Below are positions 1 to 64,000 of a DNA stretch of 64,000 nucleotides, one piece after another. The notes under the pieces were generated by a model, which saw only the letters and a program-made list of their open reading frames with translations, ran no database searches and had not been told where the DNA came from. The position numbers were made by a program, and so were the translations under genes. This DNA comes from Desulfitobacterium metallireducens DSM 15288. Lineage in GTDB: Bacteria; Bacillota; Desulfitobacteriia; Desulfitobacteriales; Desulfitobacteriaceae. Each line of letters starts with the position of its first letter. The stretch's first letter is position 1. The stretch is from assembly GCF_000231405.2 (NCBI RefSeq), contig NZ_CP007032.1, forward strand, positions 744,001 to 808,000. Direction: 5' to 3'.

Positions 1-1008
1 GAGTATGATGGCCCGGTGCTTTATGCAGGGGATGCTATGAAGGGGTTAGAGCTTGCCAATCAATACGTGAAAGCAGGCTCTGTTATCAGTGGAAAGAGTG
101 GAGTAAGGACTGAAAGTAATTTATCTCAGGATGAAAAGAAAGCAAATTCTGATGAGCCAAAACAAGGTGCTGAATTACTTGAAAACCATCGCTCCTCCAT
201 TTCACTTGTATCTCCAGTCATCCCTCCTGATATCGAACGTCATGTTCTACGGGATTATCCAATAGGACAACTTTGGCCTTACATCAATCAGAAAATGCTC
301 TTAGGTAAACATCTCGGGATTAAAGGGGATGTTGAACAGCGGCTAGCTGAAGGTGATTCGCAGGTTGTTAAAGTTTACGAGACGGTAGAAAAGATCATTA
401 AGGAAGCTAAGGAAACGGGGAAGATCAAGGCGCAGGGTATTTATCAATTTTTTCCGGCTCAAGCGGCGGGTGATGAGATTCTCATTTATGATGCCTTGGA
501 TCAAAGCAAAGTCATCAAGCGTTTTCACTTTCCCCGTCAAGTTAAAGAACCGTATCTTTGCCTCGCTGATTTCCTCCAACCCGTATCAAGCGGAAAAATG
601 GATTATCTGGGGATGTTTGTAGTGACAGCAGGACAAGGGGTTCGGGAGGAAGCGCAACAGCTTAAGGAACAAGGAGCCTATCTGGAATCTTATGCTCTGC
701 AAGCTCTCGCCTTGGAATTAGCTGAAGGTTTCGCTGAACGGATCCACCATATGATGCGGGATGCTTGGGGAATCTCCGATCCGGTTGAGATGATGATGAA
801 AGAACGGCTAGCGGCGCGATACAGAGGCCTGCGTGTTTCCTTCGGATACCCTGCATGTCCAGCCCTTGAGGATCAGAAAAAATTATTTGGATTGATTAAG
901 CCTGAGGATATTGGAATTGAACTGACCGAAGGATTGATGATGGAGCCTGAAGCATCCGTTAGCGCACTTGTTTTTGCTCACCCTGAGGCTAAATATTTTG
1001 CAGTGTAA
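1..1008 (+). CDS. metH: Cobalamin-dependent methionine synthase, C-terminal part
   Basis: The open frame enters from the left edge, so only the C-terminal 335 residues are visible. The first ~25 residues (YDGPVLYAGDAMKGLELAN) match the end of a B12-binding domain. A charged low-complexity linker follows to about residue 70, then the AdoMet-dependent reactivation domain, recognised by RDYPIGQLWPYIN near its start, the FFPAQAAGDEI block and the RVSFGYPACP motif that binds AdoMet in the family. MetH transfers a methyl group from methyl-THF to homocysteine through cobalamin in the cytoplasm. The next gene, a homocysteine methyltransferase/methylene-THF reductase fusion, starts 17 bases later, so the two probably share a transcript. 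The cobalamin operon lies 20 kb downstream. Confidence 0.93.
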   Translation, partial: EYDGPVLYAGDAMKGLELANQYVKAGSVISGKSGVRTESNLSQDEKKANSDEPKQGAELLENHRSSISLVSPVIPPDIERHVLRDYPIGQLWPYINQKMLLGKHLGIKGDVEQRLAEGDSQVVKVYETVEKIIKEAKETGKIKAQGIYQFFPAQAAGDEILIYDALDQSKVIKRFHFPRQVKEPYLCLADFLQPVSSGKMDYLGMFVVTAGQGVREEAQQLKEQGAYLESYALQALALELAEGFAERIHHMMRDAWGISDPVEMMMKERLAARYRGLRVSFGYPACPALEDQKKLFGLIKPEDIGIELTEGLMMEPEASVSALVFAHPEAKYFAV

Positions 1009-1025
1009 GGAGACGCAAACCGGAT

Positions 1026-2969
1026 ATGACTTTTAATAATTTAAGAGAGCACCTGCAACAGCATGTCGTCATCGGCGATGGTGCAATGGCGACCCTCCTT
1101 TATCAGTTTGGTGTACCTGTGGGAAGCTGTTATGAAGAACTCAACCTAACCCATCCAGCCTTAATTCGTTCTGTTCATGAAGCCTATATTCGAGCGGGTG
1201 CTCAGTTGATCGAGACCAATACTTTTCGGGTTAATCGTGAGGTTTTGACCCGCTTTGGCTTAGAACAAAAAGTTGGCGAAATTAACCGGACCGCTGTTAA
1301 GGTCGCTCAAGAGGCTGTTGCAGTTGCAGAGAAAAATGCGTTTATTATCGGAAGCATGGGATCAATACTCGCCGGACGTGTCAGAACTGAGCCACTTGTC
1401 TCGTACCGTTCTCTGTATGAGGAGCAAGCGTCCGCTCTTCTCGAGAGTGGCGTGGATGGGATTATGCTGGAGACGTTCGAGGATTTAGAGGAGCTTTTGC
1501 TCGTTTTAGAGCTGATGCTATCCCTCACGGATCGTCCAATATTAGCTCACTTGGCGACCCCTCAGGTTGGAAGAACACGGGATGGGTATACAGTTACCCG
1601 GAGTTTTGAGCTTATGCGAAAGGCTGGGGCGGACGTTATTGGACTGAATTGCCGCTTAGGACCGACAGAAATGCTGCGGACCTTGGAGCAAACGCAAGTT
1701 CCTGAAGGTGCTCTTCTTTCTATTTTTCCAAACGCTGGACGTTCAGGGTTTGTGGAAGGGAAGCTTTCTTTTAAGTCTTCGCCAGAATACTTTGCAGATT
1801 ATGCATTACGGCTTCGAGATGAAGGTGTCAGGCTTATCGGTGGATGCTGCGGAACAACGCCAGATCATATTCGGGCTATTGCGCAAGCGCTGCAGGAGCT
1901 ATCTCCTATACAACGCGTAAATCCTGATCTTAAGGAGAACAATCAAGATAAGGAAAAAGATCAGGTTCGTTTCCATATTCAACCCCAAGCCCATGTTAAG
2001 GCCTATACTAAAGATCAAAGAACAATCATAGAAAGAGCTCAAGAAGAGCATACGGTGATTGTAGAATTTGACTCACCTAAAGGATTAAATACCGAGGATT
2101 TCTTTAATGGATGTCAGGCTTTAGATTCTGCGGGAGCGGCCGCAATTACTTTAGCCGATAATTCGTTAGCAAATGTACGGATGAGTAATCTCGCTTTAGG
2201 CGCGCTATTAAAGGAACGCTATGATATCGAGCCCTTGCTCCATGTCGCATGTCGGGATAGAAACTTAATTGGACAACAATCGCATTTGATGGGGTTACAT
2301 GCCTTGGGTATTCATCAGATTTTGGTGATTACTGGTGATCCCTCACGTTATGGTGACTTACCTGGAGCAAGCTCTGTTTTCGATTCAAATTCTTTTGAAC
2401 TTATTCGGATGACGAAACAATTGAATGAAGGTCTTTCTTTCTCAGGTCAGGCAATGAATCATTCGGCACAATTTATTGTAGGGACGGCATTTAATCCTTA
2501 TGTCCGCAATTTTGAAACGGCTATTCAACGCTTGGAGCGTAAAATAGAGGCTGGAGCAGACTTTGTTATGACTCAACCCGTCTATGATGGTGAGACACTT
2601 CAAAAGATTTATGAGGGGACAAAACATCTTCCAATTCCAGTATTTGTTGGGATTATGCCCTTAACTAGCCAGCGTAACGCTGAATTCTTACACAATGAGG
2701 TTCCTGGTATTTCACTTACCGAAGAGGCCTTACAGCGGATGAGTGGACTTAAAGGGGAAAAGGCCCGTCAAGAAGGAATTGCAATGAGCAAAGAACTACT
2801 TGATCAGGCCGTGAAGGTTTTTAACGGAATTTATTTGATTACGCCCTTTAACTATTATAAGATGACAGCGGAGCTGACGGAGTATGTACTGAATATTTGC
2901 GGTAATTCGAATGGAGAGAAGGTAGAATTTTATGACTCAGCCTGTCCAAACAAAAATCGTTCTTTCTGA
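1026..2969 (+). CDS. Bifunctional homocysteine S-methyltransferase / methylenetetrahydrofolate reductase
   Basis: A 647-residue fusion. The N-terminal half (about residues 1-290) is a BHMT/MmuM-type homocysteine S-methyltransferase; GLNCRLGP near residue 207 and GGCCGTTP near residue 272 carry the three zinc-binding cysteines of this family. After a linker (about 290-330) comes a MetF-type (beta/alpha)8 flavoprotein, with FIVGTAFNP and DFVMTQPVYD blocks. The same architecture occurs in Bacillus YitJ. It would make methyl-THF and methylate homocysteine, directly feeding or paralleling the upstream metH. Its 3' end overlaps lplA by 38 bases. The family assignment is firm; which methyl donor it uses is not visible. 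Confidence 0.93.
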   Translation: MTFNNLREHLQQHVVIGDGAMATLLYQFGVPVGSCYEELNLTHPALIRSVHEAYIRAGAQLIETNTFRVNREVLTRFGLEQKVGEINRTAVKVAQEAVAVAEKNAFIIGSMGSILAGRVRTEPLVSYRSLYEEQASALLESGVDGIMLETFEDLEELLLVLELMLSLTDRPILAHLATPQVGRTRDGYTVTRSFELMRKAGADVIGLNCRLGPTEMLRTLEQTQVPEGALLSIFPNAGRSGFVEGKLSFKSSPEYFADYALRLRDEGVRLIGGCCGTTPDHIRAIAQALQELSPIQRVNPDLKENNQDKEKDQVRFHIQPQAHVKAYTKDQRTIIERAQEEHTVIVEFDSPKGLNTEDFFNGCQALDSAGAAAITLADNSLANVRMSNLALGALLKERYDIEPLLHVACRDRNLIGQQSHLMGLHALGIHQILVITGDPSRYGDLPGASSVFDSNSFELIRMTKQLNEGLSFSGQAMNHSAQFIVGTAFNPYVRNFETAIQRLERKIEAGADFVMTQPVYDGETLQKIYEGTKHLPIPVFVGIMPLTSQRNAEFLHNEVPGISLTEEALQRMSGLKGEKARQEGIAMSKELLDQAVKVFNGIYLITPFNYYKMTAELTEYVLNICGNSNGEKVEFYDSACPNKNRSF

Positions 2970-3936
2970 CTCGTTTGACCCTTGGCATAATCTCGCACTC
3001 GAAGAGTTTCTTTTTCGCAATGTGGAGAAAAATCAGGTGATTCTTTATCTCTGGCAAAATCAAAATACGGTTGTGATCGGAAGAAACCAGAATGCATGGA
3101 AGGAATGTCGCTGTACAAAGCTGGAGGATGACGGGGGGAAACTCGCGCGTAGGCTTTCTGGTGGCGGAGCTGTCTTTCATGATTTAGGAAACCTAAATTT
3201 TACGTTTATTTTGGATCGCGCTCTGTACGATCTGAAGAAACAACTGCAGGTTATTCTTGAAGCGGTGAAGAAACTGGGAATTCATGCTGAATTTACAGGA
3301 CGAAATGACTTAACCGTAGATGGGAAAAAGTTTTCGGGAAATGCTTTCTATTTTGAAGGGGATAAGGCTTATCATCATGGGACGATTATGATCGATGTTG
3401 ATGTGCAGAAGGTCTCCGCTTATCTTCAAGTCTCTAAAGAAAAAATGGCTTCCAAAGGGGTTGATTCGGTTCGGTCTCGAGTCACGAATCTCCACAATTA
3501 TCGCCCGGAATTGACCATTGATGAAATGAAAGAGACGTTAAAACAAAGCTTTCAGGAACTTTATGGGGAAAGCCCGGAACCTGTCCTTATTAAAGAAAAT
3601 GATCATGACTTAAAAGAGCTTTATGCAAAATATTCTTCTTGGGATTGGCTCTATGGAAAGACGCCGCAATTTGATGTGGTCTTCGAAACCCGTTTCCCCT
3701 GGGGCGGGATTGATTTGGGGTTAACTCTGAATAAGGGGATAGTCACTGAGTCAAAGATTTATTCAGATGCAATGAACGCAAATCTCATTGAGCAGATTGC
3801 CTCATCTTTGATTGAACGTCCTCTTAAAAGTGAAAGCATAGGAAAAGGATTGGATGTTCTAGAAGTCAATGAAGAAGATAAACCCATTATTGAGGATATG
3901 AAAACTTGGCTTCAAACAAAAATAGCAGAAATTTGA
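2932..3936 (+). CDS. lplA: Lipoate-protein ligase A
   Basis: A 334-residue protein of the LplA/LipM fold. Near residues 67-79 the family motif ARRLSGGGAVFHD is intact, followed by NLNFTF, and the conserved lysine region GRNDLTVDGKKFSGNA supplies the lipoyl-AMP-binding lysine. The C-terminal accessory domain of bacterial LplA is present. It activates lipoate with ATP and attaches it to lipoyl domains such as GcvH. The ATG at 2932 lies inside the end of the preceding gene behind GGAGAGAAGG, so translation is probably coupled. The link to one-carbon metabolism (glycine cleavage GcvH feeding methylene-THF) is an inference from neighbours. A terminator follows at 3971. Confidence 0.92.
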   Translation: MTQPVQTKIVLSDSFDPWHNLALEEFLFRNVEKNQVILYLWQNQNTVVIGRNQNAWKECRCTKLEDDGGKLARRLSGGGAVFHDLGNLNFTFILDRALYDLKKQLQVILEAVKKLGIHAEFTGRNDLTVDGKKFSGNAFYFEGDKAYHHGTIMIDVDVQKVSAYLQVSKEKMASKGVDSVRSRVTNLHNYRPELTIDEMKETLKQSFQELYGESPEPVLIKENDHDLKELYAKYSSWDWLYGKTPQFDVVFETRFPWGGIDLGLTLNKGIVTESKIYSDAMNANLIEQIASSLIERPLKSESIGKGLDVLEVNEEDKPIIEDMKTWLQTKIAEI

Positions 3937-3970
3937 TTGGGCGATATAAATCGCCCTAAGTACTAATCAA

Positions 3971-4018
3971 CCCTGCTTCGGAAAAGGTTTTGAACTTTTT
4001 CTGAAGCAGGGCTTTCTT
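3971..4018. terminator. Bidirectional terminator between lplA and glpK
   Basis: The arms CCCTGCTTCGGAAAAG and CTTTTTCTGAAGCAGGG pair almost perfectly around a short loop and are followed by TTTCTT. It sits between two convergent genes and can serve both. A smaller hairpin (GGGCGATATAAATCGCCC) precedes it at about 3939-3957. Confidence 0.85.
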
Positions 4019-4032
4019 ATATAAAAATTTTC

Positions 4033-5532
<1,500 letters not shown>

Positions 5533-5570
5533 TTAACTCAAACGATAATAAGGATTTCATGAAGCCTTTT

Positions 5571-7382
5571 TTATATCTCTTCATCAAGTTCAATTCCTGC
5601 CATTTTAATAAGATAGAGAGCGTTTCTCGTCGTCGAAATTCCCGGTCGTAACTTATAATCAAAGTGGATCTCTTGATCCTGATAAAATTCACGGAAATTA
5701 TAGTTCTTCACTCGACCGTGGCTTTCTTTTTCGAGTTCTCCAAGCTCTAAATCATGGGTCGAAATAAGTCCAATTTCGCCATCTTTTTGCAATTGGTTAA
5801 TAAGGGCCTTAGCACCATAATGTCGATCATGGGAGTTCGTTCCTTTGAAGATTTCATCGAGGAGGAAGAAAACAGGTTTGTCCGTTTTGGCAGCTTCGAC
5901 AATTTGCTTGATTCGAAGAATTTCTGCATAAAAAGAGGAGATACTTTGTTCCAAATTATCACTGACACGCATACAGGTCCAAATATTCATCAGGGAACAG
6001 CTGAATGTCTTGGCACAGACGGGTGCGCCCGTATAAGCGAGAACGAGATTACTTCCTACTGTTCGCAGAAAGGTACTTTTCCCTGACATATTCGATCCTG
6101 TAATCAAAATAACACCTGAGGGTGATTTCATTTCAAAATCATTCGTCACTTTTTTCTGAGTGAGTAAAGGATGGCCCATTTTCTGAGCAGCTAGGCCATT
6201 TGATGAGAGTATTTCAGGCATGGCCCAGTCTGGATTGTCGAAGCGGATATTGGCAAGGCTGGAAAGAGCTTCGATCTCGGCAAGAACTTCTAGCCACTTT
6301 ATTAATAGCTTTCCGGATTCTTTTTTCCACTCTTCCAGGGCAATCATACACTGATAATCCCAGAGAGTTAGAATATTAACGATCAAGAAAATCGCATTTT
6401 CCCGATTGGAAATCCAATCCGCAATTTTGGAGAGTTTTTGAATTTGTTGATAAGCCGGTTGTCCTGATTTGTTACGGAGAATCTCTTGACGAACTTTAAG
6501 CCAAGGACTTGTGTAATTCTGGTCTTCGAGATGTTTTAGCATCTTTGTATAGGTTTTTATACTCGCTTCGTAACGGTAAACCGTCGATAGAACTTGAGCG
6601 CGTTCTGTTCCATAGACCTTAAGCAGAATATATTGAACAACGACTAACAGAGTGGGTATTTGCCAAGGTATCGCGAGCTGTAAGCCATAGAGTATGATCA
6701 TGAGAACGGTTACGAGGGGGAGAATTCGCATTCCCAATTTGACTAAAGGCTGTAGATAGGATTCATCAGACTCTTCTGCCCAGCGGATAAGCGCTTCAGT
6801 TGATTTCAGTTGATCGGAGATGAGTATGCCTTCTGACTCGAACCGTTGCCGCCAAGATAACTTCTGAGCTAACTCAATTATGGCTTTTTGTCTTGTTGTA
6901 ATTTCCGAAGGATCTTTAAGCGGTTCTTTGAGCACCTTGGCGAGTGTTTCACGACCACGAGGTGTTCGTGCTGAGTTGATCCACTGAAAGATTGAACCTT
7001 GGCCGAATAAATCTAGATCGGAACCATAGGGATGGTTCACATCCTTGAATTCAACACCAGAATCTTTAAATTTGACCCAATCGCCTGTTAAGCGGTCTTT
7101 GCCTTTACGATTGAGTTCGATTAAAATTTCCGAATACTTAAGCTGTATACGGACGCGTTTGTGTTGAATCGCAAGATAGATGAAAAGGATTATCGTGAGA
7201 AATCCCATGGCTATGCTCATAAAAGAATTAAAAGTTCGATAGAAAAAGAAAGCCAGAGCGAAGCCTAAGATAATAGTGATTAAACGATAGTTACTTAAAC
7301 GATTGGCTGTCTGTTGTTGCTTCTTATGAAGTTTCTCGAAAGATTGTTTTCTACGTGCATAGATTTTTTGGGGCTCTTTCAT
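5571..7382 (-). CDS. Membrane-anchored MutS-family ATPase
   Basis: A 603-residue MutS-like protein lacking the mismatch-binding domain I. Two hydrophobic segments lie near residues 33-50 and 55-70 and a further pair near 210-245, so it is probably membrane-associated. The lever/core region follows, then the MutS domain V ATPase: Walker A GSNMSGKST near residue 425, Walker B LLDEIFKGTN near 495 and the STHD motif. It resembles short MutS homologues of Firmicutes whose role is not settled; a role in mismatch repair should not be assumed. ATG follows GGAGGTAAAAG. MscS lies upstream in the same direction, separated by a terminator. Confidence 0.85.
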   Translation of the reverse strand: MKEPQKIYARRKQSFEKLHKKQQQTANRLSNYRLITIILGFALAFFFYRTFNSFMSIAMGFLTIILFIYLAIQHKRVRIQLKYSEILIELNRKGKDRLTGDWVKFKDSGVEFKDVNHPYGSDLDLFGQGSIFQWINSARTPRGRETLAKVLKEPLKDPSEITTRQKAIIELAQKLSWRQRFESEGILISDQLKSTEALIRWAEESDESYLQPLVKLGMRILPLVTVLMIILYGLQLAIPWQIPTLLVVVQYILLKVYGTERAQVLSTVYRYEASIKTYTKMLKHLEDQNYTSPWLKVRQEILRNKSGQPAYQQIQKLSKIADWISNRENAIFLIVNILTLWDYQCMIALEEWKKESGKLLIKWLEVLAEIEALSSLANIRFDNPDWAMPEILSSNGLAAQKMGHPLLTQKKVTNDFEMKSPSGVILITGSNMSGKSTFLRTVGSNLVLAYTGAPVCAKTFSCSLMNIWTCMRVSDNLEQSISSFYAEILRIKQIVEAAKTDKPVFFLLDEIFKGTNSHDRHYGAKALINQLQKDGEIGLISTHDLELGELEKESHGRVKNYNFREFYQDQEIHFDYKLRPGISTTRNALYLIKMAGIELDEEI

Positions 7383-7487
7383 CTTTTACCTCCAGATTAA
7401 TCTCACTGAGTTTAATTTTATGGCATTAATAGCCAAAAGGGAAGTCGTAGATGTGACAAACTTCTTGGTGTAGGAATATTAAATTAA

Positions 7488-7527
7488 AAAGCGCAGGATA
7501 ATTCTTATATGAATTATCCTGTGCTTT
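7488..7527 (-). terminator. Terminator of the mscS-like gene
   Basis: Perfect-to-near-perfect 17-base arms (AAAGCGCAGGATAATTC / GAATTATCCTGTGCTTT) with a six-base loop; reading leftward the stem is followed by TTTTTAATTT. It lies just after the stop codon of the leftward MscS gene. Confidence 0.85.
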
Positions 7528-7545
7528 CTCGAATGGAGCCATAAG

Positions 7546-8619
7546 TTATCTACAAGAATCATGTGTTTGAGAATCAAAATAGAGTGTTCTACTGGGAAAG
7601 GCTAGTGAAACTTCTTCCTCTTCGATGATCTCCATAATCTTGAAGTTGATATCTTCCTTTACCCTTAGATATTCTTCGTAAACCGTTGTTTTAGTGAAGA
7701 AATTGAGGAAAATGTCTAAGCTGCTCTCATTGTATTGATCAAAAGCAACGATAATTGTTTCCGGGTGAATATCCTCATGATTTTTTAATAAATCATTGAT
7801 CTTTCGGACGATTCGTTCTAATTTGTTTTTAGGGGTATCATAGGTTACACCTAACCTGAAGGAGATTTGTCGTTTTCCCATTTTACTCCAGTTTGTGATA
7901 GCTTGATTCGCTAAAGTGGCATTAGGAACGGTTACGAGGGCTTGAGCCGATGTCCTTACCTTGGTGCTTCGAAAGTTTATGTCTTCAACTGTTCCATCAA
8001 CACTTGGAGTCATAATCCAATCCCCAATCGAAAAGGGCTTTTCGGAGATAATCACAATTCCTCCGAATAAATTCGCAAGTGCGTCCTTTGCCGCTAAGGC
8101 GAAAGCAAGACCTCCCAGACCAAGACCGGCAACAAAACCATTAACATCGTAATCAAATTCTTTAGCGATTATACTAATGCTAATGGCAATTATAATAGCT
8201 TGAAGCGCTTTAGAAAGGAAAGGGATGAGGATTTGGTCGATTTTAAGGTCAAAGCGTTCATTCAATTTTGTAAAGATATGAGAAGAAACTGAAGACAGGT
8301 TAAAAAGTCCCCAAGAAATAAGAGCAATGATCGAAGATCTGATCAATTTTAAAATAATCGGGTCGGATTGATTAATAAAGGGGAAATAACCGAGGGCCAC
8401 GTAGAGCCCGATTATTACAAAGAGCCAGCGGGCAGGATGTTCAAAGGCAAGGCAGACGTAAGATAAAAAATCAGTTGGCGTTTTCTTGCTTAATTTTAAG
8501 ATGAGTTCAAAAATATCTTTAATAAAGATTTTCTTGAAAAATAGGAACAACAGGAAAATCCCTATAGAAATCCCTAGATTTTTGAGGGTTTCGTAAGAAG
8601 TAATATATTCCCAAGACAT
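7546..8619 (-). CDS. Small-conductance mechanosensitive channel (MscS family)
   Basis: A 357-residue MscS-type channel: four or five membrane helices in the first ~180 residues, the glycine/alanine-rich pore helix GFVAGLGLGGLAFALAAKD, then the beta domain (KPFSIGDWI, VEDINFRSTKVRT) and the cytoplasmic alpha/beta domain. It opens under membrane tension to release solutes on hypo-osmotic shock. The ATG follows AAAGGAGAAACGTTGA. It has its own terminator, so it is probably monocistronic. The short C-terminus ends soon after the alpha/beta domain. Confidence 0.92.
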   Translation of the reverse strand: MSWEYITSYETLKNLGISIGIFLLFLFFKKIFIKDIFELILKLSKKTPTDFLSYVCLAFEHPARWLFVIIGLYVALGYFPFINQSDPIILKLIRSSIIALISWGLFNLSSVSSHIFTKLNERFDLKIDQILIPFLSKALQAIIIAISISIIAKEFDYDVNGFVAGLGLGGLAFALAAKDALANLFGGIVIISEKPFSIGDWIMTPSVDGTVEDINFRSTKVRTSAQALVTVPNATLANQAITNWSKMGKRQISFRLGVTYDTPKNKLERIVRKINDLLKNHEDIHPETIIVAFDQYNESSLDIFLNFFTKTTVYEEYLRVKEDINFKIMEIIEEEEVSLAFPSRTLYFDSQTHDSCR

Positions 8620-8728
8620 TCAACGTTTCTCCTTTAATTACTCTGTTTCTTTTCATAATAACATAGATTATATGAAAAATAATAATGCTCTATTTTCCTC
8701 AAAAATAATTGAGAGTGAGATGGTAATT

Positions 8729-9337
8729 ATGGCAAACAGATTATTCAAAAATAAGGGATTGAGAAGGGTGATTGCTGGTTTGGTATTAAGTCTTCTTATC
8801 GGGTGTTCCCCATTCAGTTCGCCATCTCCAAATCCATCCTCAGAAACGGACTCGACTTCTCAATTATCCCAATCTCTATTACTCAATATGAGAAAATCAG
8901 CCGAACAAGGAAAAGTCATAAATAGCGATTTTGCGGTTAAGACAGCCGTACTTGAGGATGTTAAAAAGAAATGGGGCGAGCCAGACAAAACCGATTGGGT
9001 TCCGGCCGCTAAAGGGACTTATGTAACGTATTCAGATCAAGCCCTTGTCGTTGGTTTCAACAAAGGCATGCAAATCTTTGAAGTACGCTCCTTCGATCAG
9101 AAACTACAAAAGGTTTCTCTTGCTAAAACGAAAGAAGTTTATGGAGCTCCCGCTTACGATGTTAAATTGAACGGGGAAGAAATCATTGGGTATACTGCAG
9201 GTCAGGAATTTAAGATTGAGTTGGTATTTCCTGAACCGACCCATAATAATCCCAATCCACTACTGGATCACTATCTCGTTCTCTATCCGCAAGGGACGGT
9301 TAACTCGATGGCAAACGATCCGGGACGGCAATGGTGA
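8729..9337 (+). CDS. Lipoprotein, DUF4309/YjgB-like
   Basis: The frame is open from 8672, but the ATG at 8729 (MANRLFKNKG) follows GAGAGTGAG and gives a proper signal peptide with basic N-region, hydrophobic core and lipobox LLIGC at about residues 24-28, so it is the likely start. The mature part begins with a Ser/Pro/Asn-rich spacer, then a globular domain with WGEPDKTDWV and TYSDQALVVGF, features of the DUF4309 (YjgB) family of unknown function. It would be anchored on the outer face of the cell membrane. The family assignment is by eye and moderately sure. No terminator follows; a half copy of the accessory-region repeat lies 110 bases downstream. Confidence 0.75.
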   Translation: MANRLFKNKGLRRVIAGLVLSLLIGCSPFSSPSPNPSSETDSTSQLSQSLLLNMRKSAEQGKVINSDFAVKTAVLEDVKKKWGEPDKTDWVPAAKGTYVTYSDQALVVGFNKGMQIFEVRSFDQKLQKVSLAKTKEVYGAPAYDVKLNGEEIIGYTAGQEFKIELVFPEPTHNNPNPLLDHYLVLYPQGTVNSMANDPGRQW

Positions 9338-9446
9338 TGGTCTTAACTCATTTCTCCTTAAACAGCACAAATTAAATTCAAGACGGCGCACCTGAAATTG
9401 AGGTTATAATATGGGATAAAAGAAAATATCAAGATAGTTCGTAATT

Positions 9447-9461
9447 GTAGGATAATGGGAA
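9447..9461 (+). repeat. Half copy (right arm) of the accessory-region palindrome
   Basis: GTAGGATAATGGGAA matches exactly the right arm of the copies at 14930 and 18633. No convincing left arm precedes it. It lies 110 bases after the stop of the lipoprotein gene. The remaining 9338-9560 gap shows nothing else I can support. Confidence 0.6.
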
Positions 9462-9560
9462 CAATGTATCGCCACATTTTTATTACACTACACAAGAAAA
9501 GTATGCATTAACGTTCTGGATATTTACGAAACATTTCAATTACGCACGTTATAGGGCTTC

Positions 9561-10070
9561 TTAAACTTGCCTTGACTTAATATCGTTAAACCATTCAATC
9601 GTCTTTTTTGAATGTTCCTCAGGAATCTTATTCTTTACTTGCTCATGTAACCATCCTAAAGTCTTATTCTGTAGGTACTGTCTCATCTGGTCTTCTGCTT
9701 CTAGCATTACAACTTTTATCAAACAAGGACATTTTGTGTGTGTATCAGGTAAATTATCCTTATCTAATAAGAGCTCATTTTGCCTAATTTCCTTGCATTG
9801 AAACAATGGGGAACTACCCTCTACTGCTTCAACTATATCCCAAAATGTAATGTTTTCAGGATTACGAGCTAACGCATATCCTCCACTTACTCCTGAAATT
9901 GACTTGACAATGCCTGATTTTCTTAATTTTGTATATACTTTTGATAGATAACTTTCTGACACTCCTTGATATGTGGCTAAATCCTTAATTCCGATAGATT
10001 TTCCTGACGGCATATCTACCATATATAATAAACAATGCAATGCGTACTCAACACCGATAGAAAACTGCAA
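9561..10070 (-). CDS. Rrf2-family transcriptional regulator
   Basis: A 169-residue Rrf2 protein: an N-terminal winged helix (residues ~1-65; IGIKDLATYQGVSESYLSKVYTKLRKSGIV, then the wing GVSGGYALAR) and a C-terminal half with cysteines at FQCKE, TKCPC. Rrf2 proteins such as IscR, NsrR and CymR sense Fe-S clusters, NO or cysteine status; a cluster here is possible but only three cysteines are seen. The start is TTG at 10070, ten bases after GGGGAGG. It is divergent from a flavin-binding protein gene, and two related dyads lie between them, so it probably represses both itself and that gene. Confidence 0.9.
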   Translation of the reverse strand: MQFSIGVEYALHCLLYMVDMPSGKSIGIKDLATYQGVSESYLSKVYTKLRKSGIVKSISGVSGGYALARNPENITFWDIVEAVEGSSPLFQCKEIRQNELLLDKDNLPDTHTKCPCLIKVVMLEAEDQMRQYLQNKTLGWLHEQVKNKIPEEHSKKTIEWFNDIKSRQV

Positions 10071-10106
10071 TGAAAACCAACCTCCCCAAAATGATTTATA
10101 GAAATA

Positions 10107-10163
10107 ATAATATCAATTTAAATACCTATTTGGCAATATTATAGATATTATTTATCTATAATA
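10107..10163 (-). promoter_or_regulatory. Leftward promoter of the Rrf2 gene with abutting operator
   Basis: Reading leftward, TTGCCA (10136-10131), an 18-base spacer and TATTAT (10112-10107) form a plausible sigma-A promoter. Directly upstream of its -35 lies a perfect 11-base inverted repeat with a 5-base spacer (10137-10163; half site TATTATAGATA). The half-site core ATAGATA also makes up the second dyad at 10205. Confidence 0.6.
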
Positions 10164-10174
10164 TACTTTTGATA

Positions 10175-10202
10175 TTGACTTTTAAAAAGATTAAGGTATA
10201 AT
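10175..10202 (+). promoter_or_regulatory. Promoter of the flavin-binding protein gene
   Basis: TTGACT (10175-10180), a 16-base spacer and a perfect TATAAT (10197-10202) drive rightward transcription. The second Rrf2-type dyad begins three bases downstream of the -10 element. Confidence 0.8.
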
Positions 10203-10204
10203 CG

Positions 10205-10229
10205 ATCGTAGATAATAGTTATCTATGAT
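10205..10229. promoter_or_regulatory. Second Rrf2-type operator over the +1 region
   Basis: ATCGTAGATAA / TTATCTATGAT form an 11-base inverted repeat with one mismatch around TAG. It covers the expected transcription start of the rightward promoter, the position of a repressor site. It shares the TAGATA/TATCTA core with the dyad at 10137-10163. Confidence 0.65.
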
Positions 10230-10308
10230 ATACTTAAAAACATAATTTCTTTGCCCGAAGTCTTGAATAGATAACGTGTATCATTTAATACAAGGAGGAT
10301 ATTTAGAA

Positions 10309-10686
10309 ATGCTTACGGAAAAATTTCATGATGTATTAAAGCATGAAGGCGTAGTTACCGTCGTATCATGGGGAGATTCACCTGAACCACACGTTGCTAA
10401 CACCTGGAATACGTATTTAGTCGTTACTGATGACGAAAGGATATTAATTCCAGCGTATGGATTCCGCAAAACAGAAAAAAATGTAAATGCCAATAATAAG
10501 ATTAAGATGACTTTAGGTAGCAAAGAAGTATTAGGCTACAAAGATTATCAAGGAACAGGCTTTGTTGTAGAAGGAACTGCTAAATATCTGGAATCTGGTC
10601 TAGAGTATGATATGATGAAAGAAAAATTCTCATTTTTAAGCAGAGTATTAGAGATTACCGTTACATCTGCAAAACAAGGCATTTAA
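10309..10686 (+). CDS. Pyridoxamine 5'-phosphate oxidase-like (FMN-binding) protein
   Basis: A 125-residue split-barrel flavoprotein of the PNPOx-like superfamily: EKFHDVLKHEGVVTVVSWG, then PHVANTWNTYLVV, RILIPAYGFRKTEKNVNAN and a late KDYQGTGFVVEGTAKYL, the order seen in small FMN-binding nitroreductase-like or NimA-type proteins. The frame is open from 10276, but the ATG at 10309 has AAGGAGG eleven bases upstream. It is likely controlled by the divergent Rrf2 regulator. Substrate unknown; a redox or nitrosative-stress role is inferred from the regulator only. A terminator follows at once. Confidence 0.85.
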   Translation: MLTEKFHDVLKHEGVVTVVSWGDSPEPHVANTWNTYLVVTDDERILIPAYGFRKTEKNVNANNKIKMTLGSKEVLGYKDYQGTGFVVEGTAKYLESGLEYDMMKEKFSFLSRVLEITVTSAKQGI

Positions 10687-10697
10687 ATTATTAATTA

Positions 10698-10725
10698 AGT
10701 CCCTGCCAAATGGTAGGGACTTTCG
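10698..10725 (+). terminator. Terminator after the flavin-binding protein gene
   Basis: AGTCCCTGCCA / TGGTAGGGACT form an 11-bp stem (one G-T) followed by TTTC. The U-tail is short. Confidence 0.7.
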
Positions 10726-11047
10726 CTATACAATTTATAATTATTTCTCTGTCTTTTCTTCTTAATGAGCGTTATCCTCCCTATAATATCTTGGGATTTA
10801 CTTTGATTTTCTCTTGTTTTCATAGAATTCCTAACTTACCTAAAAAGCTCATCACGGATAAAATTCGCATAGAATGCATAATTCAGAGAAACTGAGTATG
10901 GCAAAGCCAACGTCTGCTATTTTTAATATGTTGGCCGTTGTAAACCCACTATACTCACGGTGGTAAACCTCCCATGTCTAACAGGGTCAAGATTAACACA
11001 TCTGCCCTAAATTCCTTCGTTCCACCTATCCATGATTGGGTGTCAGT
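10726..11047. other. Non-coding stretch left of the IS110 element with a long-range hairpin
   Basis: No gene is supported here. TGAGTAT (10893-10899) pairs perfectly with ATACTCA (10951-10957), and inside it CAACG (10908-10912) pairs with CGTTG (10936-10940). The element may be flanking DNA, or part of the IS110 end if the true boundary lies further left than the repeat at 11048. Confidence 0.4.
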
Positions 11048-11185
11048 AATGCTACAAAACCGAGTCTTTGCTCTAATGGATAATATGTTGACTGACTACC
11101 AGCTCTTTTATCTTGTTAGATTACTATGATTTGGGTACATTCTGTGGTGACGCCTACCAACAGAACTGCTTATTTGCACTTTCTG

Positions 11186-12469
11186 TTACGCTGCTAAATA
11201 CTCAACGGGACGATGGATGTCTTTAATTAGCTTTTGCGGGTCGTAGTCTATGCCTTTCGTTAATATTGCATAGAATACCCGAATCAGTTTACAGCTTAAG
11301 GCGATTAGCGATTGTTTCTTTTTGAGAGGATTCTTGTTTCTTGTCGTGTAATACTTATGTATCTCTGCAAACTCTGTGTTGTTAGAGACTAGTGGCATCA
11401 CCGCTTGAAATAGAATTGCCCTCAGTCGCGCTCGCCCCCGTTTGCTGATCGTGGTCTGTCCTTTGTGCTTGCCTGAGCTGCTTTCTCGCAAGGCCAATCC
11501 GGCAAGTTTTTGAATCTGCTTCGGAGAATTAAAGCGTCTAATGTCTCCAACCTCAGAGATAAAACCAGCTACTGAAACCAGTCCCACACCTTTAATTTCA
11601 AGTAGCTTTGCTACTTCTGGTATTTGACTGCACAAACCATCAATGACCTCTGTGATCGCTTGATATTGTGCTGTTTTATTATGATAGTCTTGGAGTAATA
11701 GCTTGATTTCCATTCGGGAACAAAACTCTCCTTCGGTGCAACCAATGCTCTTTTGAGCAGCTTCATACAGGCTCTTAGCCCTTTTCATACCCACTGCCCT
11801 CAGTTTGTTGTCCCTCCAAATTTGGTTTATTCCTTCTGCTCCAAGTTTTTCAATATCGCTGGGTAGAGGGGCTTCTTGCAGCACCAGCATGCTACTTGTG
11901 GCATCAAATTTAGCAAACACCGTTTCATGCTCGGGAAAGTATATTTTTAGCCACCGCTGGATGCGATTTTTTATGCTATTCATATCCTTTTGTATGCGCA
12001 TTCTGCAAGCCGTAGCTATTCGCAATTCCGCATAGATCCCTTCCGGAATGTAAGGCTCATTGAATCTGCCCTCGATCACCAGCTTAGCGATTGTTTTAGG
12101 ATCCTTGGCATCCGTTTTGCTCGGATGATTGTCATCCAGTTCTTTACTACGTTTTACGTGAAATGGATTGACCAGGACTAGCTTAATGCTTTGCTCTTTA
12201 AAATATGATGCTAGATTGAACCAGTAATGGCCGGTTGGCTCTGCGCCTACTATTATGGAGTCCTTATGTGTCTGCCTTTTTAGCCGTTCAATCCATGCGT
12301 AGCAGTCTTTGAATCCTTCTGCAGTGTTTGCAAACTTGAATACTTTCCCTAGCTCTACTCCTCGCCAGTCGAAAGCTCTGGCATAATGAAGTTCGCTTGC
12401 GATGTCCACTCCAATGACAATACTACTTTCTGAAAGTTGATTTAGTTTCTCGTTTTGTGTAAAATTCAT
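11186..12469 (-). CDS. IS110-family transposase (RuvC-like DEDD plus catalytic serine domain)
   Basis: A full-length 427-residue transposase. The N-terminal RuvC-like half shows VIGVDIA (first Asp, about residue 21), GAEPTGHYW (Glu) and KTDAKDPKTIA (Asp pair). A coiled-coil-like middle leads to the C-terminal Tnp domain with IKGVGLVSVAGFISEVGDI, FNSPKQIQKLAGL and the serine region ESSSGKHKGQTTISKRGRARLR. IS110 enzymes work with an element-encoded bridge RNA. ATG follows GGAGGTCATCCAG; that ribosome site is inside a long stem in the leader (12473-12547). The frame is uninterrupted, so the copy may be active. Confidence 0.93.
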   Translation of the reverse strand: MNFTQNEKLNQLSESSIVIGVDIASELHYARAFDWRGVELGKVFKFANTAEGFKDCYAWIERLKRQTHKDSIIVGAEPTGHYWFNLASYFKEQSIKLVLVNPFHVKRSKELDDNHPSKTDAKDPKTIAKLVIEGRFNEPYIPEGIYAELRIATACRMRIQKDMNSIKNRIQRWLKIYFPEHETVFAKFDATSSMLVLQEAPLPSDIEKLGAEGINQIWRDNKLRAVGMKRAKSLYEAAQKSIGCTEGEFCSRMEIKLLLQDYHNKTAQYQAITEVIDGLCSQIPEVAKLLEIKGVGLVSVAGFISEVGDIRRFNSPKQIQKLAGLALRESSSGKHKGQTTISKRGRARLRAILFQAVMPLVSNNTEFAEIHKYYTTRNKNPLKKKQSLIALSCKLIRVFYAILTKGIDYDPQKLIKDIHRPVEYLAA

Positions 12470-12472
12470 CTG

Positions 12473-12547
12473 GATGACCTCCGGTATTTTTTGATTGGAT
12501 TCTGTTGGCCAACAGTGTGTCCTCTCAAAGCTTAACGTGAGGTCATC
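12473..12547 (-). ncRNA. Structured leader of the IS110 transposase, candidate bridge RNA segment
   Basis: Perfect 9-base arms GATGACCTC (12473-12481) and GAGGTCATC (12539-12547) enclose a perfect 14-bp palindrome CTGTTGGCCAACAG (12502-12515). In the transposase orientation the basal stem contains the GGAGGT ribosome site of the transposase. IS110-group elements encode their bridge RNA in the 5' non-coding end, which is where this lies. Assignment as bridge RNA is inference; the fold is what the sequence shows. Confidence 0.45.
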
Positions 12548-12657
12548 TTTTTTTCAAAGCTCATTTTTTCTTGTTACAGGAATGCTACAAATGCGTCATA
12601 ACATGTGAACGCTCAAAAGGGATTGTAACTTTATAGGCATACGCGCCCTGTATCCAC

Positions 12658-12673
12658 TTCCAGTTATTCTTAT
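12658..12673 (+). repeat. Half copy (left arm) of the accessory-region palindrome
   Basis: TTCCAGTTATTCTTAT differs by one base from the left arm at 16001. No right arm follows it. It lies 74 bases beyond the stop of the leftward small gene at 12747. Confidence 0.5.
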
Positions 12674-12711
12674 AATCTTGATTATTATTGCAATACGACA
12701 GTATGTATTAT

Positions 12712-12742
12712 TAAAGGGCCAGGTGAATAGCCTAGCCCTTAA
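12712..12742. terminator. Hairpin after the small spore-type genes
   Basis: AAAGGGCCAGG and CCTAGCCCTT pair around TGAATAG. Reading leftward the stem is followed by TTTAATAAT, a weak U-tail. It lies four bases past the stop at 12747 and could end the leftward small-gene transcript. Confidence 0.55.
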
Positions 12743-12746
12743 TTTA

Positions 12747-12845
12747 TTAAAACCTTCTGCGGAAGCCAAAAAACGGGAAGAAAAATGGGTTAAAAAATGG
12801 AAGACCAAAAAACGGGAAGAATCCAAAACGCCTAAATCCAAACAT
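12747..12845 (-). CDS. Very small Phe/Arg/Gly-rich protein (32 aa), spore-type
   Basis: A 32-residue frame on the minus strand, made almost wholly of Phe, Pro, Gly and Arg: it begins MFGFRRFGFFPFFG and ends FFGFRRRF. ATG follows AAAGGAAATAAGCTT, a good ribosome site. It is the last of three tiny genes in a row (13154 to 12747). Small hydrophobic proteins of this kind accompany YjcZ-type sporulation proteins in Firmicutes. Function unknown; spore coat or membrane association is inferred from composition and neighbours. The two 15-base AAAAAACGGGAAGAA repeats visible on the plus strand are just the codons for its FFPFF motifs. Confidence 0.6.
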   Translation of the reverse strand: MFGFRRFGFFPFFGLPFFNPFFFPFFGFRRRF

Positions 12846-12867
12846 AAGCTTATTTCCTTTCTTTGAT

Positions 12868-13002
12868 TTAGAAGATTACTCCTAAAGCAATAAGAATCAA
12901 AATAGCAACAGCGATTATTCCTACACCTACGCCTGCACCAACCCCAGCACCAACTGGAGCAACTGTGGGGCAACATCCCATGCCATAGCCCATACCGTAC
13001 AT
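12868..13002 (-). CDS. YjcZ-like small sporulation-type membrane protein (44 aa)
   Basis: A 44-residue minus-strand gene. Residues 1-11 are MYGMGYGMGCC, followed by a Gly/Val/Ala-rich stretch and a C-terminal membrane helix (about residues 25-44, IIAVAILILIALGVIF). This Gly/Tyr-rich head plus single helix is the YjcZ-family pattern. ATG follows GGAGGTAATATC. It lies 38 bases after the stop of a similar gene (13041-13154) and 22 bases before the start of the Phe-rich gene, so the three probably form an operon expressed in sporulation. A long frame across the same DNA on the same strand (12596-12976) is a shadow of it. Confidence 0.75.
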   Translation of the reverse strand: MYGMGYGMGCCPTVAPVGAGVGAGVGVGIIAVAILILIALGVIF

Positions 13003-13040
13003 GATATTACCTCCTTCCAGAGTTCTTTGACTTGCTTAGA

Positions 13041-13154
13041 TTAGAAGACGATTCCCATTGCAATAAGCAGAAGAATGATTACAACTACGATTGCAATTCC
13101 TTCTAAAAAACGAGGGCGACAAGCTCCATCAACTACTCCAGCACCGAATGCCAT
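13041..13154 (-). CDS. Small single-helix protein of the YjcZ type (37 aa)
   Basis: A 37-residue minus-strand gene: a short polar head MAFGAGVVDGACRPR, then one membrane helix (about residues 20-37) ending IAMGIVF, like the ending LIALGVIF of the next gene. ATG follows AAAGGAGGAATTGAA. It is first of three small genes. Paralogy with the 44-residue protein is suggested by the shared tail. The function is unknown. Confidence 0.7.
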   Translation of the reverse strand: MAFGAGVVDGACRPRFLEGIAIVVVIILLLIAMGIVF

Positions 13155-13217
13155 TTCAATTCCTCCTTTGCCTTAATGTAGTACATCCTATGCTTTGTCT
13201 ATATAAATTGCCATAAT

Positions 13218-13400
13218 ATGGAAAGCTATAGATTAGCTAGTACAAAGTATTATCAGGGCAAGCTCTTTGTCTTGGTAGGGCAAGGACCTCAAGGGGACTA
13301 TAACGGCGGACGCGTCATGGGAAAATACCAATCCAATGATAAAGGAAAGACCTGGACCTTTGTTGAACAGGTAGACCCACGTATTCAAACAAATGGATAA
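13218..13400 (+). pseudogene. 3' remnant of an Asp-box (BNR-repeat) protein gene
   Basis: Sixty codons open from 13218 without a ribosome site and with the frame open further upstream. The translation ends YQSNDKGKTWTFVEQVDP; S-N-D-x-G-x-T-W is an Asp-box, the beta-hairpin repeat of sialidase-like and photosynthesis-stability propeller proteins, and one such repeat cannot make a domain. I read this as the surviving 3' end of a larger gene whose upstream part was lost where the small-gene cluster now stands. A complete copy of the palindromic repeat follows 36 bases after the stop. Confidence 0.6.
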
Positions 13401-13435
13401 AGAGTTCGTGCGAAGAGGATAAATCCAGCTTTAGT

Positions 13436-13482
13436 GATTCCCATTATTCTTATACGGTCTGGTTTGTAGGATAATGCGAATC
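13436..13482 (+). repeat. Accessory-region palindrome, copy with 17-base loop
   Basis: Arms GATTCCCATTATTCT and AGGATAATGCGAATC pair with one mismatch and one G-T around the loop TATACGGTCTGGTTTGT. The same loop occurs base for base at 16014-16030. No U-run follows, so it does not look like a terminator. The rest of 13483-13606 is AT-rich and holds the promoter/ribosome region of the next gene. Confidence 0.8.
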
Positions 13483-13606
13483 AAGTAGATTAAGGCCTAT
13501 TTTGGTCTTAATTATGTTGTTATTAAATTGTGAATTTGTGGGTAATTTAAAGAAAAAATATAACCATGGATATGAATAAATCTTAAAAATAAGGGGGGTA
13601 TAAGAG

Positions 13607-14809
13607 ATGAAATATAGAGTGGTGACTAAAATTGGTGATAAGATATCGGCAATCGGATTTGGGTGTATGAGATTAGTAACAACTAATCTTGGTAGAATTG
13701 ATGAAACTAAAGCAGAAGAGCAGATTAGGTATGCCATCGAACAGGGTGTTAATTATTTTGATACGGCATATTTTTATCATAATGGAGAAAGTGAAAGGTT
13801 CCTTGGCAGGGTCTTTAAAGATAGGAATTTAAGAGAAAAAGTTAACATAGCGACTAAACTTCCATCATTGCTCGTTCATAAGAGAGAAGACATGGATAAA
13901 ATATTGGCAGAACAACTGAAGAAAATGCAGTTGGATGTAATAGACTATTATCTTGTTCATGCTATCATTGACCAAGACCAATGGCATAGATTAAAGACAC
14001 TCGGTATATTAGAATTTCTTGATGATGCAAAAGAAAAGGGCTATATCAAACATGTTGGATTTTCTGCTCATTGTGATATTCAAACATTTAAAAATGTTGT
14101 AGATGATTATGACTGGGATATGTGTCAGATTCAGTACAATTTTCTAGATGAATATAACCAAGCTGGAACCGAAGGTTTAAAATATGCTACAGAAAAGAAC
14201 CTTGCAGTAGTTGTAATGGAGCCACTTAGAGGTGGCAATCTTTCAAAAAAGGTTCCAAAACAAGTGCAGCAATTATGGGATACGGCGGAAGTAAAGAGAA
14301 GTCCAGCAGAATGGGCTTTAAAATGGATATGGAACCATAAGGAAGTTACATGTATTTTATCAGGAATGAATAGAGACGAGCATATTAGGGAGAACATCAA
14401 TGTCGCAAATACTACTGAACCGAACAGTCTCACCAAAGAGGAAGTTGAATTGGTTGAAAAAGTAAGGGATAAGTATAAAGAGCTAACGAAAGTTCCATGT
14501 ACCGCATGTGGATACTGTATGCCATGTCCGTCAGGCGTAAATATTCCAGAGTGTTTCAGTAAATATAATGATATATATATGTTTAATAAAATGAGTGCTA
14601 GGTTAATGTATACATTAATATTAGGGGGTAATGGTGGTAAGCCAGCAAAGGCATCTGAATGTACTAATTGTGGTAAATGTGAGAAGAGTTGTCCTCAGCA
14701 TATACAAATCAGGAAAGAACTTAAGAATGTTTCCTCTGAATTCGATGATTTCTTCGGAAAGATATTTAATTGGGTAGTAAAAAAGGTCATGAGGCAAGGT
14801 GAGAAATAA
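13607..14809 (+). CDS. Aldo/keto reductase with C-terminal 4Fe-4S ferredoxin domain
   Basis: A 400-residue protein. Residues 1-~280 form an aldo/keto reductase barrel (ISAIGFGCMRLV, NYFDTAYFYHNGESE, GFSAHC, VVMEPLRGGNL). The C-terminal ~100 residues carry two cysteine clusters, CTACGYCMPCP with a distal Cys and CTNCGKCEKSCP, typical of ferredoxin-linked AKRs common in anaerobic Firmicutes. It probably reduces a carbonyl substrate with NADPH and/or ferredoxin-level electrons in the cytoplasm; the substrate is unknown. ATG follows AAGGGGGGTATAAGAG. Codon use is more AT-rich than in the B12 operon. A palindromic repeat copy follows 120 bases after the stop. Confidence 0.92.
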   Translation: MKYRVVTKIGDKISAIGFGCMRLVTTNLGRIDETKAEEQIRYAIEQGVNYFDTAYFYHNGESERFLGRVFKDRNLREKVNIATKLPSLLVHKREDMDKILAEQLKKMQLDVIDYYLVHAIIDQDQWHRLKTLGILEFLDDAKEKGYIKHVGFSAHCDIQTFKNVVDDYDWDMCQIQYNFLDEYNQAGTEGLKYATEKNLAVVVMEPLRGGNLSKKVPKQVQQLWDTAEVKRSPAEWALKWIWNHKEVTCILSGMNRDEHIRENINVANTTEPNSLTKEEVELVEKVRDKYKELTKVPCTACGYCMPCPSGVNIPECFSKYNDIYMFNKMSARLMYTLILGGNGGKPAKASECTNCGKCEKSCPQHIQIRKELKNVSSEFDDFFGKIFNWVVKKVMRQGEK

Positions 14810-14929
14810 AGACGTTTAAACGTGAATTCGTTGTGATAATTATTGTAAAAACCTTATTGGTTCTTAATTCTGCACCTCTGAAGTAGACTTGTTGGTAGGC
14901 CTTTTTGGCATATCGGGGCTAAACTCTAT

Positions 14930-14968
14930 TTCCCATTATTCTTATAACGATTAGTAGGATAATGGGAA
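14930..14968 (+). repeat. Accessory-region palindrome, copy with 13-base loop
   Basis: Arms TTCCCATTATTCT and AGGATAATGGGAA pair fully (one G-T) around TATAACGATTAGT. A nearly identical copy lies at 18633. The surrounding gap 14810-15094 otherwise shows only a 12-bp perfect palindrome ACGTTTAAACGT at 14812. Confidence 0.8.
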
Positions 14969-15094
14969 GTATTATCACTTTCTTAAATGAGATACTTCAA
15001 CCCAGAGTTGAGTTCTCAAGAATATCAAATATTAAGTTATTGAAACGCTCTTTCCTAAACAATAAAATAGGGGTGTAAAAAGGAGCGTGAAAAG

Positions 15095-15916
15095 ATGAGA
15101 GACGATTTAGCTAAAAATATATGTAGATATCGTAAAGAAAAAGGGCTTACCCAAGAGGAGCTAGCTAAAAAACTTGGAGTAACCTTTCAAGCTGTTTCAA
15201 AATGGGAAACGGCTCAGAGCCTACCAGATATAGCTTTACTACCAAGATTATCACAAGTATTTGATATTAGTATTGATAAGTTACTGGGTTATGCTTCTTA
15301 CGATAAGCCAATAACTATTTATGAAGAAGAATATAAAACACCTGAATATTATTGGGGTGTCGAGCCATCAAAAATATGCTTACGGATACTTGAATTATTG
15401 CCACCATCTTCGCACCTAAAACTACTCGATGTTGGTTGTGGCGAAGGTAAGGATGCAGTATTTTTTGCGAGAAATGGATATGACGTAACGGCGTTTGACA
15501 TCTCTGATGCTGGTCTTGAAAAAACAAAAAGACTTGCTGAGCAAGTGGGTGTGCAAGTCAAAACTTTTAAAGCCGATATTTTAGATTTTCGCTTAGATAC
15601 ACATTTCGATGTAATCTTTTCGAGCGGTGTCTTTCACTACATTAAACCTCAATTACGCCAAGATATTTTAAGCAATTACAAACAATTTACCAAGCCTAAC
15701 GGGTTGCACGTCTTTAATGTATTTGTAAATAAACCATTTATAGCTCAAGCCCCTGAGAAGGAGCCTACTGCTTGTAATTGGACTTCTGGTGAGTTATTTA
15801 TGTATTATCACGATTGGTTAATCCAAGAATGTTCAGAAGTAATTTTTGACTGTAATTCCTCTGGTATACCTCATCAACATGCAATGAATAAGATTATTGC
15901 TCAGAAATATAAATAG
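15095..15916 (+). CDS. XRE-family HTH domain fused to a SAM-dependent methyltransferase
   Basis: A 273-residue fusion. Residues ~8-62 are a Cro/CI-type HTH (YRKEKGLTQEELAKKLGVTF, QAVSKWETAQSLPDI, LLPRLSQVFDISIDKLLGY). After a linker, residues ~100-270 are a class I methyltransferase with motif I LLDVGCGEGKDAVFFARNG, acidic motif II VTAFDIS and a FHYIK post-motif, closest in feel to TehB-like small-molecule methyltransferases. Such fusions are thought to couple DNA binding to methylation of a small molecule, but the target is not visible. ATG follows AAAAAGGAGCGTGAAAAG. A palindromic repeat copy lies 85 bases after the stop. Confidence 0.88.
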   Translation: MRDDLAKNICRYRKEKGLTQEELAKKLGVTFQAVSKWETAQSLPDIALLPRLSQVFDISIDKLLGYASYDKPITIYEEEYKTPEYYWGVEPSKICLRILELLPPSSHLKLLDVGCGEGKDAVFFARNGYDVTAFDISDAGLEKTKRLAEQVGVQVKTFKADILDFRLDTHFDVIFSSGVFHYIKPQLRQDILSNYKQFTKPNGLHVFNVFVNKPFIAQAPEKEPTACNWTSGELFMYYHDWLIQECSEVIFDCNSSGIPHQHAMNKIIAQKYK

Positions 15917-16000
15917 GATGGCTTCAGGTCATAACGTTTATTGGCGGAAACTGTAATGTCAGTTTATTTAAAAGCATGAGTATGACTTCTTCTGGCTAAT

Positions 16001-16043
16001 TTCCAATTATTCTTATACGGTCTGGTTTGTAGGATAAGGCGAA
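16001..16043 (+). repeat. Accessory-region palindrome, copy with 17-base loop
   Basis: Arms TTCCAATTATTCT and AGGATAAGGCGAA (imperfect pairing) around TATACGGTCTGGTTTGT, the loop identical to that at 13451-13467. Conservation of an unpaired loop together with diverged arms suggests the loop sequence matters. Confidence 0.78.
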
Positions 16044-16065
16044 CCATGCACACGGAGGTAGTGGA

Positions 16066-16941
16066 ATGGACTTATATAAACACAAAGATACCATAGCTGC
16101 GGGTCGTTGTCATACCGTTGGTCTGAAATCTGACGGAACGGTGACTGCTGTGGGTGATAATAATTATGGCCAATGTAATGTAAGCGATTGGTGCGATATT
16201 GTGGCAGTCACGGCTGGTAATGTTCATATGGCGACGAACACGGGTAATGCTCATACAATCGGACTTAAATCTGACGGTACAGTGGCGGCTGTGGGTTGGA
16301 ATAAGCATTGCCAATGCGATGTAAACGACTGGCGCGATATTATAGCGGTTGCGGCGGGTTGGCGTCGTACCATTGGGCTTAAATCGGATGGCACGGTGGT
16401 GGCTGTGGGTCGAAATAATGAAGGTGAATGCAATGTAAGCAGCTGGCATGATATTATGGCGGTCGCTGCAGGTGACTGGCATACCATCGGTCTTAAATTG
16501 GACGGCACGGTGACGGCTGTGGGTAATAATCGGTATCAACAATGCAATGTAAGCGGCTGGCACAATATTGTGGCGCTTGTGGCGGGTTACCTTCATACCG
16601 TTGGGCTTAAATCGGACGGCACGGTGGTGGCTGTTGGTCGCAATAAAGAAGGAGAATGCGATGTAAGCGACTGGCGAGGTATTGTTGCGATAACGGTGGG
16701 TAGTAGTCATACCATCGGTCTTAAACCTGATGGTACTGTGGTGGCTAAGGGCTGGAATGAGTATGGTCAATGCAATGTAAGTGACTGGTGCGATATTGTA
16801 GCAGTTGCGGCGGGTTGCGCTCATACCATCGGTCTTAAATCTGACGGAACGGTGCTTGCAGTGGGTGATAATGATTATGGCCAATGCGATGTAAGCGGTT
16901 GGCGTGGCATTCAACTGACCGGCAATATAAAAGTTAAGTAA
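16066..16941 (+). CDS. RCC1-repeat (beta-propeller) protein
   Basis: A 291-residue protein made of seven tandem ~38-residue units of the form AGxxHTIGLKSDGTVVAVG followed by xNxYGQCNVSxWxDIVAVA; the second unit carries a short insertion. Seven RCC1 repeats fit one closed seven-bladed propeller. The whole protein is repeats; there is no signal peptide, membrane segment or extra domain, so it is probably cytoplasmic. Each unit has one conserved Cys in the QCNVS/ECDVS position, which is unusual to see so strictly kept. Function unknown; bacterial RCC1-like proteins are mostly uncharacterised. ATG follows CGGAGGTAGTGGA. The DNA repeats at about 115-120 bp, and an antisense frame of equal length is a by-product. 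Confidence 0.85.
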   Translation: MDLYKHKDTIAAGRCHTVGLKSDGTVTAVGDNNYGQCNVSDWCDIVAVTAGNVHMATNTGNAHTIGLKSDGTVAAVGWNKHCQCDVNDWRDIIAVAAGWRRTIGLKSDGTVVAVGRNNEGECNVSSWHDIMAVAAGDWHTIGLKLDGTVTAVGNNRYQQCNVSGWHNIVALVAGYLHTVGLKSDGTVVAVGRNKEGECDVSDWRGIVAITVGSSHTIGLKPDGTVVAKGWNEYGQCNVSDWCDIVAVAAGCAHTIGLKSDGTVLAVGDNDYGQCDVSGWRGIQLTGNIKVK

Positions 16942-17019
16942 ATGCATTATAGTAGGGTCTGGATAGCGAAACCTTAATTTGTATTGGTACTATACAAACA
17001 ATGGCTCTAGCCCTTTATC

Positions 17020-17148
17020 TTCCAGTTACTCTTATTCGCTATAGTGAAATCCAAGAAAATGAACTTCCGCTAATCCATATACCCGTTAGGCTAATAATTG
17101 GAAGTTCAGACAAACCTAGTTTAAGTACAAAAAGTAGGATAATGGGAA
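17020..17148 (+). repeat. Long variant of the accessory-region palindrome
   Basis: A left arm TTCCAGTTACTCTTAT (17020-17035) and a right arm AGTAGGATAATGGGAA (17133-17148) are 97 bases apart instead of 13-17. Between them GAACTTCC (17061-17068) pairs with GGAAGTTC (17100-17107), giving a second nested hairpin. It starts 79 bases after the RCC1 gene's stop. Confidence 0.6.
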
Positions 17149-17388
17149 TAATGTACTTCATGAGTTTGTTGCGCTACATGAGAATAATGTACCCTAACTT
17201 CAATTACTAATTATGTATATAATCACATAGATAAATTGAAATGTGTTGCTCTATTTAAAATTCGCTAAAAGTATTAGGCTTAAATATATTTTTCTCCATT
17301 CCTTCATCCAGCTTCACATAGATAAATTCCTATTTATCTGTACTTCACAACATCCTACTTTTACGACGTATTATGTGAATATAAAAGC
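17149..17388. other. AT-rich intergenic stretch without a gene
   Basis: No gene is supported. CACATAGATAAATT occurs twice (17224-17237 and 17315-17328), and AGATAAAT / ATTTATCT form a perfect dyad at 17320-17339. AATAATGTAC is also repeated at about 17146 and 17182. Confidence 0.4.
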
Positions 17389-18216
17389 TTACCGGACCCT
17401 GAGTTGCCAAAAGGCCACGGCGCTGGCTGCAGCAACGTTCAGAGAGTCCACGTTATGGGACATGGGGATGCACGCGGTGTAATCGCAGTCAGCTATCGTG
17501 CAGGGCGCCAGTCCATTACCTTCTGAACCCAATACGATAGCAAGCTTTTCTTCTGCCATGAGCTGCGGATCGTCGATGCTGACATCGTTATCATTTAAAG
17601 CCATGGCAACGGTCTTAAAGCCTAGCTTGCGCAGACTCTTCATGCCCTGCTGCGGCCACTGCGAGGGCTCGCTGCCAATACGGGCCCATGGCACTTGGAA
17701 GATGGTACCCATGCTCACCCTCACCGCACGCCGGCACAGTGGGTCACAGCATGAGGGGGTAAGCAACACGGTATCGATGCCTAGCGCTGCAGCCGAGCGA
17801 AAAATGGCACCGACGTTGGTAGAGTCCGCAATACCTTCAAGCACAGCCACTCGACTTGCACCGGCACACGCCTCCTCAACGCTGGGTAGATGAGGACGCC
17901 GCATGGCACACAGCACACCGCGGGTCAGCTGAAAGCCAGTCAGCCCTGCTAGCAGGTTGCTATCGGCAGTATAGACGGGGATATCTCCGCAGCGGGTGAT
18001 TATACCGTGCGCCTGCCCTGCAATGTATTTGCGCTCCATCAAAAGTGAAATAGGCTCGCATCCAGCGTCGAGGGCAAGTCCAATTACCTTGGTACTCTCC
18101 GCAATAAAGATGCCCATCTCCGGCTCCAACCGGTTGCGCAGCTGCGTTTCCGTCAGGCGAGCAAAGACATCCAAATTGGGCGATGAAAAATCGCTTATCT
18201 CAATGATATTTGACAT
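17389..18216 (-). CDS. TrmH/SpoU-family RNA 2'-O-methyltransferase
   Basis: A 275-residue protein with an N-terminal substrate-binding domain (to ~105) and a C-terminal SPOUT domain: VLEGIADSTNVGAIFRSAAALG (motif 1), LAIVLGSEGNGL (motif 2) and CIPMSHNVDSLNVAAASAVAF (motif 3), the knot that binds AdoMet. It methylates a ribose 2'-OH in rRNA or tRNA; the target position cannot be read. The DNA is much richer in G+C than its surroundings: the 60 bases from 17701 hold 39 G/C, whereas flanking lines are strongly AT-rich. With its opposite orientation this suggests recent transfer. ATG follows AAGGAGATAAG. Confidence 0.92.
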   Translation of the reverse strand: MSNIIEISDFSSPNLDVFARLTETQLRNRLEPEMGIFIAESTKVIGLALDAGCEPISLLMERKYIAGQAHGIITRCGDIPVYTADSNLLAGLTGFQLTRGVLCAMRRPHLPSVEEACAGASRVAVLEGIADSTNVGAIFRSAAALGIDTVLLTPSCCDPLCRRAVRVSMGTIFQVPWARIGSEPSQWPQQGMKSLRKLGFKTVAMALNDNDVSIDDPQLMAEEKLAIVLGSEGNGLAPCTIADCDYTACIPMSHNVDSLNVAAASAVAFWQLRVR

Positions 18217-18416
18217 CTTATCTCCTTATGTTCGAGGTTAGTTGAAACATATCAAACCTTGATTTTTTTGCAACATAAAATCCTTTTTTACCGTAAGTAA
18301 GAATTACACCACCATTAATATAGTATAATATTAACTAGACTATATTGCTCATAAGACACATCTTTCTACCACTACGAAATAATATACAAATAATGTTCAT
18401 TAAATAAATGTTATAT

Positions 18417-18515
18417 TTAATCGAGAACATGTTTTCCGCTTGTTCCATCTTCGTTGATGTAATAACCATCTATTATTTCATTTATTCCACCACAAAATAA
18501 ACTTTTATTGCACAT
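18417..18515 (-). CDS. Possible 32-aa Cys-containing peptide or gene remnant
   Basis: A minus-strand frame of 32 codons starting MCNKSLFCGG and ending in a protein-like polar stretch GYYINEDGTSGKHVLD. The ribosome site (TAATAGGA two bases before ATG) is poor. It may be the end of a degraded gene rather than a working one. I do not recognise a family. Outside it, 18217-18632 shows nothing. Confidence 0.25.
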   Translation of the reverse strand: MCNKSLFCGGINEIIDGYYINEDGTSGKHVLD

Positions 18516-18632
18516 AATCCTATTAATGCGTCACATTGGTCTGCGTCAATTATACCCCATAATATTATCTAAGTGTATTGTGGCTTGTGATCGAAAAGGG
18601 GTCGACTCTTGCCTAGATCCTATGATACTAAG

Positions 18633-18675
18633 ACTTCCCTTAATTCTTATAACGGTAAGTAGGATAATGGGAAGT
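18633..18675 (+). repeat. Accessory-region palindrome, copy with 13-base loop
   Basis: Arms ACTTCCCTTAATTCT and AGGATAATGGGAAGT around TATAACGGTAAGT. The right arm is identical to that at 14956-14968 with two extra paired bases at the base. Unlike the others, the nearest plus-strand stop codon is far upstream. Confidence 0.78.
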
Positions 18676-18695
18676 TTATTAAAATTTATTTAATT

Positions 18696-18730
18696 AAAGA
18701 ATCTCGTTCAAGGACGGGATTCTTTAGTTT
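18696..18730 (+). terminator. Hairpin upstream of the cell-wall-binding protein gene
   Basis: AAAGAATCTCG / CGGGATTCTTT (one G-T) with loop TTCAAGGA, followed by AGTTTC. It is a weak terminator, or a leader hairpin of the gene at 18942. Confidence 0.5.
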
Positions 18731-18941
18731 CAGGTTTAATCTCAATCACAATCATTGCGGTTTCGGAAAATTGCAACGGTTCATTTTGATTGTCTCTTGC
18801 GGCCTCTAATATACTCATGTGGAAATAAACTGTTTAAAGAAATACATAATTTACTAAATGAAATACAAACTTAGTTCCTGTAATATAAAGGAGACTAATT
18901 TATCCTTAGTTCTATTTTCTTTCGATAAGAGGAGGCTTATC

Positions 18942-20510
18942 TTGTTTAAAATCAGAAATAGACTTATTGCAACCATAACAATTTCGACCATAATACTAGT
19001 TAGTTTATCAGTCAATATTGTCCAAGCATCAACATCAGCTCAACGTATTGCTGGGGTAGATCGGTATGATACATCGATAAAGATTTCCCAGGAAGGTTGG
19101 AAAAATGGAACATCACAGAACGTGGTGCTGGCAACAGGTGAAGATTTTCCAGACGCATTATCAGCAGCTCCATTAGCCAAAAAATTAGCAGCTCCAATAT
19201 TGTTAACCCAAAAAGACACTATATCAAATGAACTTATGACTGAGTTTAAGCGGCTAGGAGTTCAAAATATCTATATCGTAGGTGGAGAAGGGGTAATTTC
19301 AAAAACAATTGAAGATCAACTAAATAAGGCAAACTTTAGAATTATTCGTTTAGCAGGAACTGATCGATATGATACTTCACATAACGTAGCAGACTTCATC
19401 TTCGCTCAGTCCCAATCGATTCCTGAAGCAGTAGTCGCTACAGGAGAAAATTTTCCTGATGCTTTATCTATCGCCCCGATTGCAGCAAGTAACGGAATGC
19501 CCATTCTCTTATCGCCCAAAGATTCTTTGCCCGATAGTATACTATCCTATTTCAAAGAACATCAGGTAACAAAAACCTATGTAATCGGCGGGTCAGGTGT
19601 TATTAGCGAAACAATTATGAAGCAATTACCCGGTGCACAAAGATTATCAGGCAACGATAGATATGAAACAAACAATGCAATACTAAAGAATTTCAGTAAC
19701 GAACTTAATTTCGCTAAGGTCTATGCTGCTACCGGAGAGAACTATCCAGATGCCTTAGCTGGTTCTGCCCTTGCTGCTCTTTCAAATTCACCTCTCATTC
19801 TTGCAACTAACAACAAAGCGGGGATTACCAACGAAGAGGATAATAGTAAAATCGGAAGCATACTAATTTTGGGAGGGGAGGGAGTTATCTCGTCCGAAGT
19901 TGTTGATATGCTTGTTGCTTTATCGAACAACCAAGTACCTATCCTTGGATCAAATGAGATTGTTTATCCGAAAAATGGGGATACAATAGATTCAGGGAAT
20001 TTAACGATTAAATGGAGTAGTATACGCGGTTTTACGAATTATCAAGTGAACGTCACTAAAGTTGGAACTGCACTGGGGTGGCACTTTGATACAAGAGAAA
20101 CAAGTTTAACAGTGGGTCCTCTTGAACCAGATAGTACGTATCAAATTCAGATTACTGCATTTCCGGAGGAAGGTACTCAGATTTGGAATTTGCCAAGTGT
20201 TGTAGTTAATACAAAATCGAGTGGTAATAATTTTCTCGCTTCCCCTATTAATAATGAAATCTACCTAAAGGGTTCACCTGTTATAGTAACTTATTCAATT
20301 CCTAGTAGTGATAAGATAGATTGGCATTGGTATTCCGAGATACAACTTTCTGGGCCCAGTGGAAACTGGAGCTTTTCAGCTAACTCTGGGTCAAATATTC
20401 CTGAATATATGTTAACACCTGGAAAGTATTCTTTACTCGTAATCCTACGGAATAGTGATACTGGAGAAACAGACTATAGTAACAAAATCGGATTTACTAT
20501 TTCCAATTAG
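18942..20510 (+). CDS. Secreted CW_binding_2 (cell-wall-binding repeat) protein
   Basis: The frame is open from 18858, but a TTG at 18942 lies six bases after AGGAGG and gives a clean signal peptide (MFKIRNRLIATITISTIILV, cleavage after VQA), so I take it as start. Three tandem CW_binding_2 (PF04122) repeats of ~95 residues follow, each with RIAGxDRYDTS, VVLATGExFPDALSAAPLA and IVGGxGVIS. These bind anionic wall polymers. The C-terminal ~190 residues hold two Ig/fibronectin-like modules (NGDTIDSGNLTIKWSS; PINNEIYLKGSPVIVTYS). It should sit on the cell wall surface. A strong terminator follows immediately. Confidence 0.88.
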   Translation: MFKIRNRLIATITISTIILVSLSVNIVQASTSAQRIAGVDRYDTSIKISQEGWKNGTSQNVVLATGEDFPDALSAAPLAKKLAAPILLTQKDTISNELMTEFKRLGVQNIYIVGGEGVISKTIEDQLNKANFRIIRLAGTDRYDTSHNVADFIFAQSQSIPEAVVATGENFPDALSIAPIAASNGMPILLSPKDSLPDSILSYFKEHQVTKTYVIGGSGVISETIMKQLPGAQRLSGNDRYETNNAILKNFSNELNFAKVYAATGENYPDALAGSALAALSNSPLILATNNKAGITNEEDNSKIGSILILGGEGVISSEVVDMLVALSNNQVPILGSNEIVYPKNGDTIDSGNLTIKWSSIRGFTNYQVNVTKVGTALGWHFDTRETSLTVGPLEPDSTYQIQITAFPEEGTQIWNLPSVVVNTKSSGNNFLASPINNEIYLKGSPVIVTYSIPSSDKIDWHWYSEIQLSGPSGNWSFSANSGSNIPEYMLTPGKYSLLVILRNSDTGETDYSNKIGFTISN

Positions 20511-20513
20511 GAA

Positions 20514-20545
20514 AAAGCCGTCACATTTGTGTGACGGCTTTATAA
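20514..20545. terminator. Bidirectional terminator
   Basis: Perfect 12-bp stem AAAGCCGTCACA / TGTGACGGCTTT with loop TTTG. Rightward it is followed by TATAAT, leftward by TTTCC after GGCTTTTT, so it can end both the wall-binding gene and the leftward MerR gene. Confidence 0.85.
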
Positions 20546-20580
20546 TGCATCCCAATAGAAAAATATATAATAATTTCTGG

Positions 20581-20595
20581 TTCGCAATATCCTAC
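20581..20595 (-). repeat. Inverted half copy of the accessory-region palindrome
   Basis: TTCGCAATATCCTAC is the reverse complement of GTAGGATATTGCGAA, 14 of 15 bases of the right arm at 13466-13480. No matching second arm is evident. It marks the right limit of the repeat family in this window. Confidence 0.5.
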
Positions 20596-20639
20596 TATGG
20601 TCCATTAAAACGGAATGCTAATTTTGGTTCATACGTTAT

Positions 20640-21404
20640 CTACTTCTTCATTCCCGTGTAGATAAAGACGGCGTCTCTTAAAAATTCGGCGGCGCCGGGT
20701 TGTTTCTCATCGTAGTGTGCAGTAAACCTTGGATCATCCACATACATTTGAGCAAGCCCTGCATGGGCTTCTTTGGAATAGCTTTCCCAATAATAACAGA
20801 GCCACTGACGGTGGAGATCCGCTGCTTTTTGAGCGAGTTCACCTGCAGGGTCACCCGTTTTAAAGGCAGCATAAAGGGTTTCGAGGACATCTTCAGCTAG
20901 TTTTGTGACCTTTTCATATTGCTCTGGGGACATCCCTAACACCTGTTGATTAGATGCATTAACCGTGTTATCACCATATTTCTCACGGATTTCTTGGCCG
21001 TACTTAGCTTCGTTGTCCTCTACAAGTTTTTGTTTAAAGCCTTCAAACTTTTCTTTATCGGACATAATAATTCTCCCTTCCGATTGTGCAATGGTTTTGT
21101 CAACATTGGCAATTAAGACATCTAATTGCTTCCTTTTTTCAAGAAGCTTCTCACGGTGTTCTACCAGCGCCTTTGTGCTGTCAAAGGAAGGTGCGGTTAC
21201 GATATTTTTGATGTTGTCTAAATTCACACCCAGCTCTCGATAAAATAGGACCTGTTGTAATCGATTGATTTCAGCTTGGCCATAAATGCGATACCCTGAC
21301 GAGCTGATTCTTGCCGGTTTGAGAATTCCAATTTCATCATAATACCGTAAGGTACGAGTGCTGATACCTGCTATCTGTGCTAACTTTTGTACTGTGTATT
21401 CCAT
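20640..21404 (-). CDS. MerR-family regulator with TipAS domain
   Basis: A 254-residue activator. Residues ~1-70 are the MerR winged helix (VQKLAQIAGISTRTLRYYDEIGIL, SSGYRIY), ~75-110 the dimerising coiled coil, and ~130-254 a TipAS antibiotic-recognition domain (FKTGDPAGELAQKAADLHRQWL, YVDDPRFTAHYDEKQPGAAEFLRDAV). TipAS proteins bind thiopeptides or other amphipathic drugs and activate their own gene. ATG at 21404 follows GGAGGTCATCAC; the frame is open six codons further upstream without a better site. The operator at 21434 sits in an overlong promoter spacer, fitting autoregulation. No drug pump is adjacent, so the regulon may be itself or distant genes. Confidence 0.92.
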   Translation of the reverse strand: MEYTVQKLAQIAGISTRTLRYYDEIGILKPARISSSGYRIYGQAEINRLQQVLFYRELGVNLDNIKNIVTAPSFDSTKALVEHREKLLEKRKQLDVLIANVDKTIAQSEGRIIMSDKEKFEGFKQKLVEDNEAKYGQEIREKYGDNTVNASNQQVLGMSPEQYEKVTKLAEDVLETLYAAFKTGDPAGELAQKAADLHRQWLCYYWESYSKEAHAGLAQMYVDDPRFTAHYDEKQPGAAEFLRDAVFIYTGMKK

Positions 21405-21433
21405 GTGATGACCTCCTGACAAGATGACTATAC

Positions 21434-21454
21434 ACCTTCACGCTGCGTCAAGGT
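21434..21454 (-). promoter_or_regulatory. MerR-type operator in a 19-base promoter spacer
   Basis: A 21-base near-perfect dyad with ends ACCTT…AAGGT and inner ACGC…GCGT. Read leftward it occupies a 19-base spacer between TTTACC and TATAGT, the long spacing MerR proteins need to activate by DNA distortion. It lies 30 bases upstream of the regulator's ATG. Confidence 0.7.
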
Positions 21455-21585
21455 AAAGAGGAAAATAATTGCCTAAATAAAATATTCATTTCCATAAGAA
21501 CAACTAGGACTTATGCCAGTCGGAAGCTTAGCATTGTCCTAGTTTTTACGAGTTGAAATTTAGCTTTCTAATGAGTTTAACGAAT

Positions 21586-21912
21586 TTAGAGTACTTTACT
21601 TTGGAATAACCTTGAAGATTCCTCGTTCCCTGTATAAGACCCGTAATGGTGTGAATGATAATGATCGATACTCGTACATCCATTCATAGAATGAACGTGC
21701 CCGCCCCCAGGGTAAGGTATACTTGGTCCGGTACAGCCTCTAAAGCAGTGGACATGACCCTGATCGAAGGAAGTTATTCCATCGTAGTAATGAACATGAG
21801 AAGGACCCATTGAAACACTAGGCCCAGTTACTCCGCACATCCAGTGAATATGACCGTTAGCACAGGATGTGCGTGCTCCAAAAGAATGAATATGATAGTC
21901 AGACGAAACCAT
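21586..21912 (-). CDS. YmaF-like histidine-rich protein
   Basis: A 108-residue protein made of four or five units built on GHxHxxxGxTG (GHIHWMCGVTGPS, SHVHYYDGITS, GHVHCFRGCTGPS, GHVHSMNGCTS, HYHSHHYGSYTG). This His-X-His plus Gly-Cys pattern is that of the YmaF family of Firmicutes, of unknown function. Metal binding is likely from composition. ATG at 21912 follows GGCGAGGTG; a GTG three codons upstream is part of that ribosome site. No signal peptide. It may be a spore-related protein, as in relatives, but this is inference. Confidence 0.75.
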   Translation of the reverse strand: MVSSDYHIHSFGARTSCANGHIHWMCGVTGPSVSMGPSHVHYYDGITSFDQGHVHCFRGCTGPSIPYPGGGHVHSMNGCTSIDHYHSHHYGSYTGNEESSRLFQSKVL

Positions 21913-22090
21913 TAGATTCACCTCGCCTTCATATTCATAGCTTATGCATATTTAAGTACAAGGGTGAAACTTGGCAGATCTTTTAAATATCGTGAAGGAA
22001 GATGGAGTAAATTTGCCGAACTTCTCCTAAAATAATAGAGTATAAAATAAGAAAGAGACTTATTCTTTAGAGGAAGGCGGAAGGAAGAGT

Positions 22091-23224
22091 TTGAGTCATA
22101 AAGATAAGGATTCTCATGAATGGCGGATGGGGTATACCACAGGAAGCTGTGCTGCCGGTGCGGCAAAGGCTGCTTGCCTTCAACTTAAAAATGAACTAAA
22201 ACAAATAACTGTTGAAATCCCGTTGCCGAGTGGAGAACGCTTAAATCTTCCTCTTAAATGGGTGGAAAAAGAAAGTGTTTGGGGTAATGCTGGGATTATA
22301 AAAGATGCTGGGGATGATCCTGATGTAACCCATGGCTTAGAGATTCAAGCTAAAGTACGGGTTCTGTCTAATCAAGGAGAAATTCACATTCGTGGGGGTA
22401 AAGGAGTCGGCATTGTTACTAAAAAAGGGCTCCAAGTACCAACTGGCGAAAGTGCGATCAATCCGGTTCCTCAACAGATGATTCGAAAAGCCATCCGTGA
22501 GGTATTTCCTGAAGAAGAAATTGAAGTGATTATCGAAGCGCCTGAGGGTGAGCGCATAGCTCAGCATACCTTAAATCCAAGACTAGGTATTGTTGGGGGA
22601 ATCTCTATTTTAGGAACTACGGGAATTGTTCGGCCTATGTCAGAAGAGGCTTTTAAGAATTCGATTTTACCGGAACTGGATCAAGCGATCGCTTATGGAC
22701 ATCAAACGATCATTTTGACACCGGGTCATTATGGATTTAGGACAGCAACTGAGAAATTAAAAATACCAGCAGAAGCTGTAATTCAGATGAGTAATTTCGT
22801 CGGCTTTATTTTGGAGGAAGCTGCTTATCGCAAAATTAAGAATGTGATTTTATTAGGCCATATCGGGAAGCTTTTAAAAGTTGCGGGAGGAATTTTTCAT
22901 ACTCATAACCATGTCGCAGATGCACGAATGGAGATTTTAGTGGCTCATGCTGCACTTCATGGGATCTCTTTGGAGCAGTTAAGGAGTATCGCTGAATTTC
23001 CTACAGCAGAAGGAGCGGCAACAGAGCTAATTTCCTTGGGTGAACAAGATCTAATCCATGAAATTGCCGCTTTAGTGAGCCGGCGTGCAATGGAACATGT
23101 TCAGGAAAAGGTGAAGGTGGGAACGGTGCTTACTTTATTAGATGGAAGTTTCATTGGATGGGACGATACAGCCCAACAATGGATTCAGTCAAAATGGCAG
23201 TGGCCCCACGAATATGAATTTTAA
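22091..23224 (+). CDS. cbiD: Cobalt-precorrin-5B C1-methyltransferase
   Basis: A 377-residue CbiD with the N-terminal signature GYTTGSCAAGAAKAAC, LTPGHYGF and the glycine-rich VILLGHIGKLLKVAGGIFHTHNH block. It adds the C1 methyl in the anaerobic pathway. The start is TTG at 22091 behind GGAAGGAAGAG. It is the first gene of the cobalamin cluster but lies upstream of the riboswitch, so it is not under that switch unless transcripts start elsewhere. No riboswitch is visible in the 178 bases before it. Confidence 0.95.
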   Translation: MSHKDKDSHEWRMGYTTGSCAAGAAKAACLQLKNELKQITVEIPLPSGERLNLPLKWVEKESVWGNAGIIKDAGDDPDVTHGLEIQAKVRVLSNQGEIHIRGGKGVGIVTKKGLQVPTGESAINPVPQQMIRKAIREVFPEEEIEVIIEAPEGERIAQHTLNPRLGIVGGISILGTTGIVRPMSEEAFKNSILPELDQAIAYGHQTIILTPGHYGFRTATEKLKIPAEAVIQMSNFVGFILEEAAYRKIKNVILLGHIGKLLKVAGGIFHTHNHVADARMEILVAHAALHGISLEQLRSIAEFPTAEGAATELISLGEQDLIHEIAALVSRRAMEHVQEKVKVGTVLTLLDGSFIGWDDTAQQWIQSKWQWPHEYEF

Positions 23225-23304
23225 TTTTAAGCTTTTTAATCTAATTAAAGGGATTTTGGCAATATCTCTAGAATTATCAGAGACAAGAATGAAATGAATA
23301 ATTA

Positions 23305-23495
23305 GAAATCAAGGTTCCTCTTCGGAGGATGAAAAGGGAAGCCGGTGTAATTCCGGCGCGGTCCCGCCACTGTGAAACAAGGAGTTCCTTTCGATATACC
23401 CACTGGGAAACTGGGAAGGGGAAGGGAGCATCGACTTGAAGCCAGGAGACCTGCCTTGAGCATTTACTTAACCTACGAGCGATAGGGGATGAGTT
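23305..23495 (+). promoter_or_regulatory. Cobalamin riboswitch
   Basis: The class hallmarks are present in order: GAAAAGGGAAGCCGGTG, AATTCCGGCGCGGTCCCGCC, CACTGTGA and the B12 box AGCCAGGAGACCTGCCTT (23440-23457). It precedes cbiET and should repress the downstream operon when adenosylcobalamin is high, through the terminator at 23521. Confidence 0.93.
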
Positions 23496-23520
23496 TAGTA
23501 TGCGCAAGCAAATAAACCAT

Positions 23521-23552
23521 GATGAGTCGGTCGAGACTCATCTTTTTTATTT
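23521..23552 (+). terminator. Riboswitch-controlled terminator
   Basis: GATGAGTC / GACTCATC with a six-base loop followed by TTTTTTATTTT, 25 bases past the aptamer. A GATGAGTTTAG copy of the 5' arm lies inside the aptamer end (23488), a possible alternative pairing partner. Confidence 0.88.
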
Positions 23553-23612
23553 TACATTATGTTAGAATATTCAGATATAGGGAAGAATTTACAACATAGC
23601 GGAGGTTGTGGA

Positions 23613-24848
23613 ATGATAAAAGTCATTGGGATCGGACCGGGGAGCAGGGAATGGTTACCGCCTGTAATTGACCAAATTGTTGCATCCTGCGAAGTATTAT
23701 TTGGAGGAAAGCGTGCACTCGAACTTTTTCCTAATTTCCCGGGTGATTGCATCATTTTGTCTGGAAAATTGAGTGAGACTATCCAAGAAATACGCTTGGC
23801 TTTAACTGAAAAGAAGCAAGTGGGTGTTTTGGTGTCAGGAGATCCTGGATTTTATAGCTTTCTTCCAATGTTAAAGCGTGAGTTTCCCAAAACGGAGATT
23901 AGCGTTTATCCCGGAATAAGCTCCATGCAGTTTGCCTTTGCACGAGCTGGTTTGCCATGGCAAGAAGCTGAATTACACAGCGTTCATGGTAGGCCACTGA
24001 ACCGTTTGCCATTAACGTTTCAAAAGCCTTTAGCCATATTAACAGGTGGAGAAAATACCCCTCAGAAAGTTGCTGCCTATTATGATGGATATGGGATAAA
24101 TTTAAAAATATCATTGGGAAATCTTCTAAGTTATCCAGAAGAGGAATGGGTTACCACTGACGCACAAATGCTGGCACAAGAGAAAAAAACGTATAATCAT
24201 GCAATCGTCCTTCTCTATCCTCCTTCATTAAAAGAAGGAGACAATCTAGAGAACACTCAAACTTTGGAAAATGCGGGCTTGGGAATTCCTGATGAAGAGT
24301 TTATTCGTGGTAAAGTACCTTTAACAAAAGAGGAAATTCGGGTTCAGGTTCTTGCTAAAGCTAAGATTCAGGAGAATGATAAGGTCTTAGATGTGGGAGC
24401 AGGGACGGGTAGTTTAAGTATTGAGGCAGCTCAGTTAGCACGGCGAGGATGGGTTTTTGCCGTAGAAGAAGATAATGAAGCTCAAGAACTTATTTTGTTA
24501 AATCAAACGAAATTTGGGATTCCCAACTTACAACTCGTCCGGGGTACAGCTCCTCAGGCCTTTGAAAAAGTTCCTCAAGTTGACGTGTGTTTGATTGGAG
24601 GAAGTCATGGCCAACTCAAAGAAATTTTAGAAAAGGCGCCACTGCGATCTGGTGGAAGAGTTGTTTTAACGGCAGTTACCCTGGAGACTGTGGGGCGGGG
24701 GTTGGAGCTACTCCAACAGCAGGATTTTGAGGAGATTGATGTGATCTCAATTCAGGCAGTCCGCTGGAAGGGGATTAAGGATTTTCATATGGCTCAAGCC
24801 ATGAATCCTGTCTTTATTTTGAACGCAAGGAAAAGGCAATTAGAGTAA
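23613..24848 (+). CDS. cbiET: Cobalt-precorrin-7 C5-methyltransferase / C15-methyltransferase (decarboxylating) fusion
   Basis: A 411-residue fusion. Residues 1-~205 are CbiE, a tetrapyrrole methylase (VIGIGPGSREWLP, VLVSGDPGFYSFLP, YPGISSMQFAFAR). Residues ~225-411 are CbiT, a class I methyltransferase with VLDVGAGTGSLSIEAAQ. Together they methylate C5 and C15 and remove the C12 acetate carboxyl, as in CobL. The frame is open from 23559, but the ATG at 23613 follows GCGGAGGTTGTGGA. First gene after the riboswitch terminator. Confidence 0.94.
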   Translation: MIKVIGIGPGSREWLPPVIDQIVASCEVLFGGKRALELFPNFPGDCIILSGKLSETIQEIRLALTEKKQVGVLVSGDPGFYSFLPMLKREFPKTEISVYPGISSMQFAFARAGLPWQEAELHSVHGRPLNRLPLTFQKPLAILTGGENTPQKVAAYYDGYGINLKISLGNLLSYPEEEWVTTDAQMLAQEKKTYNHAIVLLYPPSLKEGDNLENTQTLENAGLGIPDEEFIRGKVPLTKEEIRVQVLAKAKIQENDKVLDVGAGTGSLSIEAAQLARRGWVFAVEEDNEAQELILLNQTKFGIPNLQLVRGTAPQAFEKVPQVDVCLIGGSHGQLKEILEKAPLRSGGRVVLTAVTLETVGRGLELLQQQDFEEIDVISIQAVRWKGIKDFHMAQAMNPVFILNARKRQLE

Positions 24849-24912
24849 GCAAGCGTATGGCTGAACGTCTCTAAGATATCTCAGCATGTAACAAATGGAA
24901 GGAGAGAAATAT

Positions 24913-25608
24913 ATGACAATAGAAGGTAAATTTTACGGAATTGGAGTTGGACCAGGCGATCCTCAACTGATCACGGTAAAAGCGGTTGAAGTGCTTAAAC
25001 AGGTTGACGTTGTTGCTGTGCCAAAATCCCGGATGGATCGGGAGAGTGTGGCCTGGGAGATTGCTAAAGGGCACTGTCCGTCGGATATTCAACTGATGGA
25101 ATTAGAAATGCCAATGACGTCAGATGAAGCAATTCTCCAGGTAGCTTGGCGAAATGCGGCTACACAAATTTTATATGCTCTGCATTCTGGAAAATCGGTT
25201 GCTTTTTTGACTTTAGGGGACCCCTCTTTCTATAGTACATACACCTACCTTTTAAACCTTTTAAAAGAAGAACTGCCTTCAGAGCAAATTGAAACTGTTC
25301 CGGGAATCATGGCTATGGCTGCTGCAGCGGCTAAAGTGAATCAGCCGCTAGCTACCGGAGATGAACCGCTTCTTGTTTTGCCAGGGATTGAAGGGGTTGA
25401 TAAATATCCCGAAATTCCGAATCTGGTGGTAATGAAGGTTTCACGCAATCTGCCAGAGGTCCTGAAGGATCTCCACGAAAGTGGGGGAAAGGCAGTTTTG
25501 GCAACTCGAGTAGGACAAGCTGGTGAAGAAATTCGTGAACTCACTGAGCAGGAGGAAGCAGGAAAAGTCGATTATTTAAGTCTTGTGTTGATTAACAGGT
25601 CAGTGTGA
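24913..25608 (+). CDS. cbiL: Cobalt-precorrin-2 C20-methyltransferase
   Basis: A 231-residue tetrapyrrole methylase. FYGIGVGPGDPQLITVKAV at the N-terminus and FLTLGDPSFYSTYTYLL are typical of CbiL/CobI. It methylates C20, the first step after cobalt insertion. ATG at 24913 follows AAGGAGAG; the frame is open six codons upstream. It lies 64 bases after cbiET in the same operon. Confidence 0.94.
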   Translation: MTIEGKFYGIGVGPGDPQLITVKAVEVLKQVDVVAVPKSRMDRESVAWEIAKGHCPSDIQLMELEMPMTSDEAILQVAWRNAATQILYALHSGKSVAFLTLGDPSFYSTYTYLLNLLKEELPSEQIETVPGIMAMAAAAAKVNQPLATGDEPLLVLPGIEGVDKYPEIPNLVVMKVSRNLPEVLKDLHESGGKAVLATRVGQAGEEIRELTEQEEAGKVDYLSLVLINRSV

Positions 25609-25639
25609 TATCCAGAAAATTTGCATTGGAGGGGATAGT

Positions 25640-26419
25640 GTGGTTGAGCGTAATAAAGGTCAAGTCATTTTTGTAGGAGCAGGACCTGGTGATCCTGAAC
25701 TGCTAACGCTTAAAGGCAAGAGAGTTCTTGAAACAGCGGATCGGGTAATCTATGCAGGCTCTCTCGTCAATCCAGTGATTTTGAATTATTGTCGGGAAGG
25801 AATTCCGTTATACGATAGTGCAGGCTTAACTTTAGAAGATACCCTGCGCATCATGATTGAAGGAGTAGAGCACGGAGAAACCGTGGTAAGACTTCATACG
25901 GGGGATCCGAGTGTTTACGGAGCGATTCAGGAGCAGATGGAACCTCTTGAGCAACGGGGAATTTCTTATTCCGTGATTCCTGGAGTGAGCTCAGTTTTCG
26001 CAGCAGCAGCTTCGGTAAAAAGAGAGTTTACGCTTCCTGAAGTCAGTCAGACCGTGATACTCACCCGTTTGGCGGGGCGCACGCCTGTACCCGAAAAAGA
26101 AAGCTTAGCAGAGCTTGCTAAACATCAGGCAAGTATGGCGATTTTCCTCAGTGTGCAAGATATGAGCCGTGTGGTTCAGGAATTATTAACAGGCTATGCT
26201 CCCGAAACACCTGTTGCAGTAGTTTACCGGGCAAGCTGGGAGGATGAACAAAAAGTTATTGGAACCTTGGCAACGATCGAAGAGAAAGTTAAGCAAGCAG
26301 GAATTCGAAAACAGGCTCAAATTTTGGTGGGAGACTTCCTTAATTCTCACCAAGGCTTGAGATCCAAACTCTATGACCCAGAATTCAGCCATGAATACCG
26401 GCTTGGTCAGAAGTCATGA
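25640..26419 (+). CDS. cbiF: Cobalt-precorrin-4 C11-methyltransferase
   Basis: A 259-residue tetrapyrrole methylase with FVGAGPGDPELLTLKGKRVL, RLHTGDPSVYGAIQEQM, IPGVSSVFAAAASVKREFTLPEVSQTVILTR split over its middle, the last being the CbiF/CobM signature region. It methylates C11. The start is GTG at 25640, behind TTGGAGGGGATA. Its stop overlaps the ATG of cbiG (ATGA), indicating translational coupling. Confidence 0.95.
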   Translation: MVERNKGQVIFVGAGPGDPELLTLKGKRVLETADRVIYAGSLVNPVILNYCREGIPLYDSAGLTLEDTLRIMIEGVEHGETVVRLHTGDPSVYGAIQEQMEPLEQRGISYSVIPGVSSVFAAAASVKREFTLPEVSQTVILTRLAGRTPVPEKESLAELAKHQASMAIFLSVQDMSRVVQELLTGYAPETPVAVVYRASWEDEQKVIGTLATIEEKVKQAGIRKQAQILVGDFLNSHQGLRSKLYDPEFSHEYRLGQKS

Positions 26420-27534
26420 AGCTCGGTGAAAACTTGAGGGGTCCAATTGCTGTGATTGTCCTTACGAATCAGGCATGGACTATGGGCGAGAAAATTATGA
26501 GGAGTTTTCAGGAATATGAGGTTAGCCCGGAGATGATGGAATTATGGATTCATCAGAAATGCCTAACTTCTAAACCGGATTGCCTTCTAGAAGCTGAAGA
26601 GCCCCACACGTTTGAACGACTGGCAGATATTTTACCGGAATTATGGAAGAAATCGGTTTTGCTGATTTTTGTTATGGCAACGGGAATTGTGGTTCGGCAG
26701 ATTGCGCCTTTAATCCAAAGCAAAGATCGTGATCCAGCAGTCCTTGTCCTGGACGAGAAGGGCCAGTTTGTGATTTCTTTGCTCTCTGGTCATCTTGGAG
26801 GGGCTAATGCTTGGGCCAAAGCGCTTGCTGATCAGATTAAGGCGAAACCGGTGATTACGACAGCAACTGATGTTCAGGGCTTGATTGCCCCTGATGAATA
26901 TGCACGGAGACTGGGATGGGCGGTTAAGCCTGTAAGCGGCTTGAAACATGCTAATCGTTGCCTTTTAGATACAGGATGTCTTAAGGTTTGGTTAGAGATC
27001 GGTTTGTCATTAGAGCATACGTTAAAGAAGGATGAACATTATATTTTTGTCGATGAAGATGAAAAAGAGAGTGCTCAGATTTGGGTTACTCCCTTTCATA
27101 AATCTCATTCAAACGGTAATCTACCATGGATTACTTTTGTTCCCAAAGCGCTAAGCGTAGGGGTGGGAAGTCGTCGAGGAATTAGTAAAGAAAATGTTTT
27201 AGAGGCTATACAGGAATCATTATCTATAATTGGTGCTTCTGAGCAGAGCGTCTCAGGGATATTTAGTATTGATCTTAAACAACAGGAAGCCGGGATAATT
27301 GAAGCGGCTTACGAGATGGGCGTTCCGTTTCAAACGTTTTCGGCTACTGAGATTCAGACCCTTGTGGAACAACGGAGATTGTCTCAATCAGAGTTTGTAA
27401 AAGAGAAGATTGGAGTGGATGGAGTATGCGAAGCAGCCAGTCTATTGGGGACGAGACATGGAGAATTGATTCTTCCCAAGCAGAAACAAAGCGGAGTCAC
27501 GGTCGCGATCAGTATGGAAAGATTTTTGTCGTAG
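26416..27534 (+). CDS. cbiG: Cobalt-precorrin-5A hydrolase
   Basis: A 372-residue CbiG. The central domain has FVMATGIVVRQIAPLIQSK and VISLLSGHLGGANAWA, and the C-terminal domain ALSVGVGSRRGISKENVLEAI, all characteristic. It opens the delta-lactone and releases the C20 fragment as acetaldehyde. The last 109 bases overlap the frame of cbiH, an unusually long overlap in this otherwise 4-base-overlap operon. Confidence 0.94.
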   Translation: MKLGENLRGPIAVIVLTNQAWTMGEKIMRSFQEYEVSPEMMELWIHQKCLTSKPDCLLEAEEPHTFERLADILPELWKKSVLLIFVMATGIVVRQIAPLIQSKDRDPAVLVLDEKGQFVISLLSGHLGGANAWAKALADQIKAKPVITTATDVQGLIAPDEYARRLGWAVKPVSGLKHANRCLLDTGCLKVWLEIGLSLEHTLKKDEHYIFVDEDEKESAQIWVTPFHKSHSNGNLPWITFVPKALSVGVGSRRGISKENVLEAIQESLSIIGASEQSVSGIFSIDLKQQEAGIIEAAYEMGVPFQTFSATEIQTLVEQRRLSQSEFVKEKIGVDGVCEAASLLGTRHGELILPKQKQSGVTVAISMERFLS

Positions 27535-28250
27535 GAATCGGACCAGGGAGTTCTGAACATATGACGGTACGTGCCCAAAAAGTCTGGGAGGAAGTCGATA
27601 CCGTTGCCGGTTATATTACCTACATAAACCTTGTGCGCCCATTAATTGGGGATAAAACTGTTGTATCTACTGGCATGCGTCAGGAAATTGATCGATGCCG
27701 GGAAGTTGTGAAATTAGCCCTAGATGGACATTCCGTCGCACTGGTCAGTAGTGGTGATGCGGGGATATACGGGATGGCTGGAATTTTGATTGAATGTTTG
27801 CAAGAAGCAGGGTGTTTAGATCTGCCTCTAGAGATAATTCCAGGGGTGACAGCGGCTAATGCTGCGGCTTCCCAATTGGGAGCGCCTTTGATGCATGATT
27901 TTGCAGTGATCAGCTTAAGTGACCTACTCACCCCTTTGGAGGTCATTCTTAAGCGGGCTCGCTTGGCGGCTGAAGGCGATTTTGTGCTAGCCATCTATAA
28001 CCCCAAAAGTAAGGGGCGGCAAGGCCAGATTGAAGAGATTCGCAAACTCCTTTTGGAGATTCGCTCACCTGAGACTCCCGTGGGGATCGTTCGCGAGGCA
28101 TTGCGGGGAGAGTTACCCCAAGTCACGATTTCTACTTTAGAGGAGTTTACACGTTTGCCGATTGATATGCTGACTACGGTGATCATTGGAAGCTCCCAAA
28201 CGCGGGTAATCGGTTCCTATATGGTCACTCCGCGAGGGTATATTCTATGA
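27426..28250 (+). CDS. cbiH: Cobalt-precorrin-3B C17-methyltransferase
   Basis: A tetrapyrrole methylase with FVVGIGPGSSEHMTVRA, GDAGIYGMAGIL and AIYNPKSKGR, the CbiH/CobJ set. It methylates C17 and contracts the ring. The ATG at 27426 (behind GGAGTGGATGGAG) gives 274 residues; the first ~30 look like a non-homologous extension read from inside cbiG, and no ATG/GTG/TTG occurs in frame nearer the conserved core. So either the extension is real or a non-standard start (for example ATT) is used. Confidence 0.92.
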   Translation: MRSSQSIGDETWRIDSSQAETKRSHGRDQYGKIFVVGIGPGSSEHMTVRAQKVWEEVDTVAGYITYINLVRPLIGDKTVVSTGMRQEIDRCREVVKLALDGHSVALVSSGDAGIYGMAGILIECLQEAGCLDLPLEIIPGVTAANAAASQLGAPLMHDFAVISLSDLLTPLEVILKRARLAAEGDFVLAIYNPKSKGRQGQIEEIRKLLLEIRSPETPVGIVREALRGELPQVTISTLEEFTRLPIDMLTTVIIGSSQTRVIGSYMVTPRGYIL

Positions 28251-29011
28251 ACCTCCTCGTTCTTGCCGGGACAGAGGATGGTCGGGGCTTGGCAAGCGAG
28301 CTCGAGTCTCGTGGTCATCAGGTTTGGGTTTCAACGCTTACGGAATATGGGGCAGAGATTGCAGAATCCCAAGGTTTACAGACACGCTTTGGGGCCTTGG
28401 ATGAAGAAGAACTTTTTAGTCTTTTAAAGCAAAATTTAATTATGGCCTTGATTGATGCAACCCATCCTTATGCAGAGAAGATGCATGAGCTTGCGCAGAA
28501 GGTGTGCGAGCAAGCCGGAATTCCTTATCTCCGGTGGGAGAGGCCAAGAATCCATACAGGTGATTCCCCACTTATTCATTGGGCTGATGGCTTAGAGGAA
28601 GCAGGTAAGTTAGCTTCCCGCCTAGGGCGCCGAATTTTCTTAAGTACAGGAAGCAAGAATTTAAAAGATTGGCTTCAAGTCCCAGGATTTATAGAGCAAG
28701 AAATCTTCATTCGAGTCTTGCCGAGCAGTGAAGTGTTACTCCATTGTGAGGCTCTCGGGTTTAAACCGTACCAGATTATTGCTGCCCAGGGACCGTATAC
28801 GCAACGCTTTAATGAAGCGCTTTGGGAGCAGCTTAAAATTGAGGTCGTCATTACCAAGGAAAGCGGGCAGGTTGGAGGAACGGAAGAGAAAATCAAGGCC
28901 TGTCTTGAATTAGAAATTCCCATTATTGTTTTAAAACGCCCTCAAAGGGAGGGACCCGGACGTGTAGAAACAATCAATGAATTTTTGAAAAGGGTGGAGG
29001 AGCTTAAATGA
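28247..29011 (+). CDS. cbiJ: Cobalt-precorrin-6A reductase
   Basis: A 254-residue CbiJ/CobK: LLVLAGTEDGRGLASELESRG at the start, ALIDATHPYAEKMHELA, LRWERPR and KESGQVGGTEEK near the end are all family hallmarks. It reduces precorrin-6A with NADPH. ATGA overlap with the end of cbiH and of cbiX at the other side indicates tight coupling. Confidence 0.94.
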   Translation: MNLLVLAGTEDGRGLASELESRGHQVWVSTLTEYGAEIAESQGLQTRFGALDEEELFSLLKQNLIMALIDATHPYAEKMHELAQKVCEQAGIPYLRWERPRIHTGDSPLIHWADGLEEAGKLASRLGRRIFLSTGSKNLKDWLQVPGFIEQEIFIRVLPSSEVLLHCEALGFKPYQIIAAQGPYTQRFNEALWEQLKIEVVITKESGQVGGTEEKIKACLELEIPIIVLKRPQREGPGRVETINEFLKRVEELK

Positions 29012-29376
29012 CAACAGAAATTATCCTTCTCGGGCATGGAAGCCGTCGGAAGGAAGCAAATGATAGTTTAATAGAAGTTGCTAAGAAAGTCGAAGATATT
29101 TTGGGCCATGAGGTTACTCCAGCGTTTATGGGAAATTGGGAACCGAGATTGCCTGAAGCGGTTAAAGCGAAAGTGGAGGCGGGAGCTCAAAAAATTATTA
29201 TTATGCCTTTATTCCTTTTTCGAGGTATGCATGTCACTGTAGATATTCGTAATGAAGTTCAAGAAATTCAGGAGACACACCCGGAAGTAGAGATTGTTTT
29301 TACGCCTGAGTTGGGTGCAGATGACTCAATTGCCATCTTAGCGAGTTCGAGAATTAAGGAGGCCTTAAGGGTATGA
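29008..29376 (+). CDS. cbiX: Sirohydrochlorin cobaltochelatase, small single-domain type
   Basis: A 122-residue CbiX-S. LLGHGSRRKEANDSL holds the metal-site histidine and MPLFLFRGMHVTVDI the second. Single-domain CbiX works as a dimer and inserts Co2+ into sirohydrochlorin, the entry step of the pathway. Its 4-base overlaps with cbiJ and cbiC place it inside the operon. No C-terminal His-rich tail is present. No sirohydrochlorin synthase lies in the window, so the substrate must come from genes elsewhere. Confidence 0.93.
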   Translation: MTTEIILLGHGSRRKEANDSLIEVAKKVEDILGHEVTPAFMGNWEPRLPEAVKAKVEAGAQKIIIMPLFLFRGMHVTVDIRNEVQEIQETHPEVEIVFTPELGADDSIAILASSRIKEALRV

Positions 29377-30008
29377 ACAATTTCTTAACCGATCCAGCTC
29401 AAATTGAACGCGATAGTATGTCCTTTATCCATCAGAATCTGCAACGGGTATGGAACGCGCAAGAGCTTAAGGTCGTTGAGCGGTTGATTCATACGAGCGG
29501 AGATTTGGGATTGGAGCCGGTAATAGCAATTCATAAACGTGCTATAGAGGAAGGACTCCACGCTTTAAAACAGGGAGCTTCTGTAATTACGGATGTGGAA
29601 ATGGTACGCGCAGGGATCGCCAAAAAAGCGTTAGCCCAACTCGGAGGGACCGCGGAATGCTTTTTGGGAGATCTTCGTATTCCGGAGAAAGCGGCTGAAT
29701 GGGGGCTTACTCGGACGATGACGGCGCTCCGATTGAACAAAGAGCGTTTAAAGGGATCTATTGTCGCTGTGGGTAATGCGCCAACGGCTTTGATTGAAGT
29801 GTTAGAGCTTGCTCGAAACCCAGAGTATCGCCCAGCCCTGATTGTGGGGATTCCTGTCGGGTTTGTAGGAGCGAAGGAATCGAAGGATCTGCTTTGGCAG
29901 AAACAAGAGTATCCCTCGATTACGGTTTTAGGAACTCGTGGAGGAAGTCCAATGGCAGCAACGGTCATCAATGCGTTGATTTACCTTGCCATTGGTAGGA
30001 CACTATAA
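29373..30008 (+). CDS. cbiC: Cobalt-precorrin-8 methylmutase
   Basis: A 211-residue CbiC: HTSGDLGLEPVIAIHKRAIE with the catalytic His near residue 30, VITDVEMVRAGIAKKAL, VGNAPTALIEVLEL and VGIPVGFVGAKESK. It moves the C11 methyl to C12 to give cobyrinic acid. It ends the first block; a 265-base gap with a long hairpin separates it from cobQ. Confidence 0.95.
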   Translation: MNNFLTDPAQIERDSMSFIHQNLQRVWNAQELKVVERLIHTSGDLGLEPVIAIHKRAIEEGLHALKQGASVITDVEMVRAGIAKKALAQLGGTAECFLGDLRIPEKAAEWGLTRTMTALRLNKERLKGSIVAVGNAPTALIEVLELARNPEYRPALIVGIPVGFVGAKESKDLLWQKQEYPSITVLGTRGGSPMAATVINALIYLAIGRTL

Positions 30009-30124
30009 TTTAGCGCTCTTGGGCTGGCAACGCTTTTTCCCATCCATGAAGGCGTTTGCACTTTTCAGAAAAGCTTCGAAGCGAGTTGCGATTACAGTAA
30101 GCGAGGACTAATAGCGAGTAGTCA

Positions 30125-30183
30125 CCAAGCTTGGGCGGAACTGCTCCTGCAACTTCCATCCAGCAGTTATGTCCTTAGCTTGG
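30125..30183. other. Long imperfect hairpin between cbiC and cobQ
   Basis: CCAAGCT (30125-30131) pairs with AGCTTGG (30177-30183) and AACTGCT (30139-30145) with AGCAGTT (30162-30168), leaving a 16-base apical loop and an internal loop. No U-run follows, so it is not an ordinary terminator. The rest of the gap 30009-30273 has no gene; GCAACGC and GCGTTTGC arms near 30020-30050 suggest a second stem. Confidence 0.5.
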
Positions 30184-30273
30184 TCTACGAGCGCCCGTCC
30201 GAACGTCTGTAACGTAACTCTGCATTCAAAAATCAAAGATAAAACCTACTGATATTCTTGGAGGTGATTATAA

Positions 30274-31812
30274 GTGAGCAATAAAGCAGCACGCCTAATG
30301 GTCCAAGGAACATCTTCTAATGTGGGTAAAAGCGTTTTAGCCGCGGCTTTCTGTCGGATTTTTTATCAGGAAGGGTATAAGGTTTGCCCGTTTAAAGCTC
30401 AGAACATGGCTCTCAACTCTTTTATCACGACTTCCGGAGGAGAAATGGGCAGAGCTCAGGTTGTTCAAGCACAGGCCGCCGGGGTAGAACCTGAGGTGCG
30501 AATGAATCCGATTCTGCTCAAACCGACAGGCCATACAGGTTCTCAGATTGTGATTATGGGAAAGGCCCAGGGGACGATGTCTGCGCGTGATTACCATGGA
30601 GAATATCAGAGACAGACTTGGCCTATCGTACAAGAGGCTTTACATGTTTTGCTTGAGGAAAACGAAGTTGTTATCATCGAAGGTGCGGGAAGTCCAGCAG
30701 AAGTTAATCTTAAACAAAACGATATTGTCAATATGAGGGTTGCTCTTGAGGGGCAAGTTCCGGTACTCCTTGTCGCAGATATTGATCGAGGAGGGGCCCT
30801 CGCTTCCGTCGTAGGTACCTTGGAATTAGTAGAACCGGAAGAACGAGCAATGGTTCGCGGAATTATTTTGAACAAGTTCCGTGGGGATATAGCACTTCTC
30901 CAGCCAGCCCTTGACTTTTTAGAAGAAAAGACGGGGATCCCTGTGGTCGGAGTCGTTCCCTATTTTGATCACTTCAGGATCCCTGAAGAAGATTCAGTGG
31001 TGCTTGAGGAAAGGGGAATGGATTCCACACTCTTCCCTCAGAATTGTTTAGATATTGCGGTTATTCGTTTGCCGTATCTTTCAAATTTTACAGATTTTGA
31101 TCCCTTAATGGACGAACCTGATGTGACGCTCCGGTATGTGAAAAATATAGAAGAATGGGGCAATCCTGATCTGGTCATTGTTCCGGGGAGTAAAAATACG
31201 TTAGCAGATCTTCGTTTCCTTTGGGAGAGTGGGTTAGGGGAAAAGCTCCAAGCTTATTGGAAAGAAGAATCTCCTCTGATCGGGATTTGTGGAGGGTATC
31301 AAATGTTAGGGCGGGTTGTCCGAGATCCACTGCATACTGAATCAGATCTTGAAGAAATTAAAGGGTTGGGAATTTTACCCATAGAGACGGAGTTTGCTTT
31401 GGAGAAGCATACTGTGCAAAGCAGAGGAACTGTGATCGCTGACGCTCTCTTTCTGCAAAAATGTAAGGGGGAAGCGATTCAAGGCTACGAAATTCATATG
31501 GGACGTTCCTCTTCAGAAGGTGCTCCCCTGTTCGAGATTCAGGGGCAAGATACACTATATGGGGATGGAGTTCAGGCTGGAAGTGCTTTAGGTACCTATT
31601 TACATGGGCTTTTCGATAATGATGCTTTACGGACAGCCCTTATTGAGTGGCTTTGGGAAAGACGTGGGGAAAAACGCGCTTTAACACGTTCTCCTTCTCA
31701 AGCGGCAATTCGGGAACAAGCCTTTAATGAGCTTGCCGAGCTCGTTCGTAATAGTGTTGACTTGAAAAAAATTCGGAAGATCATGGGACTTGAAAGTGAG
31801 TGGTCTATGTGA
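30274..31812 (+). CDS. cobQ: Adenosylcobyric acid synthase (glutamine-hydrolysing)
   Basis: A 512-residue CobQ/CbiP. The N-terminal half is a dethiobiotin-synthetase-like ATPase (MVQGTSSNVGKSVLAAAFC, PFKAQNMALNSF); the C-terminal half a class I glutamine amidotransferase with the nucleophile in GICGGYQMLG and the His in GTYLHGLFDND. It amidates four carboxyls at b, d, e and g. The start is GTG at 30274 behind TTGGAGGTGATTATAA. Its stop region overlaps the start of cbiB by 13 bases. Confidence 0.95.
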   Translation: MSNKAARLMVQGTSSNVGKSVLAAAFCRIFYQEGYKVCPFKAQNMALNSFITTSGGEMGRAQVVQAQAAGVEPEVRMNPILLKPTGHTGSQIVIMGKAQGTMSARDYHGEYQRQTWPIVQEALHVLLEENEVVIIEGAGSPAEVNLKQNDIVNMRVALEGQVPVLLVADIDRGGALASVVGTLELVEPEERAMVRGIILNKFRGDIALLQPALDFLEEKTGIPVVGVVPYFDHFRIPEEDSVVLEERGMDSTLFPQNCLDIAVIRLPYLSNFTDFDPLMDEPDVTLRYVKNIEEWGNPDLVIVPGSKNTLADLRFLWESGLGEKLQAYWKEESPLIGICGGYQMLGRVVRDPLHTESDLEEIKGLGILPIETEFALEKHTVQSRGTVIADALFLQKCKGEAIQGYEIHMGRSSSEGAPLFEIQGQDTLYGDGVQAGSALGTYLHGLFDNDALRTALIEWLWERRGEKRALTRSPSQAAIREQAFNELAELVRNSVDLKKIRKIMGLESEWSM

Positions 31813-32783
31813 TCACGATAACTTCTTGGGCTTTTCTGTCGGGATTTTTATTGGATCAAATTATAGGAGATCCTCGGGGATGGCCTCATCCTGTTGTAGG
31901 GATGGGAAAGGTTATTTCCTGGGTCGAGAAGAAACTAAATTGTGGAACGCGTCAGTCTCGGAAACTGAACGGGGCCCTGCTTACGCTTTTCCTCGTGAGT
32001 GGCAGCTTTATCATTACCGCGGCAATTATCGCCGGGGCAACCTGGATTCATCCTTGGCTAGGAAAGATGTTGGAAATTTTATTTTTAAGTTCAACTCTTG
32101 CGGGAAAGTCTTTATTAGAGGCTGGAAAAACCGTTTTGAAGCCCTTACAGCACGGAAATCTTCTGGAGGCTCGGGAGAAGTTAGGCTGGTTTGTCAGCCG
32201 GGATACGAGTAATCTATCTGAGGCCGAAATTGCTCGTGGGACGGTAGAGACGTTAGCGGAGAATTTCGTAGATGGGATTCTGTCGCCGCTTTTTTATATG
32301 GTCATTGGCGGAGCTCCTCTCGCGATGGCCTTTAAGGCAGTCAGCACCTTGGATTCGATGATCGGTTACAAGAATGAACGCTATCTGGATTTTGGCTGGT
32401 TTGCTGCGCGTACGGATGATTGGGCGAATTACATTCCAGCCCGATTGGCGGTTATTCTTCTCCTTTTGGCGGGAGGGTTGAAAAAGCTACCCGTTTTGCA
32501 CGCTTATCAAATCTGGAGACGGGATGCAAAAGCTCATCCGAGTCCGAACGGGGGGAATCCAGAAAGTGTAGTTGCAGGTTTGCTGGGAGTTCGTCTAGGG
32601 GGAATCAATGTTTATTATGGCGAAACCCATCATCGAGCGGAAATGGGGGACCCTGTACATGTGCTGACTTGGAGAGATATTATGGCGTGCGAGCAGCTTA
32701 TTCATTTGGCAACGTGGTTATCTTTTTGCGTTTTACTTGCAGTATTTATCGTGTTCAACGCATTAGGAGTTAAAGTTATTTGA
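31800..32783 (+). CDS. cbiB: Adenosylcobinamide-phosphate synthase
   Basis: A 327-residue integral membrane protein with about five hydrophobic segments. LLDQIIGDPRGWPHPVVGMG near the start, DGILSPLFYMVIGGAPLAMAFKAVSTLDSMIGYKNERY in the middle and AHPSPNGGNPES late are CbiB landmarks. It attaches (R)-1-aminopropan-2-ol O-phosphate, made by the cobD product, to adenosylcobyric acid. The GTG at 31800 overlaps cobQ; a GTG at 31809 is an alternative. Confidence 0.93.
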   Translation: MVYVITITSWAFLSGFLLDQIIGDPRGWPHPVVGMGKVISWVEKKLNCGTRQSRKLNGALLTLFLVSGSFIITAAIIAGATWIHPWLGKMLEILFLSSTLAGKSLLEAGKTVLKPLQHGNLLEAREKLGWFVSRDTSNLSEAEIARGTVETLAENFVDGILSPLFYMVIGGAPLAMAFKAVSTLDSMIGYKNERYLDFGWFAARTDDWANYIPARLAVILLLLAGGLKKLPVLHAYQIWRRDAKAHPSPNGGNPESVVAGLLGVRLGGINVYYGETHHRAEMGDPVHVLTWRDIMACEQLIHLATWLSFCVLLAVFIVFNALGVKVI

Positions 32784-32809
32784 ATTCTCGCGGAGAGGAG
32801 GGGTGGAAT

Positions 32810-34225
32810 ATGAATATTCCTCGTGTAGTGATTGCTGGAACGCATAGCGGAGTGGGTAAGACGACGCTTGCGACGGGAATAATGTCTGTCTTGACTCAGC
32901 GAAGACGACCTATACAAGGCTATAAAATTGGACCGGATTATATTGATCCCTCTTTTCATGCTTTAGCAACAGGACGCCCCTCGAGAAATCTTGATCGTTG
33001 GCTGCTCGGAGAACACCTCGCTTCTGTTTTTGCTAGAACTGCATCAGATCAGTGGGCTGTTATTGAAGGCGTAATGGGACTTTTTGATGGGATATCGGGA
33101 ACACCTGGCGTTGGCAGTACAGCCGATATAGCAAAACAACTGAAGGCTCCCGTTATCCTCGTTGTTGATGCGATCAACATGTCTCGTAGTGTTGCAGCTC
33201 TGGTTCATGGCTTTTGTACCTTTGATCCAGAGGTGAAAATTCAAGGGGTTATTTTGAATCGGGTTAAATCCAAGGCTCAGGAAACCTTGTTAAGAGAAGC
33301 ATTGGCTGAGCTAGAAATTCCTGTCCTAGGGGCAATCCCGAAAGAAGAGTCTTTAAAGTTGCCTGAAAGACATTTAGGCTTAGTCCCCTCTCAGGAGCGA
33401 AAATTCCAAGACTCTTTTTGGAAAGATCTTAGTCAAGTGATCACAACGTATATTGATTTAGAGAAACTTGAGCAGATCATGCTGAAGGCGGAGGATTTCA
33501 CTGAACCTGTGCCTGAGCTTTTAATTGATTTAGCTGCAGCAAAACAATATCTTGGGGCAGAAATAAAGAGTTCTCGGCCTAGGTTGGGGATTGCCAGAGA
33601 TGAAGCTTTCACGTTTTATTATGAAGATGCCTTAGAACAGATTGAAGAGCTGGGTTTTATTCTCGTGCCATTCAGCCCTTTACACGATTCAGTTCTGCCC
33701 GAGGATTTAGATGGGATTTTCCTAGGCGGGGGGTTTCCGGAACTGCATCTCGAAGAGTTAAGCCAAAATCATTCTTTCTTGCATTCTCTTGCTAAGTTTT
33801 CGCAAACAGGCAAAGGAATCTATGCAGAATGTGGCGGCTATATGTACCTTGGTCAAGCGATTACCGACTTCGAAGGCCGACGCTTTACGATGGCTTCTTT
33901 AATTCCTATGGAAGCTGAGATGATGCCCCGATTGCAAGGTATGGGTTATCGAGCAGGGGTTATGACCTGCGATAATTTCTTGGGTCCAAAGGGGACAACC
34001 CTTCATGGACATGAATTCCATTATTCGCGGGTTCAATTTAAGGAGATGGTGGAGGAAGAAGAGCATTCTGCCTTGCAGTTATTTAAAGCAGGACAATTTG
34101 TTCGGCTGGAAGGTTATACTTGCAAAAATATCTTTGGCTCCTATCTCCATTTAAACTTTGCAGGTCATCCTGAACTCTTGAAGCATTGGACGAACTGGAT
34201 TCTAGAAAAAGGAGACGAACAATGA
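32810..34225 (+). CDS. cbiA: Cobyrinic acid a,c-diamide synthase
   Basis: A 471-residue relative of CobQ: the P-loop-like VVIAGTHSGVGKTTLATGIM, KIGPDYIDPSFH and the amidotransferase half with YAECGGYMYLG and a late SYLHLNF. It amidates the a and c carboxyls. The frame is open from 32780, but the ATG at 32810 follows GCGGAGAGGAGGGG, making it the start. ATGA overlap with cobA. In pathway order it acts before cobA and cobQ. Confidence 0.95.
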   Translation: MNIPRVVIAGTHSGVGKTTLATGIMSVLTQRRRPIQGYKIGPDYIDPSFHALATGRPSRNLDRWLLGEHLASVFARTASDQWAVIEGVMGLFDGISGTPGVGSTADIAKQLKAPVILVVDAINMSRSVAALVHGFCTFDPEVKIQGVILNRVKSKAQETLLREALAELEIPVLGAIPKEESLKLPERHLGLVPSQERKFQDSFWKDLSQVITTYIDLEKLEQIMLKAEDFTEPVPELLIDLAAAKQYLGAEIKSSRPRLGIARDEAFTFYYEDALEQIEELGFILVPFSPLHDSVLPEDLDGIFLGGGFPELHLEELSQNHSFLHSLAKFSQTGKGIYAECGGYMYLGQAITDFEGRRFTMASLIPMEAEMMPRLQGMGYRAGVMTCDNFLGPKGTTLHGHEFHYSRVQFKEMVEEEEHSALQLFKAGQFVRLEGYTCKNIFGSYLHLNFAGHPELLKHWTNWILEKGDEQ

Positions 34226-34779
34226 TTCAGGTGTATACAGGAGATGGAAAAGGCAAGACAACTTCTGCTTTGGGAACAGCGATAACAGCCTATTCAACAG
34301 GCACAAAAGTTCTTATTGTTCAATTCCTCAAAGGAAGCACCTACATGGGGGAACTTTATAGTTTAAACAGGCTGGGAATCCCAATCATTCAATTCGGGTT
34401 GGGGTGTAGGTGGTCAAGTATGATTCGCACAGGCCTCAGACATTGCACAGGGTGTGGAGAATGTTTTCGACAGAATCGCGATCCTAAGCTAGCACTTCCT
34501 CTTGTGAACGAGGGACTATCTTTTTTGGAGGAGCAAGTGCACACTTCACAATATGGGATGATTATTTTAGATGAAGTAAGTCATGCGTTGAACCGTGGCT
34601 TTGTCCCTACGGATAGGCTTTTAAGCATACTTCATTCCGCCCCTTCGATCGATTGGGTTTTAACAGGTCGGAATTTCCCTAAGGCGTGGTTAGAAGAGGT
34701 TGATGAATGGTGGGAGTTAAAAGCAGTAAAACATCCCTTTCAGGAAGGTATTCAGAGCCGGAGGGGGATTGAATATTAA
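34222..34779 (+). CDS. cobA: Cob(I)yrinic acid a,c-diamide adenosyltransferase (CobA/BtuR type)
   Basis: A 185-residue P-loop protein: IQVYTGDGKGKTTSALGTAI, VLIVQFLKG, MIILDEVSHALNRG and VLTGRNFP are the CobA signatures. It adenosylates Co(I). Between the P-loop half and the Walker-B half lies HCTGCGECF, three cysteines spaced C-x2-C-x2-C that are not part of the common CobA core as I know it and could bind metal. The ATG overlaps the stop of cbiA by four bases; the longer frame from 34186 has no ribosome site. Confidence 0.93.
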   Translation: MIQVYTGDGKGKTTSALGTAITAYSTGTKVLIVQFLKGSTYMGELYSLNRLGIPIIQFGLGCRWSSMIRTGLRHCTGCGECFRQNRDPKLALPLVNEGLSFLEEQVHTSQYGMIILDEVSHALNRGFVPTDRLLSILHSAPSIDWVLTGRNFPKAWLEEVDEWWELKAVKHPFQEGIQSRRGIEY

Positions 34780-35759
34780 TGAGTGCATATTATGGTTGGG
34801 CCCGTTGCCCGGGTACTTGTGGAGAGTGGATTCAGGGAGCAAAAAATGGAACGCCTTTTTTAATCGATTGCCCTGTTAATCGCTATGTTGAGGTTGAAAC
34901 ACGTGCTGTTAAGCATCAGGAACGAGTAGATTCAGGCGAAGGTTCGGAAGATGGTCCTGAGTATATCGCTTTTGAAACCAGGGGAAGAAGCCCCTGGCAA
35001 CTTTCAGACCAAAAAACAAAAACGGAAAAAGCGTTAACCCTTTTGGCGAAGCAATTTGACTTTGAATGCAGGGGAAAGGTGAATTTCCACTCGGAGCTTC
35101 CGGTTGGCAAAGGAATGGCAAGTTCCACTGCTGACCTTTCTGCAGTGATGGCTGCGGTACTTACTTCTCTTAAAACTCCTTGGAAACCTGAAGATATTGC
35201 CCATATTGCATTAGCAATTGAACCTTCTGATCCAGTGATGTTTCCCGGTGTTACGGAATTCGCCCATCAGGATGGGAAATATATACGGGAACTGGGACCT
35301 AATGTTCCGGCACTGCTGCTCGTTCTCGATGGGGGTGGAACGCTGGATACGCAGAGGTTTAATGCGCGTTCTGATCTAAATGGTCACTATCGAAAGTATG
35401 AATCTTTGATCCAAAAAGCGTTAGCCATTTTTTATGAAGGGATAGCTCATGGTGATTTAGAAAAAATGGCTTATGCGAGTACGATCAGCGCTCAGTGCAA
35501 TCAAGAGATCAATCCAAAGCCTTATGATGATGAATTTACTCACTTTGTTCAAAGTATAGGGGGATTAGGAATGATATCAGCACACAGTGGAACGATACTT
35601 GCGGGCGTCTTTCCCCCCGAAATATCGCCAGTTAAAAAAGCAGAGATCCTAGAAAACACTCGCTTTCGATTTAATCCAGTTCATCTTGAATGGATGGAAA
35701 CGTGTGATGGTGGAATTCAAAGCGCAGCACTTGAGGAAAAATTGAATAATTTAGGTTGA
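34779..35759 (+). CDS. L-threonine kinase, PduX-like GHMP kinase
   Basis: A 326-residue GHMP-fold protein. ARCPGTCGEWIQG at the start is the PduX-type N-terminus, PVGKGMASSTADLSAV near residue 112 the ATP loop, and the C-terminal GGLGMISAHSGTILAGV the third motif. PduX phosphorylates L-threonine to supply the decarboxylase CobD, which is the very next gene; that neighbourhood supports the role. TAATG overlap with cobA. No propanediol-use genes are nearby. Confidence 0.9.
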   Translation: MSAYYGWARCPGTCGEWIQGAKNGTPFLIDCPVNRYVEVETRAVKHQERVDSGEGSEDGPEYIAFETRGRSPWQLSDQKTKTEKALTLLAKQFDFECRGKVNFHSELPVGKGMASSTADLSAVMAAVLTSLKTPWKPEDIAHIALAIEPSDPVMFPGVTEFAHQDGKYIRELGPNVPALLLVLDGGGTLDTQRFNARSDLNGHYRKYESLIQKALAIFYEGIAHGDLEKMAYASTISAQCNQEINPKPYDDEFTHFVQSIGGLGMISAHSGTILAGVFPPEISPVKKAEILENTRFRFNPVHLEWMETCDGGIQSAALEEKLNNLG

Positions 35760-35780
35760 TGTTTGAAAGGAGGAGTCGAC

Positions 35781-36878
35781 ATGCATGGAGGAAACTTGCG
35801 CGAGGCTCGGGAGAAATACGGTAGAGAAGACTTTATTGATTTATCAGCCAATATTAATCCTTTTGGGCCACCGAGCGGTGTTTGGCAGCATCTAATAGAA
35901 TCTCTTCCTGAAATTACGCATTACCCTGATCCTGAATATAAGCGCCTGACTCAAAAATTAGGTCAGCGTTTTGATCTATCACCTGAGCAAATCTTAATGG
36001 GCAATGGGGCAGGAGAACTTCTTTTTAGCTTAACCTTGGCGTTGCACCCCAAAAGGGTACTCATACCCGTTCCGGGTTTTAGTGAATATGAACGTGCAGC
36101 TCAGGCTGTTAAAGCGGAAATTTTCCATTTAACATTAGGGGTGGACGGATGGGATAGTTTACCGCATGTCGATTCACCTGAAGGCCGACAAAAGTTTATC
36201 GATCTGTGGCAAAAGGCGTTAACCGGTTGTGAGCTGGTCTACCTTAATTCGCCTCATAATCCCACAGGAAGCGTATTAGCATTTGAACAATTGCAATTGA
36301 TTCTTGAGATTGCCAAATCGTTAAACTGTTGGGTTTTGTTTGATGAATCTTTTTATGATTTTCTGAATGAGGAACGGCGCTGCAGTGCTAATATTTTTCT
36401 TAAGGAGAACCCAAAGCTCATCGTACTCTATTCCATGACTAAGTTTTTTTCCTTACCTGGGATTCGGTTGGGAGCACTTTTTGCTCAAGCTGAAGTCTTG
36501 GCTTGCGTACGAAAATTTAGAGATCCCTGGTCCGTAAATGTCTTAGCTGAAGAAGCAGGATTGGAAGTTTTAGACGATATGGATTATCCTGATGAAGTTC
36601 GTCAGGAGTTAGATGAGAGTAGGGACTTTTTCTATACTCAATTTAAAAATGCCCATTTTGAATCGTTAATCTTACATTCCACCCATGTCAATTTTGCGTT
36701 AATCGAAGTGAAGGAGCGGACTGCAATTGAAGTGGTGGAAGCACTCGGAAGGCTTGGAGTTCTGGTCAGGAATTGTGATAACTTTCAAGGAATGGAGGGT
36801 CAATATATTCGAGTGGCCATCAAAGATAAAGAGAGCATGAAGCATTTGCTGGAAAGGTTGCGGGTTATGGTTGGGTAG
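35781..36878 (+). CDS. cobD: Threonine-phosphate decarboxylase
   Basis: A 365-residue PLP enzyme of fold type I: HGGNLREAREKYG, DLSANINPFGPP, NGAGELLFSLTLAL, LNSPHNPTGSV and the PLP lysine in YSMTKFFSLPGIRLG. It makes (R)-1-aminopropan-2-ol O-phosphate for CbiB. HisC-type aminotransferases are close relatives; the operon position after a PduX-like kinase decides for CobD. ATG at 35781 follows AAAGGAGGAGTCGAC. It is the last recognised gene of the cobalamin operon; no terminator is evident after it. Confidence 0.93.
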   Translation: MHGGNLREAREKYGREDFIDLSANINPFGPPSGVWQHLIESLPEITHYPDPEYKRLTQKLGQRFDLSPEQILMGNGAGELLFSLTLALHPKRVLIPVPGFSEYERAAQAVKAEIFHLTLGVDGWDSLPHVDSPEGRQKFIDLWQKALTGCELVYLNSPHNPTGSVLAFEQLQLILEIAKSLNCWVLFDESFYDFLNEERRCSANIFLKENPKLIVLYSMTKFFSLPGIRLGALFAQAEVLACVRKFRDPWSVNVLAEEAGLEVLDDMDYPDEVRQELDESRDFFYTQFKNAHFESLILHSTHVNFALIEVKERTAIEVVEALGRLGVLVRNCDNFQGMEGQYIRVAIKDKESMKHLLERLRVMVG

Positions 36879-36986
36879 AAATCGAATGAATCTTCAAAAT
36901 ATGATGATGTTTGTCTAGATAAAGCGCATCTTAGAGGTTAAAATAGAATTAAAGAAGTCATGGGATGGAGAAAAGGAGTTGATTCC

Positions 36987-37952
36987 ATGATCCATGAGAA
37001 TATCAACCGAATTAAGGGTGGAATTCTTGGAGTGATCGTGGGGGATGCGCTTGGACTACCTGTTCAATTTCTCACACGAGAAGAAATTCTGAAAAAACCA
37101 GTAACCGGGATGCGCGGTTATGGGACTTTTAATTATCCTATGGGAACCTGGTCAGATGATGGTTCACTCACCTTATGCACTGTTGTGAGTTTATCCTTAG
37201 CTGGATACAATCTCAGAGATATGAGTGAGAGATTCTTGAAATGGTTTGATAGTGGCTATTTGACGCCTTACGAAGAAGCCTTTGATATAGGACGGACAAC
37301 GGCTGAGGCAATGGTTCAGTTGAAACAAGGAGTTCAGCCCTTAGAGGCGGGACCGAAGGATGAACATAGTAATGGCAATGGATCTCTGATGCGGATTTTA
37401 CCTGCCGCTCTTTATTCCTCTGAGTTGCCAGATGAGGAATTTATTCGGAAACTGACTGAGATCTCACGAGTGACGCATGGGCATCCGCGAAGTCAGCTTG
37501 GTTGTGCTCTTTATGGTCTGTTAGTTAAGGCCTTACTTGAGGGAGAAAGCCCTGTCAGGGCTTATAAAATCCTTAAAGAAAAGTCACTAACCGTCTTTAA
37601 AGGAACTCCATTAGAAAAAGAAATGAAGGCGTATCAGAGGATTCTTGATGGTTCTCTCATCGCTTTGCCTGAAGAAAAAATAGTTTCAAGCGGTTATGTC
37701 GTGGATACACTTGAAGCAAGCATTTGGTGTTTACTTCAGGCGGTTAGTCTTAAGGAGACACTACTCAAAGCAGTAAATCTCGGTGAGGACACAGATACGA
37801 TTGGGGCAGTGACGGGAGGCTTGGCTGGACTCTATTATGGGTATACAGATATTCCAACTGAATGGTTGAACGAATTAATAAAGAAAGATCAAATTCTAGA
37901 GCAAATTGATCGTTTTGTTAAGGTGTGTTCAAAGAAGGAGCAAAGGTTTTGA
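36987..37952 (+). CDS. ADP-ribosylglycohydrolase (DraG-like) family protein
   Basis: A 321-residue all-helical hydrolase with the binuclear metal motifs GDALGLPVQF, GTWSDDGSLTLCT, GHPRSQLG and GEDTDTIGAVTGGLAGL, in the expected order. Such enzymes remove ADP-ribose from proteins or small molecules. DraG acts on nitrogenase reductase, but no nif genes are here, so the substrate is open. ATG at 36987 follows AAAAGGAGTTGATTCC. It lies 108 bases after cobD and could be read through from the operon. Confidence 0.9.
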   Translation: MIHENINRIKGGILGVIVGDALGLPVQFLTREEILKKPVTGMRGYGTFNYPMGTWSDDGSLTLCTVVSLSLAGYNLRDMSERFLKWFDSGYLTPYEEAFDIGRTTAEAMVQLKQGVQPLEAGPKDEHSNGNGSLMRILPAALYSSELPDEEFIRKLTEISRVTHGHPRSQLGCALYGLLVKALLEGESPVRAYKILKEKSLTVFKGTPLEKEMKAYQRILDGSLIALPEEKIVSSGYVVDTLEASIWCLLQAVSLKETLLKAVNLGEDTDTIGAVTGGLAGLYYGYTDIPTEWLNELIKKDQILEQIDRFVKVCSKKEQRF

Positions 37953-37986
37953 TAAACTATAACGGTCAAGATCTTTGCTTTTTTGC
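37940..37986 (+). terminator. Terminator overlapping the end of the ADP-ribosylglycohydrolase gene
   Basis: GCAAAGGTTTTGA, containing the stop codon, pairs imperfectly with TCAAGATCTTTGC, followed by TTTTTT. Confidence 0.7.
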
Positions 37987-38025
37987 AATTCTAAAAATCT
38001 TTAGCGAAAAATTCTTAACAAAAAC

Positions 38026-38065
38026 TTGTGAAAAGATTGACAATTAGAATTAAAATAAATAGAAT
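38026..38065 (+). promoter_or_regulatory. cydAB promoter overlapped by a Rex-like site
   Basis: TTGACA (38037-38042), a 17-base spacer and TAGAAT (38060-38065) form a strong sigma-A promoter. TTGTGAAAAGATTGACAA (38026-38043) matches the Rex pattern TTGTGA-N6-TCACAA with one mismatch and covers the -35. Rex senses NADH/NAD+ and is known to control cyd genes in Gram-positive bacteria; its action here is inference. Confidence 0.7.
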
Positions 38066-38122
38066 GTAAATGTAATACTAAATACCAATTTAAAATAATT
38101 ATCCGTGGAAAGAGGCGATGAT

Positions 38123-38167
38123 ATGAATTCGTTTTTCTCACTTTGATCCCTCTATCTAGAGGTGAGA
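38123..38167 (+). other. Leader mini-ORF and hairpin before cydA
   Basis: A seven-codon frame (MNSFFSL) at 38123-38146 follows GAAAGAGGCGATGAT. Overlapping its end, TCTCAC (38136-38141) pairs with GTGAGA (38162-38167) and CCTCT with AGAGG inside. It could be an attenuation-type leader or chance. Confidence 0.35.
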
Positions 38168-38217
38168 TTCTCAAAATATTACTATTTTATGCCTAATTTT
38201 AAGAAGGAGGCCATCGG

Positions 38218-39603
38218 ATGAGTGCATTGATATTATCTAGATTGCAATTTGCAGTGACGACGTCGTATCACTTTCTTTTTGTACCACTCACACTCGGATT
38301 ATCCGTTCTGGTTGCAATAATGGAAACGCTTTATGTCCGAACGGGGAATGAAGTCTATAAAAAGATGACGAAGTTCTGGGGGAAACTTTTCCTCATTAAT
38401 TTTGCGGTCGGAGTAGTAACTGGTTTGGTACAGGAATTTCAGTTTGGAATGAACTGGTCTGAGTATTCTCGTTTTATGGGTGACATTTTTGGAGCACCTC
38501 TGGCAATTGAAGCTCTAGCAGCTTTCTTTTTGGAATCAACTTTTCTTGGCCTATGGGTTTTCGGTTGGGAAAAACTATCCAAGAAAGTTCACCTTTTAAC
38601 GATTTGGCTCGTTGCTATTGCAAGTAACTTGTCTGCTTTATGGATTTTAATTGCAAACTCCTTTATGCAAGAACCCGTCGGTTACGTTTTGAGAAATGGC
38701 CGTGCCGAGATGGAAAGCTTTCTTGCTTTAATTACAAATCCACACGTCTTTTACCAATTTCCCCATACTGTTCTGAGTGGTTTTACTACAGCAGCCTTTT
38801 TTGTCCTTGGAGTCAGTGGTTATCATCTCCTTAAAAAGACTTCTCCAGAAGTTTTTCGTCGGTCTTTTAAAATTGCAATTATTTTTGGCGTAATTAGTGT
38901 TTTTGGCGTTACCGGAATAGGACATCTACAAGGCGTCCATTTGGTAGAGGCTCAGCCGATGAAAATGGCAGCGGTTGAAGCACACTGGGAAACAGAGCAA
39001 CCAGCTGGTTTTAATGTAATTGCGTCAATTGATCAAGCAAATCAAAAAAATAATTTTGAACTTAAGATTCCTGGTGTATTAAGTTTCCTTTCGACTAACA
39101 GTTTCACGGCAGAAGTTAAAGGAATTAATGAGCTTCAATCATCTGATGAACAAAAATATGGCACTGGGAATTATATACCTCCTGTAGCCCCTCTCTTCTG
39201 GAGCTTCCGGATTATGGTGGCTATAGGAAGCTTAATGGTCCTTATTGTTCTACTTGGACTTTATTTCTTGAGAAATCAACAGTATGAACAGAAAAATTGG
39301 TATTTAAAAGCGCTACTCTGGTCAATTCCCTTACCTTATATCGCGAATACAACAGGTTGGTTTATTGCTGAGACGGGAAGGCAACCCTGGATTGTTTACG
39401 GATTACAAAAAACAGCAGCAGGTGTTTCAACAGTCGTTCCCGCAGGCCAGGTTCTGACGACACTGATCGGCTTTACTCTAATTTATGGCGTTGTAGCCGT
39501 AGCAGATGTTTATCTTCTTGTAAAATATATAAAAAAAGGCCCAGATGAAACGGCAGCAGAGTCGGCTGAGAATGTGGCGAAGGGGGCATCCTTATGGACT
39601 TAA
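38218..39603 (+). CDS. cydA: Cytochrome bd oxidase subunit I
   Basis: A 461-residue membrane protein with about nine helices and heme b558, b595 and d sites. LSRLQFAVTTSYHFLFVPLTLG, GVVTGLVQEFQFGMNWSEYSRF, EALAAFFLESTFLGLWVFGW and the late ETGRQPWIVYG are CydA hallmarks; the Q-loop is of the short type. It oxidises quinol and reduces O2, in a strict anaerobe most likely for oxygen removal. ATG follows AAGAAGGAGGCCATCGG. It overlaps cydB by 10 bases. Confidence 0.96.
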   Translation: MSALILSRLQFAVTTSYHFLFVPLTLGLSVLVAIMETLYVRTGNEVYKKMTKFWGKLFLINFAVGVVTGLVQEFQFGMNWSEYSRFMGDIFGAPLAIEALAAFFLESTFLGLWVFGWEKLSKKVHLLTIWLVAIASNLSALWILIANSFMQEPVGYVLRNGRAEMESFLALITNPHVFYQFPHTVLSGFTTAAFFVLGVSGYHLLKKTSPEVFRRSFKIAIIFGVISVFGVTGIGHLQGVHLVEAQPMKMAAVEAHWETEQPAGFNVIASIDQANQKNNFELKIPGVLSFLSTNSFTAEVKGINELQSSDEQKYGTGNYIPPVAPLFWSFRIMVAIGSLMVLIVLLGLYFLRNQQYEQKNWYLKALLWSIPLPYIANTTGWFIAETGRQPWIVYGLQKTAAGVSTVVPAGQVLTTLIGFTLIYGVVAVADVYLLVKYIKKGPDETAAESAENVAKGASLWT

Positions 39604-40598
39604 ACATTCTGTGGTTTATATTAATTACGGTGCTTTTTGCTGGATTCTTTTTTCTTGAAGGATTCGACTTTGGAGTGGGAATATTGCTTCCTTTCCTCGG
39701 CAAAAATGATACAGAACGTCGTGTTTTAATCAATACGATTGGCCCCGTATGGGATGGCAATGAAGTTTGGATGATCACAGCAGGTGGCGCCTTATTCGCC
39801 GCTTTTCCAAACTGGTATGCCACTTTGTTTAGTGGATTTTATCTTGCTCTTTTCTTGATTCTTGTTGCTTTGATTGTCCGCGGAGTCGCCTTTGAGTTTA
39901 GAAGTTCGGACAGAAGTCCTCAGTGGCGAAATCTTTGGGATTGGATGATCTTTATTGGCAGTGCTTTATCAGCCATCCTTTGGGGTGTAGCTTGTGCAGA
40001 TTTGATTCGCGGAGTTCCGATTGATGCGAAGATGCAATTTGCCGGGAATTTCTTTGATCTCGTTTCACCCTATGCTATTTTAGGTGGAGTATCAACTTTC
40101 CTTATATTCACACTTCATGGAGCTCTTTACTTAAGTCTTAAAACTGAAGGAGAAATACTCCACAGAGTTCAAAGTGGAGCTAAGAAAATTGGAGTTGTAA
40201 CTGTGCTGGTCGTTGTGGCTTTTGCAGTGATGACTGCCTTTGAAACCGATCTGTTTGCAAGCACAGGTGCCACGATTGCACTGCTTGTGTGCGCTTTAGC
40301 TCTAGTTTTGGCTAATGTTATGACTCGTAGCGGAAAAAGCGGTTGGGCATTTATTTCGAGTGCGTTGACCATCATATTCTTAACGGTTTCTATTTTCTGG
40401 GGACTTTTCCCTCGGGTCATGGTTTCAAGCTTAAAACCGGAATGGAGTTTAACTATTTATAATGCATCGTCAAGTCCCTATACGCTGAAAATCATGACGA
40501 TTGTCGCCTTGAGCATGGTTCCGATTGTTCTCGCTTACCAAGCTTGGACTTACTGGGTATTTAGAAAAAGAGTGACCGAAAAAGAACTCCATTATTAA
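39594..40598 (+). CDS. cydB: Cytochrome bd oxidase subunit II
   Basis: A 334-residue eight-to-nine-helix partner of CydA: FFFLEGFDFGVGILLPFLG, INTIGPVWDGNEVWMITAGGALFAAFPNWYATLFSGFY spread over residues ~15-85, and RGVAFEFR are diagnostic. ATG at 39594 lies inside the end of cydA. A terminator follows, and the assembly transporter cydDC comes next. Confidence 0.95.
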   Translation: MDLNILWFILITVLFAGFFFLEGFDFGVGILLPFLGKNDTERRVLINTIGPVWDGNEVWMITAGGALFAAFPNWYATLFSGFYLALFLILVALIVRGVAFEFRSSDRSPQWRNLWDWMIFIGSALSAILWGVACADLIRGVPIDAKMQFAGNFFDLVSPYAILGGVSTFLIFTLHGALYLSLKTEGEILHRVQSGAKKIGVVTVLVVVAFAVMTAFETDLFASTGATIALLVCALALVLANVMTRSGKSGWAFISSALTIIFLTVSIFWGLFPRVMVSSLKPEWSLTIYNASSSPYTLKIMTIVALSMVPIVLAYQAWTYWVFRKRVTEKELHY

Positions 40599-40622
40599 GA
40601 AATAAAAAAAGTTAATCAAGTT

Positions 40623-40660
40623 AGGGCAAGTATAACTAGGAATAACTTGCCCTTTTTTGG
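40623..40660 (+). terminator. Terminator after cydB
   Basis: AGGGCAAGT / ACTTGCCCT stem followed by TTTTTTGG. It separates cydAB from cydDC, which may therefore be partly attenuated or separately transcribed. Confidence 0.85.
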
Positions 40661-40743
40661 TACTAACAGAAAGTATACGTCTAGGGCAGATAAACTCTAA
40701 GTACAACTGTGTAGAATAAGCAGGGTAGACAGGGGATGAAGAG

Positions 40744-42492
40744 ATGATCGATAAACGGCTTCTGCGCGAATCGCGTCGCGTTTCAGGTTTCCTCATTATA
40801 ACTATCGTACTAGGAATTGGAGTTGCAGGGTTGGCGATTGCTCAGTCCCGTGTTTTTTCTCACGTTGTGGCTGAGGTTTTTCTTGAGGGGGCGACGTTAT
40901 CTAGCGTTTGGGTCCCTCTTCTGTGGATCCTCGGAATTTTGCTGCTGCGAGGTGGCGTTCAGTGGTTGAGCGAAATGGCAGCACATGAAGCGGCGATTCG
41001 GGTTAAAGAGAATCTAAGAGGACAATTTTTGAGAACCTTGATCCAATTAGGTCCGCTCCATGCTCGGGGGGAACGGGCAGGAGAATTAGTGAATACTGCG
41101 ATTGAGGGGATCGAATCTTTAGAGGATTATTTTGCACGTTATCTACCTCAACTGGCATTAGCTGGGTTGATTCCGTTGTTTATGCTTCTTTATATTTTCC
41201 CTAGAGATTTACAAACGGGGATTATTATGCTCCTAACAGGTCCCCTGATTCCGGTATTTATGATGTTGATCGGTAAACTTGCAGAGAAAAAGTCGTTGCA
41301 ACAGTGGCGCGCCTTAAGTTGGATGAGTGCTCATTTCCTAGACATGCTGCAAGGATTAACAACGCTGAAAGTCTTTGGACGCAGTAAGGATCAGGCTCGA
41401 GTTATTGGGAGGGTGAGTGATTCTTTTCGTGAGACAACTCTTAGTGTTTTGCGGATTGCTTTTTTATCCGCTCTTGTTTTGGAATTCATGGCCACGATCA
41501 GTACGGCACTCGTAGCAGTGGCACTAGGTTTAAGATTGGTTTATGGACAGATTTTATTTGAAGAGGCTCTATTTCTTTTAGTTATTGCTCCAGAATTTTA
41601 TCAGCCCTTACGAAATTTAGGTTTGCAGTTTCATGCAAGCATGTCAGGTATAAACGCGGCAAATCGTATCTTTGAGGTTCTGGATGAAGTTAAGAATTTA
41701 ACTGAAAATGATGAAAATCTTAAAAACAAGGAATTGCAGGCAAAGATTCCTATAAACTTTGACTTGGCCTTTAGAAATATATCTCTTGTTTACGAAAGAG
41801 ATGGAGCAGCGGCTCTCAATGGGGTTGATTTTGAAGTTCAGCCTGGTGAGCGCATTGCGCTGGTTGGGCCGAGCGGAGCCGGAAAAAGTTCACTCTTTTC
41901 TTTAATCATGTGTTTTATTAAACCAACAAAGGGAGAAATTTTAATCTCGGGAACTCCACTCAATCAATTCACGCTGATTCAATGGCGCTCCCAGATTACT
42001 TATTTATCCCAACAGCCGTATCTTTTCTCAGGTACGATCGAGGAGAATATTCGGCTGGCACGCCCTGAGGCTTTGGATTTTGAGGTAAGGGAGGCAGCGC
42101 AGAAGGCAGCCGCTCATGACTTTATTGTAAGCCTCCCTCAAGGGTATCAGACTCTGGTGGGTGAAGGGGGAGCCCGGTTGAGCGGTGGGCAGGCTCAACG
42201 GATCGCGATTGCTCGGGCATTCCTAAAAGATGCCTCTCTCTTACTTTTGGATGAGGCGACAGAAGGATTAGATGCTGAAAGTGAACACGTTATTCAGGAC
42301 TCCTTATCCGAGTTGATGGAAGGGCGGACCGTGTTGATGATAGCTCATCGTTTAAATACAGTTTGTCAGGCAGATCGAATTCTGGTCCTTGATCAAGGGC
42401 AAATTGTGGAAACAGGGTCTCATCAAGAATTGTTACAGCAACAAGGACTCTATGCACGTTTTGTCAGGGAATACAGAGGTGAGACAGCATGA
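40744..42492 (+). CDS. cydD: Thiol reductant ABC exporter subunit CydD
   Basis: A 582-residue half-transporter: six membrane helices (residues ~1-300), then an ATPase with Walker A GPSGAGKSSLF near 378, signature LSGGQAQRIAIARAF and Walker B LLLLDEATEGLD. CydDC exports glutathione or cysteine, or handles heme, and is needed to assemble cytochrome bd. Placement directly after cydAB and the partner overlap (ATGA with cydC) decide the assignment. Confidence 0.93.
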   Translation: MIDKRLLRESRRVSGFLIITIVLGIGVAGLAIAQSRVFSHVVAEVFLEGATLSSVWVPLLWILGILLLRGGVQWLSEMAAHEAAIRVKENLRGQFLRTLIQLGPLHARGERAGELVNTAIEGIESLEDYFARYLPQLALAGLIPLFMLLYIFPRDLQTGIIMLLTGPLIPVFMMLIGKLAEKKSLQQWRALSWMSAHFLDMLQGLTTLKVFGRSKDQARVIGRVSDSFRETTLSVLRIAFLSALVLEFMATISTALVAVALGLRLVYGQILFEEALFLLVIAPEFYQPLRNLGLQFHASMSGINAANRIFEVLDEVKNLTENDENLKNKELQAKIPINFDLAFRNISLVYERDGAAALNGVDFEVQPGERIALVGPSGAGKSSLFSLIMCFIKPTKGEILISGTPLNQFTLIQWRSQITYLSQQPYLFSGTIEENIRLARPEALDFEVREAAQKAAAHDFIVSLPQGYQTLVGEGGARLSGGQAQRIAIARAFLKDASLLLLDEATEGLDAESEHVIQDSLSELMEGRTVLMIAHRLNTVCQADRILVLDQGQIVETGSHQELLQQQGLYARFVREYRGETA

Positions 42493-44270
42493 AAGGACTC
42501 ATGTATTTGATTCGACAGATGGTTCCTTATCGAGGACGTATTCTGCTGGCACTTTTGTTAAGCGCGTTAACGATTTCTAGTCATATTGGCTTGATGGCAA
42601 CTGCAGCGTATCTTTTGGCCAGAGCCGCTCTTCACCCTCCCGTCATGGATTTGATGGTGACCATCGTAGGTGTACGTTTTTTCGGAATTTCCCGAGCTGT
42701 TCTCCGCTATTTAGAGCGTTATGTTTCCCATGATGTGACTTTTCGTATCCTAAGCCGGATTAGAGTCAGCGTCTATGAAGCGATTGAGCCTCTAGCCCCA
42801 GCGCGACTGATCTATTTTAAAAGTGGCGATTTACTCAGCCGAATTGTCAGTGATGTGGAAATTCAAAAAGATCTGTATTTACGGGTACTCGCTCCCCCCT
42901 TGGTTGCGGTTCTCGTATTATTAGGGTTTGGATTATTCTTAGCCCCCTTTGATCAGAGGTTACCTTTTATCCTTGCCGCATTCTTTCTTCTTGGTGGGGC
43001 CGGGATTCCTTTGGGTATTAAAGCGCTTGGTCAAAGTTCAGGAGAGCGTAAGGTTAAAGAAAAAGCACGGCTTCAGGTTCAGGCGCTGGATCTTATCATA
43101 GGAATGACTGAATTGATCTCTTTTGGACAAGAAGAGGTATATCTTGAAAAAATTAAAACAACTCAGAAAGGATATAGTTCAGCGCAAAGAAGTTATGCTC
43201 GTTTATCAGGACTATCTGGAGCGACTTTGGGAGTGGTCTCTAATTTAGGGATGTGGATGGTTCTTGTTTTGGGAATTACCCTTGTCGGACAAGGAAAACT
43301 TGGAGGTATCTATCTTGGAATGCTAGCGTTAGGCGTTCTCAGCAGCTTTGAATCGATTGAGGCACTTCCCATGTCCTTACAAAAGCTTGAGGAAAATCGA
43401 GCAGCAGCGGATCGTTTGTGGGAGTTAAAGGAATCAAAGCCAGAAGTTGAGGAGACATCTAAGTCTTCGGTTGCTTCAGTTCGTTCGGAGGAGATTCCCT
43501 TTCCTTTACTAGCTTCACCCGCTTTGGAAATTTCTCATCTTAGTTTCCAGTATGAACAAAGTGAAACTTATGGTTTAAAGGATATTTCCTTTGAAGTACC
43601 TCTGAGGGGAAAAGTCGGAATCGTGGGTCCCAGTGGAGCAGGAAAGAGCAGTCTCGTTCATCTTTTCCTGAGATTTTGGGATTATCATGAGGGGAGTATT
43701 AAACTGGGAGGTAAAGAACTTCACTCCCTGAATTCGGAGGAAGTGCGTCAGTTTTTTGGGGTAGTGACTCAGAAAACACATCTTTTCAATGCTACAGTTA
43801 AGGAAAACCTATTGTTAGCTAAGCCTCAGTCAACGGATGAAGAATTATTTGAAGCCTGTCGGAGGGCAAAGATTCACGACTTCATTCTTTCCTTGCCGCA
43901 AGGGTATGAAAGCCAAATTGGAGAAGAAGGTCTTAAACTCTCAGGTGGGCAGCGTCAACGGCTGGCCATAGCTCGAGTTATTTTAAAAAACGCCCCAATT
44001 CTGATTTTAGATGAAGCCACAACAGGGCTTGATCCAGTAACAGAACGGGACGTCATACAAGAAATCTTTGACTTAATGAAGGACCGGACAGTCTTAGTCA
44101 TTTCACATCATTTACCCATCATGCAAAATCTGGATAAAGTTCTGGTATTTAATGAAGGAAGAATTCTGGAACGGGGAAGCCATCAGGAACTTTTGAGCGC
44201 AGGAACGCTTTACACACAATTATGGGAAAGAGCCGATATATTTAGATCTTTTTACGGTTTTAGGAAATAA
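42489..44270 (+). CDS. cydC: Thiol reductant ABC exporter subunit CydC
   Basis: A 593-residue half-transporter. LALLLSALTISSHIGLMATAAYLLARAALHP at the first helix and VGVRFFGISRAVLRYLERYVSHD are CydC landmarks. The ATPase has GPSGAGKSSLVHLFLRF, LSGGQRQRLAIARVIL and LILDEATTGLD. It forms a heterodimer with CydD. A Ser/Glu-rich linker (residues ~320-345) separates the two domains. A hairpin terminator follows. Confidence 0.93.
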   Translation: MKGLMYLIRQMVPYRGRILLALLLSALTISSHIGLMATAAYLLARAALHPPVMDLMVTIVGVRFFGISRAVLRYLERYVSHDVTFRILSRIRVSVYEAIEPLAPARLIYFKSGDLLSRIVSDVEIQKDLYLRVLAPPLVAVLVLLGFGLFLAPFDQRLPFILAAFFLLGGAGIPLGIKALGQSSGERKVKEKARLQVQALDLIIGMTELISFGQEEVYLEKIKTTQKGYSSAQRSYARLSGLSGATLGVVSNLGMWMVLVLGITLVGQGKLGGIYLGMLALGVLSSFESIEALPMSLQKLEENRAAADRLWELKESKPEVEETSKSSVASVRSEEIPFPLLASPALEISHLSFQYEQSETYGLKDISFEVPLRGKVGIVGPSGAGKSSLVHLFLRFWDYHEGSIKLGGKELHSLNSEEVRQFFGVVTQKTHLFNATVKENLLLAKPQSTDEELFEACRRAKIHDFILSLPQGYESQIGEEGLKLSGGQRQRLAIARVILKNAPILILDEATTGLDPVTERDVIQEIFDLMKDRTVLVISHHLPIMQNLDKVLVFNEGRILERGSHQELLSAGTLYTQLWERADIFRSFYGFRK

Positions 44271-44298
44271 CCGCACATATGATAGCATTTTAGGATAT

Positions 44299-44343
44299 AA
44301 AAAGGGCGCTAACTTCTTTATATTGAAGTAAAGCGCCTTTTCC
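44299..44343. terminator. Bidirectional terminator after cydC
   Basis: AAAAGGGCGCT / AAGCGCCTTTT with an inner ACTTC / GAAGT stem. It lies between convergent genes. Confidence 0.8.
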
Positions 44344-44353
44344 CATAATTCAC

Positions 44354-44902
44354 CTAAAGCAGTTTCCTTAGATCTAGAAATTCTACAGGTTGTTCGGAAA
44401 GAATAGCATTGATTTTCCAATGATTTTCTGTTTTACGAAGATCGAGCTTCGTGCTATAGCGATTTTCTGTGGTTTGGCCATTGGTGGTGGTCTGAGCTTT
44501 GAAGGTAAGCTGAACATTTGCCTGGTTCGTGGATAGTTTGTCAACCTCGAGCATCTGTACAGATTCCACCTTGGATTTTGCATTTACAGCTTGTGCAGCA
44601 AGAAAGCCATCCTTTGTTATTTTTTCAAAGGTATCTCGATATTCTGGAGTTAACAGGGGAATTAGCTCTGTATTAACTTCAGTGTAGTTTTCTAAAGTAT
44701 AGGTGTAATATTTTTGAGCAAATAGCAGGGCAAGATCCTCAATTTCTTTACGATCGATTGGGGTTAGGGGTTCGATTGCTACACTGGAAGTTTGAACAGC
44801 TTGAAGGCGATGAGAAGAAGTCAGTGCTGAGGTTGAAGGAGAGCATCCTGCTAAAAATAATAAACTGACAAGGACAGAAACAAGCCAAAGAGGATGTGCC
44901 AT
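44354..44902 (-). CDS. Lipoprotein of unknown function
   Basis: A 182-residue protein with a signal peptide and lipobox LAGC at about residues 17-20, then a Ser/Thr-rich spacer and a domain of ~125 residues (LALLFAQKYYTYTLENY, LIPLLTPEYRDTFEKI, WKINAILSEQP) whose helix-then-sheet order resembles NTF2/Mce-accessory-like folds. I cannot name a family with confidence. It would be anchored outside the membrane. ATG follows TTAGGAGTGAGGAACA. Confidence 0.75.
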   Translation of the reverse strand: MAHPLWLVSVLVSLLFLAGCSPSTSALTSSHRLQAVQTSSVAIEPLTPIDRKEIEDLALLFAQKYYTYTLENYTEVNTELIPLLTPEYRDTFEKITKDGFLAAQAVNAKSKVESVQMLEVDKLSTNQANVQLTFKAQTTTNGQTTENRYSTKLDLRKTENHWKINAILSEQPVEFLDLRKLL

Positions 44903-45214
44903 TGTTCCTCACTCCTAAAAAATTAGTAAAATCCTTAAAGAATTTCGGCACAAAAACAGAAAAACCTGCAAGTTCCAACAAAATATTTAGAAAATTTTAC
45001 ACTTATATAAACTTATCTAATTTATTCAAGTATTTTGATCTTTAATGCTCATTCGACTCGGGTGGGTCTTAACTCGAGCAGAAGGTGCATATGCATTAAT
45101 GAAGACATTAAAGGGTAATGGAGTGGATAAATAGATGTGCGCAAATCTCTTTATTGCGCATACGCTGTGTCAGAAATACTTTATGAGCAGGCATGTACGA
45201 AAGGAGTAAACGTT
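44903..45214. other. Intergenic stretch between divergent genes
   Basis: No gene is supported. A hairpin TGCGCAA / TTGCGCA lies at about 45138-45160, 55 bases before the DUF2935 start, and a CTCGAG-containing dyad (GACTCGGG / TTAACTCGAG) near 45055-45080. These may be regulatory. Confidence 0.35.
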
Positions 45215-46177
45215 ATGAGCACCATGCCAATTACGGGTGATTTCGTTCGAGAATCATTAGAACTTCATCTTTTCTGGGCTCGGATTATGAAAGAACATGC
45301 TATTTTTGATGAAGATGGTTTCGAGTGCAAAGATGTTGCCTTAATTCAGGAGGCGGAGAATTACAAATGCCAATTTGAGGAAGTCCTATATGAGGCAATT
45401 TGTTTGGCTCAAGGCCGAGTTGATGCTGAAGTCCTACAATCTGGGGAACTCTTTACGGATAAAACCCTAATGGCTGAACAGAAAACGATGGAACTTAGTG
45501 GAATCGAAATCAATATGCAATTAACAGTAGAAGAAATGAACTTACAACCGGGTATGATGAGCGGAATGGTTAGTGTGGGTCCCGAAATTGTTGAGAGTAT
45601 TTGTGCTCTCAACGCGAAAGCTCTTGCTTGTGCACAGGCCATGTCAGGATTCTTGCACCGTGTTTATGAAGATGTAACAAAGAGGTGTTGTCTCTTTACA
45701 CACACGTTGCCCTCTATCTTTCATCATCAGCTGGATGAAACGAAGTTATATATCAAACAGATTTTGCGTTTACAGAGTGGGCAAATGGTTGATCCCACAT
45801 TCTACTGTGTTGAGATGATGATGTTCTGGAATTCTCATATGAAAGAGCATGCGGAAGTGATTCGTCAGCTCCTTGATCCTTCTGAAAATCTTCTTATTGA
45901 GAAAGCAAATTCATATGCTAAGGAATTTGCAAAGCTTGAGAAAAAGTTTGAGGATGGGACACAGCCCAAAGCAAGCCTCAAGCAAATCACTCGCGAAAGC
46001 TATGAGGCAACTCTAAGCTTTAAAGACTTTAAAGCAGCAGCTACGGAGATGATCCTCGCTTGTCAAGTTAAATCGACGATATCAGCATTATTGGGTGATC
46101 ATGTTTTACGCGAAGCGTATCATTACTTGAGAATTCTGGGAATGCCCTTGCCGGAGTTTAAGGGAGGAAGAGGGTAG
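45215..46177 (+). CDS. DUF2935 four-helix protein
   Basis: A 320-residue protein of two similar ~150-residue halves, each opening with an H-x-F/M-W-x-x-x-M-K-E-H-A motif: LELHLFWARIMKEHAIF near residue 15 and EMMMFWNSHMKEHAEVIRQLL near 205. This is the DUF2935 family of Firmicutes, which adopts ferritin/hemerythrin-like four-helix bundles with His/Glu ligands, so metal binding is likely. The function is unknown; some relatives are linked to spores. ATG at 45215 follows CGAAAGGAGTAAACGTT; the frame is open 26 codons upstream without a ribosome site. A terminator follows. Confidence 0.85.
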   Translation: MSTMPITGDFVRESLELHLFWARIMKEHAIFDEDGFECKDVALIQEAENYKCQFEEVLYEAICLAQGRVDAEVLQSGELFTDKTLMAEQKTMELSGIEINMQLTVEEMNLQPGMMSGMVSVGPEIVESICALNAKALACAQAMSGFLHRVYEDVTKRCCLFTHTLPSIFHHQLDETKLYIKQILRLQSGQMVDPTFYCVEMMMFWNSHMKEHAEVIRQLLDPSENLLIEKANSYAKEFAKLEKKFEDGTQPKASLKQITRESYEATLSFKDFKAAATEMILACQVKSTISALLGDHVLREAYHYLRILGMPLPEFKGGRG

Positions 46178-46227
46178 TATTTCTAGTAAAAATTTGAGGG
46201 GTCATAAGGTATGAACTTCTATTTATA

Positions 46228-46258
46228 GAGCAGGCATGAAGCGGCCTGCTCTTATTTT
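46228..46258 (+). terminator. Terminator after the DUF2935 gene
   Basis: GAGCAGGC / GCCTGCTC with an 8-base loop followed by TTATTTTTG. Confidence 0.85.
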
Positions 46259-46330
46259 TGAAATAAATGCAATATATAATTGACATTTAGTATGATATAT
46301 ATAATAATATGTAATGTAAGGTGGACATTT

Positions 46331-46531
46331 ATGAAAAATAAACGAATGAAGATTGCCCGGATTGAATGCGATATGAAACAAGAAGATTTAGCAAAAGCAG
46401 TGGGGGTTACACGCCAAACGATTGGAATGATTGAATCGGGCAATTATAATCCTTCATTAAATCTGTGTATTTCAATATGTAGAGTGCTGGGAAAAACATT
46501 AGATGAATTGTTTTGGGAGGTAACGCCATGA
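46331..46531 (+). CDS. Small XRE-family regulator (YgzD-like)
   Basis: A 66-residue stand-alone Cro/CI HTH: MKIARIECDMKQEDLAKAVGVTRQTIGMIESGNYNPSLNLC, ending CRVLGKTLDELFW. This minimal type usually heads an operon with a small membrane protein, as here (46624). ATG at 46331 follows AAGGTGGACATTT; the frame is open further upstream without a site. Its stop overlaps an ATGA that opens an 8-codon frame (MREKKKTI) in the position of the usual second gene, probably a decayed start of a former partner. Confidence 0.88.
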   Translation: MKNKRMKIARIECDMKQEDLAKAVGVTRQTIGMIESGNYNPSLNLCISICRVLGKTLDELFWEVTP

Positions 46532-46623
46532 GGGAAAAGAAGAAAACCATATAGAGTAGACCGAAAAGCTCTTTGATATGATGAATGACTTCGAAATTTC
46601 AATATATTGGGGGTAGTATAATT

Positions 46624-47070
46624 ATGAATGATGAAAGAGTTGAACAGGCGAAAAATAAAATATGGAGTGAACTCGCAATAATAATTTTTTGTGGTGTAGC
46701 TCTATCATTTTTAGTTAAAACTTTAGTCTTTAATATGAATCTAACAGAATGTATTACGGAATATTTAATTTTGATATTTTCCCCACTATATCAGTTTATC
46801 AGAATGCATATGATGAAGATAAGTATTTACAGTACGCATGTGAATAGGCAATCGCTAAAGAACCTGATTATAGCAATTGTAATCGTTTTGGTTGCCTCAG
46901 CGGTGTCTATTTTTAAAAAGATGAAGGAATCAGCAGTCTATGACTGGCAGAGGCCAGCGGTTTTTTTGTTTATATTTTTGGTATCATTTATATCACTCTC
47001 TTTTATCACCAATAAATATAACCGGAATAGAGGTCATGAGTACGAAAAAGAGTTTGATGATGATATATAA
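46624..47070 (+). CDS. Small membrane protein, DUF6773-like
   Basis: A 148-residue protein with four hydrophobic segments (about residues 18-38, 45-62, 78-98, 112-132) and charged ends (NDERVEQAKNKIWSE; a C-terminal acidic EKEFDDDI). The layout matches DUF6773-type membrane proteins that follow small XRE regulators in Firmicutes. Function unknown. ATG at 46624 follows GGGGGTAGTATAATT. It lies 92 bases after the regulator. Confidence 0.7.
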   Translation: MNDERVEQAKNKIWSELAIIIFCGVALSFLVKTLVFNMNLTECITEYLILIFSPLYQFIRMHMMKISIYSTHVNRQSLKNLIIAIVIVLVASAVSIFKKMKESAVYDWQRPAVFLFIFLVSFISLSFITNKYNRNRGHEYEKEFDDDI

Positions 47071-47103
47071 AGTACACCCCAGTTTTCCCAATATCACAAA
47101 ATA

Positions 47104-47142
47104 AAAGGAACAATATCCTAAAATCTAGGATGTTGTTCCTTT
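47104..47142. terminator. Bidirectional terminator
   Basis: AAAGGAACAATATCCTA / TAGGATGTTGTTCCTTT, 17-base arms with one mismatch, between convergent genes. Confidence 0.85.
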
Positions 47143-47145
47143 ACC

Positions 47146-47337
47146 CTATTTTTCGATGCTAATCGCACCTACGGGGCAATTATTACAGGCTTCTTGTACC
47201 GATTCCGTATCAGTTTCTGGTACTGGATTCATAAAGACACTTGCCAATCCGTCATCATTCATTTGAAAAACACTGGGGCAAATGGATGAACAGAGTCCAC
47301 AACCAATACATACCCCTTTATCCACTTTTGCTGTCAT
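47146..47337 (-). CDS. Ferredoxin, single [4Fe-4S] type
   Basis: A 63-residue ferredoxin. CIGCGLCSSICPS near residue 10 gives three cluster cysteines plus a fourth before Pro, and CNNCPVGAI near residue 51 gives the distal Cys-Pro ligand. One cluster with an extra disulfide pair is the usual reading of this spacing. It is a low-potential cytoplasmic electron carrier; the partner is not visible. ATG follows AAAGGAGGTTCTCGTA. Confidence 0.93.
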   Translation of the reverse strand: MTAKVDKGVCIGCGLCSSICPSVFQMNDDGLASVFMNPVPETDTESVQEACNNCPVGAISIEK

Positions 47338-47552
47338 TACGAGAACCTCCTTTAAGCGTTTTGCTCTTTTACTAAATTCATTATAATTTATTTTTTAGAG
47401 TAATTCCTTGATTAAAATCACACTTTAAATATGATGTGGAAACTCTATTCCTTTATCAACATGCAAGAAGGAATCTTGCTTCACTTTGTCTAATTTAATG
47501 ATGATATAGAGTCGTTATCAAAGTCTTAATTCTAAGTTTAGGAGTGAAGGGA

Positions 47553-48428
47553 ATGGCAATATCACCGAACACCGTGATTGGTTTTGTTGGAACTGGAGTT
47601 ATGGGCAGAAGCATGGCGAAAAACTTGATGAAAGCGGGATATCGTCTGAATGTCTATAACCGAACAAAATCGAGCGCTCAAGAACTGATTGAGCTTGGCG
47701 CAATTTGGAAAAATACAGTGGCTGAGCTTGCTGAAGCAAGTCAACTTGTGATTAGTATGGTAGGCTATCCTAAGGATGTTGAAGAAGTTTATTTTGGTGA
47801 AGGTGGGTTACTCGCTCATGCTAAAGAGGGAAGCTATTTAGTCGATATGACAACATCCAGTCCGGTGTTAGCTAAGGAACTCTCCATAGAAGGAAAGAAA
47901 AAAAGCATTCATGTTTTAGATGCACCCGTTTCAGGCGGAGATATCGGAGCAAGAGATGCCAAACTCGTGATTATGGTCGGTGGAGAAGCGGAAGATTTTA
48001 ACGCAGTTAAACCTGTTTTTGAAGTGATAGGAAATAATATCATTCTGCAAGGAACTGCAGGCTCTGGTCAATATACGAAGATGTGTAACCAAATTACGAT
48101 TGCTTCGAACATGATTGGTGTTGCAGAAGCAATGGCTTATGCTCAAAAATCGGGGCTCGATCCGATGCGCGTTTTAGAAAGTATCGGTGGAGGTGCAGCC
48201 GGCAGTTGGTCTCTATCTAATCTGGGTCCTAAGATGATAGCTGGGAATTATGCTCCAGGGTTCTACGTTAAACATATTATTAAAGACATTAAGATCGCCA
48301 TAGATTCAGCCCAAGAAATGGGTCTAAAGACACCGGGACTTGACTTAGCCAAGTCACTTTATGAAAAACTTGCGGCTGAAGGAGAAGAAGATAGCGGGAC
48401 GCAAGTTTTGATTAAGTTGTATCAGTAA
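47553..48428 (+). CDS. NAD(P)-dependent 3-hydroxyisobutyrate dehydrogenase / tartronate semialdehyde reductase-type enzyme
   Basis: A 291-residue beta-hydroxyacid dehydrogenase: Rossmann motif IGFVGTGVMGRSMAKNLMKAG, NRTKSSAQE, substrate loop DAPVSGGDIGARDAKLVIMVGG, catalytic Lys in GSGQYTKMCNQI and a late GFYVKHIIKDIKIA. The family oxidises or reduces short hydroxy-acids; the substrate cannot be read from sequence alone. ATG at 47553 follows TAGGAGTGAAGGGA. Monocistronic, followed by a terminator. Confidence 0.92.
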   Translation: MAISPNTVIGFVGTGVMGRSMAKNLMKAGYRLNVYNRTKSSAQELIELGAIWKNTVAELAEASQLVISMVGYPKDVEEVYFGEGGLLAHAKEGSYLVDMTTSSPVLAKELSIEGKKKSIHVLDAPVSGGDIGARDAKLVIMVGGEAEDFNAVKPVFEVIGNNIILQGTAGSGQYTKMCNQITIASNMIGVAEAMAYAQKSGLDPMRVLESIGGGAAGSWSLSNLGPKMIAGNYAPGFYVKHIIKDIKIAIDSAQEMGLKTPGLDLAKSLYEKLAAEGEEDSGTQVLIKLYQ

Positions 48429-48468
48429 ATCGTAAATTGGGACATATAGTATAGGACGGTTCAACAAG

Positions 48469-48512
48469 AAAGGTTATTACACTTTACAGATGTAGAGTGT
48501 GATAACCTTTTT
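48469..48512 (+). terminator. Terminator after the dehydrogenase gene
   Basis: AAAGGTTATTACACT and AGTGTGATAACCTTT arms followed by TTGTCTTT; the leftward gene at 48527 can use it as well. Confidence 0.8.
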
Positions 48513-48526
48513 GTCTTTGGTTACAT

Positions 48527-49087
48527 CTATAATCCAATACGGTGAAGTAAGAAAATGCCGAACTTTTTAGCCAAAGGCAGAGCTACTCTTTTAGCTAGAG
48601 GAAGTCCGACTTTTTTAGCTAGGGGAAGCGCAACGTTTTGGACTAAAGGGGGGCCTATGCGACGGACGAGCGGAGGACCAATACGGCGTGCGATGGGGGG
48701 ACCAAATTCCTTCATCAACGCAGGGCCGACCTCACGAAAGAGGAGATAACTTTGCTCTTTTAAGGAGCTCGAGCCTTCCGTCAGAGGAAGTGCTTTTTTT
48801 GTGGGAAGTAGTGATGATTGAGGATTTAATAAGGACTCATCTTTTGAAGAAGATCCAGACAAAGCGCTTTGAGATGTGGATAAGGTCGGATTCGAGGGTG
48901 TTGGTTGTAGTGATTGAGAAGTTGGAAGGTTAGTCTTAGTTGAGGGAAGTTGCTGAGTTATAGGGGAAATAGATGAAGGGACTAAAGGGGGCTTTGAGTA
49001 GGGTGAGGAATTGAGCGGTCGAGAGTAATTCCGCGGTTGGGTGAAAGAATTTGTATTTGAACGGTAAGGTGCCGGAAAGGGTCGCAT
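48527..49087 (-). CDS. Octapeptide-repeat cationic protein with Ser/Pro-rich N-terminus
   Basis: A 186-residue protein. Residues 1-~110 are low complexity, rich in Ser, Pro, Thr and Asn. The last ~70 residues are about eight octapeptides of the form G-P-P-L-x-R-R-I (GPPIARRI, GPPLVRRI, GPPLVQNV, ALPLAKKV, GLPLAKRV, ALPLAKKF, GIFLLHRI), giving a cationic amphipathic array. No signal peptide or known domain. ATG at 49087 follows AAAGGAGGGAATTCCA. It may be a spore-coat or membrane-surface protein (some YqfQ-like coat proteins have similar composition), but I do not recognise the family. Confidence 0.65.
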   Translation of the reverse strand: MRPFPAPYRSNTNSFTQPRNYSRPLNSSPYSKPPLVPSSISPITQQLPSTKTNLPTSQSLQPTPSNPTLSTSQSALSGSSSKDESLLNPQSSLLPTKKALPLTEGSSSLKEQSYLLFREVGPALMKEFGPPIARRIGPPLVRRIGPPLVQNVALPLAKKVGLPLAKRVALPLAKKFGIFLLHRIGL

Positions 49088-49296
49088 TGGAATTCCCTCC
49101 TTTTTTAGGAAGACCTTTAATGCACAATATTCAAATGTCATGGAATATGTTACCAACTCGAATAACCCGAGTAGCCCTAGTTATCCCAGCAATACCAGTA
49201 ATATACTAATGAAAGCATGTCTTGGATGCTATATGATTAACATGTTGATTGCATTTTAGCAATCCGCTAATACATATCAAGGGGAGAAATACTTAG

Positions 49297-51501
49297 ATGT
49301 ACAAATTAAAAACCAGAATGTTCACTGGTGTTCTTGCAGCGTCCTTAACCTTAGGAACAGTTTTTCCATACGCTGTTCTCGCTTCCGACCCGACAGTCCC
49401 TGCACTTGGAACTTCGGTTGAACGCTTATTTGGAGCGACTCGGTATGAAACTGCAGCCCAAGTTGCTTTACAAGGATGGAAAAGTGGGGATACCGATACA
49501 GCTATTTTAGCCCCGGGCATGGAGGAAAACTTAGTGGATGCTTTAACAGCAGCACCCTTAGCAAAATCCCTTAATGCGCCTATTCTCCTTACGGAAGGAA
49601 ATCTAATTCCTGAGGCAACTGTGAAAACTTTAGAAGATTTAAAAATTAAAAAGGTTTATACAGTCAGTGGTGTGATTGGTGAAGGTGTTAAAAATCAACT
49701 TGCTAAAATCAATGACGGAATCGAAGTTGTAGCTGAACTGGGTGGAGTAGATCGTTTTGCTACAGCAACGAATATTGCGAAGCAACTTAAGAACGTTTCA
49801 GGTATCATGATGACGACTGCTTACACTTATGCTGATGCACTTTCAGTGGCCTCCATTGCAGCCACAAAAAATATGCCGATTCTTCTGGCTGATGGGGATA
49901 CCATTTCTACAGTTGAAGCCAATTATTTAGAAGATGTAAAGGATCAAATCACGGAGAGTTATGTTCTTGGGGGTAAAACCGTAGTGGGTTCAAGTATTCT
50001 TGAAAACCTTCCGGGTACCGTAAAGGAGCGAATTGCAGGAAGTGATCGTTTCGAGACAAACCGCGATGTCCTTGAGAAGTTTAGTGATTTGCAATATAAC
50101 AAAGTGTATATTGCTAATGGACAAGATGAGCACTTAGTGGATGCTTTAGTGGCTGCGCCTCTAGCCGCTAAATCTAATTCTCCAATCGTTCTTGCAGATT
50201 CCACGCTGAATGCAGCTACGGAAGCTTTTCTGCAACCCAAAATGACCGGGGGTAACCTGATCGCTCTAGGCGGACAAACCGTTGTTAAGGATGAAGTTTT
50301 GAGCTACAATTATGTCTTACCACAGGATTTTGGGGTTATGACAACCTCTGGGGTTAACGGCTATAGCGTAGGCTTTGGTTTTAATGGGTTTAAAACAAGC
50401 GATGTTAAAAATATCGAAGTAAGCCTCTATAAGGGCGATACCCTTTTGGCTACGAATACAAGCACCAATCAACTTTTTGCAAATCTCCCTGAAGAAACTC
50501 AACTTTCCACGCCTTTTAACATAGATGGTAACTTTACAAATGATGGTTATTGGAATTATGGGACCTGGAATGGTACAATCCTTGATGTTCCTACCAAAGC
50601 AGTGATTAAGGTCACAACTGAGGACAATGATGTTTATACTGTAACCAATGCCAACTTAAGTGGTGATCCTTCAACTCTGAATGCTGAGGCGCTTAACCAT
50701 GTTAAACCCGAAGACTTCGGAGTGATGCAATTATCAGGAGTGAATGGCTATAATGTTGGATTTTCCTTAGTTGATGGTAAAAAAGCTTACGATGTCAAGA
50801 CCATTAAAGTCAGCCTTTACAAAACGACCGATGGCGAAGATACGCTTTTAGCAACCAATACTTCAACTGAAAAACTCTTACGTCTAAATACAAATCAACT
50901 TTCTAGCCCTTTTAACATCAATGGAACCTTTGATAGCGAAAGTGATGGGTACTGGAATTATAGTGGGTTTGCTGGGAGCATCGGGGATGTTCCGAGTAAG
51001 GCGGTCATTAAAGTTACGTATAATGATGGTAAGACGTATACAGTTCAAAATGCGGAATTATCCGGTGATCCTGAGCTCCTTGCTGCACCGAGTATTGTCA
51101 CTGACTTAAGCGATAAAGCAACAACCGGTGTAACCCAAGATTTCAGCGTAACGACTTCACCTAATAGCTATGCTGCTAACCTCGAAGCAGATAAAAAACC
51201 CGTTATTGTTAAAGTCACTTTAACAGAGGGTTCTAAGGACAATGTTGCCCTTCAGTATTACGATACTACGGGAAAAGCCTTTATCGACTGGGCACTTAAC
51301 GAAGACCAAGCTGCGTTTTACGGTCCGGAAGCAGGGTTCCCTTTTGCTGCAGCAACCAGTGACTTCAAAGTGACTTTCAACAAAGCAGGCAATTATAGCT
51401 ACAAATTGGAAGTCTTGACGGTAAAAACTGATGCAGAAGATAGCCAAGTCTTAGCTTCTTATGAAGGACAAGTTGTCGTTACCGATCCTGCTGTAGAGTA
51501 A
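49297..51501 (+). CDS. Secreted CW_binding_2 protein with two internal duplicated modules
   Basis: A 734-residue surface protein. The signal peptide is MYKLKTRMFTGVLAASLTLG…VLA. Residues ~40-345 hold three CW_binding_2 (PF04122) repeats (RLFGATRYETAAQVA, VDRFATATNIAKQL, IAGSDRFETNRDVL). Two closely similar ~125-residue modules follow, each with EDFGVM/QDFGVM, SGVNGYxVGF, SLYKxxDTLLATNTST, LSxPFNIxGxF and DVPxKAVIKVT; a further beta-rich C-terminal domain (~605-734) ends the protein. It is probably exported and wall-bound. ATG follows GGGGAGAAATACTTAG. It shares its N-terminal architecture with the gene at 18942. Confidence 0.88.
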   Translation: MYKLKTRMFTGVLAASLTLGTVFPYAVLASDPTVPALGTSVERLFGATRYETAAQVALQGWKSGDTDTAILAPGMEENLVDALTAAPLAKSLNAPILLTEGNLIPEATVKTLEDLKIKKVYTVSGVIGEGVKNQLAKINDGIEVVAELGGVDRFATATNIAKQLKNVSGIMMTTAYTYADALSVASIAATKNMPILLADGDTISTVEANYLEDVKDQITESYVLGGKTVVGSSILENLPGTVKERIAGSDRFETNRDVLEKFSDLQYNKVYIANGQDEHLVDALVAAPLAAKSNSPIVLADSTLNAATEAFLQPKMTGGNLIALGGQTVVKDEVLSYNYVLPQDFGVMTTSGVNGYSVGFGFNGFKTSDVKNIEVSLYKGDTLLATNTSTNQLFANLPEETQLSTPFNIDGNFTNDGYWNYGTWNGTILDVPTKAVIKVTTEDNDVYTVTNANLSGDPSTLNAEALNHVKPEDFGVMQLSGVNGYNVGFSLVDGKKAYDVKTIKVSLYKTTDGEDTLLATNTSTEKLLRLNTNQLSSPFNINGTFDSESDGYWNYSGFAGSIGDVPSKAVIKVTYNDGKTYTVQNAELSGDPELLAAPSIVTDLSDKATTGVTQDFSVTTSPNSYAANLEADKKPVIVKVTLTEGSKDNVALQYYDTTGKAFIDWALNEDQAAFYGPEAGFPFAAATSDFKVTFNKAGNYSYKLEVLTVKTDAEDSQVLASYEGQVVVTDPAVE

Positions 51502-51524
51502 AATCTAAAATTATCAAGTGAAAA

Positions 51525-51576
51525 AAACGGGTGCATTTTCGTTTAAGCAATTTGACGAGGTGCACCCGTTTCTTTT
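51525..51576 (+). terminator. Terminator after the wall-binding gene
   Basis: Perfect 11-bp stem AAACGGGTGCA / TGCACCCGTTT with a 25-base loop, followed by CTTTT. Confidence 0.8.
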
Positions 51577-51584
51577 GGATAGCA

Positions 51585-51616
51585 AGGAGGTTGTCTTCAA
51601 ATCGAAGACACCTCTT
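51585..51616 (+). other. Second hairpin in tandem
   Basis: AGGAGGTTGTCTTC and GAAGACACCTCTTT arms, followed by CGCG rather than a U-run. It may be a backup terminator or part of the leader of the next operon; the promoter of that operon must lie in 51617-51740. Confidence 0.45.
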
Positions 51617-51748
51617 TCGCGTTTTAGCTTGTTTAGTTTAATTTAATTAGTTCTAGTTCGTTTTAACTTGATAGGATTAGAAGTAGTTTGTTATACTGGT
51701 GTAAGGTTAGGCTGAATTAGGGGTTGATTCTGAATATTTGAGGAGAGG

Positions 51749-52345
51749 ATGATTCATATTTTATTAAAAAGAGTACATTTAATATCCTTACTTACGGTAT
51801 TGCTTTGTTTCATAGGAGCTTCAACTGTCATAGCTGGAGATGGAAATGGAACAGGAACTGGAAGTGGGGGTGGAAACCAAAACCCTTTAACTTTGGAGTC
51901 TTCAGAGCCAGCCGACGGTCAAAAAGATGTAAATTTGCCTGCTGAAATTAAATTAACATTTAGTAAAAATGTTGTTAACATGACGGTAAAGGATAAGAAT
52001 GAAAAAGCCTTTACACTTAGCTCCTCTGAGGGGAGTAAGATACCTATTGAGGTTATCATGGCAGATGACCAGATAGAACCCGAGAAGAACCAAGAAGTAA
52101 TCTTAAAACCTTTGCAGGATTTAAAGCCCGGAACAGCTTACAAAGTGACGATAGCGCCTGAGCTGAAATCCAAGAGCGGAGTTTCTCTAGAAAAAGAAAC
52201 GATTATCAATTTCGTGACGATGGGTACAAATCCATCCCCTGGAGAGAAGACAAATCAGGGTAATTCTTCTCAAGGAATTCTTATTGGAATTGTTGTGATT
52301 CTAGGCCTAGCCATCGGTTTTACTTTATATAAAAGAAAACATTAA
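51749..52345 (+). CDS. Membrane-anchored bacterial Ig-like (Big_5) protein
   Basis: A 198-residue protein: signal peptide to about residue 33, Gly-rich spacer, then a Big_5-type Ig domain (SSEPADGQKDVNLPAEIKLTFSKNV to INFVTMG, residues ~50-155), a short linker and a C-terminal helix GILIGIVVILGLAIGFTLY followed by KRKH. It should be held in the membrane with the domain outside. It lies 14 bases before the FecCD permease, so it may be part of the importer's surface assembly, an inference from position. The ATG lies close to GAGGAGAGG. Confidence 0.75.
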   Translation: MIHILLKRVHLISLLTVLLCFIGASTVIAGDGNGTGTGSGGGNQNPLTLESSEPADGQKDVNLPAEIKLTFSKNVVNMTVKDKNEKAFTLSSSEGSKIPIEVIMADDQIEPEKNQEVILKPLQDLKPGTAYKVTIAPELKSKSGVSLEKETIINFVTMGTNPSPGEKTNQGNSSQGILIGIVVILGLAIGFTLYKRKH

Positions 52346-52359
52346 GAGGAGTTACGGGC

Positions 52360-53367
52360 ATGAAGAGAAAGATCATCACCACTGTATTACTCATCGTTTG
52401 TCCTTTAGGCTTTGTATTTCTTTCTCTTTTTATAGGCAGGTACCCCATATCGTTTGTCTCCGTGATTAACCTTTTATGGTCGAAGCTCATCTCTGCGCCA
52501 AGTCATTTACCGGATATTTATAATACCGTTGTTTGGGAGATTCGCATGCCAAGGGCTATCTTAGGAGCATTAGTCGGCGGGGCTTTAGCTATGAGCGGGA
52601 CAGCTTTTCAGGGACTGTTTCGCAATCCTCTCGTGAGTTCAGGAATTTTAGGGGTGAGTTCAGGCGCCGGATTTGGAGCGGCTTTGGCGATTTTACTCTT
52701 CAATACACGTGGTACGATTTACTTTTTTGCGCTTAGCTTTGCTTTGTTGGCTGTACTTCTAAGCTATTTAATCGGAAGAGCTTACAAAACAGCGCCGACC
52801 ATTATGTTGGTACTCGGTGGCACCATTGTTTCCTCAGCTTTTTCAGCTTTAATCTCATTCATAAAATATGTTGCCGATCCTTATGATAAGCTCCCAGCTA
52901 TTGTGTTTTGGTTGATGGGAAGCTTAGCCTCTGCCAATCTTCAGGACGTTTGGATTTCGGGAATTCCCATGTTGATTGGGATGGCTGGCTTATGGGCCCT
53001 CCGGTGGCGTATTAATGTCCTTTCAATGGGAGATCGGGAAGCCCGTTCACTTGGAATTAATATAACTCTGAATAAAGGATTGGTCGTTATATTTGCTACA
53101 CTTGCGACTGCGGGAGCCGTTTCAGTGAGTGGGACAATCGGTTGGGTGGGTCTAATTATCCCTCATATTGGACGGATGCTAGTGGGTAACGATAACTCGG
53201 TATTAATGCCCGCAAGTTTCTCGCTCGGGGCGAGTTTTTTAATTTTGATTGACTTAACGGGGAGAATGCTAACGGGTTCAGAAATCCCGCTGAGTATTTT
53301 AACCGCCTTAATAGGTGCTCCTTTCTTTGTTTACTTATTAAAAATGACCAAAGGAAAGGGGTGGTGA
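52360..53367 (+). CDS. FecCD/BtuC-type ABC transporter permease
   Basis: A 335-residue permease with about ten helices. VWEIRMPRAILGALVGGALAMSGTAFQGLFRNPLVSS near residue 60 and SGTIGWVGLIIPHIGRMLVG late are diagnostic of the FecCD family. Substrates in the family are siderophore-iron, heme, cobalamin, or molybdate/tungstate. ATG follows GAGGAGTTACGGGC. It overlaps or abuts the ATPase gene. Confidence 0.92.
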   Translation: MKRKIITTVLLIVCPLGFVFLSLFIGRYPISFVSVINLLWSKLISAPSHLPDIYNTVVWEIRMPRAILGALVGGALAMSGTAFQGLFRNPLVSSGILGVSSGAGFGAALAILLFNTRGTIYFFALSFALLAVLLSYLIGRAYKTAPTIMLVLGGTIVSSAFSALISFIKYVADPYDKLPAIVFWLMGSLASANLQDVWISGIPMLIGMAGLWALRWRINVLSMGDREARSLGINITLNKGLVVIFATLATAGAVSVSGTIGWVGLIIPHIGRMLVGNDNSVLMPASFSLGASFLILIDLTGRMLTGSEIPLSILTALIGAPFFVYLLKMTKGKGW

Positions 53368-53372
53368 GGGAA

Positions 53373-54179
53373 ATGTCCTTGATTGAGGTAAGAAATATCT
53401 CTTTTGGGTATGATCATCAGGCTCTTTTTCAAAACGTAGGCTTTCAGGTTGATTCAGGAGAGATTCTCTGTCTTATCGGGCCCAATGGTTGTGGGAAGAC
53501 GACACTACTCGATTGCCTTCTGGGAACGATAAAACCCCGAACCGGTCAGATTTTTTTTAGAGGAGAAGAGATCAATACATTTCGCCCTAGTGATATTGCT
53601 AAGCATATCGCCTATGTTCCTCAAGATCATGAGAAAAGCTTCCCCTATTCGGTACTGGACATTGTACTTATGGGAAGGACTCCTTATACCGGGATGTTCT
53701 CTTCTCCATCCTTAGAAGATAGGCGTATTGCTGAAGAGGCTCTCGATTTGTTAGGCCTAAAAAGATTTAAAGATAGGCCCTATACTCAATTAAGTGGCGG
53801 TGAGGGGCAACTTGTGATGCTTGCTCGAGCCCTAGCACAGAAGACTCCGGTTATTATCATGGATGAGCCAACAGCACACTTGGATTTTAAGCATGAACTG
53901 CTGATCATGGAAACCCTTGTTCGCTTAGTCCGGGAGACCGGATTGTCGATCATTATGGCGACCCACTTTCCTAACCATGCTTTCTATTTCGAAAACAATA
54001 ATATAGCCACCTCTGTGGCTTTGATGAATGAAAAAACGTTAACGGCTGTAGGCCCACCTCGAGATATTCTATCTGAAGAAAATATTAAAGCAGTTTATAA
54101 TATCAATGCCAAAATTGTTTCTTGTGCGATTGGGGATAACGATCTTAAACAAATCATTCCACTCAATACATTGAGCTAG
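53373..54179 (+). CDS. ABC transporter ATP-binding protein (FepC/BtuD-like)
   Basis: A 268-residue ATPase: Walker A GPNGCGKTTLLDCLLG, Q-loop YVPQDHEKSFPYSVLDIVLMGRTPY, signature LSGGEGQLVMLARALAQ, Walker B VIIMDEPTAHLD and H-loop ATHFPNHAF. The long D-I-V-L-M-G-R-T-P-Y segment is usual for FecCDE-type importers. The frame is open from two GTGs (53361, 53364) before the ATG at 53373; GGTGAGGG supports the ATG but not decisively. Confidence 0.92.
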   Translation: MSLIEVRNISFGYDHQALFQNVGFQVDSGEILCLIGPNGCGKTTLLDCLLGTIKPRTGQIFFRGEEINTFRPSDIAKHIAYVPQDHEKSFPYSVLDIVLMGRTPYTGMFSSPSLEDRRIAEEALDLLGLKRFKDRPYTQLSGGEGQLVMLARALAQKTPVIIMDEPTAHLDFKHELLIMETLVRLVRETGLSIIMATHFPNHAFYFENNNIATSVALMNEKTLTAVGPPRDILSEENIKAVYNINAKIVSCAIGDNDLKQIIPLNTLS

Positions 54180-54211
54180 ACGTGCTTACGTCTGGGAAAG
54201 GTAGTTTCGTT

Positions 54212-55318
54212 GTGGATAAAGAGAAAAAACGCGCGCTGGTTATCAGTCTTCTTATCCTGGCTGTCGTTAGTCTTTTTCTCGGATTATGGAGAATGAAGAC
54301 AATAGATGGAAAATCAGAACAAGCCAAGGTAACTCAGGAGACTATTACTGTTACTGATTCCATAGGTAGGCAGGTTGTCATACCCGCTAAGGTGGAGAGA
54401 ATTGCCTGTTTGTATGCCTTTTCAGGACATGTGCTAACGATGTTGGGAAAAAGTTCAGAAATCGTGGCTGTTGTTGATGGGTTAAAGCGAGATGTATTAC
54501 TCACTGATCTAGCTCCAGATATAAAGAACGCCCGAGTCCCTGTTTCCTCAGGTGCGATTAATATTGAAGAACTATTGAATACTCGGCCAGATATTGTTTT
54601 TATTAGTAGCGATACTGCTCAGAATGAAGGGGAAATCGAGAAACTGCGCAAAAGTAAAATCCCCTATCTTGTGGTCGATTATCGAAATATTTCTGAGCAA
54701 CAATTCGCAATTCGTATGATTGGTCAGGCTGTGGGGGCAGAGGATAGAGCGCTAAGCTACAATGAGTATTATCAATCCTGTGTCGAGCGTGTTCAAGAGA
54801 AGGTCAAAGATATCCCTCAGAAAGATCGAGTAAAAGTGTATCACTCAATTAATGAAGCGACGAGAACTGATGTCGTGGATACTTTACCCGCAGATTGGCT
54901 AAATATCGTTGGGGCGAACAATGTTTCAGTAGGTGAAAGCCTCAGAGTTGTCGAAGGCAATAAATATATTGCGAGTCTTGAACAAATTTTGTTATGGAAT
55001 CCTCAGGTTATTCTTGTTAATGAGGCAGGTGTCGATGACTATATCAGGGAAAATCCGCAATGGTCCAATATCAATGCGGTGAGCAACGGAAAGGTTTATC
55101 AAATGCCCAATGGTGTTTCACGGTGGGGCCATCCGGGGTCACTAGAAACGCCTTTAGCAATTTTATGGACGGCAAAGACACTCTATCCAGAGAGATTCTC
55201 TGACTTGAACCTGGAAAAAGAAGTGCGTGAATTTTATAAGGAATTCTTTAATTATCCACTGACAGATGAAACCGTTACCCAAGTATTGAATGGAAAAGGG
55301 ATGAGGATACCTAAGTAA
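54212..55318 (+). CDS. FecB/BtuF-type substrate-binding protein, membrane-anchored
   Basis: A 368-residue periplasmic-binding-type protein. Residues ~6-27 form an N-terminal membrane helix without a lipobox, then ITVTDSIGRQVVIPAKVERIACLYAFSGHVL, NIEELLNTRPDIVFISS and the second lobe with GVSRWGHPGSLETPLAILW. The last motif, with Trp-Gly-His-Pro, resembles the F420/metal-complex and molybdate/tungstate-like binders of anaerobes rather than classic siderophore binders, a weak indication. GTG at 54212 follows GGGAAAGG by ten bases; the frame is open from 54182. Confidence 0.88.
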   Translation: MDKEKKRALVISLLILAVVSLFLGLWRMKTIDGKSEQAKVTQETITVTDSIGRQVVIPAKVERIACLYAFSGHVLTMLGKSSEIVAVVDGLKRDVLLTDLAPDIKNARVPVSSGAINIEELLNTRPDIVFISSDTAQNEGEIEKLRKSKIPYLVVDYRNISEQQFAIRMIGQAVGAEDRALSYNEYYQSCVERVQEKVKDIPQKDRVKVYHSINEATRTDVVDTLPADWLNIVGANNVSVGESLRVVEGNKYIASLEQILLWNPQVILVNEAGVDDYIRENPQWSNINAVSNGKVYQMPNGVSRWGHPGSLETPLAILWTAKTLYPERFSDLNLEKEVREFYKEFFNYPLTDETVTQVLNGKGMRIPK

Positions 55319-55378
55319 AATATTAATTAAGTTTAGGGGATAATTGTTAAAATTCGAATAGAAAAAGGGGTCGGTAAG

Positions 55379-56125
55379 ATGAAAATCCTGGTATGCATTG
55401 ACGATACAGACAATCTTGAGAGTCGGGGAACAGGTGAGTTAGCCACAATATTGGGACAGGAAATTGAAGAACAAGGTTGGGGCAAGACCTTTGGAGTGAC
55501 ACGCCACCAGTTATTCGTTCATGAAGATATTCCTTACACCTCCCATAATAGTTCAATGTGTTTCGTGGCTGAAATGAAGGAGGAATATCTGAATCGCTTC
55601 ATCGATTTTGCGACTGATTTTTTAGTTCGTGAAAGTGCTGAAGGGTCTGATCCTGGGCTTTGTGTCCTTATTCCTGAGCGACTCACTCAAGGAGACGAGC
55701 TCATTGCCTTTGGACAAAAAGCGAAGAGAGCTATTTTAACGAAACAGGATGCTTATGAACTTGCTCAACATTTAGGGATACATCTTTCGGAACATGGTGG
55801 TACAGGGCAGGGAGTCATTGGTGCACTTGCTGGAGCAGCCCTTCGCCTTAGTGGCAATGATGGGCGTTTTAAAGGGAAACTTAAAATTAAAAGTGACACC
55901 GATGTTATTGCTGTTAGGGATATTCTAGAGCAGACAATTGTCGATATGGTGAAAAGCTTAGAGGGAACGATTTTAGAAGCGGATGATTTAGTCAAGTTAG
56001 GAGACACCCTTAAAGCAATATTGCTTGAAGGAAAATGTGTCCTGCCAGTTACGCTTATAGAGGCGCCAGCAAGGGAAGGGGTGAGGTGGCAAACCTGCAC
56101 AAAACAGCAGGTTAAAAAATTCTAA
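55379..56125 (+). CDS. TiaS-like protein (tRNA-Ile2 agmatinylcytidine synthetase N-domain homologue)
   Basis: A 248-residue protein opening with KILVCIDDTDNLESRGTGELA, the IDDTD motif that in archaeal TiaS catalyses phosphorylation. GVTRHQLFVHEDIPYTSHNSSMC and SEHGGTGQGVIGALAGAALR also fit the family. TiaS itself is archaeal and larger, with OB and zinc domains missing here, so this bacterial stand-alone copy probably has another substrate. It lies 60 bases after the importer genes and 14 before a small Cys protein; the three-part neighbourhood suggests a common pathway I cannot name. ATG follows AGGGGTCGGTAAG loosely. Confidence 0.75.
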   Translation: MKILVCIDDTDNLESRGTGELATILGQEIEEQGWGKTFGVTRHQLFVHEDIPYTSHNSSMCFVAEMKEEYLNRFIDFATDFLVRESAEGSDPGLCVLIPERLTQGDELIAFGQKAKRAILTKQDAYELAQHLGIHLSEHGGTGQGVIGALAGAALRLSGNDGRFKGKLKIKSDTDVIAVRDILEQTIVDMVKSLEGTILEADDLVKLGDTLKAILLEGKCVLPVTLIEAPAREGVRWQTCTKQQVKKF

Positions 56126-56139
56126 GGAGGAGATAAGAA

Positions 56140-56343
56140 GTGTGGACGTTGAACTCAAAGGGAGAAAAAGAGTTCGTAGGTGGTAAAGAGGATTGGGAAG
56201 GAGCAGCAAAGGCTGCAGCAAACTGTCTTGTATTTAAAGAAGACGTAGAAGAGGAGCTAGTAGCGGATGAACTGCGGTCTTGTTATAATTGTCGTAACAG
56301 GCGTTGGACCAGCATGTCCTTTGTATGTTATGGTTCAAAATAA
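56140..56343 (+). CDS. Small Cys-rich-tail protein of unknown function (67 aa)
   Basis: A 67-residue soluble protein with a charged first half (KEDWEGAAKAAANCLVF, EDVEEELVADEL) and a C-terminal SCYNCRNRRWTSMSFVCY carrying C-x2-C and a third Cys, which could bind metal. The start is GTG at 56140 behind AAGGAGGAGATAAGAA. It follows the TiaS-like gene by 14 bases and ends in a perfect terminator, so it closes the importer operon. I do not recognise a family. Confidence 0.65.
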   Translation: MWTLNSKGEKEFVGGKEDWEGAAKAAANCLVFKEDVEEELVADELRSCYNCRNRRWTSMSFVCYGSK

Positions 56344-56384
56344 GCGAGGAGGCTATCCCGATTTTTACGGGATAGCCTCCTCGC
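56344..56384. terminator. Perfect 17-bp bidirectional terminator
   Basis: GCGAGGAGGCTATCCCG and its exact complement enclose ATTTTTA. It lies between convergent transcripts of the Cys-protein operon and glnN. Confidence 0.85.
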
Positions 56385-56403
56385 ATTTGGCTAAAAGTTT
56401 ATC

Positions 56404-58494
56404 TTAAAGTTTAAAGAGCATTTCTGAATACGTTGGGAAAGGCCAAAGATTAGCATCAACAATTTCTTCAAGTTGATCAGCGACCTGACGAAGTTCTCCC
56501 ATCATAGTGAAGACGCTATCACGATAGTAGACCGCTTGTTCATATGCATCTGTTAAATCTTTAGCTTGAGTAGTAACGCTTTGTAAGTCGTTAATTTTTT
56601 GCTTAAGACCAGCCAGTAGGGAAGATGAATCTTTGAGAAGCTCAGTCTGAGCAGAAACTTCCGCTTCGGCGTAAGCCGTTTTTACCGTATTGATGGATTT
56701 TGCTAAAGTGGTTACATATTTAATCGCAGCTGGAAGAATTTGCTTTTGTGCCATATCAATCATGGTCAGTGCTTCAATATTGATCGATTTCGAATATTGC
56801 TCAAGATAGATTTCATAACGAGAATGTAATTCGGTACGATCTAATACCCCATGTTTCTCATAGATTGCAATATTTTTCTCAAGGAGTAGAGCTGGAACAG
56901 CGTCAACTGTAGAACGGAAATGAGGTAACCCACGGCGTTCAGCTTCTTCTACCCATTCCTCCGAATAACCGTTGCCATCGAAAAGAACTCGTGAGTGGTT
57001 AGTGGCAATTTCTTTTAGAAGTTTCCGCAATTCACCATGAAAATCTTCAGCTTTCTCTAAACGATCGGCGATCAAGGATAGCGTTTCAGCAACAATTAAA
57101 TTTAAGACCACGTTTGGACCGGATATCGAGAGCGAAGAGGGAACCATCCGGAATTCAAATTTATTACCTGTGAAGGCAAAGGGGGAGGTACGGTTACGGT
57201 CTGTAGAATCTTTGGGGAGAGAGGGCAGGGTGTTGACTCCAATTTCAAGCTGTCCGCCTTGAATCGAGCTCTTAGGTCCCCCATTTTGTAATTGCTTCAG
57301 AATATCGGAGAGTTGGTCACCTAGAAACATGGAGATAATGGCTGGAGGAGCTTCATTAGCGCCGAGACGGTGGTCATTTCCTGTGTTTGAGGCAGAAAGT
57401 CGAAGCAAATCAGCATGTTCGTCGACTGCTTTAATAATGGCACAGAGGAAGGTCAGGAACTGGGCGTTTTGATGGGGGGTGCGGCCAGGTTCTAAAAGAT
57501 TAATGCCATCATCAGTGCTCATCGACCAGTTATTGTGTTTGCCTGAGCCATTGACCCCGGCAAACGGTTTTTCATGGAGTAAACAAACTAAATCATGACG
57601 AGTTGCAACTTTTTGCAGAGTTTCCATAACTTGCTGATTATGATCTGTAGCGATATTCGTGGATTCAAAAATCGGAGCAATTTCATATTGGCCTGGTGCG
57701 ACTTCTTTGTGTTGTGTTTTGGCGGGAATCCCGAGTTTCCATAACTCAACATTGACGTCTTGCATGTAAGCGGTAACCCGTTCATTGATACTCCCAAAAT
57801 AATGATCTTCCATCTCTTGGCCTTTAGGAGGCATGGCGCCGAATAGCGTACGTCCCGTGAGCAATAAGTCCGTTCTTTGCATATAGAACTTTTTATCAAT
57901 CAAAAAGTATTCTTGCTCTGCTCCAACAGTTGCAATGACACGCTTACTCTCTGTGTTACCAAAAAGCTGTAGGATTCGAAGCGCCTGTTTGTTGAGGGTC
58001 TCCATAGAACGTAATAAAGGCGTTTTTCGGTCGAGGGCTTCGCCAGTGTAGGAACAAAAGGCGGTCGGAATACAAAGGGTGACGACGCCAGCATCTTCAT
58101 GCAAGAAGGCAGGAGAAGTACAATCCCAAGCAGTGTAACCTCGTGCTTCGAAGGTTGAACGAATTCCGCCATTAGGGAAAGAAGATGCATCAGGCTCACC
58201 TTTAATGAGTTCTTTTCCGGAAAACTCCATAATAACATTGCCGTCAGCTGTAGGAGAAATAAAGGCATCATGCTTTTCTGCGGTGACCCCAGTCATCGGT
58301 TGAAACCAGTGCGTAAAGTGGGTTGCACCTTTCTCAAGGGCCCAATCTTTCATGGCATTGGCGACGACATCAGCAACTGCCGGCTCCAAAGGAGTTCCTT
58401 CATCAATTGTTTTCCTTAATGCTCTGTACGTATTTTTAGGCAGGCGTTCTTTCATTACTGAGTTGTTAAAAACATTAGCTCCGAAGATATCCAT
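56404..58494 (-). CDS. glnN: Type III glutamine synthetase
   Basis: A 696-residue [28 protein letters not shown] at the start, [43 protein letters not shown] and [14 protein letters not shown] with metal- and ATP-binding residues. It condenses glutamate and ammonia. The length (about 700 residues) is normal for the class. ATG follows AAAGGAAGGGATAAGAA. The leader carries a terminator-like hairpin (58557-58604), suggesting attenuation. Confidence 0.95.
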
Positions 58495-58543
58495 TTCTTA
58501 TCCCTTCCTTTATGCATATTTTAATTATTTACTATAAAGTTAT

Positions 58544-58657
58544 AAAAACAGAAAAAGACACCCTTATAGACTTCTCAACTTTCGAAAAGTCTTCTAAGAG
58601 CGCCTTTGCTCTAACCATTGTTAATATTAAATTAGCATATTTTCTAGTGAATTTCAA
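58544..58657 (-). promoter_or_regulatory. glnN promoter and leader terminator
   Basis: Reading leftward: TTGAAA (58657-58652), a 17-base spacer, TAATTT (58634-58629), then a hairpin (58604-58557) whose arms GGCGCTCTTA and TAAGGGTGTC pair with several G-U, with an inner AAGACTT/AAGTCT, and TTTTTCTGTTTTT. ATG lies 50 bases further. If the promoter is right the hairpin is a conditional terminator of glnN; otherwise it simply ends nhaA. Confidence 0.5.
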
Positions 58658-58693
58658 GGCAAATGAAAATGTATACAGAATTACGCTCAAAAC

Positions 58694-59893
58694 TTAATTC
58701 TGTTTATGTTGGGTATTTGAGACTTCAGTTGCTTTTCTTTGAATTCTAAGCAACTTACTGGCAATAAAAGATAAAAATACAGATCCAGCACTAAAGAGTG
58801 CACCCATTTTAGCAGCTCCTTGAAGACTTGGATCAGTAAAGGCTACACCAGCTACAAATAAGGCAACGGTAAGTCCCATTGATGCGACCAGCCCAGCAAC
58901 AAAAAGGTCTTTATGATTCATTCCTTTAGGTAGCGGAAAACCGATTAAAGCGGAAAGTGAACCCATTGTGAAGACCCCTAATGTTTTGCCAATGACTAAG
59001 GCAAAAAATACTAACCAAGTCACTGTACTGATTCCCGAGAACTGAACACCTGCATTCGTCAAACCAAATAATAAGAGCCCAAAATCGACGAAGATTTTCC
59101 AATCGTGTTCAAATTCCTTTAAAGTTGAAGGGTCTGGATCTTCGGGATCGTCTTCAAACAGACCGGCCTGCTCTTTTGTAGGATGCGGCAAAAATGGAAC
59201 AATAAAGACTAAGGCAAGCGATGAATGGATACCGGTTAAATAAAGACCGATCCAACTCAATGTTCCTCCGAAGATAATATATGGCCAGTAGTTTTTAACA
59301 TTCTTTTTTCTCAAAAAGTAAGCAATTAACATTCCAGTAAGCGTAAACAATAGCCACACAGGAGCTATTGGATTTAACGGATCAGGATAAAAGAGGGTAA
59401 TGATTAAAAGACCAATTCCATCATCTGCGATCGCTAATAATAATAAAAAGGAAACAGCCGGATGATATGCTCCGAAGACAAGTCTGGCAACTAGCCAGGC
59501 TAAAGCGATGTCAGTCGCAGTAGGAATTCCCCACCCTTTGAGAAAATCGGGGCTACCCATAAAGTGATTAAGAACTAGATAAATAACGACTGGACCAATA
59601 ACTCCACCAAAGGTTGCCATAATAGGGCTGATAGCCCGTTTAAGGGGATTTAAGTCCCCACCGGGTAATAGACTTTGGGTGATTTCCACTGTCGCCATAG
59701 CGAAAAAGAAGACCATAAAAATATCATTGACAAAAAAGTGAAGTGAGAAATTACCGAATAATTTATTGTGAACAAAGTGATTGTAGCTTTCAGGTGTTAA
59801 ATTGGCCCAGATTAAAGCCATTATTACGCCTGCAATAAGGGGAATCGAAAATTCTTGTAAGAAATTAATCCTTTTCCTTGTTTGATCTGTCAC
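58694..59893 (-). CDS. nhaA: NhaA-family Na+/H+ antiporter
   Basis: A 399-residue protein with about eleven helices. VNDIFMVFFFAMATVEI, the ion-site GWGIPTATDIALAW with the paired aspartates region, LLALAIADDGIGLLII-like LLLAIADDGIGLL and GMGL-type ending motifs fit NhaA. It exchanges Na+ for H+ across the membrane. A GTG at 59893 (MTDQTRKRIN) follows AAGGAGGGAATTAACT; the frame is open 24 codons further up inside the leader terminator, so the GTG is the start. A c-di-GMP-I riboswitch and terminator precede it. Confidence 0.92.
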   Translation of the reverse strand: MTDQTRKRINFLQEFSIPLIAGVIMALIWANLTPESYNHFVHNKLFGNFSLHFFVNDIFMVFFFAMATVEITQSLLPGGDLNPLKRAISPIMATFGGVIGPVVIYLVLNHFMGSPDFLKGWGIPTATDIALAWLVARLVFGAYHPAVSFLLLLAIADDGIGLLIITLFYPDPLNPIAPVWLLFTLTGMLIAYFLRKKNVKNYWPYIIFGGTLSWIGLYLTGIHSSLALVFIVPFLPHPTKEQAGLFEDDPEDPDPSTLKEFEHDWKIFVDFGLLLFGLTNAGVQFSGISTVTWLVFFALVIGKTLGVFTMGSLSALIGFPLPKGMNHKDLFVAGLVASMGLTVALFVAGVAFTDPSLQGAAKMGALFSAGSVFLSFIASKLLRIQRKATEVSNTQHKQN

Positions 59894-59908
59894 AGTTAAT
59901 TCCCTCCT

Positions 59909-59951
59909 TAAAAAATAAAAGGAGAGCAGTCCTAAAAAGGAACCGCTCTCC
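59909..59951 (-). terminator. Riboswitch terminator upstream of nhaA
   Basis: Reading leftward GGAGAGCGGTTCC and GGACTGCTCTCC pair, followed by TTTTATTTTTT. It lies between the aptamer and the nhaA ribosome site. Confidence 0.88.
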
Positions 59952-59967
59952 CCTGAGAAGTTCAAAA

Positions 59968-60066
59968 AACTTGTAGCTTGGCGATCTTAGCTGATGTTTG
60001 CTCATGTAATCAACCGTAGACCCATAGCTTTAGCGTCCTTCGCTTTCACGAAGTTTACCCCAACAC
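59968..60066 (-). promoter_or_regulatory. Cyclic di-GMP-I (GEMM-I) riboswitch
   Basis: Reading leftward from 60066: GGGTAAACTTCG, a GAAA-type tetraloop hairpin (CTTCGTGAAAGCGAAG), then GGACGCTAAAGCTATGGGTC and a closing AGCTAAGATCGCCAAGC. Order and bases match the GEMM-I consensus (AAAC…GAAA…GACGCAAAGCC…GGG). It is followed by an intrinsic terminator and nhaA. GEMM-I variants can prefer cGAMP, so the exact ligand is open. Confidence 0.82.
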
Positions 60067-60198
60067 AATAAAAGATTATACAATTATTAGTATTCTACAA
60101 TAATCAGATTGCAGATGCAATTCTTTTTGGATAGTATTTGATTTTTCTACAGAAAATAAGCATGATTGTATTTTAACTTCGAGAAGGAGGGTTTCGCG

Positions 60199-61038
60199 TT
60201 GTTCAAACATATCAAAGATATGGAATATACCGTTCATGTGGATCAGCCTGATCCGAGATTCGCGAATCTATTGCTCGAGCAATTTGGTGGGCCCCATGGT
60301 GAGCTTAAAGCCGCAATGCAATACATGACGCAAAGTGTAGCGTGTAATGATTCCAAAATACGGGATATGCTTCAAGATATTGCTGCGGAAGAAATGAGCC
60401 ACTTAGAAATGGTCGGCGAGTGCATTTCGCTGCTTCTTGGACCAACAGACAATATTTCTCGCGATTTTCCGGCACTCCATATGGCACTCTTGGCAGGGGG
60501 ACCTCCCTTGATGAATTCGATGGGAATTCCTTGGACAGGGGCATATATTGAATCCACTGGGGACCTGTATACCGATCTCTCTTCTAATTCAACAGCGGAG
60601 CTTAGGGCTAAATTGATTTATGAACGGTTGCTCCAACAAACAGATGACGCTGGAGTTAAAGACATGGTTCGTTTCCTACTTAGTCGGGAAGAGTCTCATA
60701 ACTTTTCCTTCATGCAAGCTATTAATACTTTGGCAGGGACAGGCGTGAATAAGAATTTCCGTGATTCAGAGTTCTCGAAAAAGTATATGAACCTGTCTAC
60801 GGGAATGGGAGATGCTCGGGGACCTTGGAATCAAGGGAATGGGATTCAATATGAAGAAAATCCTAACGAGAAATATGGTGGACCCGCTCAATACGGTAAG
60901 GATCGCGGACCTGATAGCCCGGGTGAGATAGGGCCAGGATATACGGATCGTACTCGCAACAATCCACAATTTGCTCAACCGCAGTCCCCTAATCCTTCAC
61001 CAGTGACAAAGCCTCAATCTCCTTCTCCACTGCATTAA
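60199..61038 (+). CDS. Manganese catalase
   Basis: A 279-residue Mn catalase: the four-helix bundle shows QFGGPHGELKAAMQYMTQS, DIAAEEMSHLEMVGE and FLLSREESHNFSFMQAI, which hold the Glu/His dimanganese ligands. The C-terminal ~60 residues are Gly/Pro/Gln-rich (GPAQYGKDRGPDSPGE, SPNPSPVTKPQSPSP). It breaks down H2O2; in spore formers close relatives are coat-associated (CotJC), which may apply. The start is TTG at 60199 behind GAAGGAGGGTTTCGCG; the longer frame from 60166 has no site. Confidence 0.92.
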   Translation: MFKHIKDMEYTVHVDQPDPRFANLLLEQFGGPHGELKAAMQYMTQSVACNDSKIRDMLQDIAAEEMSHLEMVGECISLLLGPTDNISRDFPALHMALLAGGPPLMNSMGIPWTGAYIESTGDLYTDLSSNSTAELRAKLIYERLLQQTDDAGVKDMVRFLLSREESHNFSFMQAINTLAGTGVNKNFRDSEFSKKYMNLSTGMGDARGPWNQGNGIQYEENPNEKYGGPAQYGKDRGPDSPGEIGPGYTDRTRNNPQFAQPQSPNPSPVTKPQSPSPLH

Positions 61039-61041
61039 ATC

Positions 61042-61078
61042 AAATTACCTCCGCATCATGATACGGAGGTAATTTTTT
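61042..61078. terminator. Bidirectional terminator after Mn catalase
   Basis: AAATTACCTCCG / CGGAGGTAATTT stem with a 10-base loop, followed by TTT; it separates convergent genes. Confidence 0.85.
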
Positions 61079-61084
61079 ATCTTT

Positions 61085-61705
61085 TTATTTTTGAGAGGTT
61101 TTTTTTGAAGTTACTCGCAGGCTTCTTGAAAGCTTAGGCGAAGAAGGAACATGGGTATGATGCGCCTGTTTATGACTGTGTTCCTGGTTGTGGACATGAG
61201 TATGCTCATGCTCATGCTCATGCTGAAGGCCTAACATATGTGCAACTAAATGATCTTTATCCTGAAGCTGATCAAACCAGCCATCATTAGCATCTGATTT
61301 GAGGTCAATTGCACGAATATAGGGTTTGAGATCTAGTAACGGGGTGCCATTATAGACATCAATTCCAGAAATCAGAATTTCGTTTCCTTCAATCCCCTTT
61401 AACTCGACGATGCTTAAGCCGATTGGGTTGGGACGTTTGGGGGAACGACTGGCGAAGATGCCAACTTCTATTTCCGGTGCCCAGGAAGGATGAATATGAA
61501 GATTAATGTTTTCTTTAATTTGGTCTAAATAAAAGAAAACATAAAGATAGCGGTAAGTTAGTAGTTGATCGAGGCCTGCTTGATACTCTGGATCAAGTGT
61601 TATCCAGAATTCACCAGGGGCGTTTTCTGGGGGTTGATGAGGGATTGGAAGTCCTGGAAGATAAGGAGAATGAATAGTACCAATGGATTGTAATTGAATC
61701 TTCAC
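61085..61705 (-). CDS. TrmO-family (TsaA-like) methyltransferase with histidine-rich tail
   Basis: About 206 residues. The first ~150 form a TsaA/TrmO barrel: IQLQSIGTIHSPYL, ITLDPEYQAGLDQL, FASRSPKRPNPIGLSIVEL and DLKPYI, which in TrmO methylates N6 of t6A37 in tRNA with AdoMet. The tail is HEHEHEHTHVHNQEHSHKQAHHTH, encoded by repeated CATGCT-type codons. Such a tail is typical of nickel or cobalt handling, and upstream lie a CbiO-type ATPase and CooT, so a metal-linked role is possible. The start is GTG at 61705 behind AAAGGCAGG; longer frames reach back into the ATPase gene. Confidence 0.8.
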   Translation of the reverse strand: MKIQLQSIGTIHSPYLPGLPIPHQPPENAPGEFWITLDPEYQAGLDQLLTYRYLYVFFYLDQIKENINLHIHPSWAPEIEVGIFASRSPKRPNPIGLSIVELKGIEGNEILISGIDVYNGTPLLDLKPYIRAIDLKSDANDGWFDQLQDKDHLVAHMLGLQHEHEHEHTHVHNQEHSHKQAHHTHVPSSPKLSRSLRVTSKKTSQK

Positions 61706-61763
61706 TGAAAATACCTGCCTTTCGTTCATCCATGTTAAGAATCGTGCAATTCTGAGAAATACG

Positions 61764-62555
61764 TCATAATCCACTGTGTTGACGTGCAGCTCCAACATGA
61801 AAATGGGAACGAGTATGAATAAGGTTAACGTCTAAGAGCAACTGGCGATCAGAGAGAAGAGGAAGACAGGCACCATCAGCTGCAATAGTATGATCTTCGC
61901 GAAAGATAATCACACGTTCGGCAATATCCTCGACAATGGAGAGATCGTGTGTTGCTGTAATAACTGTTTTACCGCTCGAATGCAAGGCACTTAGAAACTC
62001 TACCAGCCAGTATTGAGTTCTAGGATCAAGTCCATTTGTGGGTTCATCAAGAAAAAGAATATCAGGATTGACAGATAGCACACTAGCTAATGCAACCTTT
62101 TTCTTCTCTCCTCCGCTTAAATGGTAGGGTGGGCGGTCAAGTAAGTGAGTAATGCCTATGAGTTCCGCGATATCCTGGATGCGTTCAGAAGTGACTTCGG
62201 GAGAGAGTCCCGCTTGGAGCGGAGCAAAGGCTAGTTCATCGCGGACCGTCGCTGAAAACAGCTGAGCATCTGAATTTTGAAAGATAAAGCCTATTCTTTG
62301 ACGAAACTCTGAGAGAAAAGTTCGTTCCTGCAAGGACTTCTCTGTAACTTCTCTGCTAAAAGCGATAAGGGTTCCTGAGGCTGGATGAAGCAAGCCACTG
62401 AGTATCTTGAGTAGGGTGGATTTTCCGCATCCGTTAGCCCCAAGAATAACAACGCTTTCTCCTGGAAAGAAACTTAACGAAATATCTGAAAGAACATTTT
62501 CGTGTTGAATATAAGCATAGGAAAGATGACTGAGCTCAAGAATGGGAGCTTGCAT
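61764..62555 (-). CDS. CbiO-type (ECF, cobalt/nickel) ATP-binding protein
   Basis: A 263-residue ATPase: Walker A LGANGCGKSTLLKILSG, FIFQNSDAQLFSATVRDELAFAP (the ECF/CbiO Q-loop with N-x-D-x-Q-L-F), LSGGEKKKVALASVL, ILFLDEPTNGLDPRTQ. This version belongs to energy-coupling-factor importers for Co2+ or Ni2+. Its membrane partners (CbiM/CbiN/CbiQ) are not adjacent. It overlaps cooT by 20 bases and is translated right after it. The CooT partner tips the guess to nickel, but the cobalamin operon makes cobalt possible too. Confidence 0.9.
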   Translation of the reverse strand: MQAPILELSHLSYAYIQHENVLSDISLSFFPGESVVILGANGCGKSTLLKILSGLLHPASGTLIAFSREVTEKSLQERTFLSEFRQRIGFIFQNSDAQLFSATVRDELAFAPLQAGLSPEVTSERIQDIAELIGITHLLDRPPYHLSGGEKKKVALASVLSVNPDILFLDEPTNGLDPRTQYWLVEFLSALHSSGKTVITATHDLSIVEDIAERVIIFREDHTIAADGACLPLLSDRQLLLDVNLIHTRSHFHVGAARQHSGL

Positions 62556-62763
62556 GGGCAGCCTCCGCAGGAATAGGAACGTGTTCTAAAAGAATACGAT
62601 GATTAAGAAGCGTCATGTCCATAATCCGTGCTCGAAGAAATTTTTGCTTTCCGAAAATATCGACAAGCTTAAGCCCATCTTCAAAAGGCTCAATGATATC
62701 TACCGCTTCCATGAATAAAATCTCGTCTTCTCCCTCTTTTAGATAGGCATTGGCTTCACACAT
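62536..62763 (-). CDS. CooT-family nickel-binding protein
   Basis: A 75-residue protein beginning MCEANAYL, the conserved N-terminal Met-Cys-Glu of CooT, with EDEILFMEAVDIIEPFEDGLKLVDIFGKQ and MTLLNHRILLE. CooT binds Ni2+ through the Cys2 of a dimer and helps carbon monoxide dehydrogenase maturation. The last ~12 residues (PAEAAHASSHS) are an extension with two His. No cooF/cooS genes are in the window. ATG follows TGGAGGAATTGTGTT; a hairpin leader precedes it. Confidence 0.85.
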   Translation of the reverse strand: MCEANAYLKEGEDEILFMEAVDIIEPFEDGLKLVDIFGKQKFLRARIMDMTLLNHRILLEHVPIPAEAAHASSHS

Positions 62764-62783
62764 AACACAATTCCTCCATTTAA

Positions 62784-62840
62784 AAAGACCATAGAGGTCC
62801 CATATTTTACTACGGATGAGACCTCCATGGTCTTTTTTTT
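62784..62840. other. Hairpin with U-runs in the divergent cooT-ogt region
   Basis: AAAGACCATAGAGGTC and GACCTCCATGGTCTTT form 16-base arms with one mismatch. Rightward the stem ends in TTTTTTTT, leftward in TTTTTAAATGGAGG, directly before the cooT ribosome site. In a divergent gap a plain terminator makes little sense, so a leader attenuator of cooT is plausible. The rest of 62841-63070 shows no gene. Confidence 0.55.
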
Positions 62841-63070
62841 ATTCTCTTGACTATCTTTATTCTCCATCCCTTTACTTTTTCCTGCTACGTCTGATATTAT
62901 AGATGAAATCTTAAGACTTTTCTGAAATAATGTTTTTGAACTTCGATACCTGATTTTTTCCCAGCCTTTTTAGCCATTTTTATGTTATCTATACTAGGTA
63001 AATGATATGATAAGGTGGAAGAAAAGGGCAATAAAGATAAAGAAGATCAGTGATAAAGGAGAGGACGGGT

Positions 63071-63616
63071 TTGCACCAATCGCCAGAGATTTATTATTGG
63101 TTTGAAAGCATAGAAACAAAGGGATTTACCTGGAATTTGACCGTGGCTTCGACGTCGCAAGGAGTGTGTTGGGTAGGCTTGGGCGAGCCAGAGGATGAAG
63201 AGCAAACTCTTAAAGCTCATTTCAAACGTTGGATTCCTGAAGCTGTATTATTAAACCGAAGAGAGTTTAATGTTCAGGTACTCGAGCAACTCAATGAATA
63301 CTTTGTAGGTCAACGACAGGATTTTACGCTTTCGCTTTATCCGTTAGGAACTCCATTTCAACTCAGCGTTTGGGAGGAGCTAAAGAAGATCCCTTATGGT
63401 GAGACGTGTAGTTATGGTGATATCGCTCGACGATTGGGGAACCCAAAGGGTCAAAGAGCGGTGGGAATGGCTAATCATAATAATCCCATTGGAGTCATCG
63501 TTCCCTGTCACCGGGTCATCGGTAAAAACGGAGACTTGACAGGGTATGCTGGAGGAATTCATCTGAAGGAGCGTTTACTTGCGCTGGAGAAGCTCGATCA
63601 GAGAATACACGAATAG
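63071..63616 (+). CDS. ogt: Methylated-DNA--protein-cysteine methyltransferase (Ogt)
   Basis: A 181-residue repair protein: an N-terminal domain, then the winged-helix core FQLSVWEELKKIPYGETCSYGDIARRLG, the helix-turn-helix GMANHNNPIGVIVPCHRVIG with the acceptor Cys in PCHR, and GYAGGIHLKERLLALE. It removes alkyl groups from O6-guanine or O4-thymine. The start is TTG at 63071 behind AAAGGAGAGGACGGGT; the frame is open from a GTG at 63050 that is itself before the ribosome site. A VOC gene follows 10 bases after the stop. Confidence 0.92.
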   Translation: MHQSPEIYYWFESIETKGFTWNLTVASTSQGVCWVGLGEPEDEEQTLKAHFKRWIPEAVLLNRREFNVQVLEQLNEYFVGQRQDFTLSLYPLGTPFQLSVWEELKKIPYGETCSYGDIARRLGNPKGQRAVGMANHNNPIGVIVPCHRVIGKNGDLTGYAGGIHLKERLLALEKLDQRIHE

Positions 63617-63626
63617 AGGGAGGAAG

Positions 63627-64000
63627 ATGAATGTGGAAGGGAAAAATATTTTTAATGGGGTCGAACATATTGGTATAAAAACCCTCAATATAGAGGAAGG
63701 AATTCGATTTTATACAGAGGTACTTGACTTTGAGCTTTTATATAGGAAGAAACCGGGAGACTCTGAACTTGCCTTTCTTCGACTGGGAGGAACGGTCATA
63801 GAACTCGTTGAAATCAAAGAGGGACAGCGTTTTGAGGACGGATGGGTTAATCATCTTGCCTTCACTGTATCGGATATCAATAAGGCTGTAGCATGGTTAA
63901 AACAAAATCAGGTTACACTCCTTCAGGAAGAGCCTAAATCAATTGGCGACGGAAGATATAATTTCTTTTTCCGTGGGCCATCTGGAGAAAAGTTGGAGTT
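63627..64000 (+). CDS. VOC/glyoxalase-fold protein, N-terminal part
   Basis: The gene runs off the right edge; 124 codons are visible. The first domain shows FNGVEHIGIKTLNIEEGIRFYTEVLDF, a typical VOC opening with metal-ligand His, then LAFLRLGGTVIELVEIKEG with a Glu ligand, VNHLAFTVSDINKAVAWL with the second His and NFFFRGPSGEKLE at the edge. This single VOC module fits glyoxalase I or methylmalonyl-CoA epimerase-like enzymes; the substrate is unknown. ATG follows GAGGGAGGAAG. It probably shares a transcript with ogt. Confidence 0.85.
   Translation, partial: MNVEGKNIFNGVEHIGIKTLNIEEGIRFYTEVLDFELLYRKKPGDSELAFLRLGGTVIELVEIKEGQRFEDGWVNHLAFTVSDINKAVAWLKQNQVTLLQEEPKSIGDGRYNFFFRGPSGEKLE

Follow-up and report, generated by a model that had tools for sequence, protein, structure and literature searches.

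A conserved six-gene unit of Desulfitobacterium metallireducens pairing a FecCD-type importer with a TiaS-like protein: a candidate tungsten acquisition system

Tungsten is scarce, and many anaerobes depend on it. Among the described proteins that resemble parts of the locus studied here, TiaS phosphorylates cytidine at its C2 oxygen and contains, beyond its kinase-type domain, FLD, OB and zinc-ribbon domains that bind tRNA. For a second relative, methanogenesis marker 11, we know of no function, and a literature search retrieved no paper on it. A search on TiaS-like proteins and TCKD gave matches that, judged by title, were unrelated to the protein that we call TIA in this work. In the case of transport, a close described system is MolBCA of Haemophilus influenzae (HI1470-1472), and passages of a 2025 paper name TupABC, ModABC and WtpABC as the ABC importers of tungstate and molybdate (PMC11980592). 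Regarding regulation, parts of Regulski et al. 2008 associate Moco/Tuco riboswitch (RF01055) RNAs lacking stem P3 with tungsten-cofactor genes, and describe an S. wolfei operon in which three such RNAs accompany genes for MPT synthesis, transport and unknown functions (PMC2408646); in what was considered of that paper, sections 6 and 11 and further passages, we found no mention of TIA, FecCD, ECF or TonB. A search on tungsten together with metallophore, TonB, Geobacter or ECF yielded, by title and the start of the abstract, nothing on the system described below.

The six genes and their products

The window, that is, the whole 64,000-nucleotide stretch of the D. metallireducens genome that was analysed, had been read from its sequence alone as containing six closely spaced genes for an importer, a TiaS-like protein and a small Cys protein. 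All six ORFs were found there, the first four with Pfam families:

51668-51697, plus strand: promoter-like site TTGATA-18-TATACT with a TG before the second hexamer (consensus scan, 10/12)
51749-52345, plus strand: secreted or membrane-anchored Ig-like Big_5 protein, 198 aa (Pfam Big_5 1e-13, 52 bits; CopC 1.8e-5, weak)
52360-53367, plus strand: FecCD/BtuC-type permease (Pfam FecCD 1.9e-84, 284 bits)
53361-54179, plus strand: ABC ATPase of the importer (Pfam ABC_tran 4.6e-33, 115 bits)
54182-55318, plus strand: membrane-tethered, MolA-like substrate-binding protein, SBP (Peripla_BP_2 1.5e-24, 87 bits)
55379-56125, plus strand: TIA, IDDTD protein of 248 aa with a TiaS-like kinase-type domain (about residues 1-160) and a C-terminal beta-rich part
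56140-56343, plus strand: four-Cys protein, 67 aa, with 4 Cys invariant in the alignment
56344-56384, no strand assigned: hairpin of 17 pairs with a T-rich tail on the minus strand

According to these coordinates, the permease and ATPase genes overlap by 7 bp, and the other gaps measure 14 bp after the Big_5 gene, 2 bp before the SBP gene, 60 bp before TIA and 14 bp before the four-Cys gene. The order Big_5, FecCD, ATPase, SBP and TIA is kept in 8 of the 20 loci compared (L036, L037, L039, L043, L044, L045, L049 and L051), with a Big_5 homologue in the corresponding position in the relatives, and this recurrence places the association between TIA and the importer beyond chance. The six genes are real and part of a conserved unit. 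The flanking signals are less clear. The unit had been described as ending at one perfect terminator, and the hairpin is indeed present, but its T-rich tail (TTATTTTGAA; the plus side reads ATTTGGCT) lies on the minus strand, and the terminator scan listed it on that strand only, i.e. for the convergent gene 56404-58494. The hairpin thus belongs at least as much to this neighbour as to the unit, which it could possibly serve too. The promoter-like site is not evidence for a promoter, because such sites in the region (26) were close in number to those in shuffled sequences (21.3, sd 5.0).

Judged by eye, the Big_5 protein has a C-terminal transmembrane segment and the SBP a hydrophobic anchor at its N-terminus. 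Of three binding-protein types in Pfam, the SBP matched only Peripla_BP_2 and neither PBP_like_2 nor SBP_bac_11, the type to which the TupA-like neighbours at TIA loci do belong. In the PDB, HI_1472 (MolA) was second of 25 matches (4.9e-30 with the single sequence, 4.6e-40 with a profile), behind an uncharacterised structure and above entries named as iron, nickel and B12 binders, the similarity being low and further PDB relatives being named as iron or nickel binders. By sequence comparison, the closest functionally characterised PDB relative of the SBP is MolA, a molybdate/tungstate binder.

TIA scored 38.9 bits against the NCBIfam TiaS profile (NF040849; cutoff 600) and 43.5 bits against methanogenesis marker 11 (TIGR03280; cutoff 255.8), and all 42 TIA members matched both profiles weakly (best E for TiaS, 1.6e-13). 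Its AlphaFold model (pLDDT 93) matched TiaS with a Foldseek value of 3.7e-11 and a VIA-align 2 Z of 21.1 over 152 residues, the rows below TiaS having Z of about 8 or less; for a fifth or more of the structure rows, the span is confined to residues 1-162. Furthermore, D8, D9, T10, D11 and T18 are invariant in 42/42 members, Thr18 being, like the IDDTD motif, a feature of the TiaS kinase-type domain. The likeness to TiaS announced by the sequence-only reading is thus distant by sequence and strong by predicted structure, and according to this model TIA carries the TiaS kinase-type domain with its motif intact. In the case of the 67-aa protein, the C-x2-C motif noticed earlier is only one pair of the four Cys that are invariant in 24/24 relatives. 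This protein is confidently modelled (AlphaFold pLDDT 93), none of the 24 members has a Pfam family, and a fold search gave no PDB match with E below 0.001.

Neighbourhoods, riboswitches and co-occurrence

We used a phylum sample of 398 genomes, 26 of them with TIA, and a second collection of 37 TIA genomes. Two of the 26 matches are weak or partial (G254, 48 aa, E 3e-4; G258, 74 aa with two stops); for the counts of MoaC (within 63 genomes), RF01055 copies, FecCD identity and TilS, the set of 26 contains G041 and G045 in place of these two. The 80 TIA loci examined are the best 80 of at least 334 relatives. Among the 48 loci with enough flanks, an importer (FecCD or ECF-T) lies within 6 kb of TIA in 40 (FecCD in 26, ECF-T in 15, one locus having both) and neither within 6 kb in 8, so that, in the kind of neighbourhood survey that the sequence-only reading had called for, the last genes of the unit do not occur mostly without an importer. 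Permease relatives with at least 54% identity were found in 20 of 26 TIA genomes (G382 counted at 69% identity over a 204-residue piece) vs none of 54 TIA-negative controls, hand-picked rather than random, which have AFOR_N and TupA-like matches. The TIA genomes G039 and G041 had no FecCD at E 1e-70.

The expected co-occurrence with molybdo- or tungsto-enzymes was also found, AFOR_N of the AOR family being present in 26/26 TIA genomes vs 228/398 overall (Fisher 3e-7, kinship ignored) and in 32 of the 37 genomes of the second collection, where two of the five lacking it are Paenibacillus. A MoSto-type storage protein, matching 2ogx at 3e-72, occurs in 10 of the 398 genomes and all ten carry TIA (Fisher 2e-13, kinship ignored; eight belong to one family); the D. 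metallireducens genome has no MoSto. A TupA-like gene is found in 22/26 TIA genomes, although no TupA-like match in the 398 genomes reaches the family's curated cutoff. When G254 and G258 are left out, the figures are 21/24 for TupA-like, 24/24 for AFOR_N and 10/24 for MoSto. Close to TIA, MoSto is found in 16 and TupA-like genes in 17 of the best 80 of at least 334 loci, with about 0.4-0.5 expected if there is roughly one copy per 3.2 Mb genome, and 52 of these 80 have none of the Mo/W genes sought in the locus DNA available.

A hand-picked, not random, set of 33 TIA loci was scanned with Rfam, and RF01055 was present in 18 and absent from 15. In 16 of the 33 it precedes the unit and shares its strand, a placement that for L070, L085 and L114 rests on TIA match coordinates, as an overlapping called frame hides the TIA frame; in seven of these 16, the unit starts with a gene for a large surface protein, ahead of Big_5. 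Every one of the 21 copies on the unit side in the 16 loci lacks P3, with 2 residues in place of the 17 of the P3-bearing copy of L083 (the covariance alignments comprised three P3-lacking copies and L083). Under stricter filters, which lose weak matches, RF01055 copies averaged 8.3 per genome in 26 TIA genomes vs 2.0 in the 54 controls. In the window, no RF01055 was detectable upstream of the unit (46500-52500) even at E up to 10, so we rejected a riboswitch for this copy; the four RF01055 copies of the D. metallireducens genome are all elsewhere and, with 128-135 nt, not of the short form. The scan of the 33 loci also gave a TPP riboswitch in L108, a sodium riboswitch in L081 and a c-di-GMP-I riboswitch in L059.

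A proposed role in tungsten acquisition and its alternatives

The P3-lacking RF01055 copies upstream of related units, the restriction of MoSto to genomes with TIA, the presence of AFOR_N in 26/26 and the MolA-like SBP all point to tungsten, molybdenum being also possible, and we consider it likely, with a probability of about 0.72, that the unit is an accessory acquisition system for tungsten and possibly also molybdenum. The surface Ig-like protein and the tethered SBP would deliver a tungsten-containing species to the FecCD-type ABC importer, which in relatives would be replaced by an ECF transporter and in diderms complemented by an outer-membrane TonB receptor. The importers found beside TIA are of two unrelated types, with TonB receptors added in diderms; TIA therefore probably works in the cytoplasm on a cargo that these transporters have in common. 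There, TIA, as a stand-alone TiaS-type kinase domain partnered by the four-Cys protein, would spend ATP on the species that has been imported, and the metal would then reach storage (MoSto), MoeA and the tungstoenzymes. What the data show directly is the gene order, the homology, the riboswitches and the co-occurrence, from which we infer the substrate, reaction and partnership of TIA; by analogy with the phosphorylation of cytidine by TiaS, the most likely step, which we put forward only tentatively, could be phosphorylation of an organic ligand at one of its oxygen donors, making it release the metal. It would be a considerably bolder proposal, and rather an unlikely one, that anaerobes acquire tungsten as a complex with an organic metallophore, by way of TonB and FecCD or ECF importers, and that TIA phosphorylates the oxygen donors of this ligand, making the metal available for storage and cofactor synthesis; TIA would then be the first metal-release enzyme of the kinase type. 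Should the unit serve tungsten acquisition at all, it would be a further route, with TonB and ECF versions, tungsten-cofactor riboswitches and a dedicated enzyme, from which one could learn how trace tungsten is captured, and it would offer the first role outside tRNA for the TiaS-like family and a lead for methanogenesis marker 11.

It is possible, if doubtful, that the importer carries plain tungstate or molybdate like MolBCA, and that TIA and the Cys protein serve a subsequent step, such as loading of a storage protein or metal insertion, with no organic ligand involved. According to parts of PMC4031551, MolA binds both oxyanions and MolBC-A imports molybdate with low affinity, and the MoSto and TupA-like neighbours of TIA would fit as well. 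However, most TIA genomes (22/26) already have a TupA-like gene, and a TonB receptor, which ought to be superfluous for a small oxyanion, lies near TIA in 16 of the best 80 of at least 334 loci; moreover, TIA is found in 26 and AFOR_N in 228 of the 398 genomes, which argues that TIA is not a general insertion factor. Import of a finished pterin cofactor or a pterin precursor, with TIA processing the pterin, seems improbable to us. This would explain the cofactor-sensing riboswitch of the relatives' units and the MoaC-like match in 5 of the best 80 of at least 334 loci, but 59 of 63 TIA genomes contain MoaC (the exceptions being G324 and G339, which are 84-86% complete, G452 and G468), so that cofactor auxotrophy was rejected and there is no need to import the cofactor ready-made, and the association with metal storage points to metal. 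The earlier suggestion that the unit takes up and processes a metal complex or cofactor is partly borne out: a metal species that is taken up and processed would fit, with tungsten, or possibly molybdenum, as the metal, the cofactor part is dispensable, and processing would be as proposed above.

Uptake of corrinoid, haem or another tetrapyrrole, with the tungsten signals being coincidental, is very unlikely. The best NCBIfam matches of the permease (224.8 bits, cutoff 461) and the ATPase (206.2 bits, cutoff 537) are archaeal-type corrinoid transporters, but at under half of the cutoffs, and both proteins fall below the curated cutoffs of the vitamin B12 importer BtuCDF; likewise, TonB-B12 is the best match of the one TonB receptor scanned, far below its cutoff. 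There is a cobalamin operon upstream in the window; the cobalamin riboswitch of the window, at 23295, is far from the unit. We rejected corrinoid import since none of the 33 scanned loci has a cobalamin riboswitch at gathering score, RF01055 being found instead, and seven cobalamin-operon proteins were unmatched at E 1e-4 in the best 80 of at least 334 loci. Finally, the kinase-type fold might suggest that TIA is a tRNA-modifying TiaS enzyme placed in the operon by chance, for which we see hardly any probability: its score is far below the TiaS cutoff, TilS is above its own cutoff in 26/26 TIA genomes, and TIA occurs in up to three copies per genome that track importers and Tuco riboswitches. 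TIA is therefore not TiaS, and a role in tRNA modification was rejected on the TilS count.

Comparison with described systems

TIA shares with TiaS, the archaeal tRNA-Ile2 agmatidine synthetase, the N-terminal kinase-type (TCKD) fold with IDDTD and T18 conserved, but it is bacterial, about half as long and encoded with metal importers. The kinase-type region is also common to methanogenesis marker 11, from which TIA is set apart by a score far below the family cutoff. TupABC, ModABC and WtpABC would share Mo/W import with the unit, which differs in the family of its SBP. In regulation, the relatives' units have the RNA family of the Moco/Tuco regulon treated in the parts of Regulski et al. 2008 cited above, and parts of the TIA regulon may be listed in PMC3766115 on riboswitch regulons, among whose classes is 'Molybdenum & tungsten transporters'. 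In a 2012 genome paper, metal transport was suggested for TonB channels of Pelobacter carbinolicus that lie close to molybdopterin riboswitches, in passages that mention no TiaS-like protein, unlike the TIA units (PMC3543383). There is also a likeness to MolBCA, a FecCD/BtuCD-like type II importer as is the unit, which has a FecCD-family permease, an ABC ATPase and a Peripla_BP_2-family SBP in one operon. Unlike MolBCA, it adds a transmembrane tether on the SBP, the Big_5 surface protein, TIA and the four-Cys protein; in its relatives, Tuco-type riboswitches come in addition, as do TonB receptors in diderms.

The six-gene unit and its TiaS-like protein

In the genome of Desulfitobacterium metallireducens (one contig of 3.18 Mb, of which the window is 744001-808000), six genes lie on the forward strand at window positions 51749-56343, with spacings of 14, -7, 2, 60 and 14 bp:

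Gene 1, +, Big_5 surface protein
Gene 2, +, FecCD permease
Gene 3, +, ABC ATPase
Gene 4, +, tethered Peripla_BP_2 binding protein
Gene 5, 55379-56125, +, TiaS-like protein (TIA), 248 amino acids, with an IDDTD motif
Gene 6, +, 67-amino-acid protein with four conserved cysteines (Cys gene)

A hairpin of 17 pairs follows, its T-rich side towards a convergent minus-strand gene. Directly upstream of the unit is one of the two SlpA-like surface protein genes of the window (49297-51501, with CWB2 domains; the other is at 18858-20510), and in several relatives other large surface proteins occupy its place as the first gene of a riboswitch-controlled unit. Elsewhere in the window we observed a cobalamin riboswitch ahead of genes for the biosynthesis of cobalamin (23295-31812; CbiET, CobI/CbiL and CobQ among those tested), a cytochrome bd subunit I-like gene below its cutoffs with CydD and CydC exporter genes above theirs further on (38218-44270), and a c-di-GMP-I riboswitch (59969-60069, minus strand) directly upstream of a minus-strand gene (58694-59965) that by eye encodes an antiporter-like membrane protein.

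TIA of the window exceeded the cutoff of no Pfam family. Among 42 relatives, 24 matched TiaS_TCKD at E <0.01, and all 42 gave weak matches to both the TiaS model and that of methanogenesis marker 11. The AlphaFold model has a pLDDT of 93, and the N-terminal part (about residues 1-160) matched TiaS in Foldseek (3.7e-11) and gave six TiaS rows in VIA with Z of 17-21 over 128-153 residues, the next structures being at about 8. Residues D8, D9, T10, D11 and T18 are invariant in 42/42 relatives, and T18 aligns with position 18 of TiaS, whose domain is named after Thr18.

Genomes of the Syntrophomonas type carry up to three TIA paralogues in tandem, one type being without the T18 motif. Such copies, with IDD and without the T18 motif, occur at L043 (9109-9849), where they stand in tandem with intact ones, and similarly at L048, L053 and L042; they are possible non-catalytic partners. 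The copy at L005 (G058:C105) is broken: its match is confined to the N-terminal 73 residues, and by eye the frame, 3' of a molybdate/tungstate-type ABC ATPase, runs directly into a NifS-like piece.

Importers and riboswitches at TIA loci

TIA is present in 26 of 398 phylum genomes, and a public collection gave at least 334 candidate stretches. Co-occurrence figures are raw counts that ignore relatedness, and all 80-locus figures refer to the best 80 of these at least 334, which by title come from Bacillota, Geobacter, Desulfuromonas and other Deltaproteobacteria or Thermodesulfobacteriota, with one Chloroflexi and one Burkholderiales assembly. The sequence-only reading had joined importer, TIA and Cys gene into one unit, and this association recurs: an importer lies within 6 kb of TIA at 56/80 loci (37 FecCD, 20 ECF-T, one both) and the Cys gene within 1.5 kb at 55/80, the latter forming a fusion with TIA in two genomes (L036, L050). 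When only the 48 loci with 5 kb or more upstream and 4 kb or more downstream are counted, 40 have an importer within 6 kb (26 FecCD, 15 ECF-T, one both), and eight have neither type within that distance (L056, L067, L070, L097, L110, L120, L122, L131). TonB receptors were found at 16/80 loci, as in the order TonB-FecCD-ATPase-binding protein-TIA-Cys of L103, and in the Geobacter and Desulfuromonas types TIA occurs with ECF, TonB and fn3-domain proteins. FecCD relatives of at least 54% identity occur in 20 of 26 TIA genomes versus none of 54 hand-picked controls, which have AFOR_N (the AOR-family enzyme domain) and TupA-like genes without TIA; at E 1e-70 the figures are 24/26 versus 4/54.

The Moco/Tuco riboswitch RF01055 was found in 18 of 33 hand-picked TIA loci and missing from 15; a cobalamin riboswitch turned up in none of the 33. 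In 16 it lies upstream of the unit on the same strand (L060, L062, L063, L064, L066, L068, L070, L071, L072, L074, L079, L081, L085, L093, L104, L114), ahead of both FecCD-type and ECF-type units; it is in tandem in five of the 16, and a large surface-protein gene opens the controlled unit in seven (L062, L063, L064, L066, L079, L081, L104). At L071, 694 bp separate it from the first recognised gene start. Mean copies per genome were 8.3 in 26 TIA genomes versus 2.0 in the 54 controls. For the window unit no riboswitch was detected, and the four RF01055 copies of its genome all lie away from it and are longer than the unit-side form. A short hairpin at 47098-47144 gave weak Rfam matches on both strands, which are probably false. 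L074 (16141-16259 and 16519-17556) has a second binding-protein gene preceded by its own RF01055, with a FecCD gene further on, possibly further riboswitch-controlled importers.

All unit-side copies (21/21) have two residues in place of the 17-residue stem P3 of L083, the P3-bearing one of the four copies in the covariance alignments. Match lengths were 118-123 nt in 33 of 34 cases and 139 nt in L083, whose copy (15393-15531, Moco-type) is not ahead of a TIA unit; that locus also holds TIA, two TupA-like genes, a molybdenum storage-type protein (MoSto), a MoeA-like gene and a formate dehydrogenase-like operon. Regulski et al. (PMC2408646) tied P3-lacking RNAs to tungsten-cofactor genes. The 21/21 count strengthens tungsten over molybdenum, not the step assigned to TIA.

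Molybdenum and tungsten genes

MoSto, identified by its match to 2ogx (beta subunit, E 3e-72), is a neighbour at 16 of the best 80 loci, and TupA-like binding proteins at 17; rarer are MoaA (3), MoaC (5), MogA (4), MoeA (6), MobB (3), AOR (4) and formate dehydrogenase (1), and 52 of the 80 have none of the tested genes within the sequence examined. All ten of the 398 phylum genomes with MoSto also have TIA, within about 40 kb in six (G074, G120, G192, G362, G422, G433); since a single family accounts for eight of the ten, they do not count as ten independent events, but two other families agree. A small protein family (71-111 amino acids; L068:6718-6984, L110:15055-15270, L111:14415-14645) is encoded directly 5' of the storage protein gene and was matched at 18 of the best 80 loci; the single member scanned had no Pfam match. 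AFOR_N occurs in 26/26 TIA genomes versus 228/398 overall; of 37 TIA genomes from a second collection, 32 have it and five do not. Matches of the TupA-like type were found in 22/26 TIA genomes and 188/398 overall, all of them below the curated cutoff. MoSto was not found in the D. metallireducens genome, which has an AFOR gene and a TupA-like gene, the latter with neighbours at 236-255 kb that by eye resemble two MoeA, MobB and TupBC.

A possible cargo and its relation to known importers

Riboswitch, neighbouring genes, enzymes and binding protein are the four lines that bear on the metal, which is probably tungsten, possibly also molybdenum. Since TIA is found with FecCD as well as with ECF importers, which are unrelated, it is probably not a component of the transporter and likely acts on a cargo common to both. 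That diderms have a TonB receptor suggests something bigger than an oxyanion, and the kinase-type fold of the predicted structure, with its intact motif, argues for ATP-dependent chemistry by TIA. Taken together, the two importer types, TonB and the fold favour an organic tungsten complex as the imported cargo. TIA would alter the ligand of this complex and so free the metal, a step that we propose tentatively (probability about 0.3). Several results weigh against this picture: the window unit has no riboswitch and its genome no MoSto, while in relatives RF01055 is missing from 15 of 33 loci, a nearby importer from eight of 48, AFOR_N from five of 37 genomes and any Mo/W neighbour from 52 of 80 loci.

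The main rival is that tungstate is imported as such and TIA acts later. Uptake of a finished cofactor is less probable, since 59 of 63 TIA genomes have MoaC, and a tRNA role for TIA is very unlikely, with TilS present in 26/26 TIA genomes.

In the parts of the literature consulted, we found neither a TiaS-like enzyme with a four-Cys partner in a Tuco-riboswitch regulon nor an ECF version of such a unit. Earlier hints come from an operon of S. wolfei described by Regulski et al. (PMC2408646) and from Pelobacter carbinolicus, in which TonB channels lie close to molybdopterin riboswitches (PMC3543383). The nearest PDB relatives of the unit's binding protein were 4ovk, an uncharacterised protein, and HI_1472, both ahead of entries named as iron, nickel or B12 binders. 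We take HI_1472 to be MolA. According to PMC4031551, MolBC-A imports molybdate with low affinity, and tungstate is also bound by MolA. The importer of the unit is a variant of this known MolBCA-like kind.

Follow-up and report, generated by a model that had tools for sequence, protein, structure and literature searches.

A GEMM-I-fold riboswitch variant that precedes Na+/H+ antiporter-type genes and probably has an altered ligand

The outputs ascribed to GEMM-I riboswitches have been motility, surface and redox genes, with c-di-GMP or cGAMP as the ligand, and the question raised by the nhaA leader of Desulfitobacterium metallireducens DSM 15288 is what such a fold does before a Na+/H+ antiporter gene and which ligand it reads. 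The leader was studied within a window of 64,000 nucleotides (contig NZ_CP007032.1, positions 744,001 to 808,000, forward strand), in which a preliminary description had placed a c-di-GMP-I riboswitch with terminator, followed by nhaA, at 59894-60066. Scanning of the whole window with cmscan gave two matches in all, to the cobalamin riboswitch and to c-di-GMP-I; the latter, at 51.9 bits (E 2.9e-7) against a gathering score of 35 for RF01051, spans the full model (1-87/87), in keeping with the proposed fold, and the limits given were correct within a few bases. The only terminator-like site between 59800 and 60250 is a strong one followed by nhaA, and the Pfam match of the downstream open reading frame agrees with that gene assignment (Table 1). 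The cobalamin riboswitch (119 bits; 23295-23472, plus strand) lies between CbiD-like and CbiE/T-like genes of a cobalamin biosynthesis cluster. Divergent from the riboswitch-nhaA unit is a gene for a manganese catalase (PF05067; 60199-61038, plus strand) with a proline-rich C-terminal tail; a TrmO-like protein whose C-terminal tail is rich in histidine is encoded at 61085-61798 (minus strand), adjoining a cobalt/ECF-type ATPase gene.

Table 1. Features of the nhaA leader and its gene, in window coordinates.
Feature	Position	Strand	Basis or remark
GEMM-I-fold aptamer (variant)	59969-60069	-	Rfam RF01051, 51.9 bits; own variant models R1-R3
P1 5′ strand GUUG	60061-60064	-	GUUR in all members; partner is CAA at 59973-59971; position 9/97 co-variation
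Residue adjoining G21 equivalent (aligned with Vc2 G20)	60059	-	G here; class G/U/A
P2 hairpin, GAAA tetraloop	60038-60053	-	All six pairs with both-side changes in alignment A5
Inserted U 3′ of C46 equivalent (J2/3), variant hallmark	60032	-	Pyrimidine in 59/59 (U 56, C 3)
P3 with tetraloop-receptor side	59975-60029	-	Helices 4-6 of A5, 93-99% paired
P1 3′ strand CAAG (first C is C92 equivalent)	59970-59973	-	AAG alternatively pairs with antiterminator CUU (predicted)
Antiterminator hairpin GAACUUCUCAGGGGAGAGCGGUUC, overlapping terminator 5′ arm	59940-59963	-	Folding; pairs kept in relatives
Intrinsic terminator stem-loop, then T-rich tract to about 59910	59918-59954	-	Terminator scan, alignment A5
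nhaA Shine-Dalgarno AAGGAGGG	59902-59909	-	Sequence; eight bases upstream of GTG
nhaA, Na+/H+ antiporter, 399 aa	58694-59893	-	PF06965, 218.8 bits, E 1.4e-64; GTG start at 59893
Likely -10 box TATAAT	60075-60080	-	Sequence only; unlisted by consensus promoter scan

Relatives of the leader were sought with covariance models. The first (R1), built from four nhaA leaders, gave 40 matches above 100 bits in 74 genomes of the order, where ordinary GEMMs scored no higher than 70 bits. Scores of a second model (R2), built from those matches, were bimodal in 83 genomes of the class, where 40 places reached at least 135 bits and the next best only 69. A phylum sample of 399 genomes added six places at 78-106 bits, the following ones, at 74 bits or less, being canonical, and R3 yielded 18 places in the class of genome G414, 15 of them new. 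In total 61 variant places were read in Bacillota, and they share one rebuilt core and platform; the alignment used below (A5) holds 61 rows, corresponding to 60 places (one entered twice) and 59 distinct sequences, while the 61st place is a second copy in G036. RF01051 was passed by 10 of the 11 relatives scanned with Rfam and was the best clan match, rather than RF03167, for this leader and ten matching relatives; release 15 of Rfam files the variant under c-di-GMP-I. The marks proposed for an antiporter-GEMM variant, namely a score gap to canonical GEMM-I, the J2/3 insert, GUUR/YAA and an antiporter gene downstream, are all present here, and by these sequence marks the element is a member of a discrete set, separate from ordinary GEMM-I. 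A pattern scan of IMG/VR gave no match. The literature search found no link of GEMM to nhaA or nhaB; the 2017 survey of GEMM variants (Weinberg) lay outside it, so a prior mention is possible. A diverged leader before nhaA in genome G069 (L153, 1088-1223), with a similar terminator and scoring 20.8 bits, is perhaps degenerate or a further variant.

The pairing with nhaA proved to be no isolated oddity. At every one of the 61 variant places, the first gene of appreciable length that follows on that strand encodes an antiporter-type transporter, beginning 22 to about 680 bases from the leader. The targets comprise NhaA (PF06965; 7 places), NhaB (PF06450), ArsB/NhaD-type proteins (PF03600/PF02040) and one Na+/H+ exchanger (PF00999), as established by a Pfam run on representatives (PF06450, 687.7 bits; PF00999, 183.5 bits; PF06965 and PF03600/PF02040) and, for the other targets, by obvious sequence likeness; the PF03600/PF02040 proteins, relatives of NhaD, are likely Na+/H+ antiporters. 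Lower-scoring matches in the same searches were canonical GEMMs before chemotaxis, HD-GYP, GGDEF and flagellar genes, and no overlap was seen between the target genes of the two groups. The host genome (3.18 Mb, one contig) has seven GEMM-I matches, of which the nhaA leader scores lowest; the others precede genes for cell-wall-binding-repeat proteins, chemotaxis receptors, an HD-GYP protein and an FG-GAP-type repeat protein, as read from their translations, and such genes are customary GEMM targets. The preliminary description had guessed well that sodium and pH homeostasis would be an unusual GEMM output; the canonical GEMM-I of these genomes stand mostly before chemotaxis, HD-GYP, GGDEF or surface genes. 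In places two variant leaders lie about 2 kb apart, each with its own NhaB gene, so that tandem nhaB copies have separate copies of one switch (L169, L170, L171, L174, L172).

Within the family, nhaA orthologues were found in 6 of 46 genomes. In one sister genus, three genomes (G003-G005) have the leader, terminator included, before nhaA, and the leader-nhaA unit is constant between G000 and these three while the neighbouring genes differ. The remaining two family orthologues lie at a contig edge (L118/L008) or have no such leader (L122/L009). The contigs around the closest nhaA homologues (L008-L087) yielded no GEMM, whether by Rfam in the 20 scanned or by R2 in all of them, so the GEMM-nhaA pairing is not general for nhaA.

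In Vc2, A47 stacks directly 3′ of C46. Together with G20 and C92 it contacts the ligand, and a change of G20 costs 30,000-fold in binding (PMC4744006); binding is reported to require A47, which all class I members conserve (PMC9049102). Variant sequences have a pyrimidine immediately 3′ of the C46 equivalent in 59/59 cases and never A, with AA following one base later, so that none of the 59 has the A directly 3′ of C46 that marks c-di-GMP-I. Beside the G21 equivalent stands G in 47, U in 7 and A in 5. At the C92 equivalent, which is C in this element, C, U, A or no base is found (U, A or absent in 10/59, U in 7/59); positions 9 and 97 read G-C in 49 and A-U in 6 of the 59, the A-U sequences coming from essentially one clade, and U at the C92 equivalent is accompanied by A at position 9 in six of seven cases. 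The C92 equivalent is thus apparently paired in P1 with a 5′ partner. The family's canonical GEMMs show GACGC-AAA (a few GACAC-AAA), have no insert and end nearly always in CC (exceptions L006, L113 and L115). An extra pair joining the inserted U to the residue beside G21 was considered and rejected: it fits 38 of 46 (G-U, A-U), fails for U-U members and leaves members with a J1/2 one base shorter unexplained.

Changes in three pocket strands combined with an exclusive gene context are of the kind that revealed earlier riboswitch variants (discussed in PMC7266159), and here they argue against canonical c-di-GMP binding, although they do not name the ligand. Of the original label, c-di-GMP-I riboswitch, the fold stands and the ligand is doubtful, the Vc2 contacts G20, A47 and C92 not being kept as a set in the element or its relatives. 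The further suggestion that the ligand might differ is in line with the changed pocket, while cGAMP, the candidate then named, does not agree with the G at the G20 position of this element. Two leaders elsewhere in the host genome, before HD-GYP and chemotaxis receptor genes (L004, L005), are GEMM-I of canonical length in which A occupies the G20 position (AAGAGC), a hallmark of variants that sense cGAMP; the relatives L096, L099, L100, L104 and L108 share this feature.

In A5, 97.9% of pair cells are standard, both sides vary in 25 of 36 pairs, and the pairing measures exceed those of all 500 shuffles and all slid versions; since A5 was fitted to the model, these statistics lean towards structure, with P2, P3 and the terminator carrying most of the signal. 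The P2 and P3 helices, with tetraloop and receptor, are present in 93-100% of cells with compensatory changes, and the aptamer has loop and junction bases that are invariant. The terminator has 15 pairs and, folded alone, reaches -23.7 kcal/mol (z -4.6); across the 59 sequences 12 of its pairs are aligned, 97% paired, and 9 show both-side changes.

Until the terminator 3′ arm is transcribed, the best predicted fold of the leader is a hairpin, GAACUUCUC-AGGG-GAGAGCGGUUC (-7.8 kcal/mol), that absorbs the terminator 5′ arm. Its stability does not exceed that of shuffles, so its support comes from conservation rather than energy: the four nhaA leaders keep all of its pairs, and in distant members the hairpin is re-established from different bases, for example (GACUGCC/GGGUAGUC, GACUACU/GGGUAGUC, GACUGCU/GGGCAGUC and CUACU/AGUAG). 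An alternative antiterminator, formed by aptamer CUAC and terminator GUAG, was rejected, that pairing not being kept in this element. Control would be exerted at transcription termination, the conserved antiterminator competing for the 5′ arm of the strong terminator. The P1 3′ strand CAAG, able to pair with the antiterminator CUU in most members, would pair either with GUUG, forming P1 in the signal-bound state, or with CUU; signal binding would hold CAAG in P1, free the antiterminator and turn nhaA on. An ON switch is the most likely direction but is only weakly suggested, because the antiterminator is no more stable than shuffles, the competition between it and the aptamer involves 3-5 pairs only, AAG/CUU is replaced by CGG/CCG or weaker in the second clade, and in members from the class of G414 the competing pairing is short or different.

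Taken together, these findings make it probable that the leader is a riboswitch on the GEMM-I scaffold belonging to a separate variant class that serves Na+/H+ antiporter genes, with a rebuilt pocket, improbable binding of c-di-GMP in the known way, and termination control that is probably ON. The class, its pocket changes, its gene association, the terminator and the conserved antiterminator can be read from the sequences themselves; the ligand is probably altered. P2, P3 and the tetraloop-receptor are kept while the pocket at the three-way junction is rebuilt by a pyrimidine insert, a variable residue beside G21 and an apparent pairing of the C92 equivalent in P1, and it is this rebuilding that makes c-di-GMP bound in the known way an improbable ligand. 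Some observations run counter to this reading: Rfam assigns the leader to c-di-GMP-I above the cut-off, and most members, this element included, have the G and C of Vc2 at the G20 and C92 positions. Both speak for a c-di-GMP-I riboswitch of the ordinary kind whose core has drifted but which still binds c-di-GMP, a Bacillota lineage having put Na+/H+ antiporters into its c-di-GMP regulon. Canonical GEMM-I coexist in the genome, so c-di-GMP is probably in use there, and GGDEF proteins are encoded in all 25 variant-bearing genomes checked, so that c-di-GMP is not excluded by absence; being found in all genomes, however, GGDEF counts do not separate the ligand hypotheses. Such drift is nevertheless unlikely, if worth serious attention, given a U or C at the A47 position in every sequence, a C92 equivalent that co-varies with position 9 and is replaced by U or A, or absent, in some members, and target genes in which no overlap with canonical GEMMs was seen.

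If the ligand is altered, changed recognition of a cyclic dinucleotide and sensing of Na+ or pH are weighed about equally. The messenger c-di-AMP is known for K+ and osmotic control. Few changes are needed to shift GEMM-I specificity, Vc2 with G20A/C92U binding c-di-AMP (PMC9049102) and A20 variants sensing cGAMP (PMC7266159, PMC9481103), and pocket residues vary within the class; yet A at the G20 position is found in only 5/59 sequences and U at the C92 position in 7/59, six of those seven with A at the apparent pairing partner, and a variant reading c-di-AMP or cGAMP is rather doubtful. Direct sensing of Na+ or alkaline pH by an ion switch on the GEMM scaffold is marginally more doubtful still. 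It would account for one leader common to four antiporter-type Pfam groups, and Na+-I and Li+ riboswitches precede such genes, but an ion-site motif was not identified in the element and the GEMM scaffold is known only for cyclic dinucleotides. The absence of nhaB among their targets was used to argue for Li+ over Na+ as the ligand of the Li+ riboswitches (PMC9646797); by the same logic the frequent association of the variant with nhaB would point to Na+ or pH rather than Li+, if the ligand is an ion. That the leader is plainly terminator-attenuated, its aptamer a ligand-free relic, is very improbable: the strong terminator and the diverged 20.8-bit leader of G069 would fit, but not the extensive compensatory change in the aptamer helices across 59 sequences or the loop and junction bases that never vary.

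Discrete and conserved, found nowhere but in front of Na+/H+ antiporter-type genes and rebuilt in its pocket, the variant is a candidate case of one more shift in ligand specificity on a very common bacterial riboswitch scaffold, and its gene context points to a ligand tied to sodium or pH. Tentatively, it may even be a new class on the GEMM scaffold that has abandoned cyclic dinucleotides and senses Na+, pH or another ion-stress signal, switching on several antiporter families in Bacillota, though this is rather unlikely. Should the variant bind c-di-GMP instead, that messenger would be linked to ion homeostasis, a link not found reported in the literature searched.

With c-di-GMP-I (GEMM-I, RF01051; Vc2) the variant shares the P2/P3 fold, the GAAA tetraloop and its receptor, the GACGC signature, the position before a gene and the terminator. 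It differs in the pyrimidine 3′ of C46, the variable residue next to G21, CAAG/CAAC with apparent P1 pairing in place of CC at the C92-C93 end, a conserved platform and targets of antiporter type only. The cGAMP variants of GEMM-I (A20) likewise keep the scaffold with few pocket changes, but theirs is A for G20, found in this class in the minority given above and not in this element, and the junction insertion is extra. The c-di-GMP-I-GGC class (RF03167) and other named GEMM-I variants are also variant pockets of the same clan, although the variant leaders match RF01051 best. Models of the Li+ and Na+ riboswitches gave no match in the Rfam scan of the window; Li+-I and Li+-II (nhaA-I, nhaA-II) and Na+-I (DUF1646) resemble the variant in preceding nhaA or other Na+ transport genes, whose expression these known classes switch on, but nhaB, which the variant precedes, is never a target of the Li+ classes (PMC9646797).
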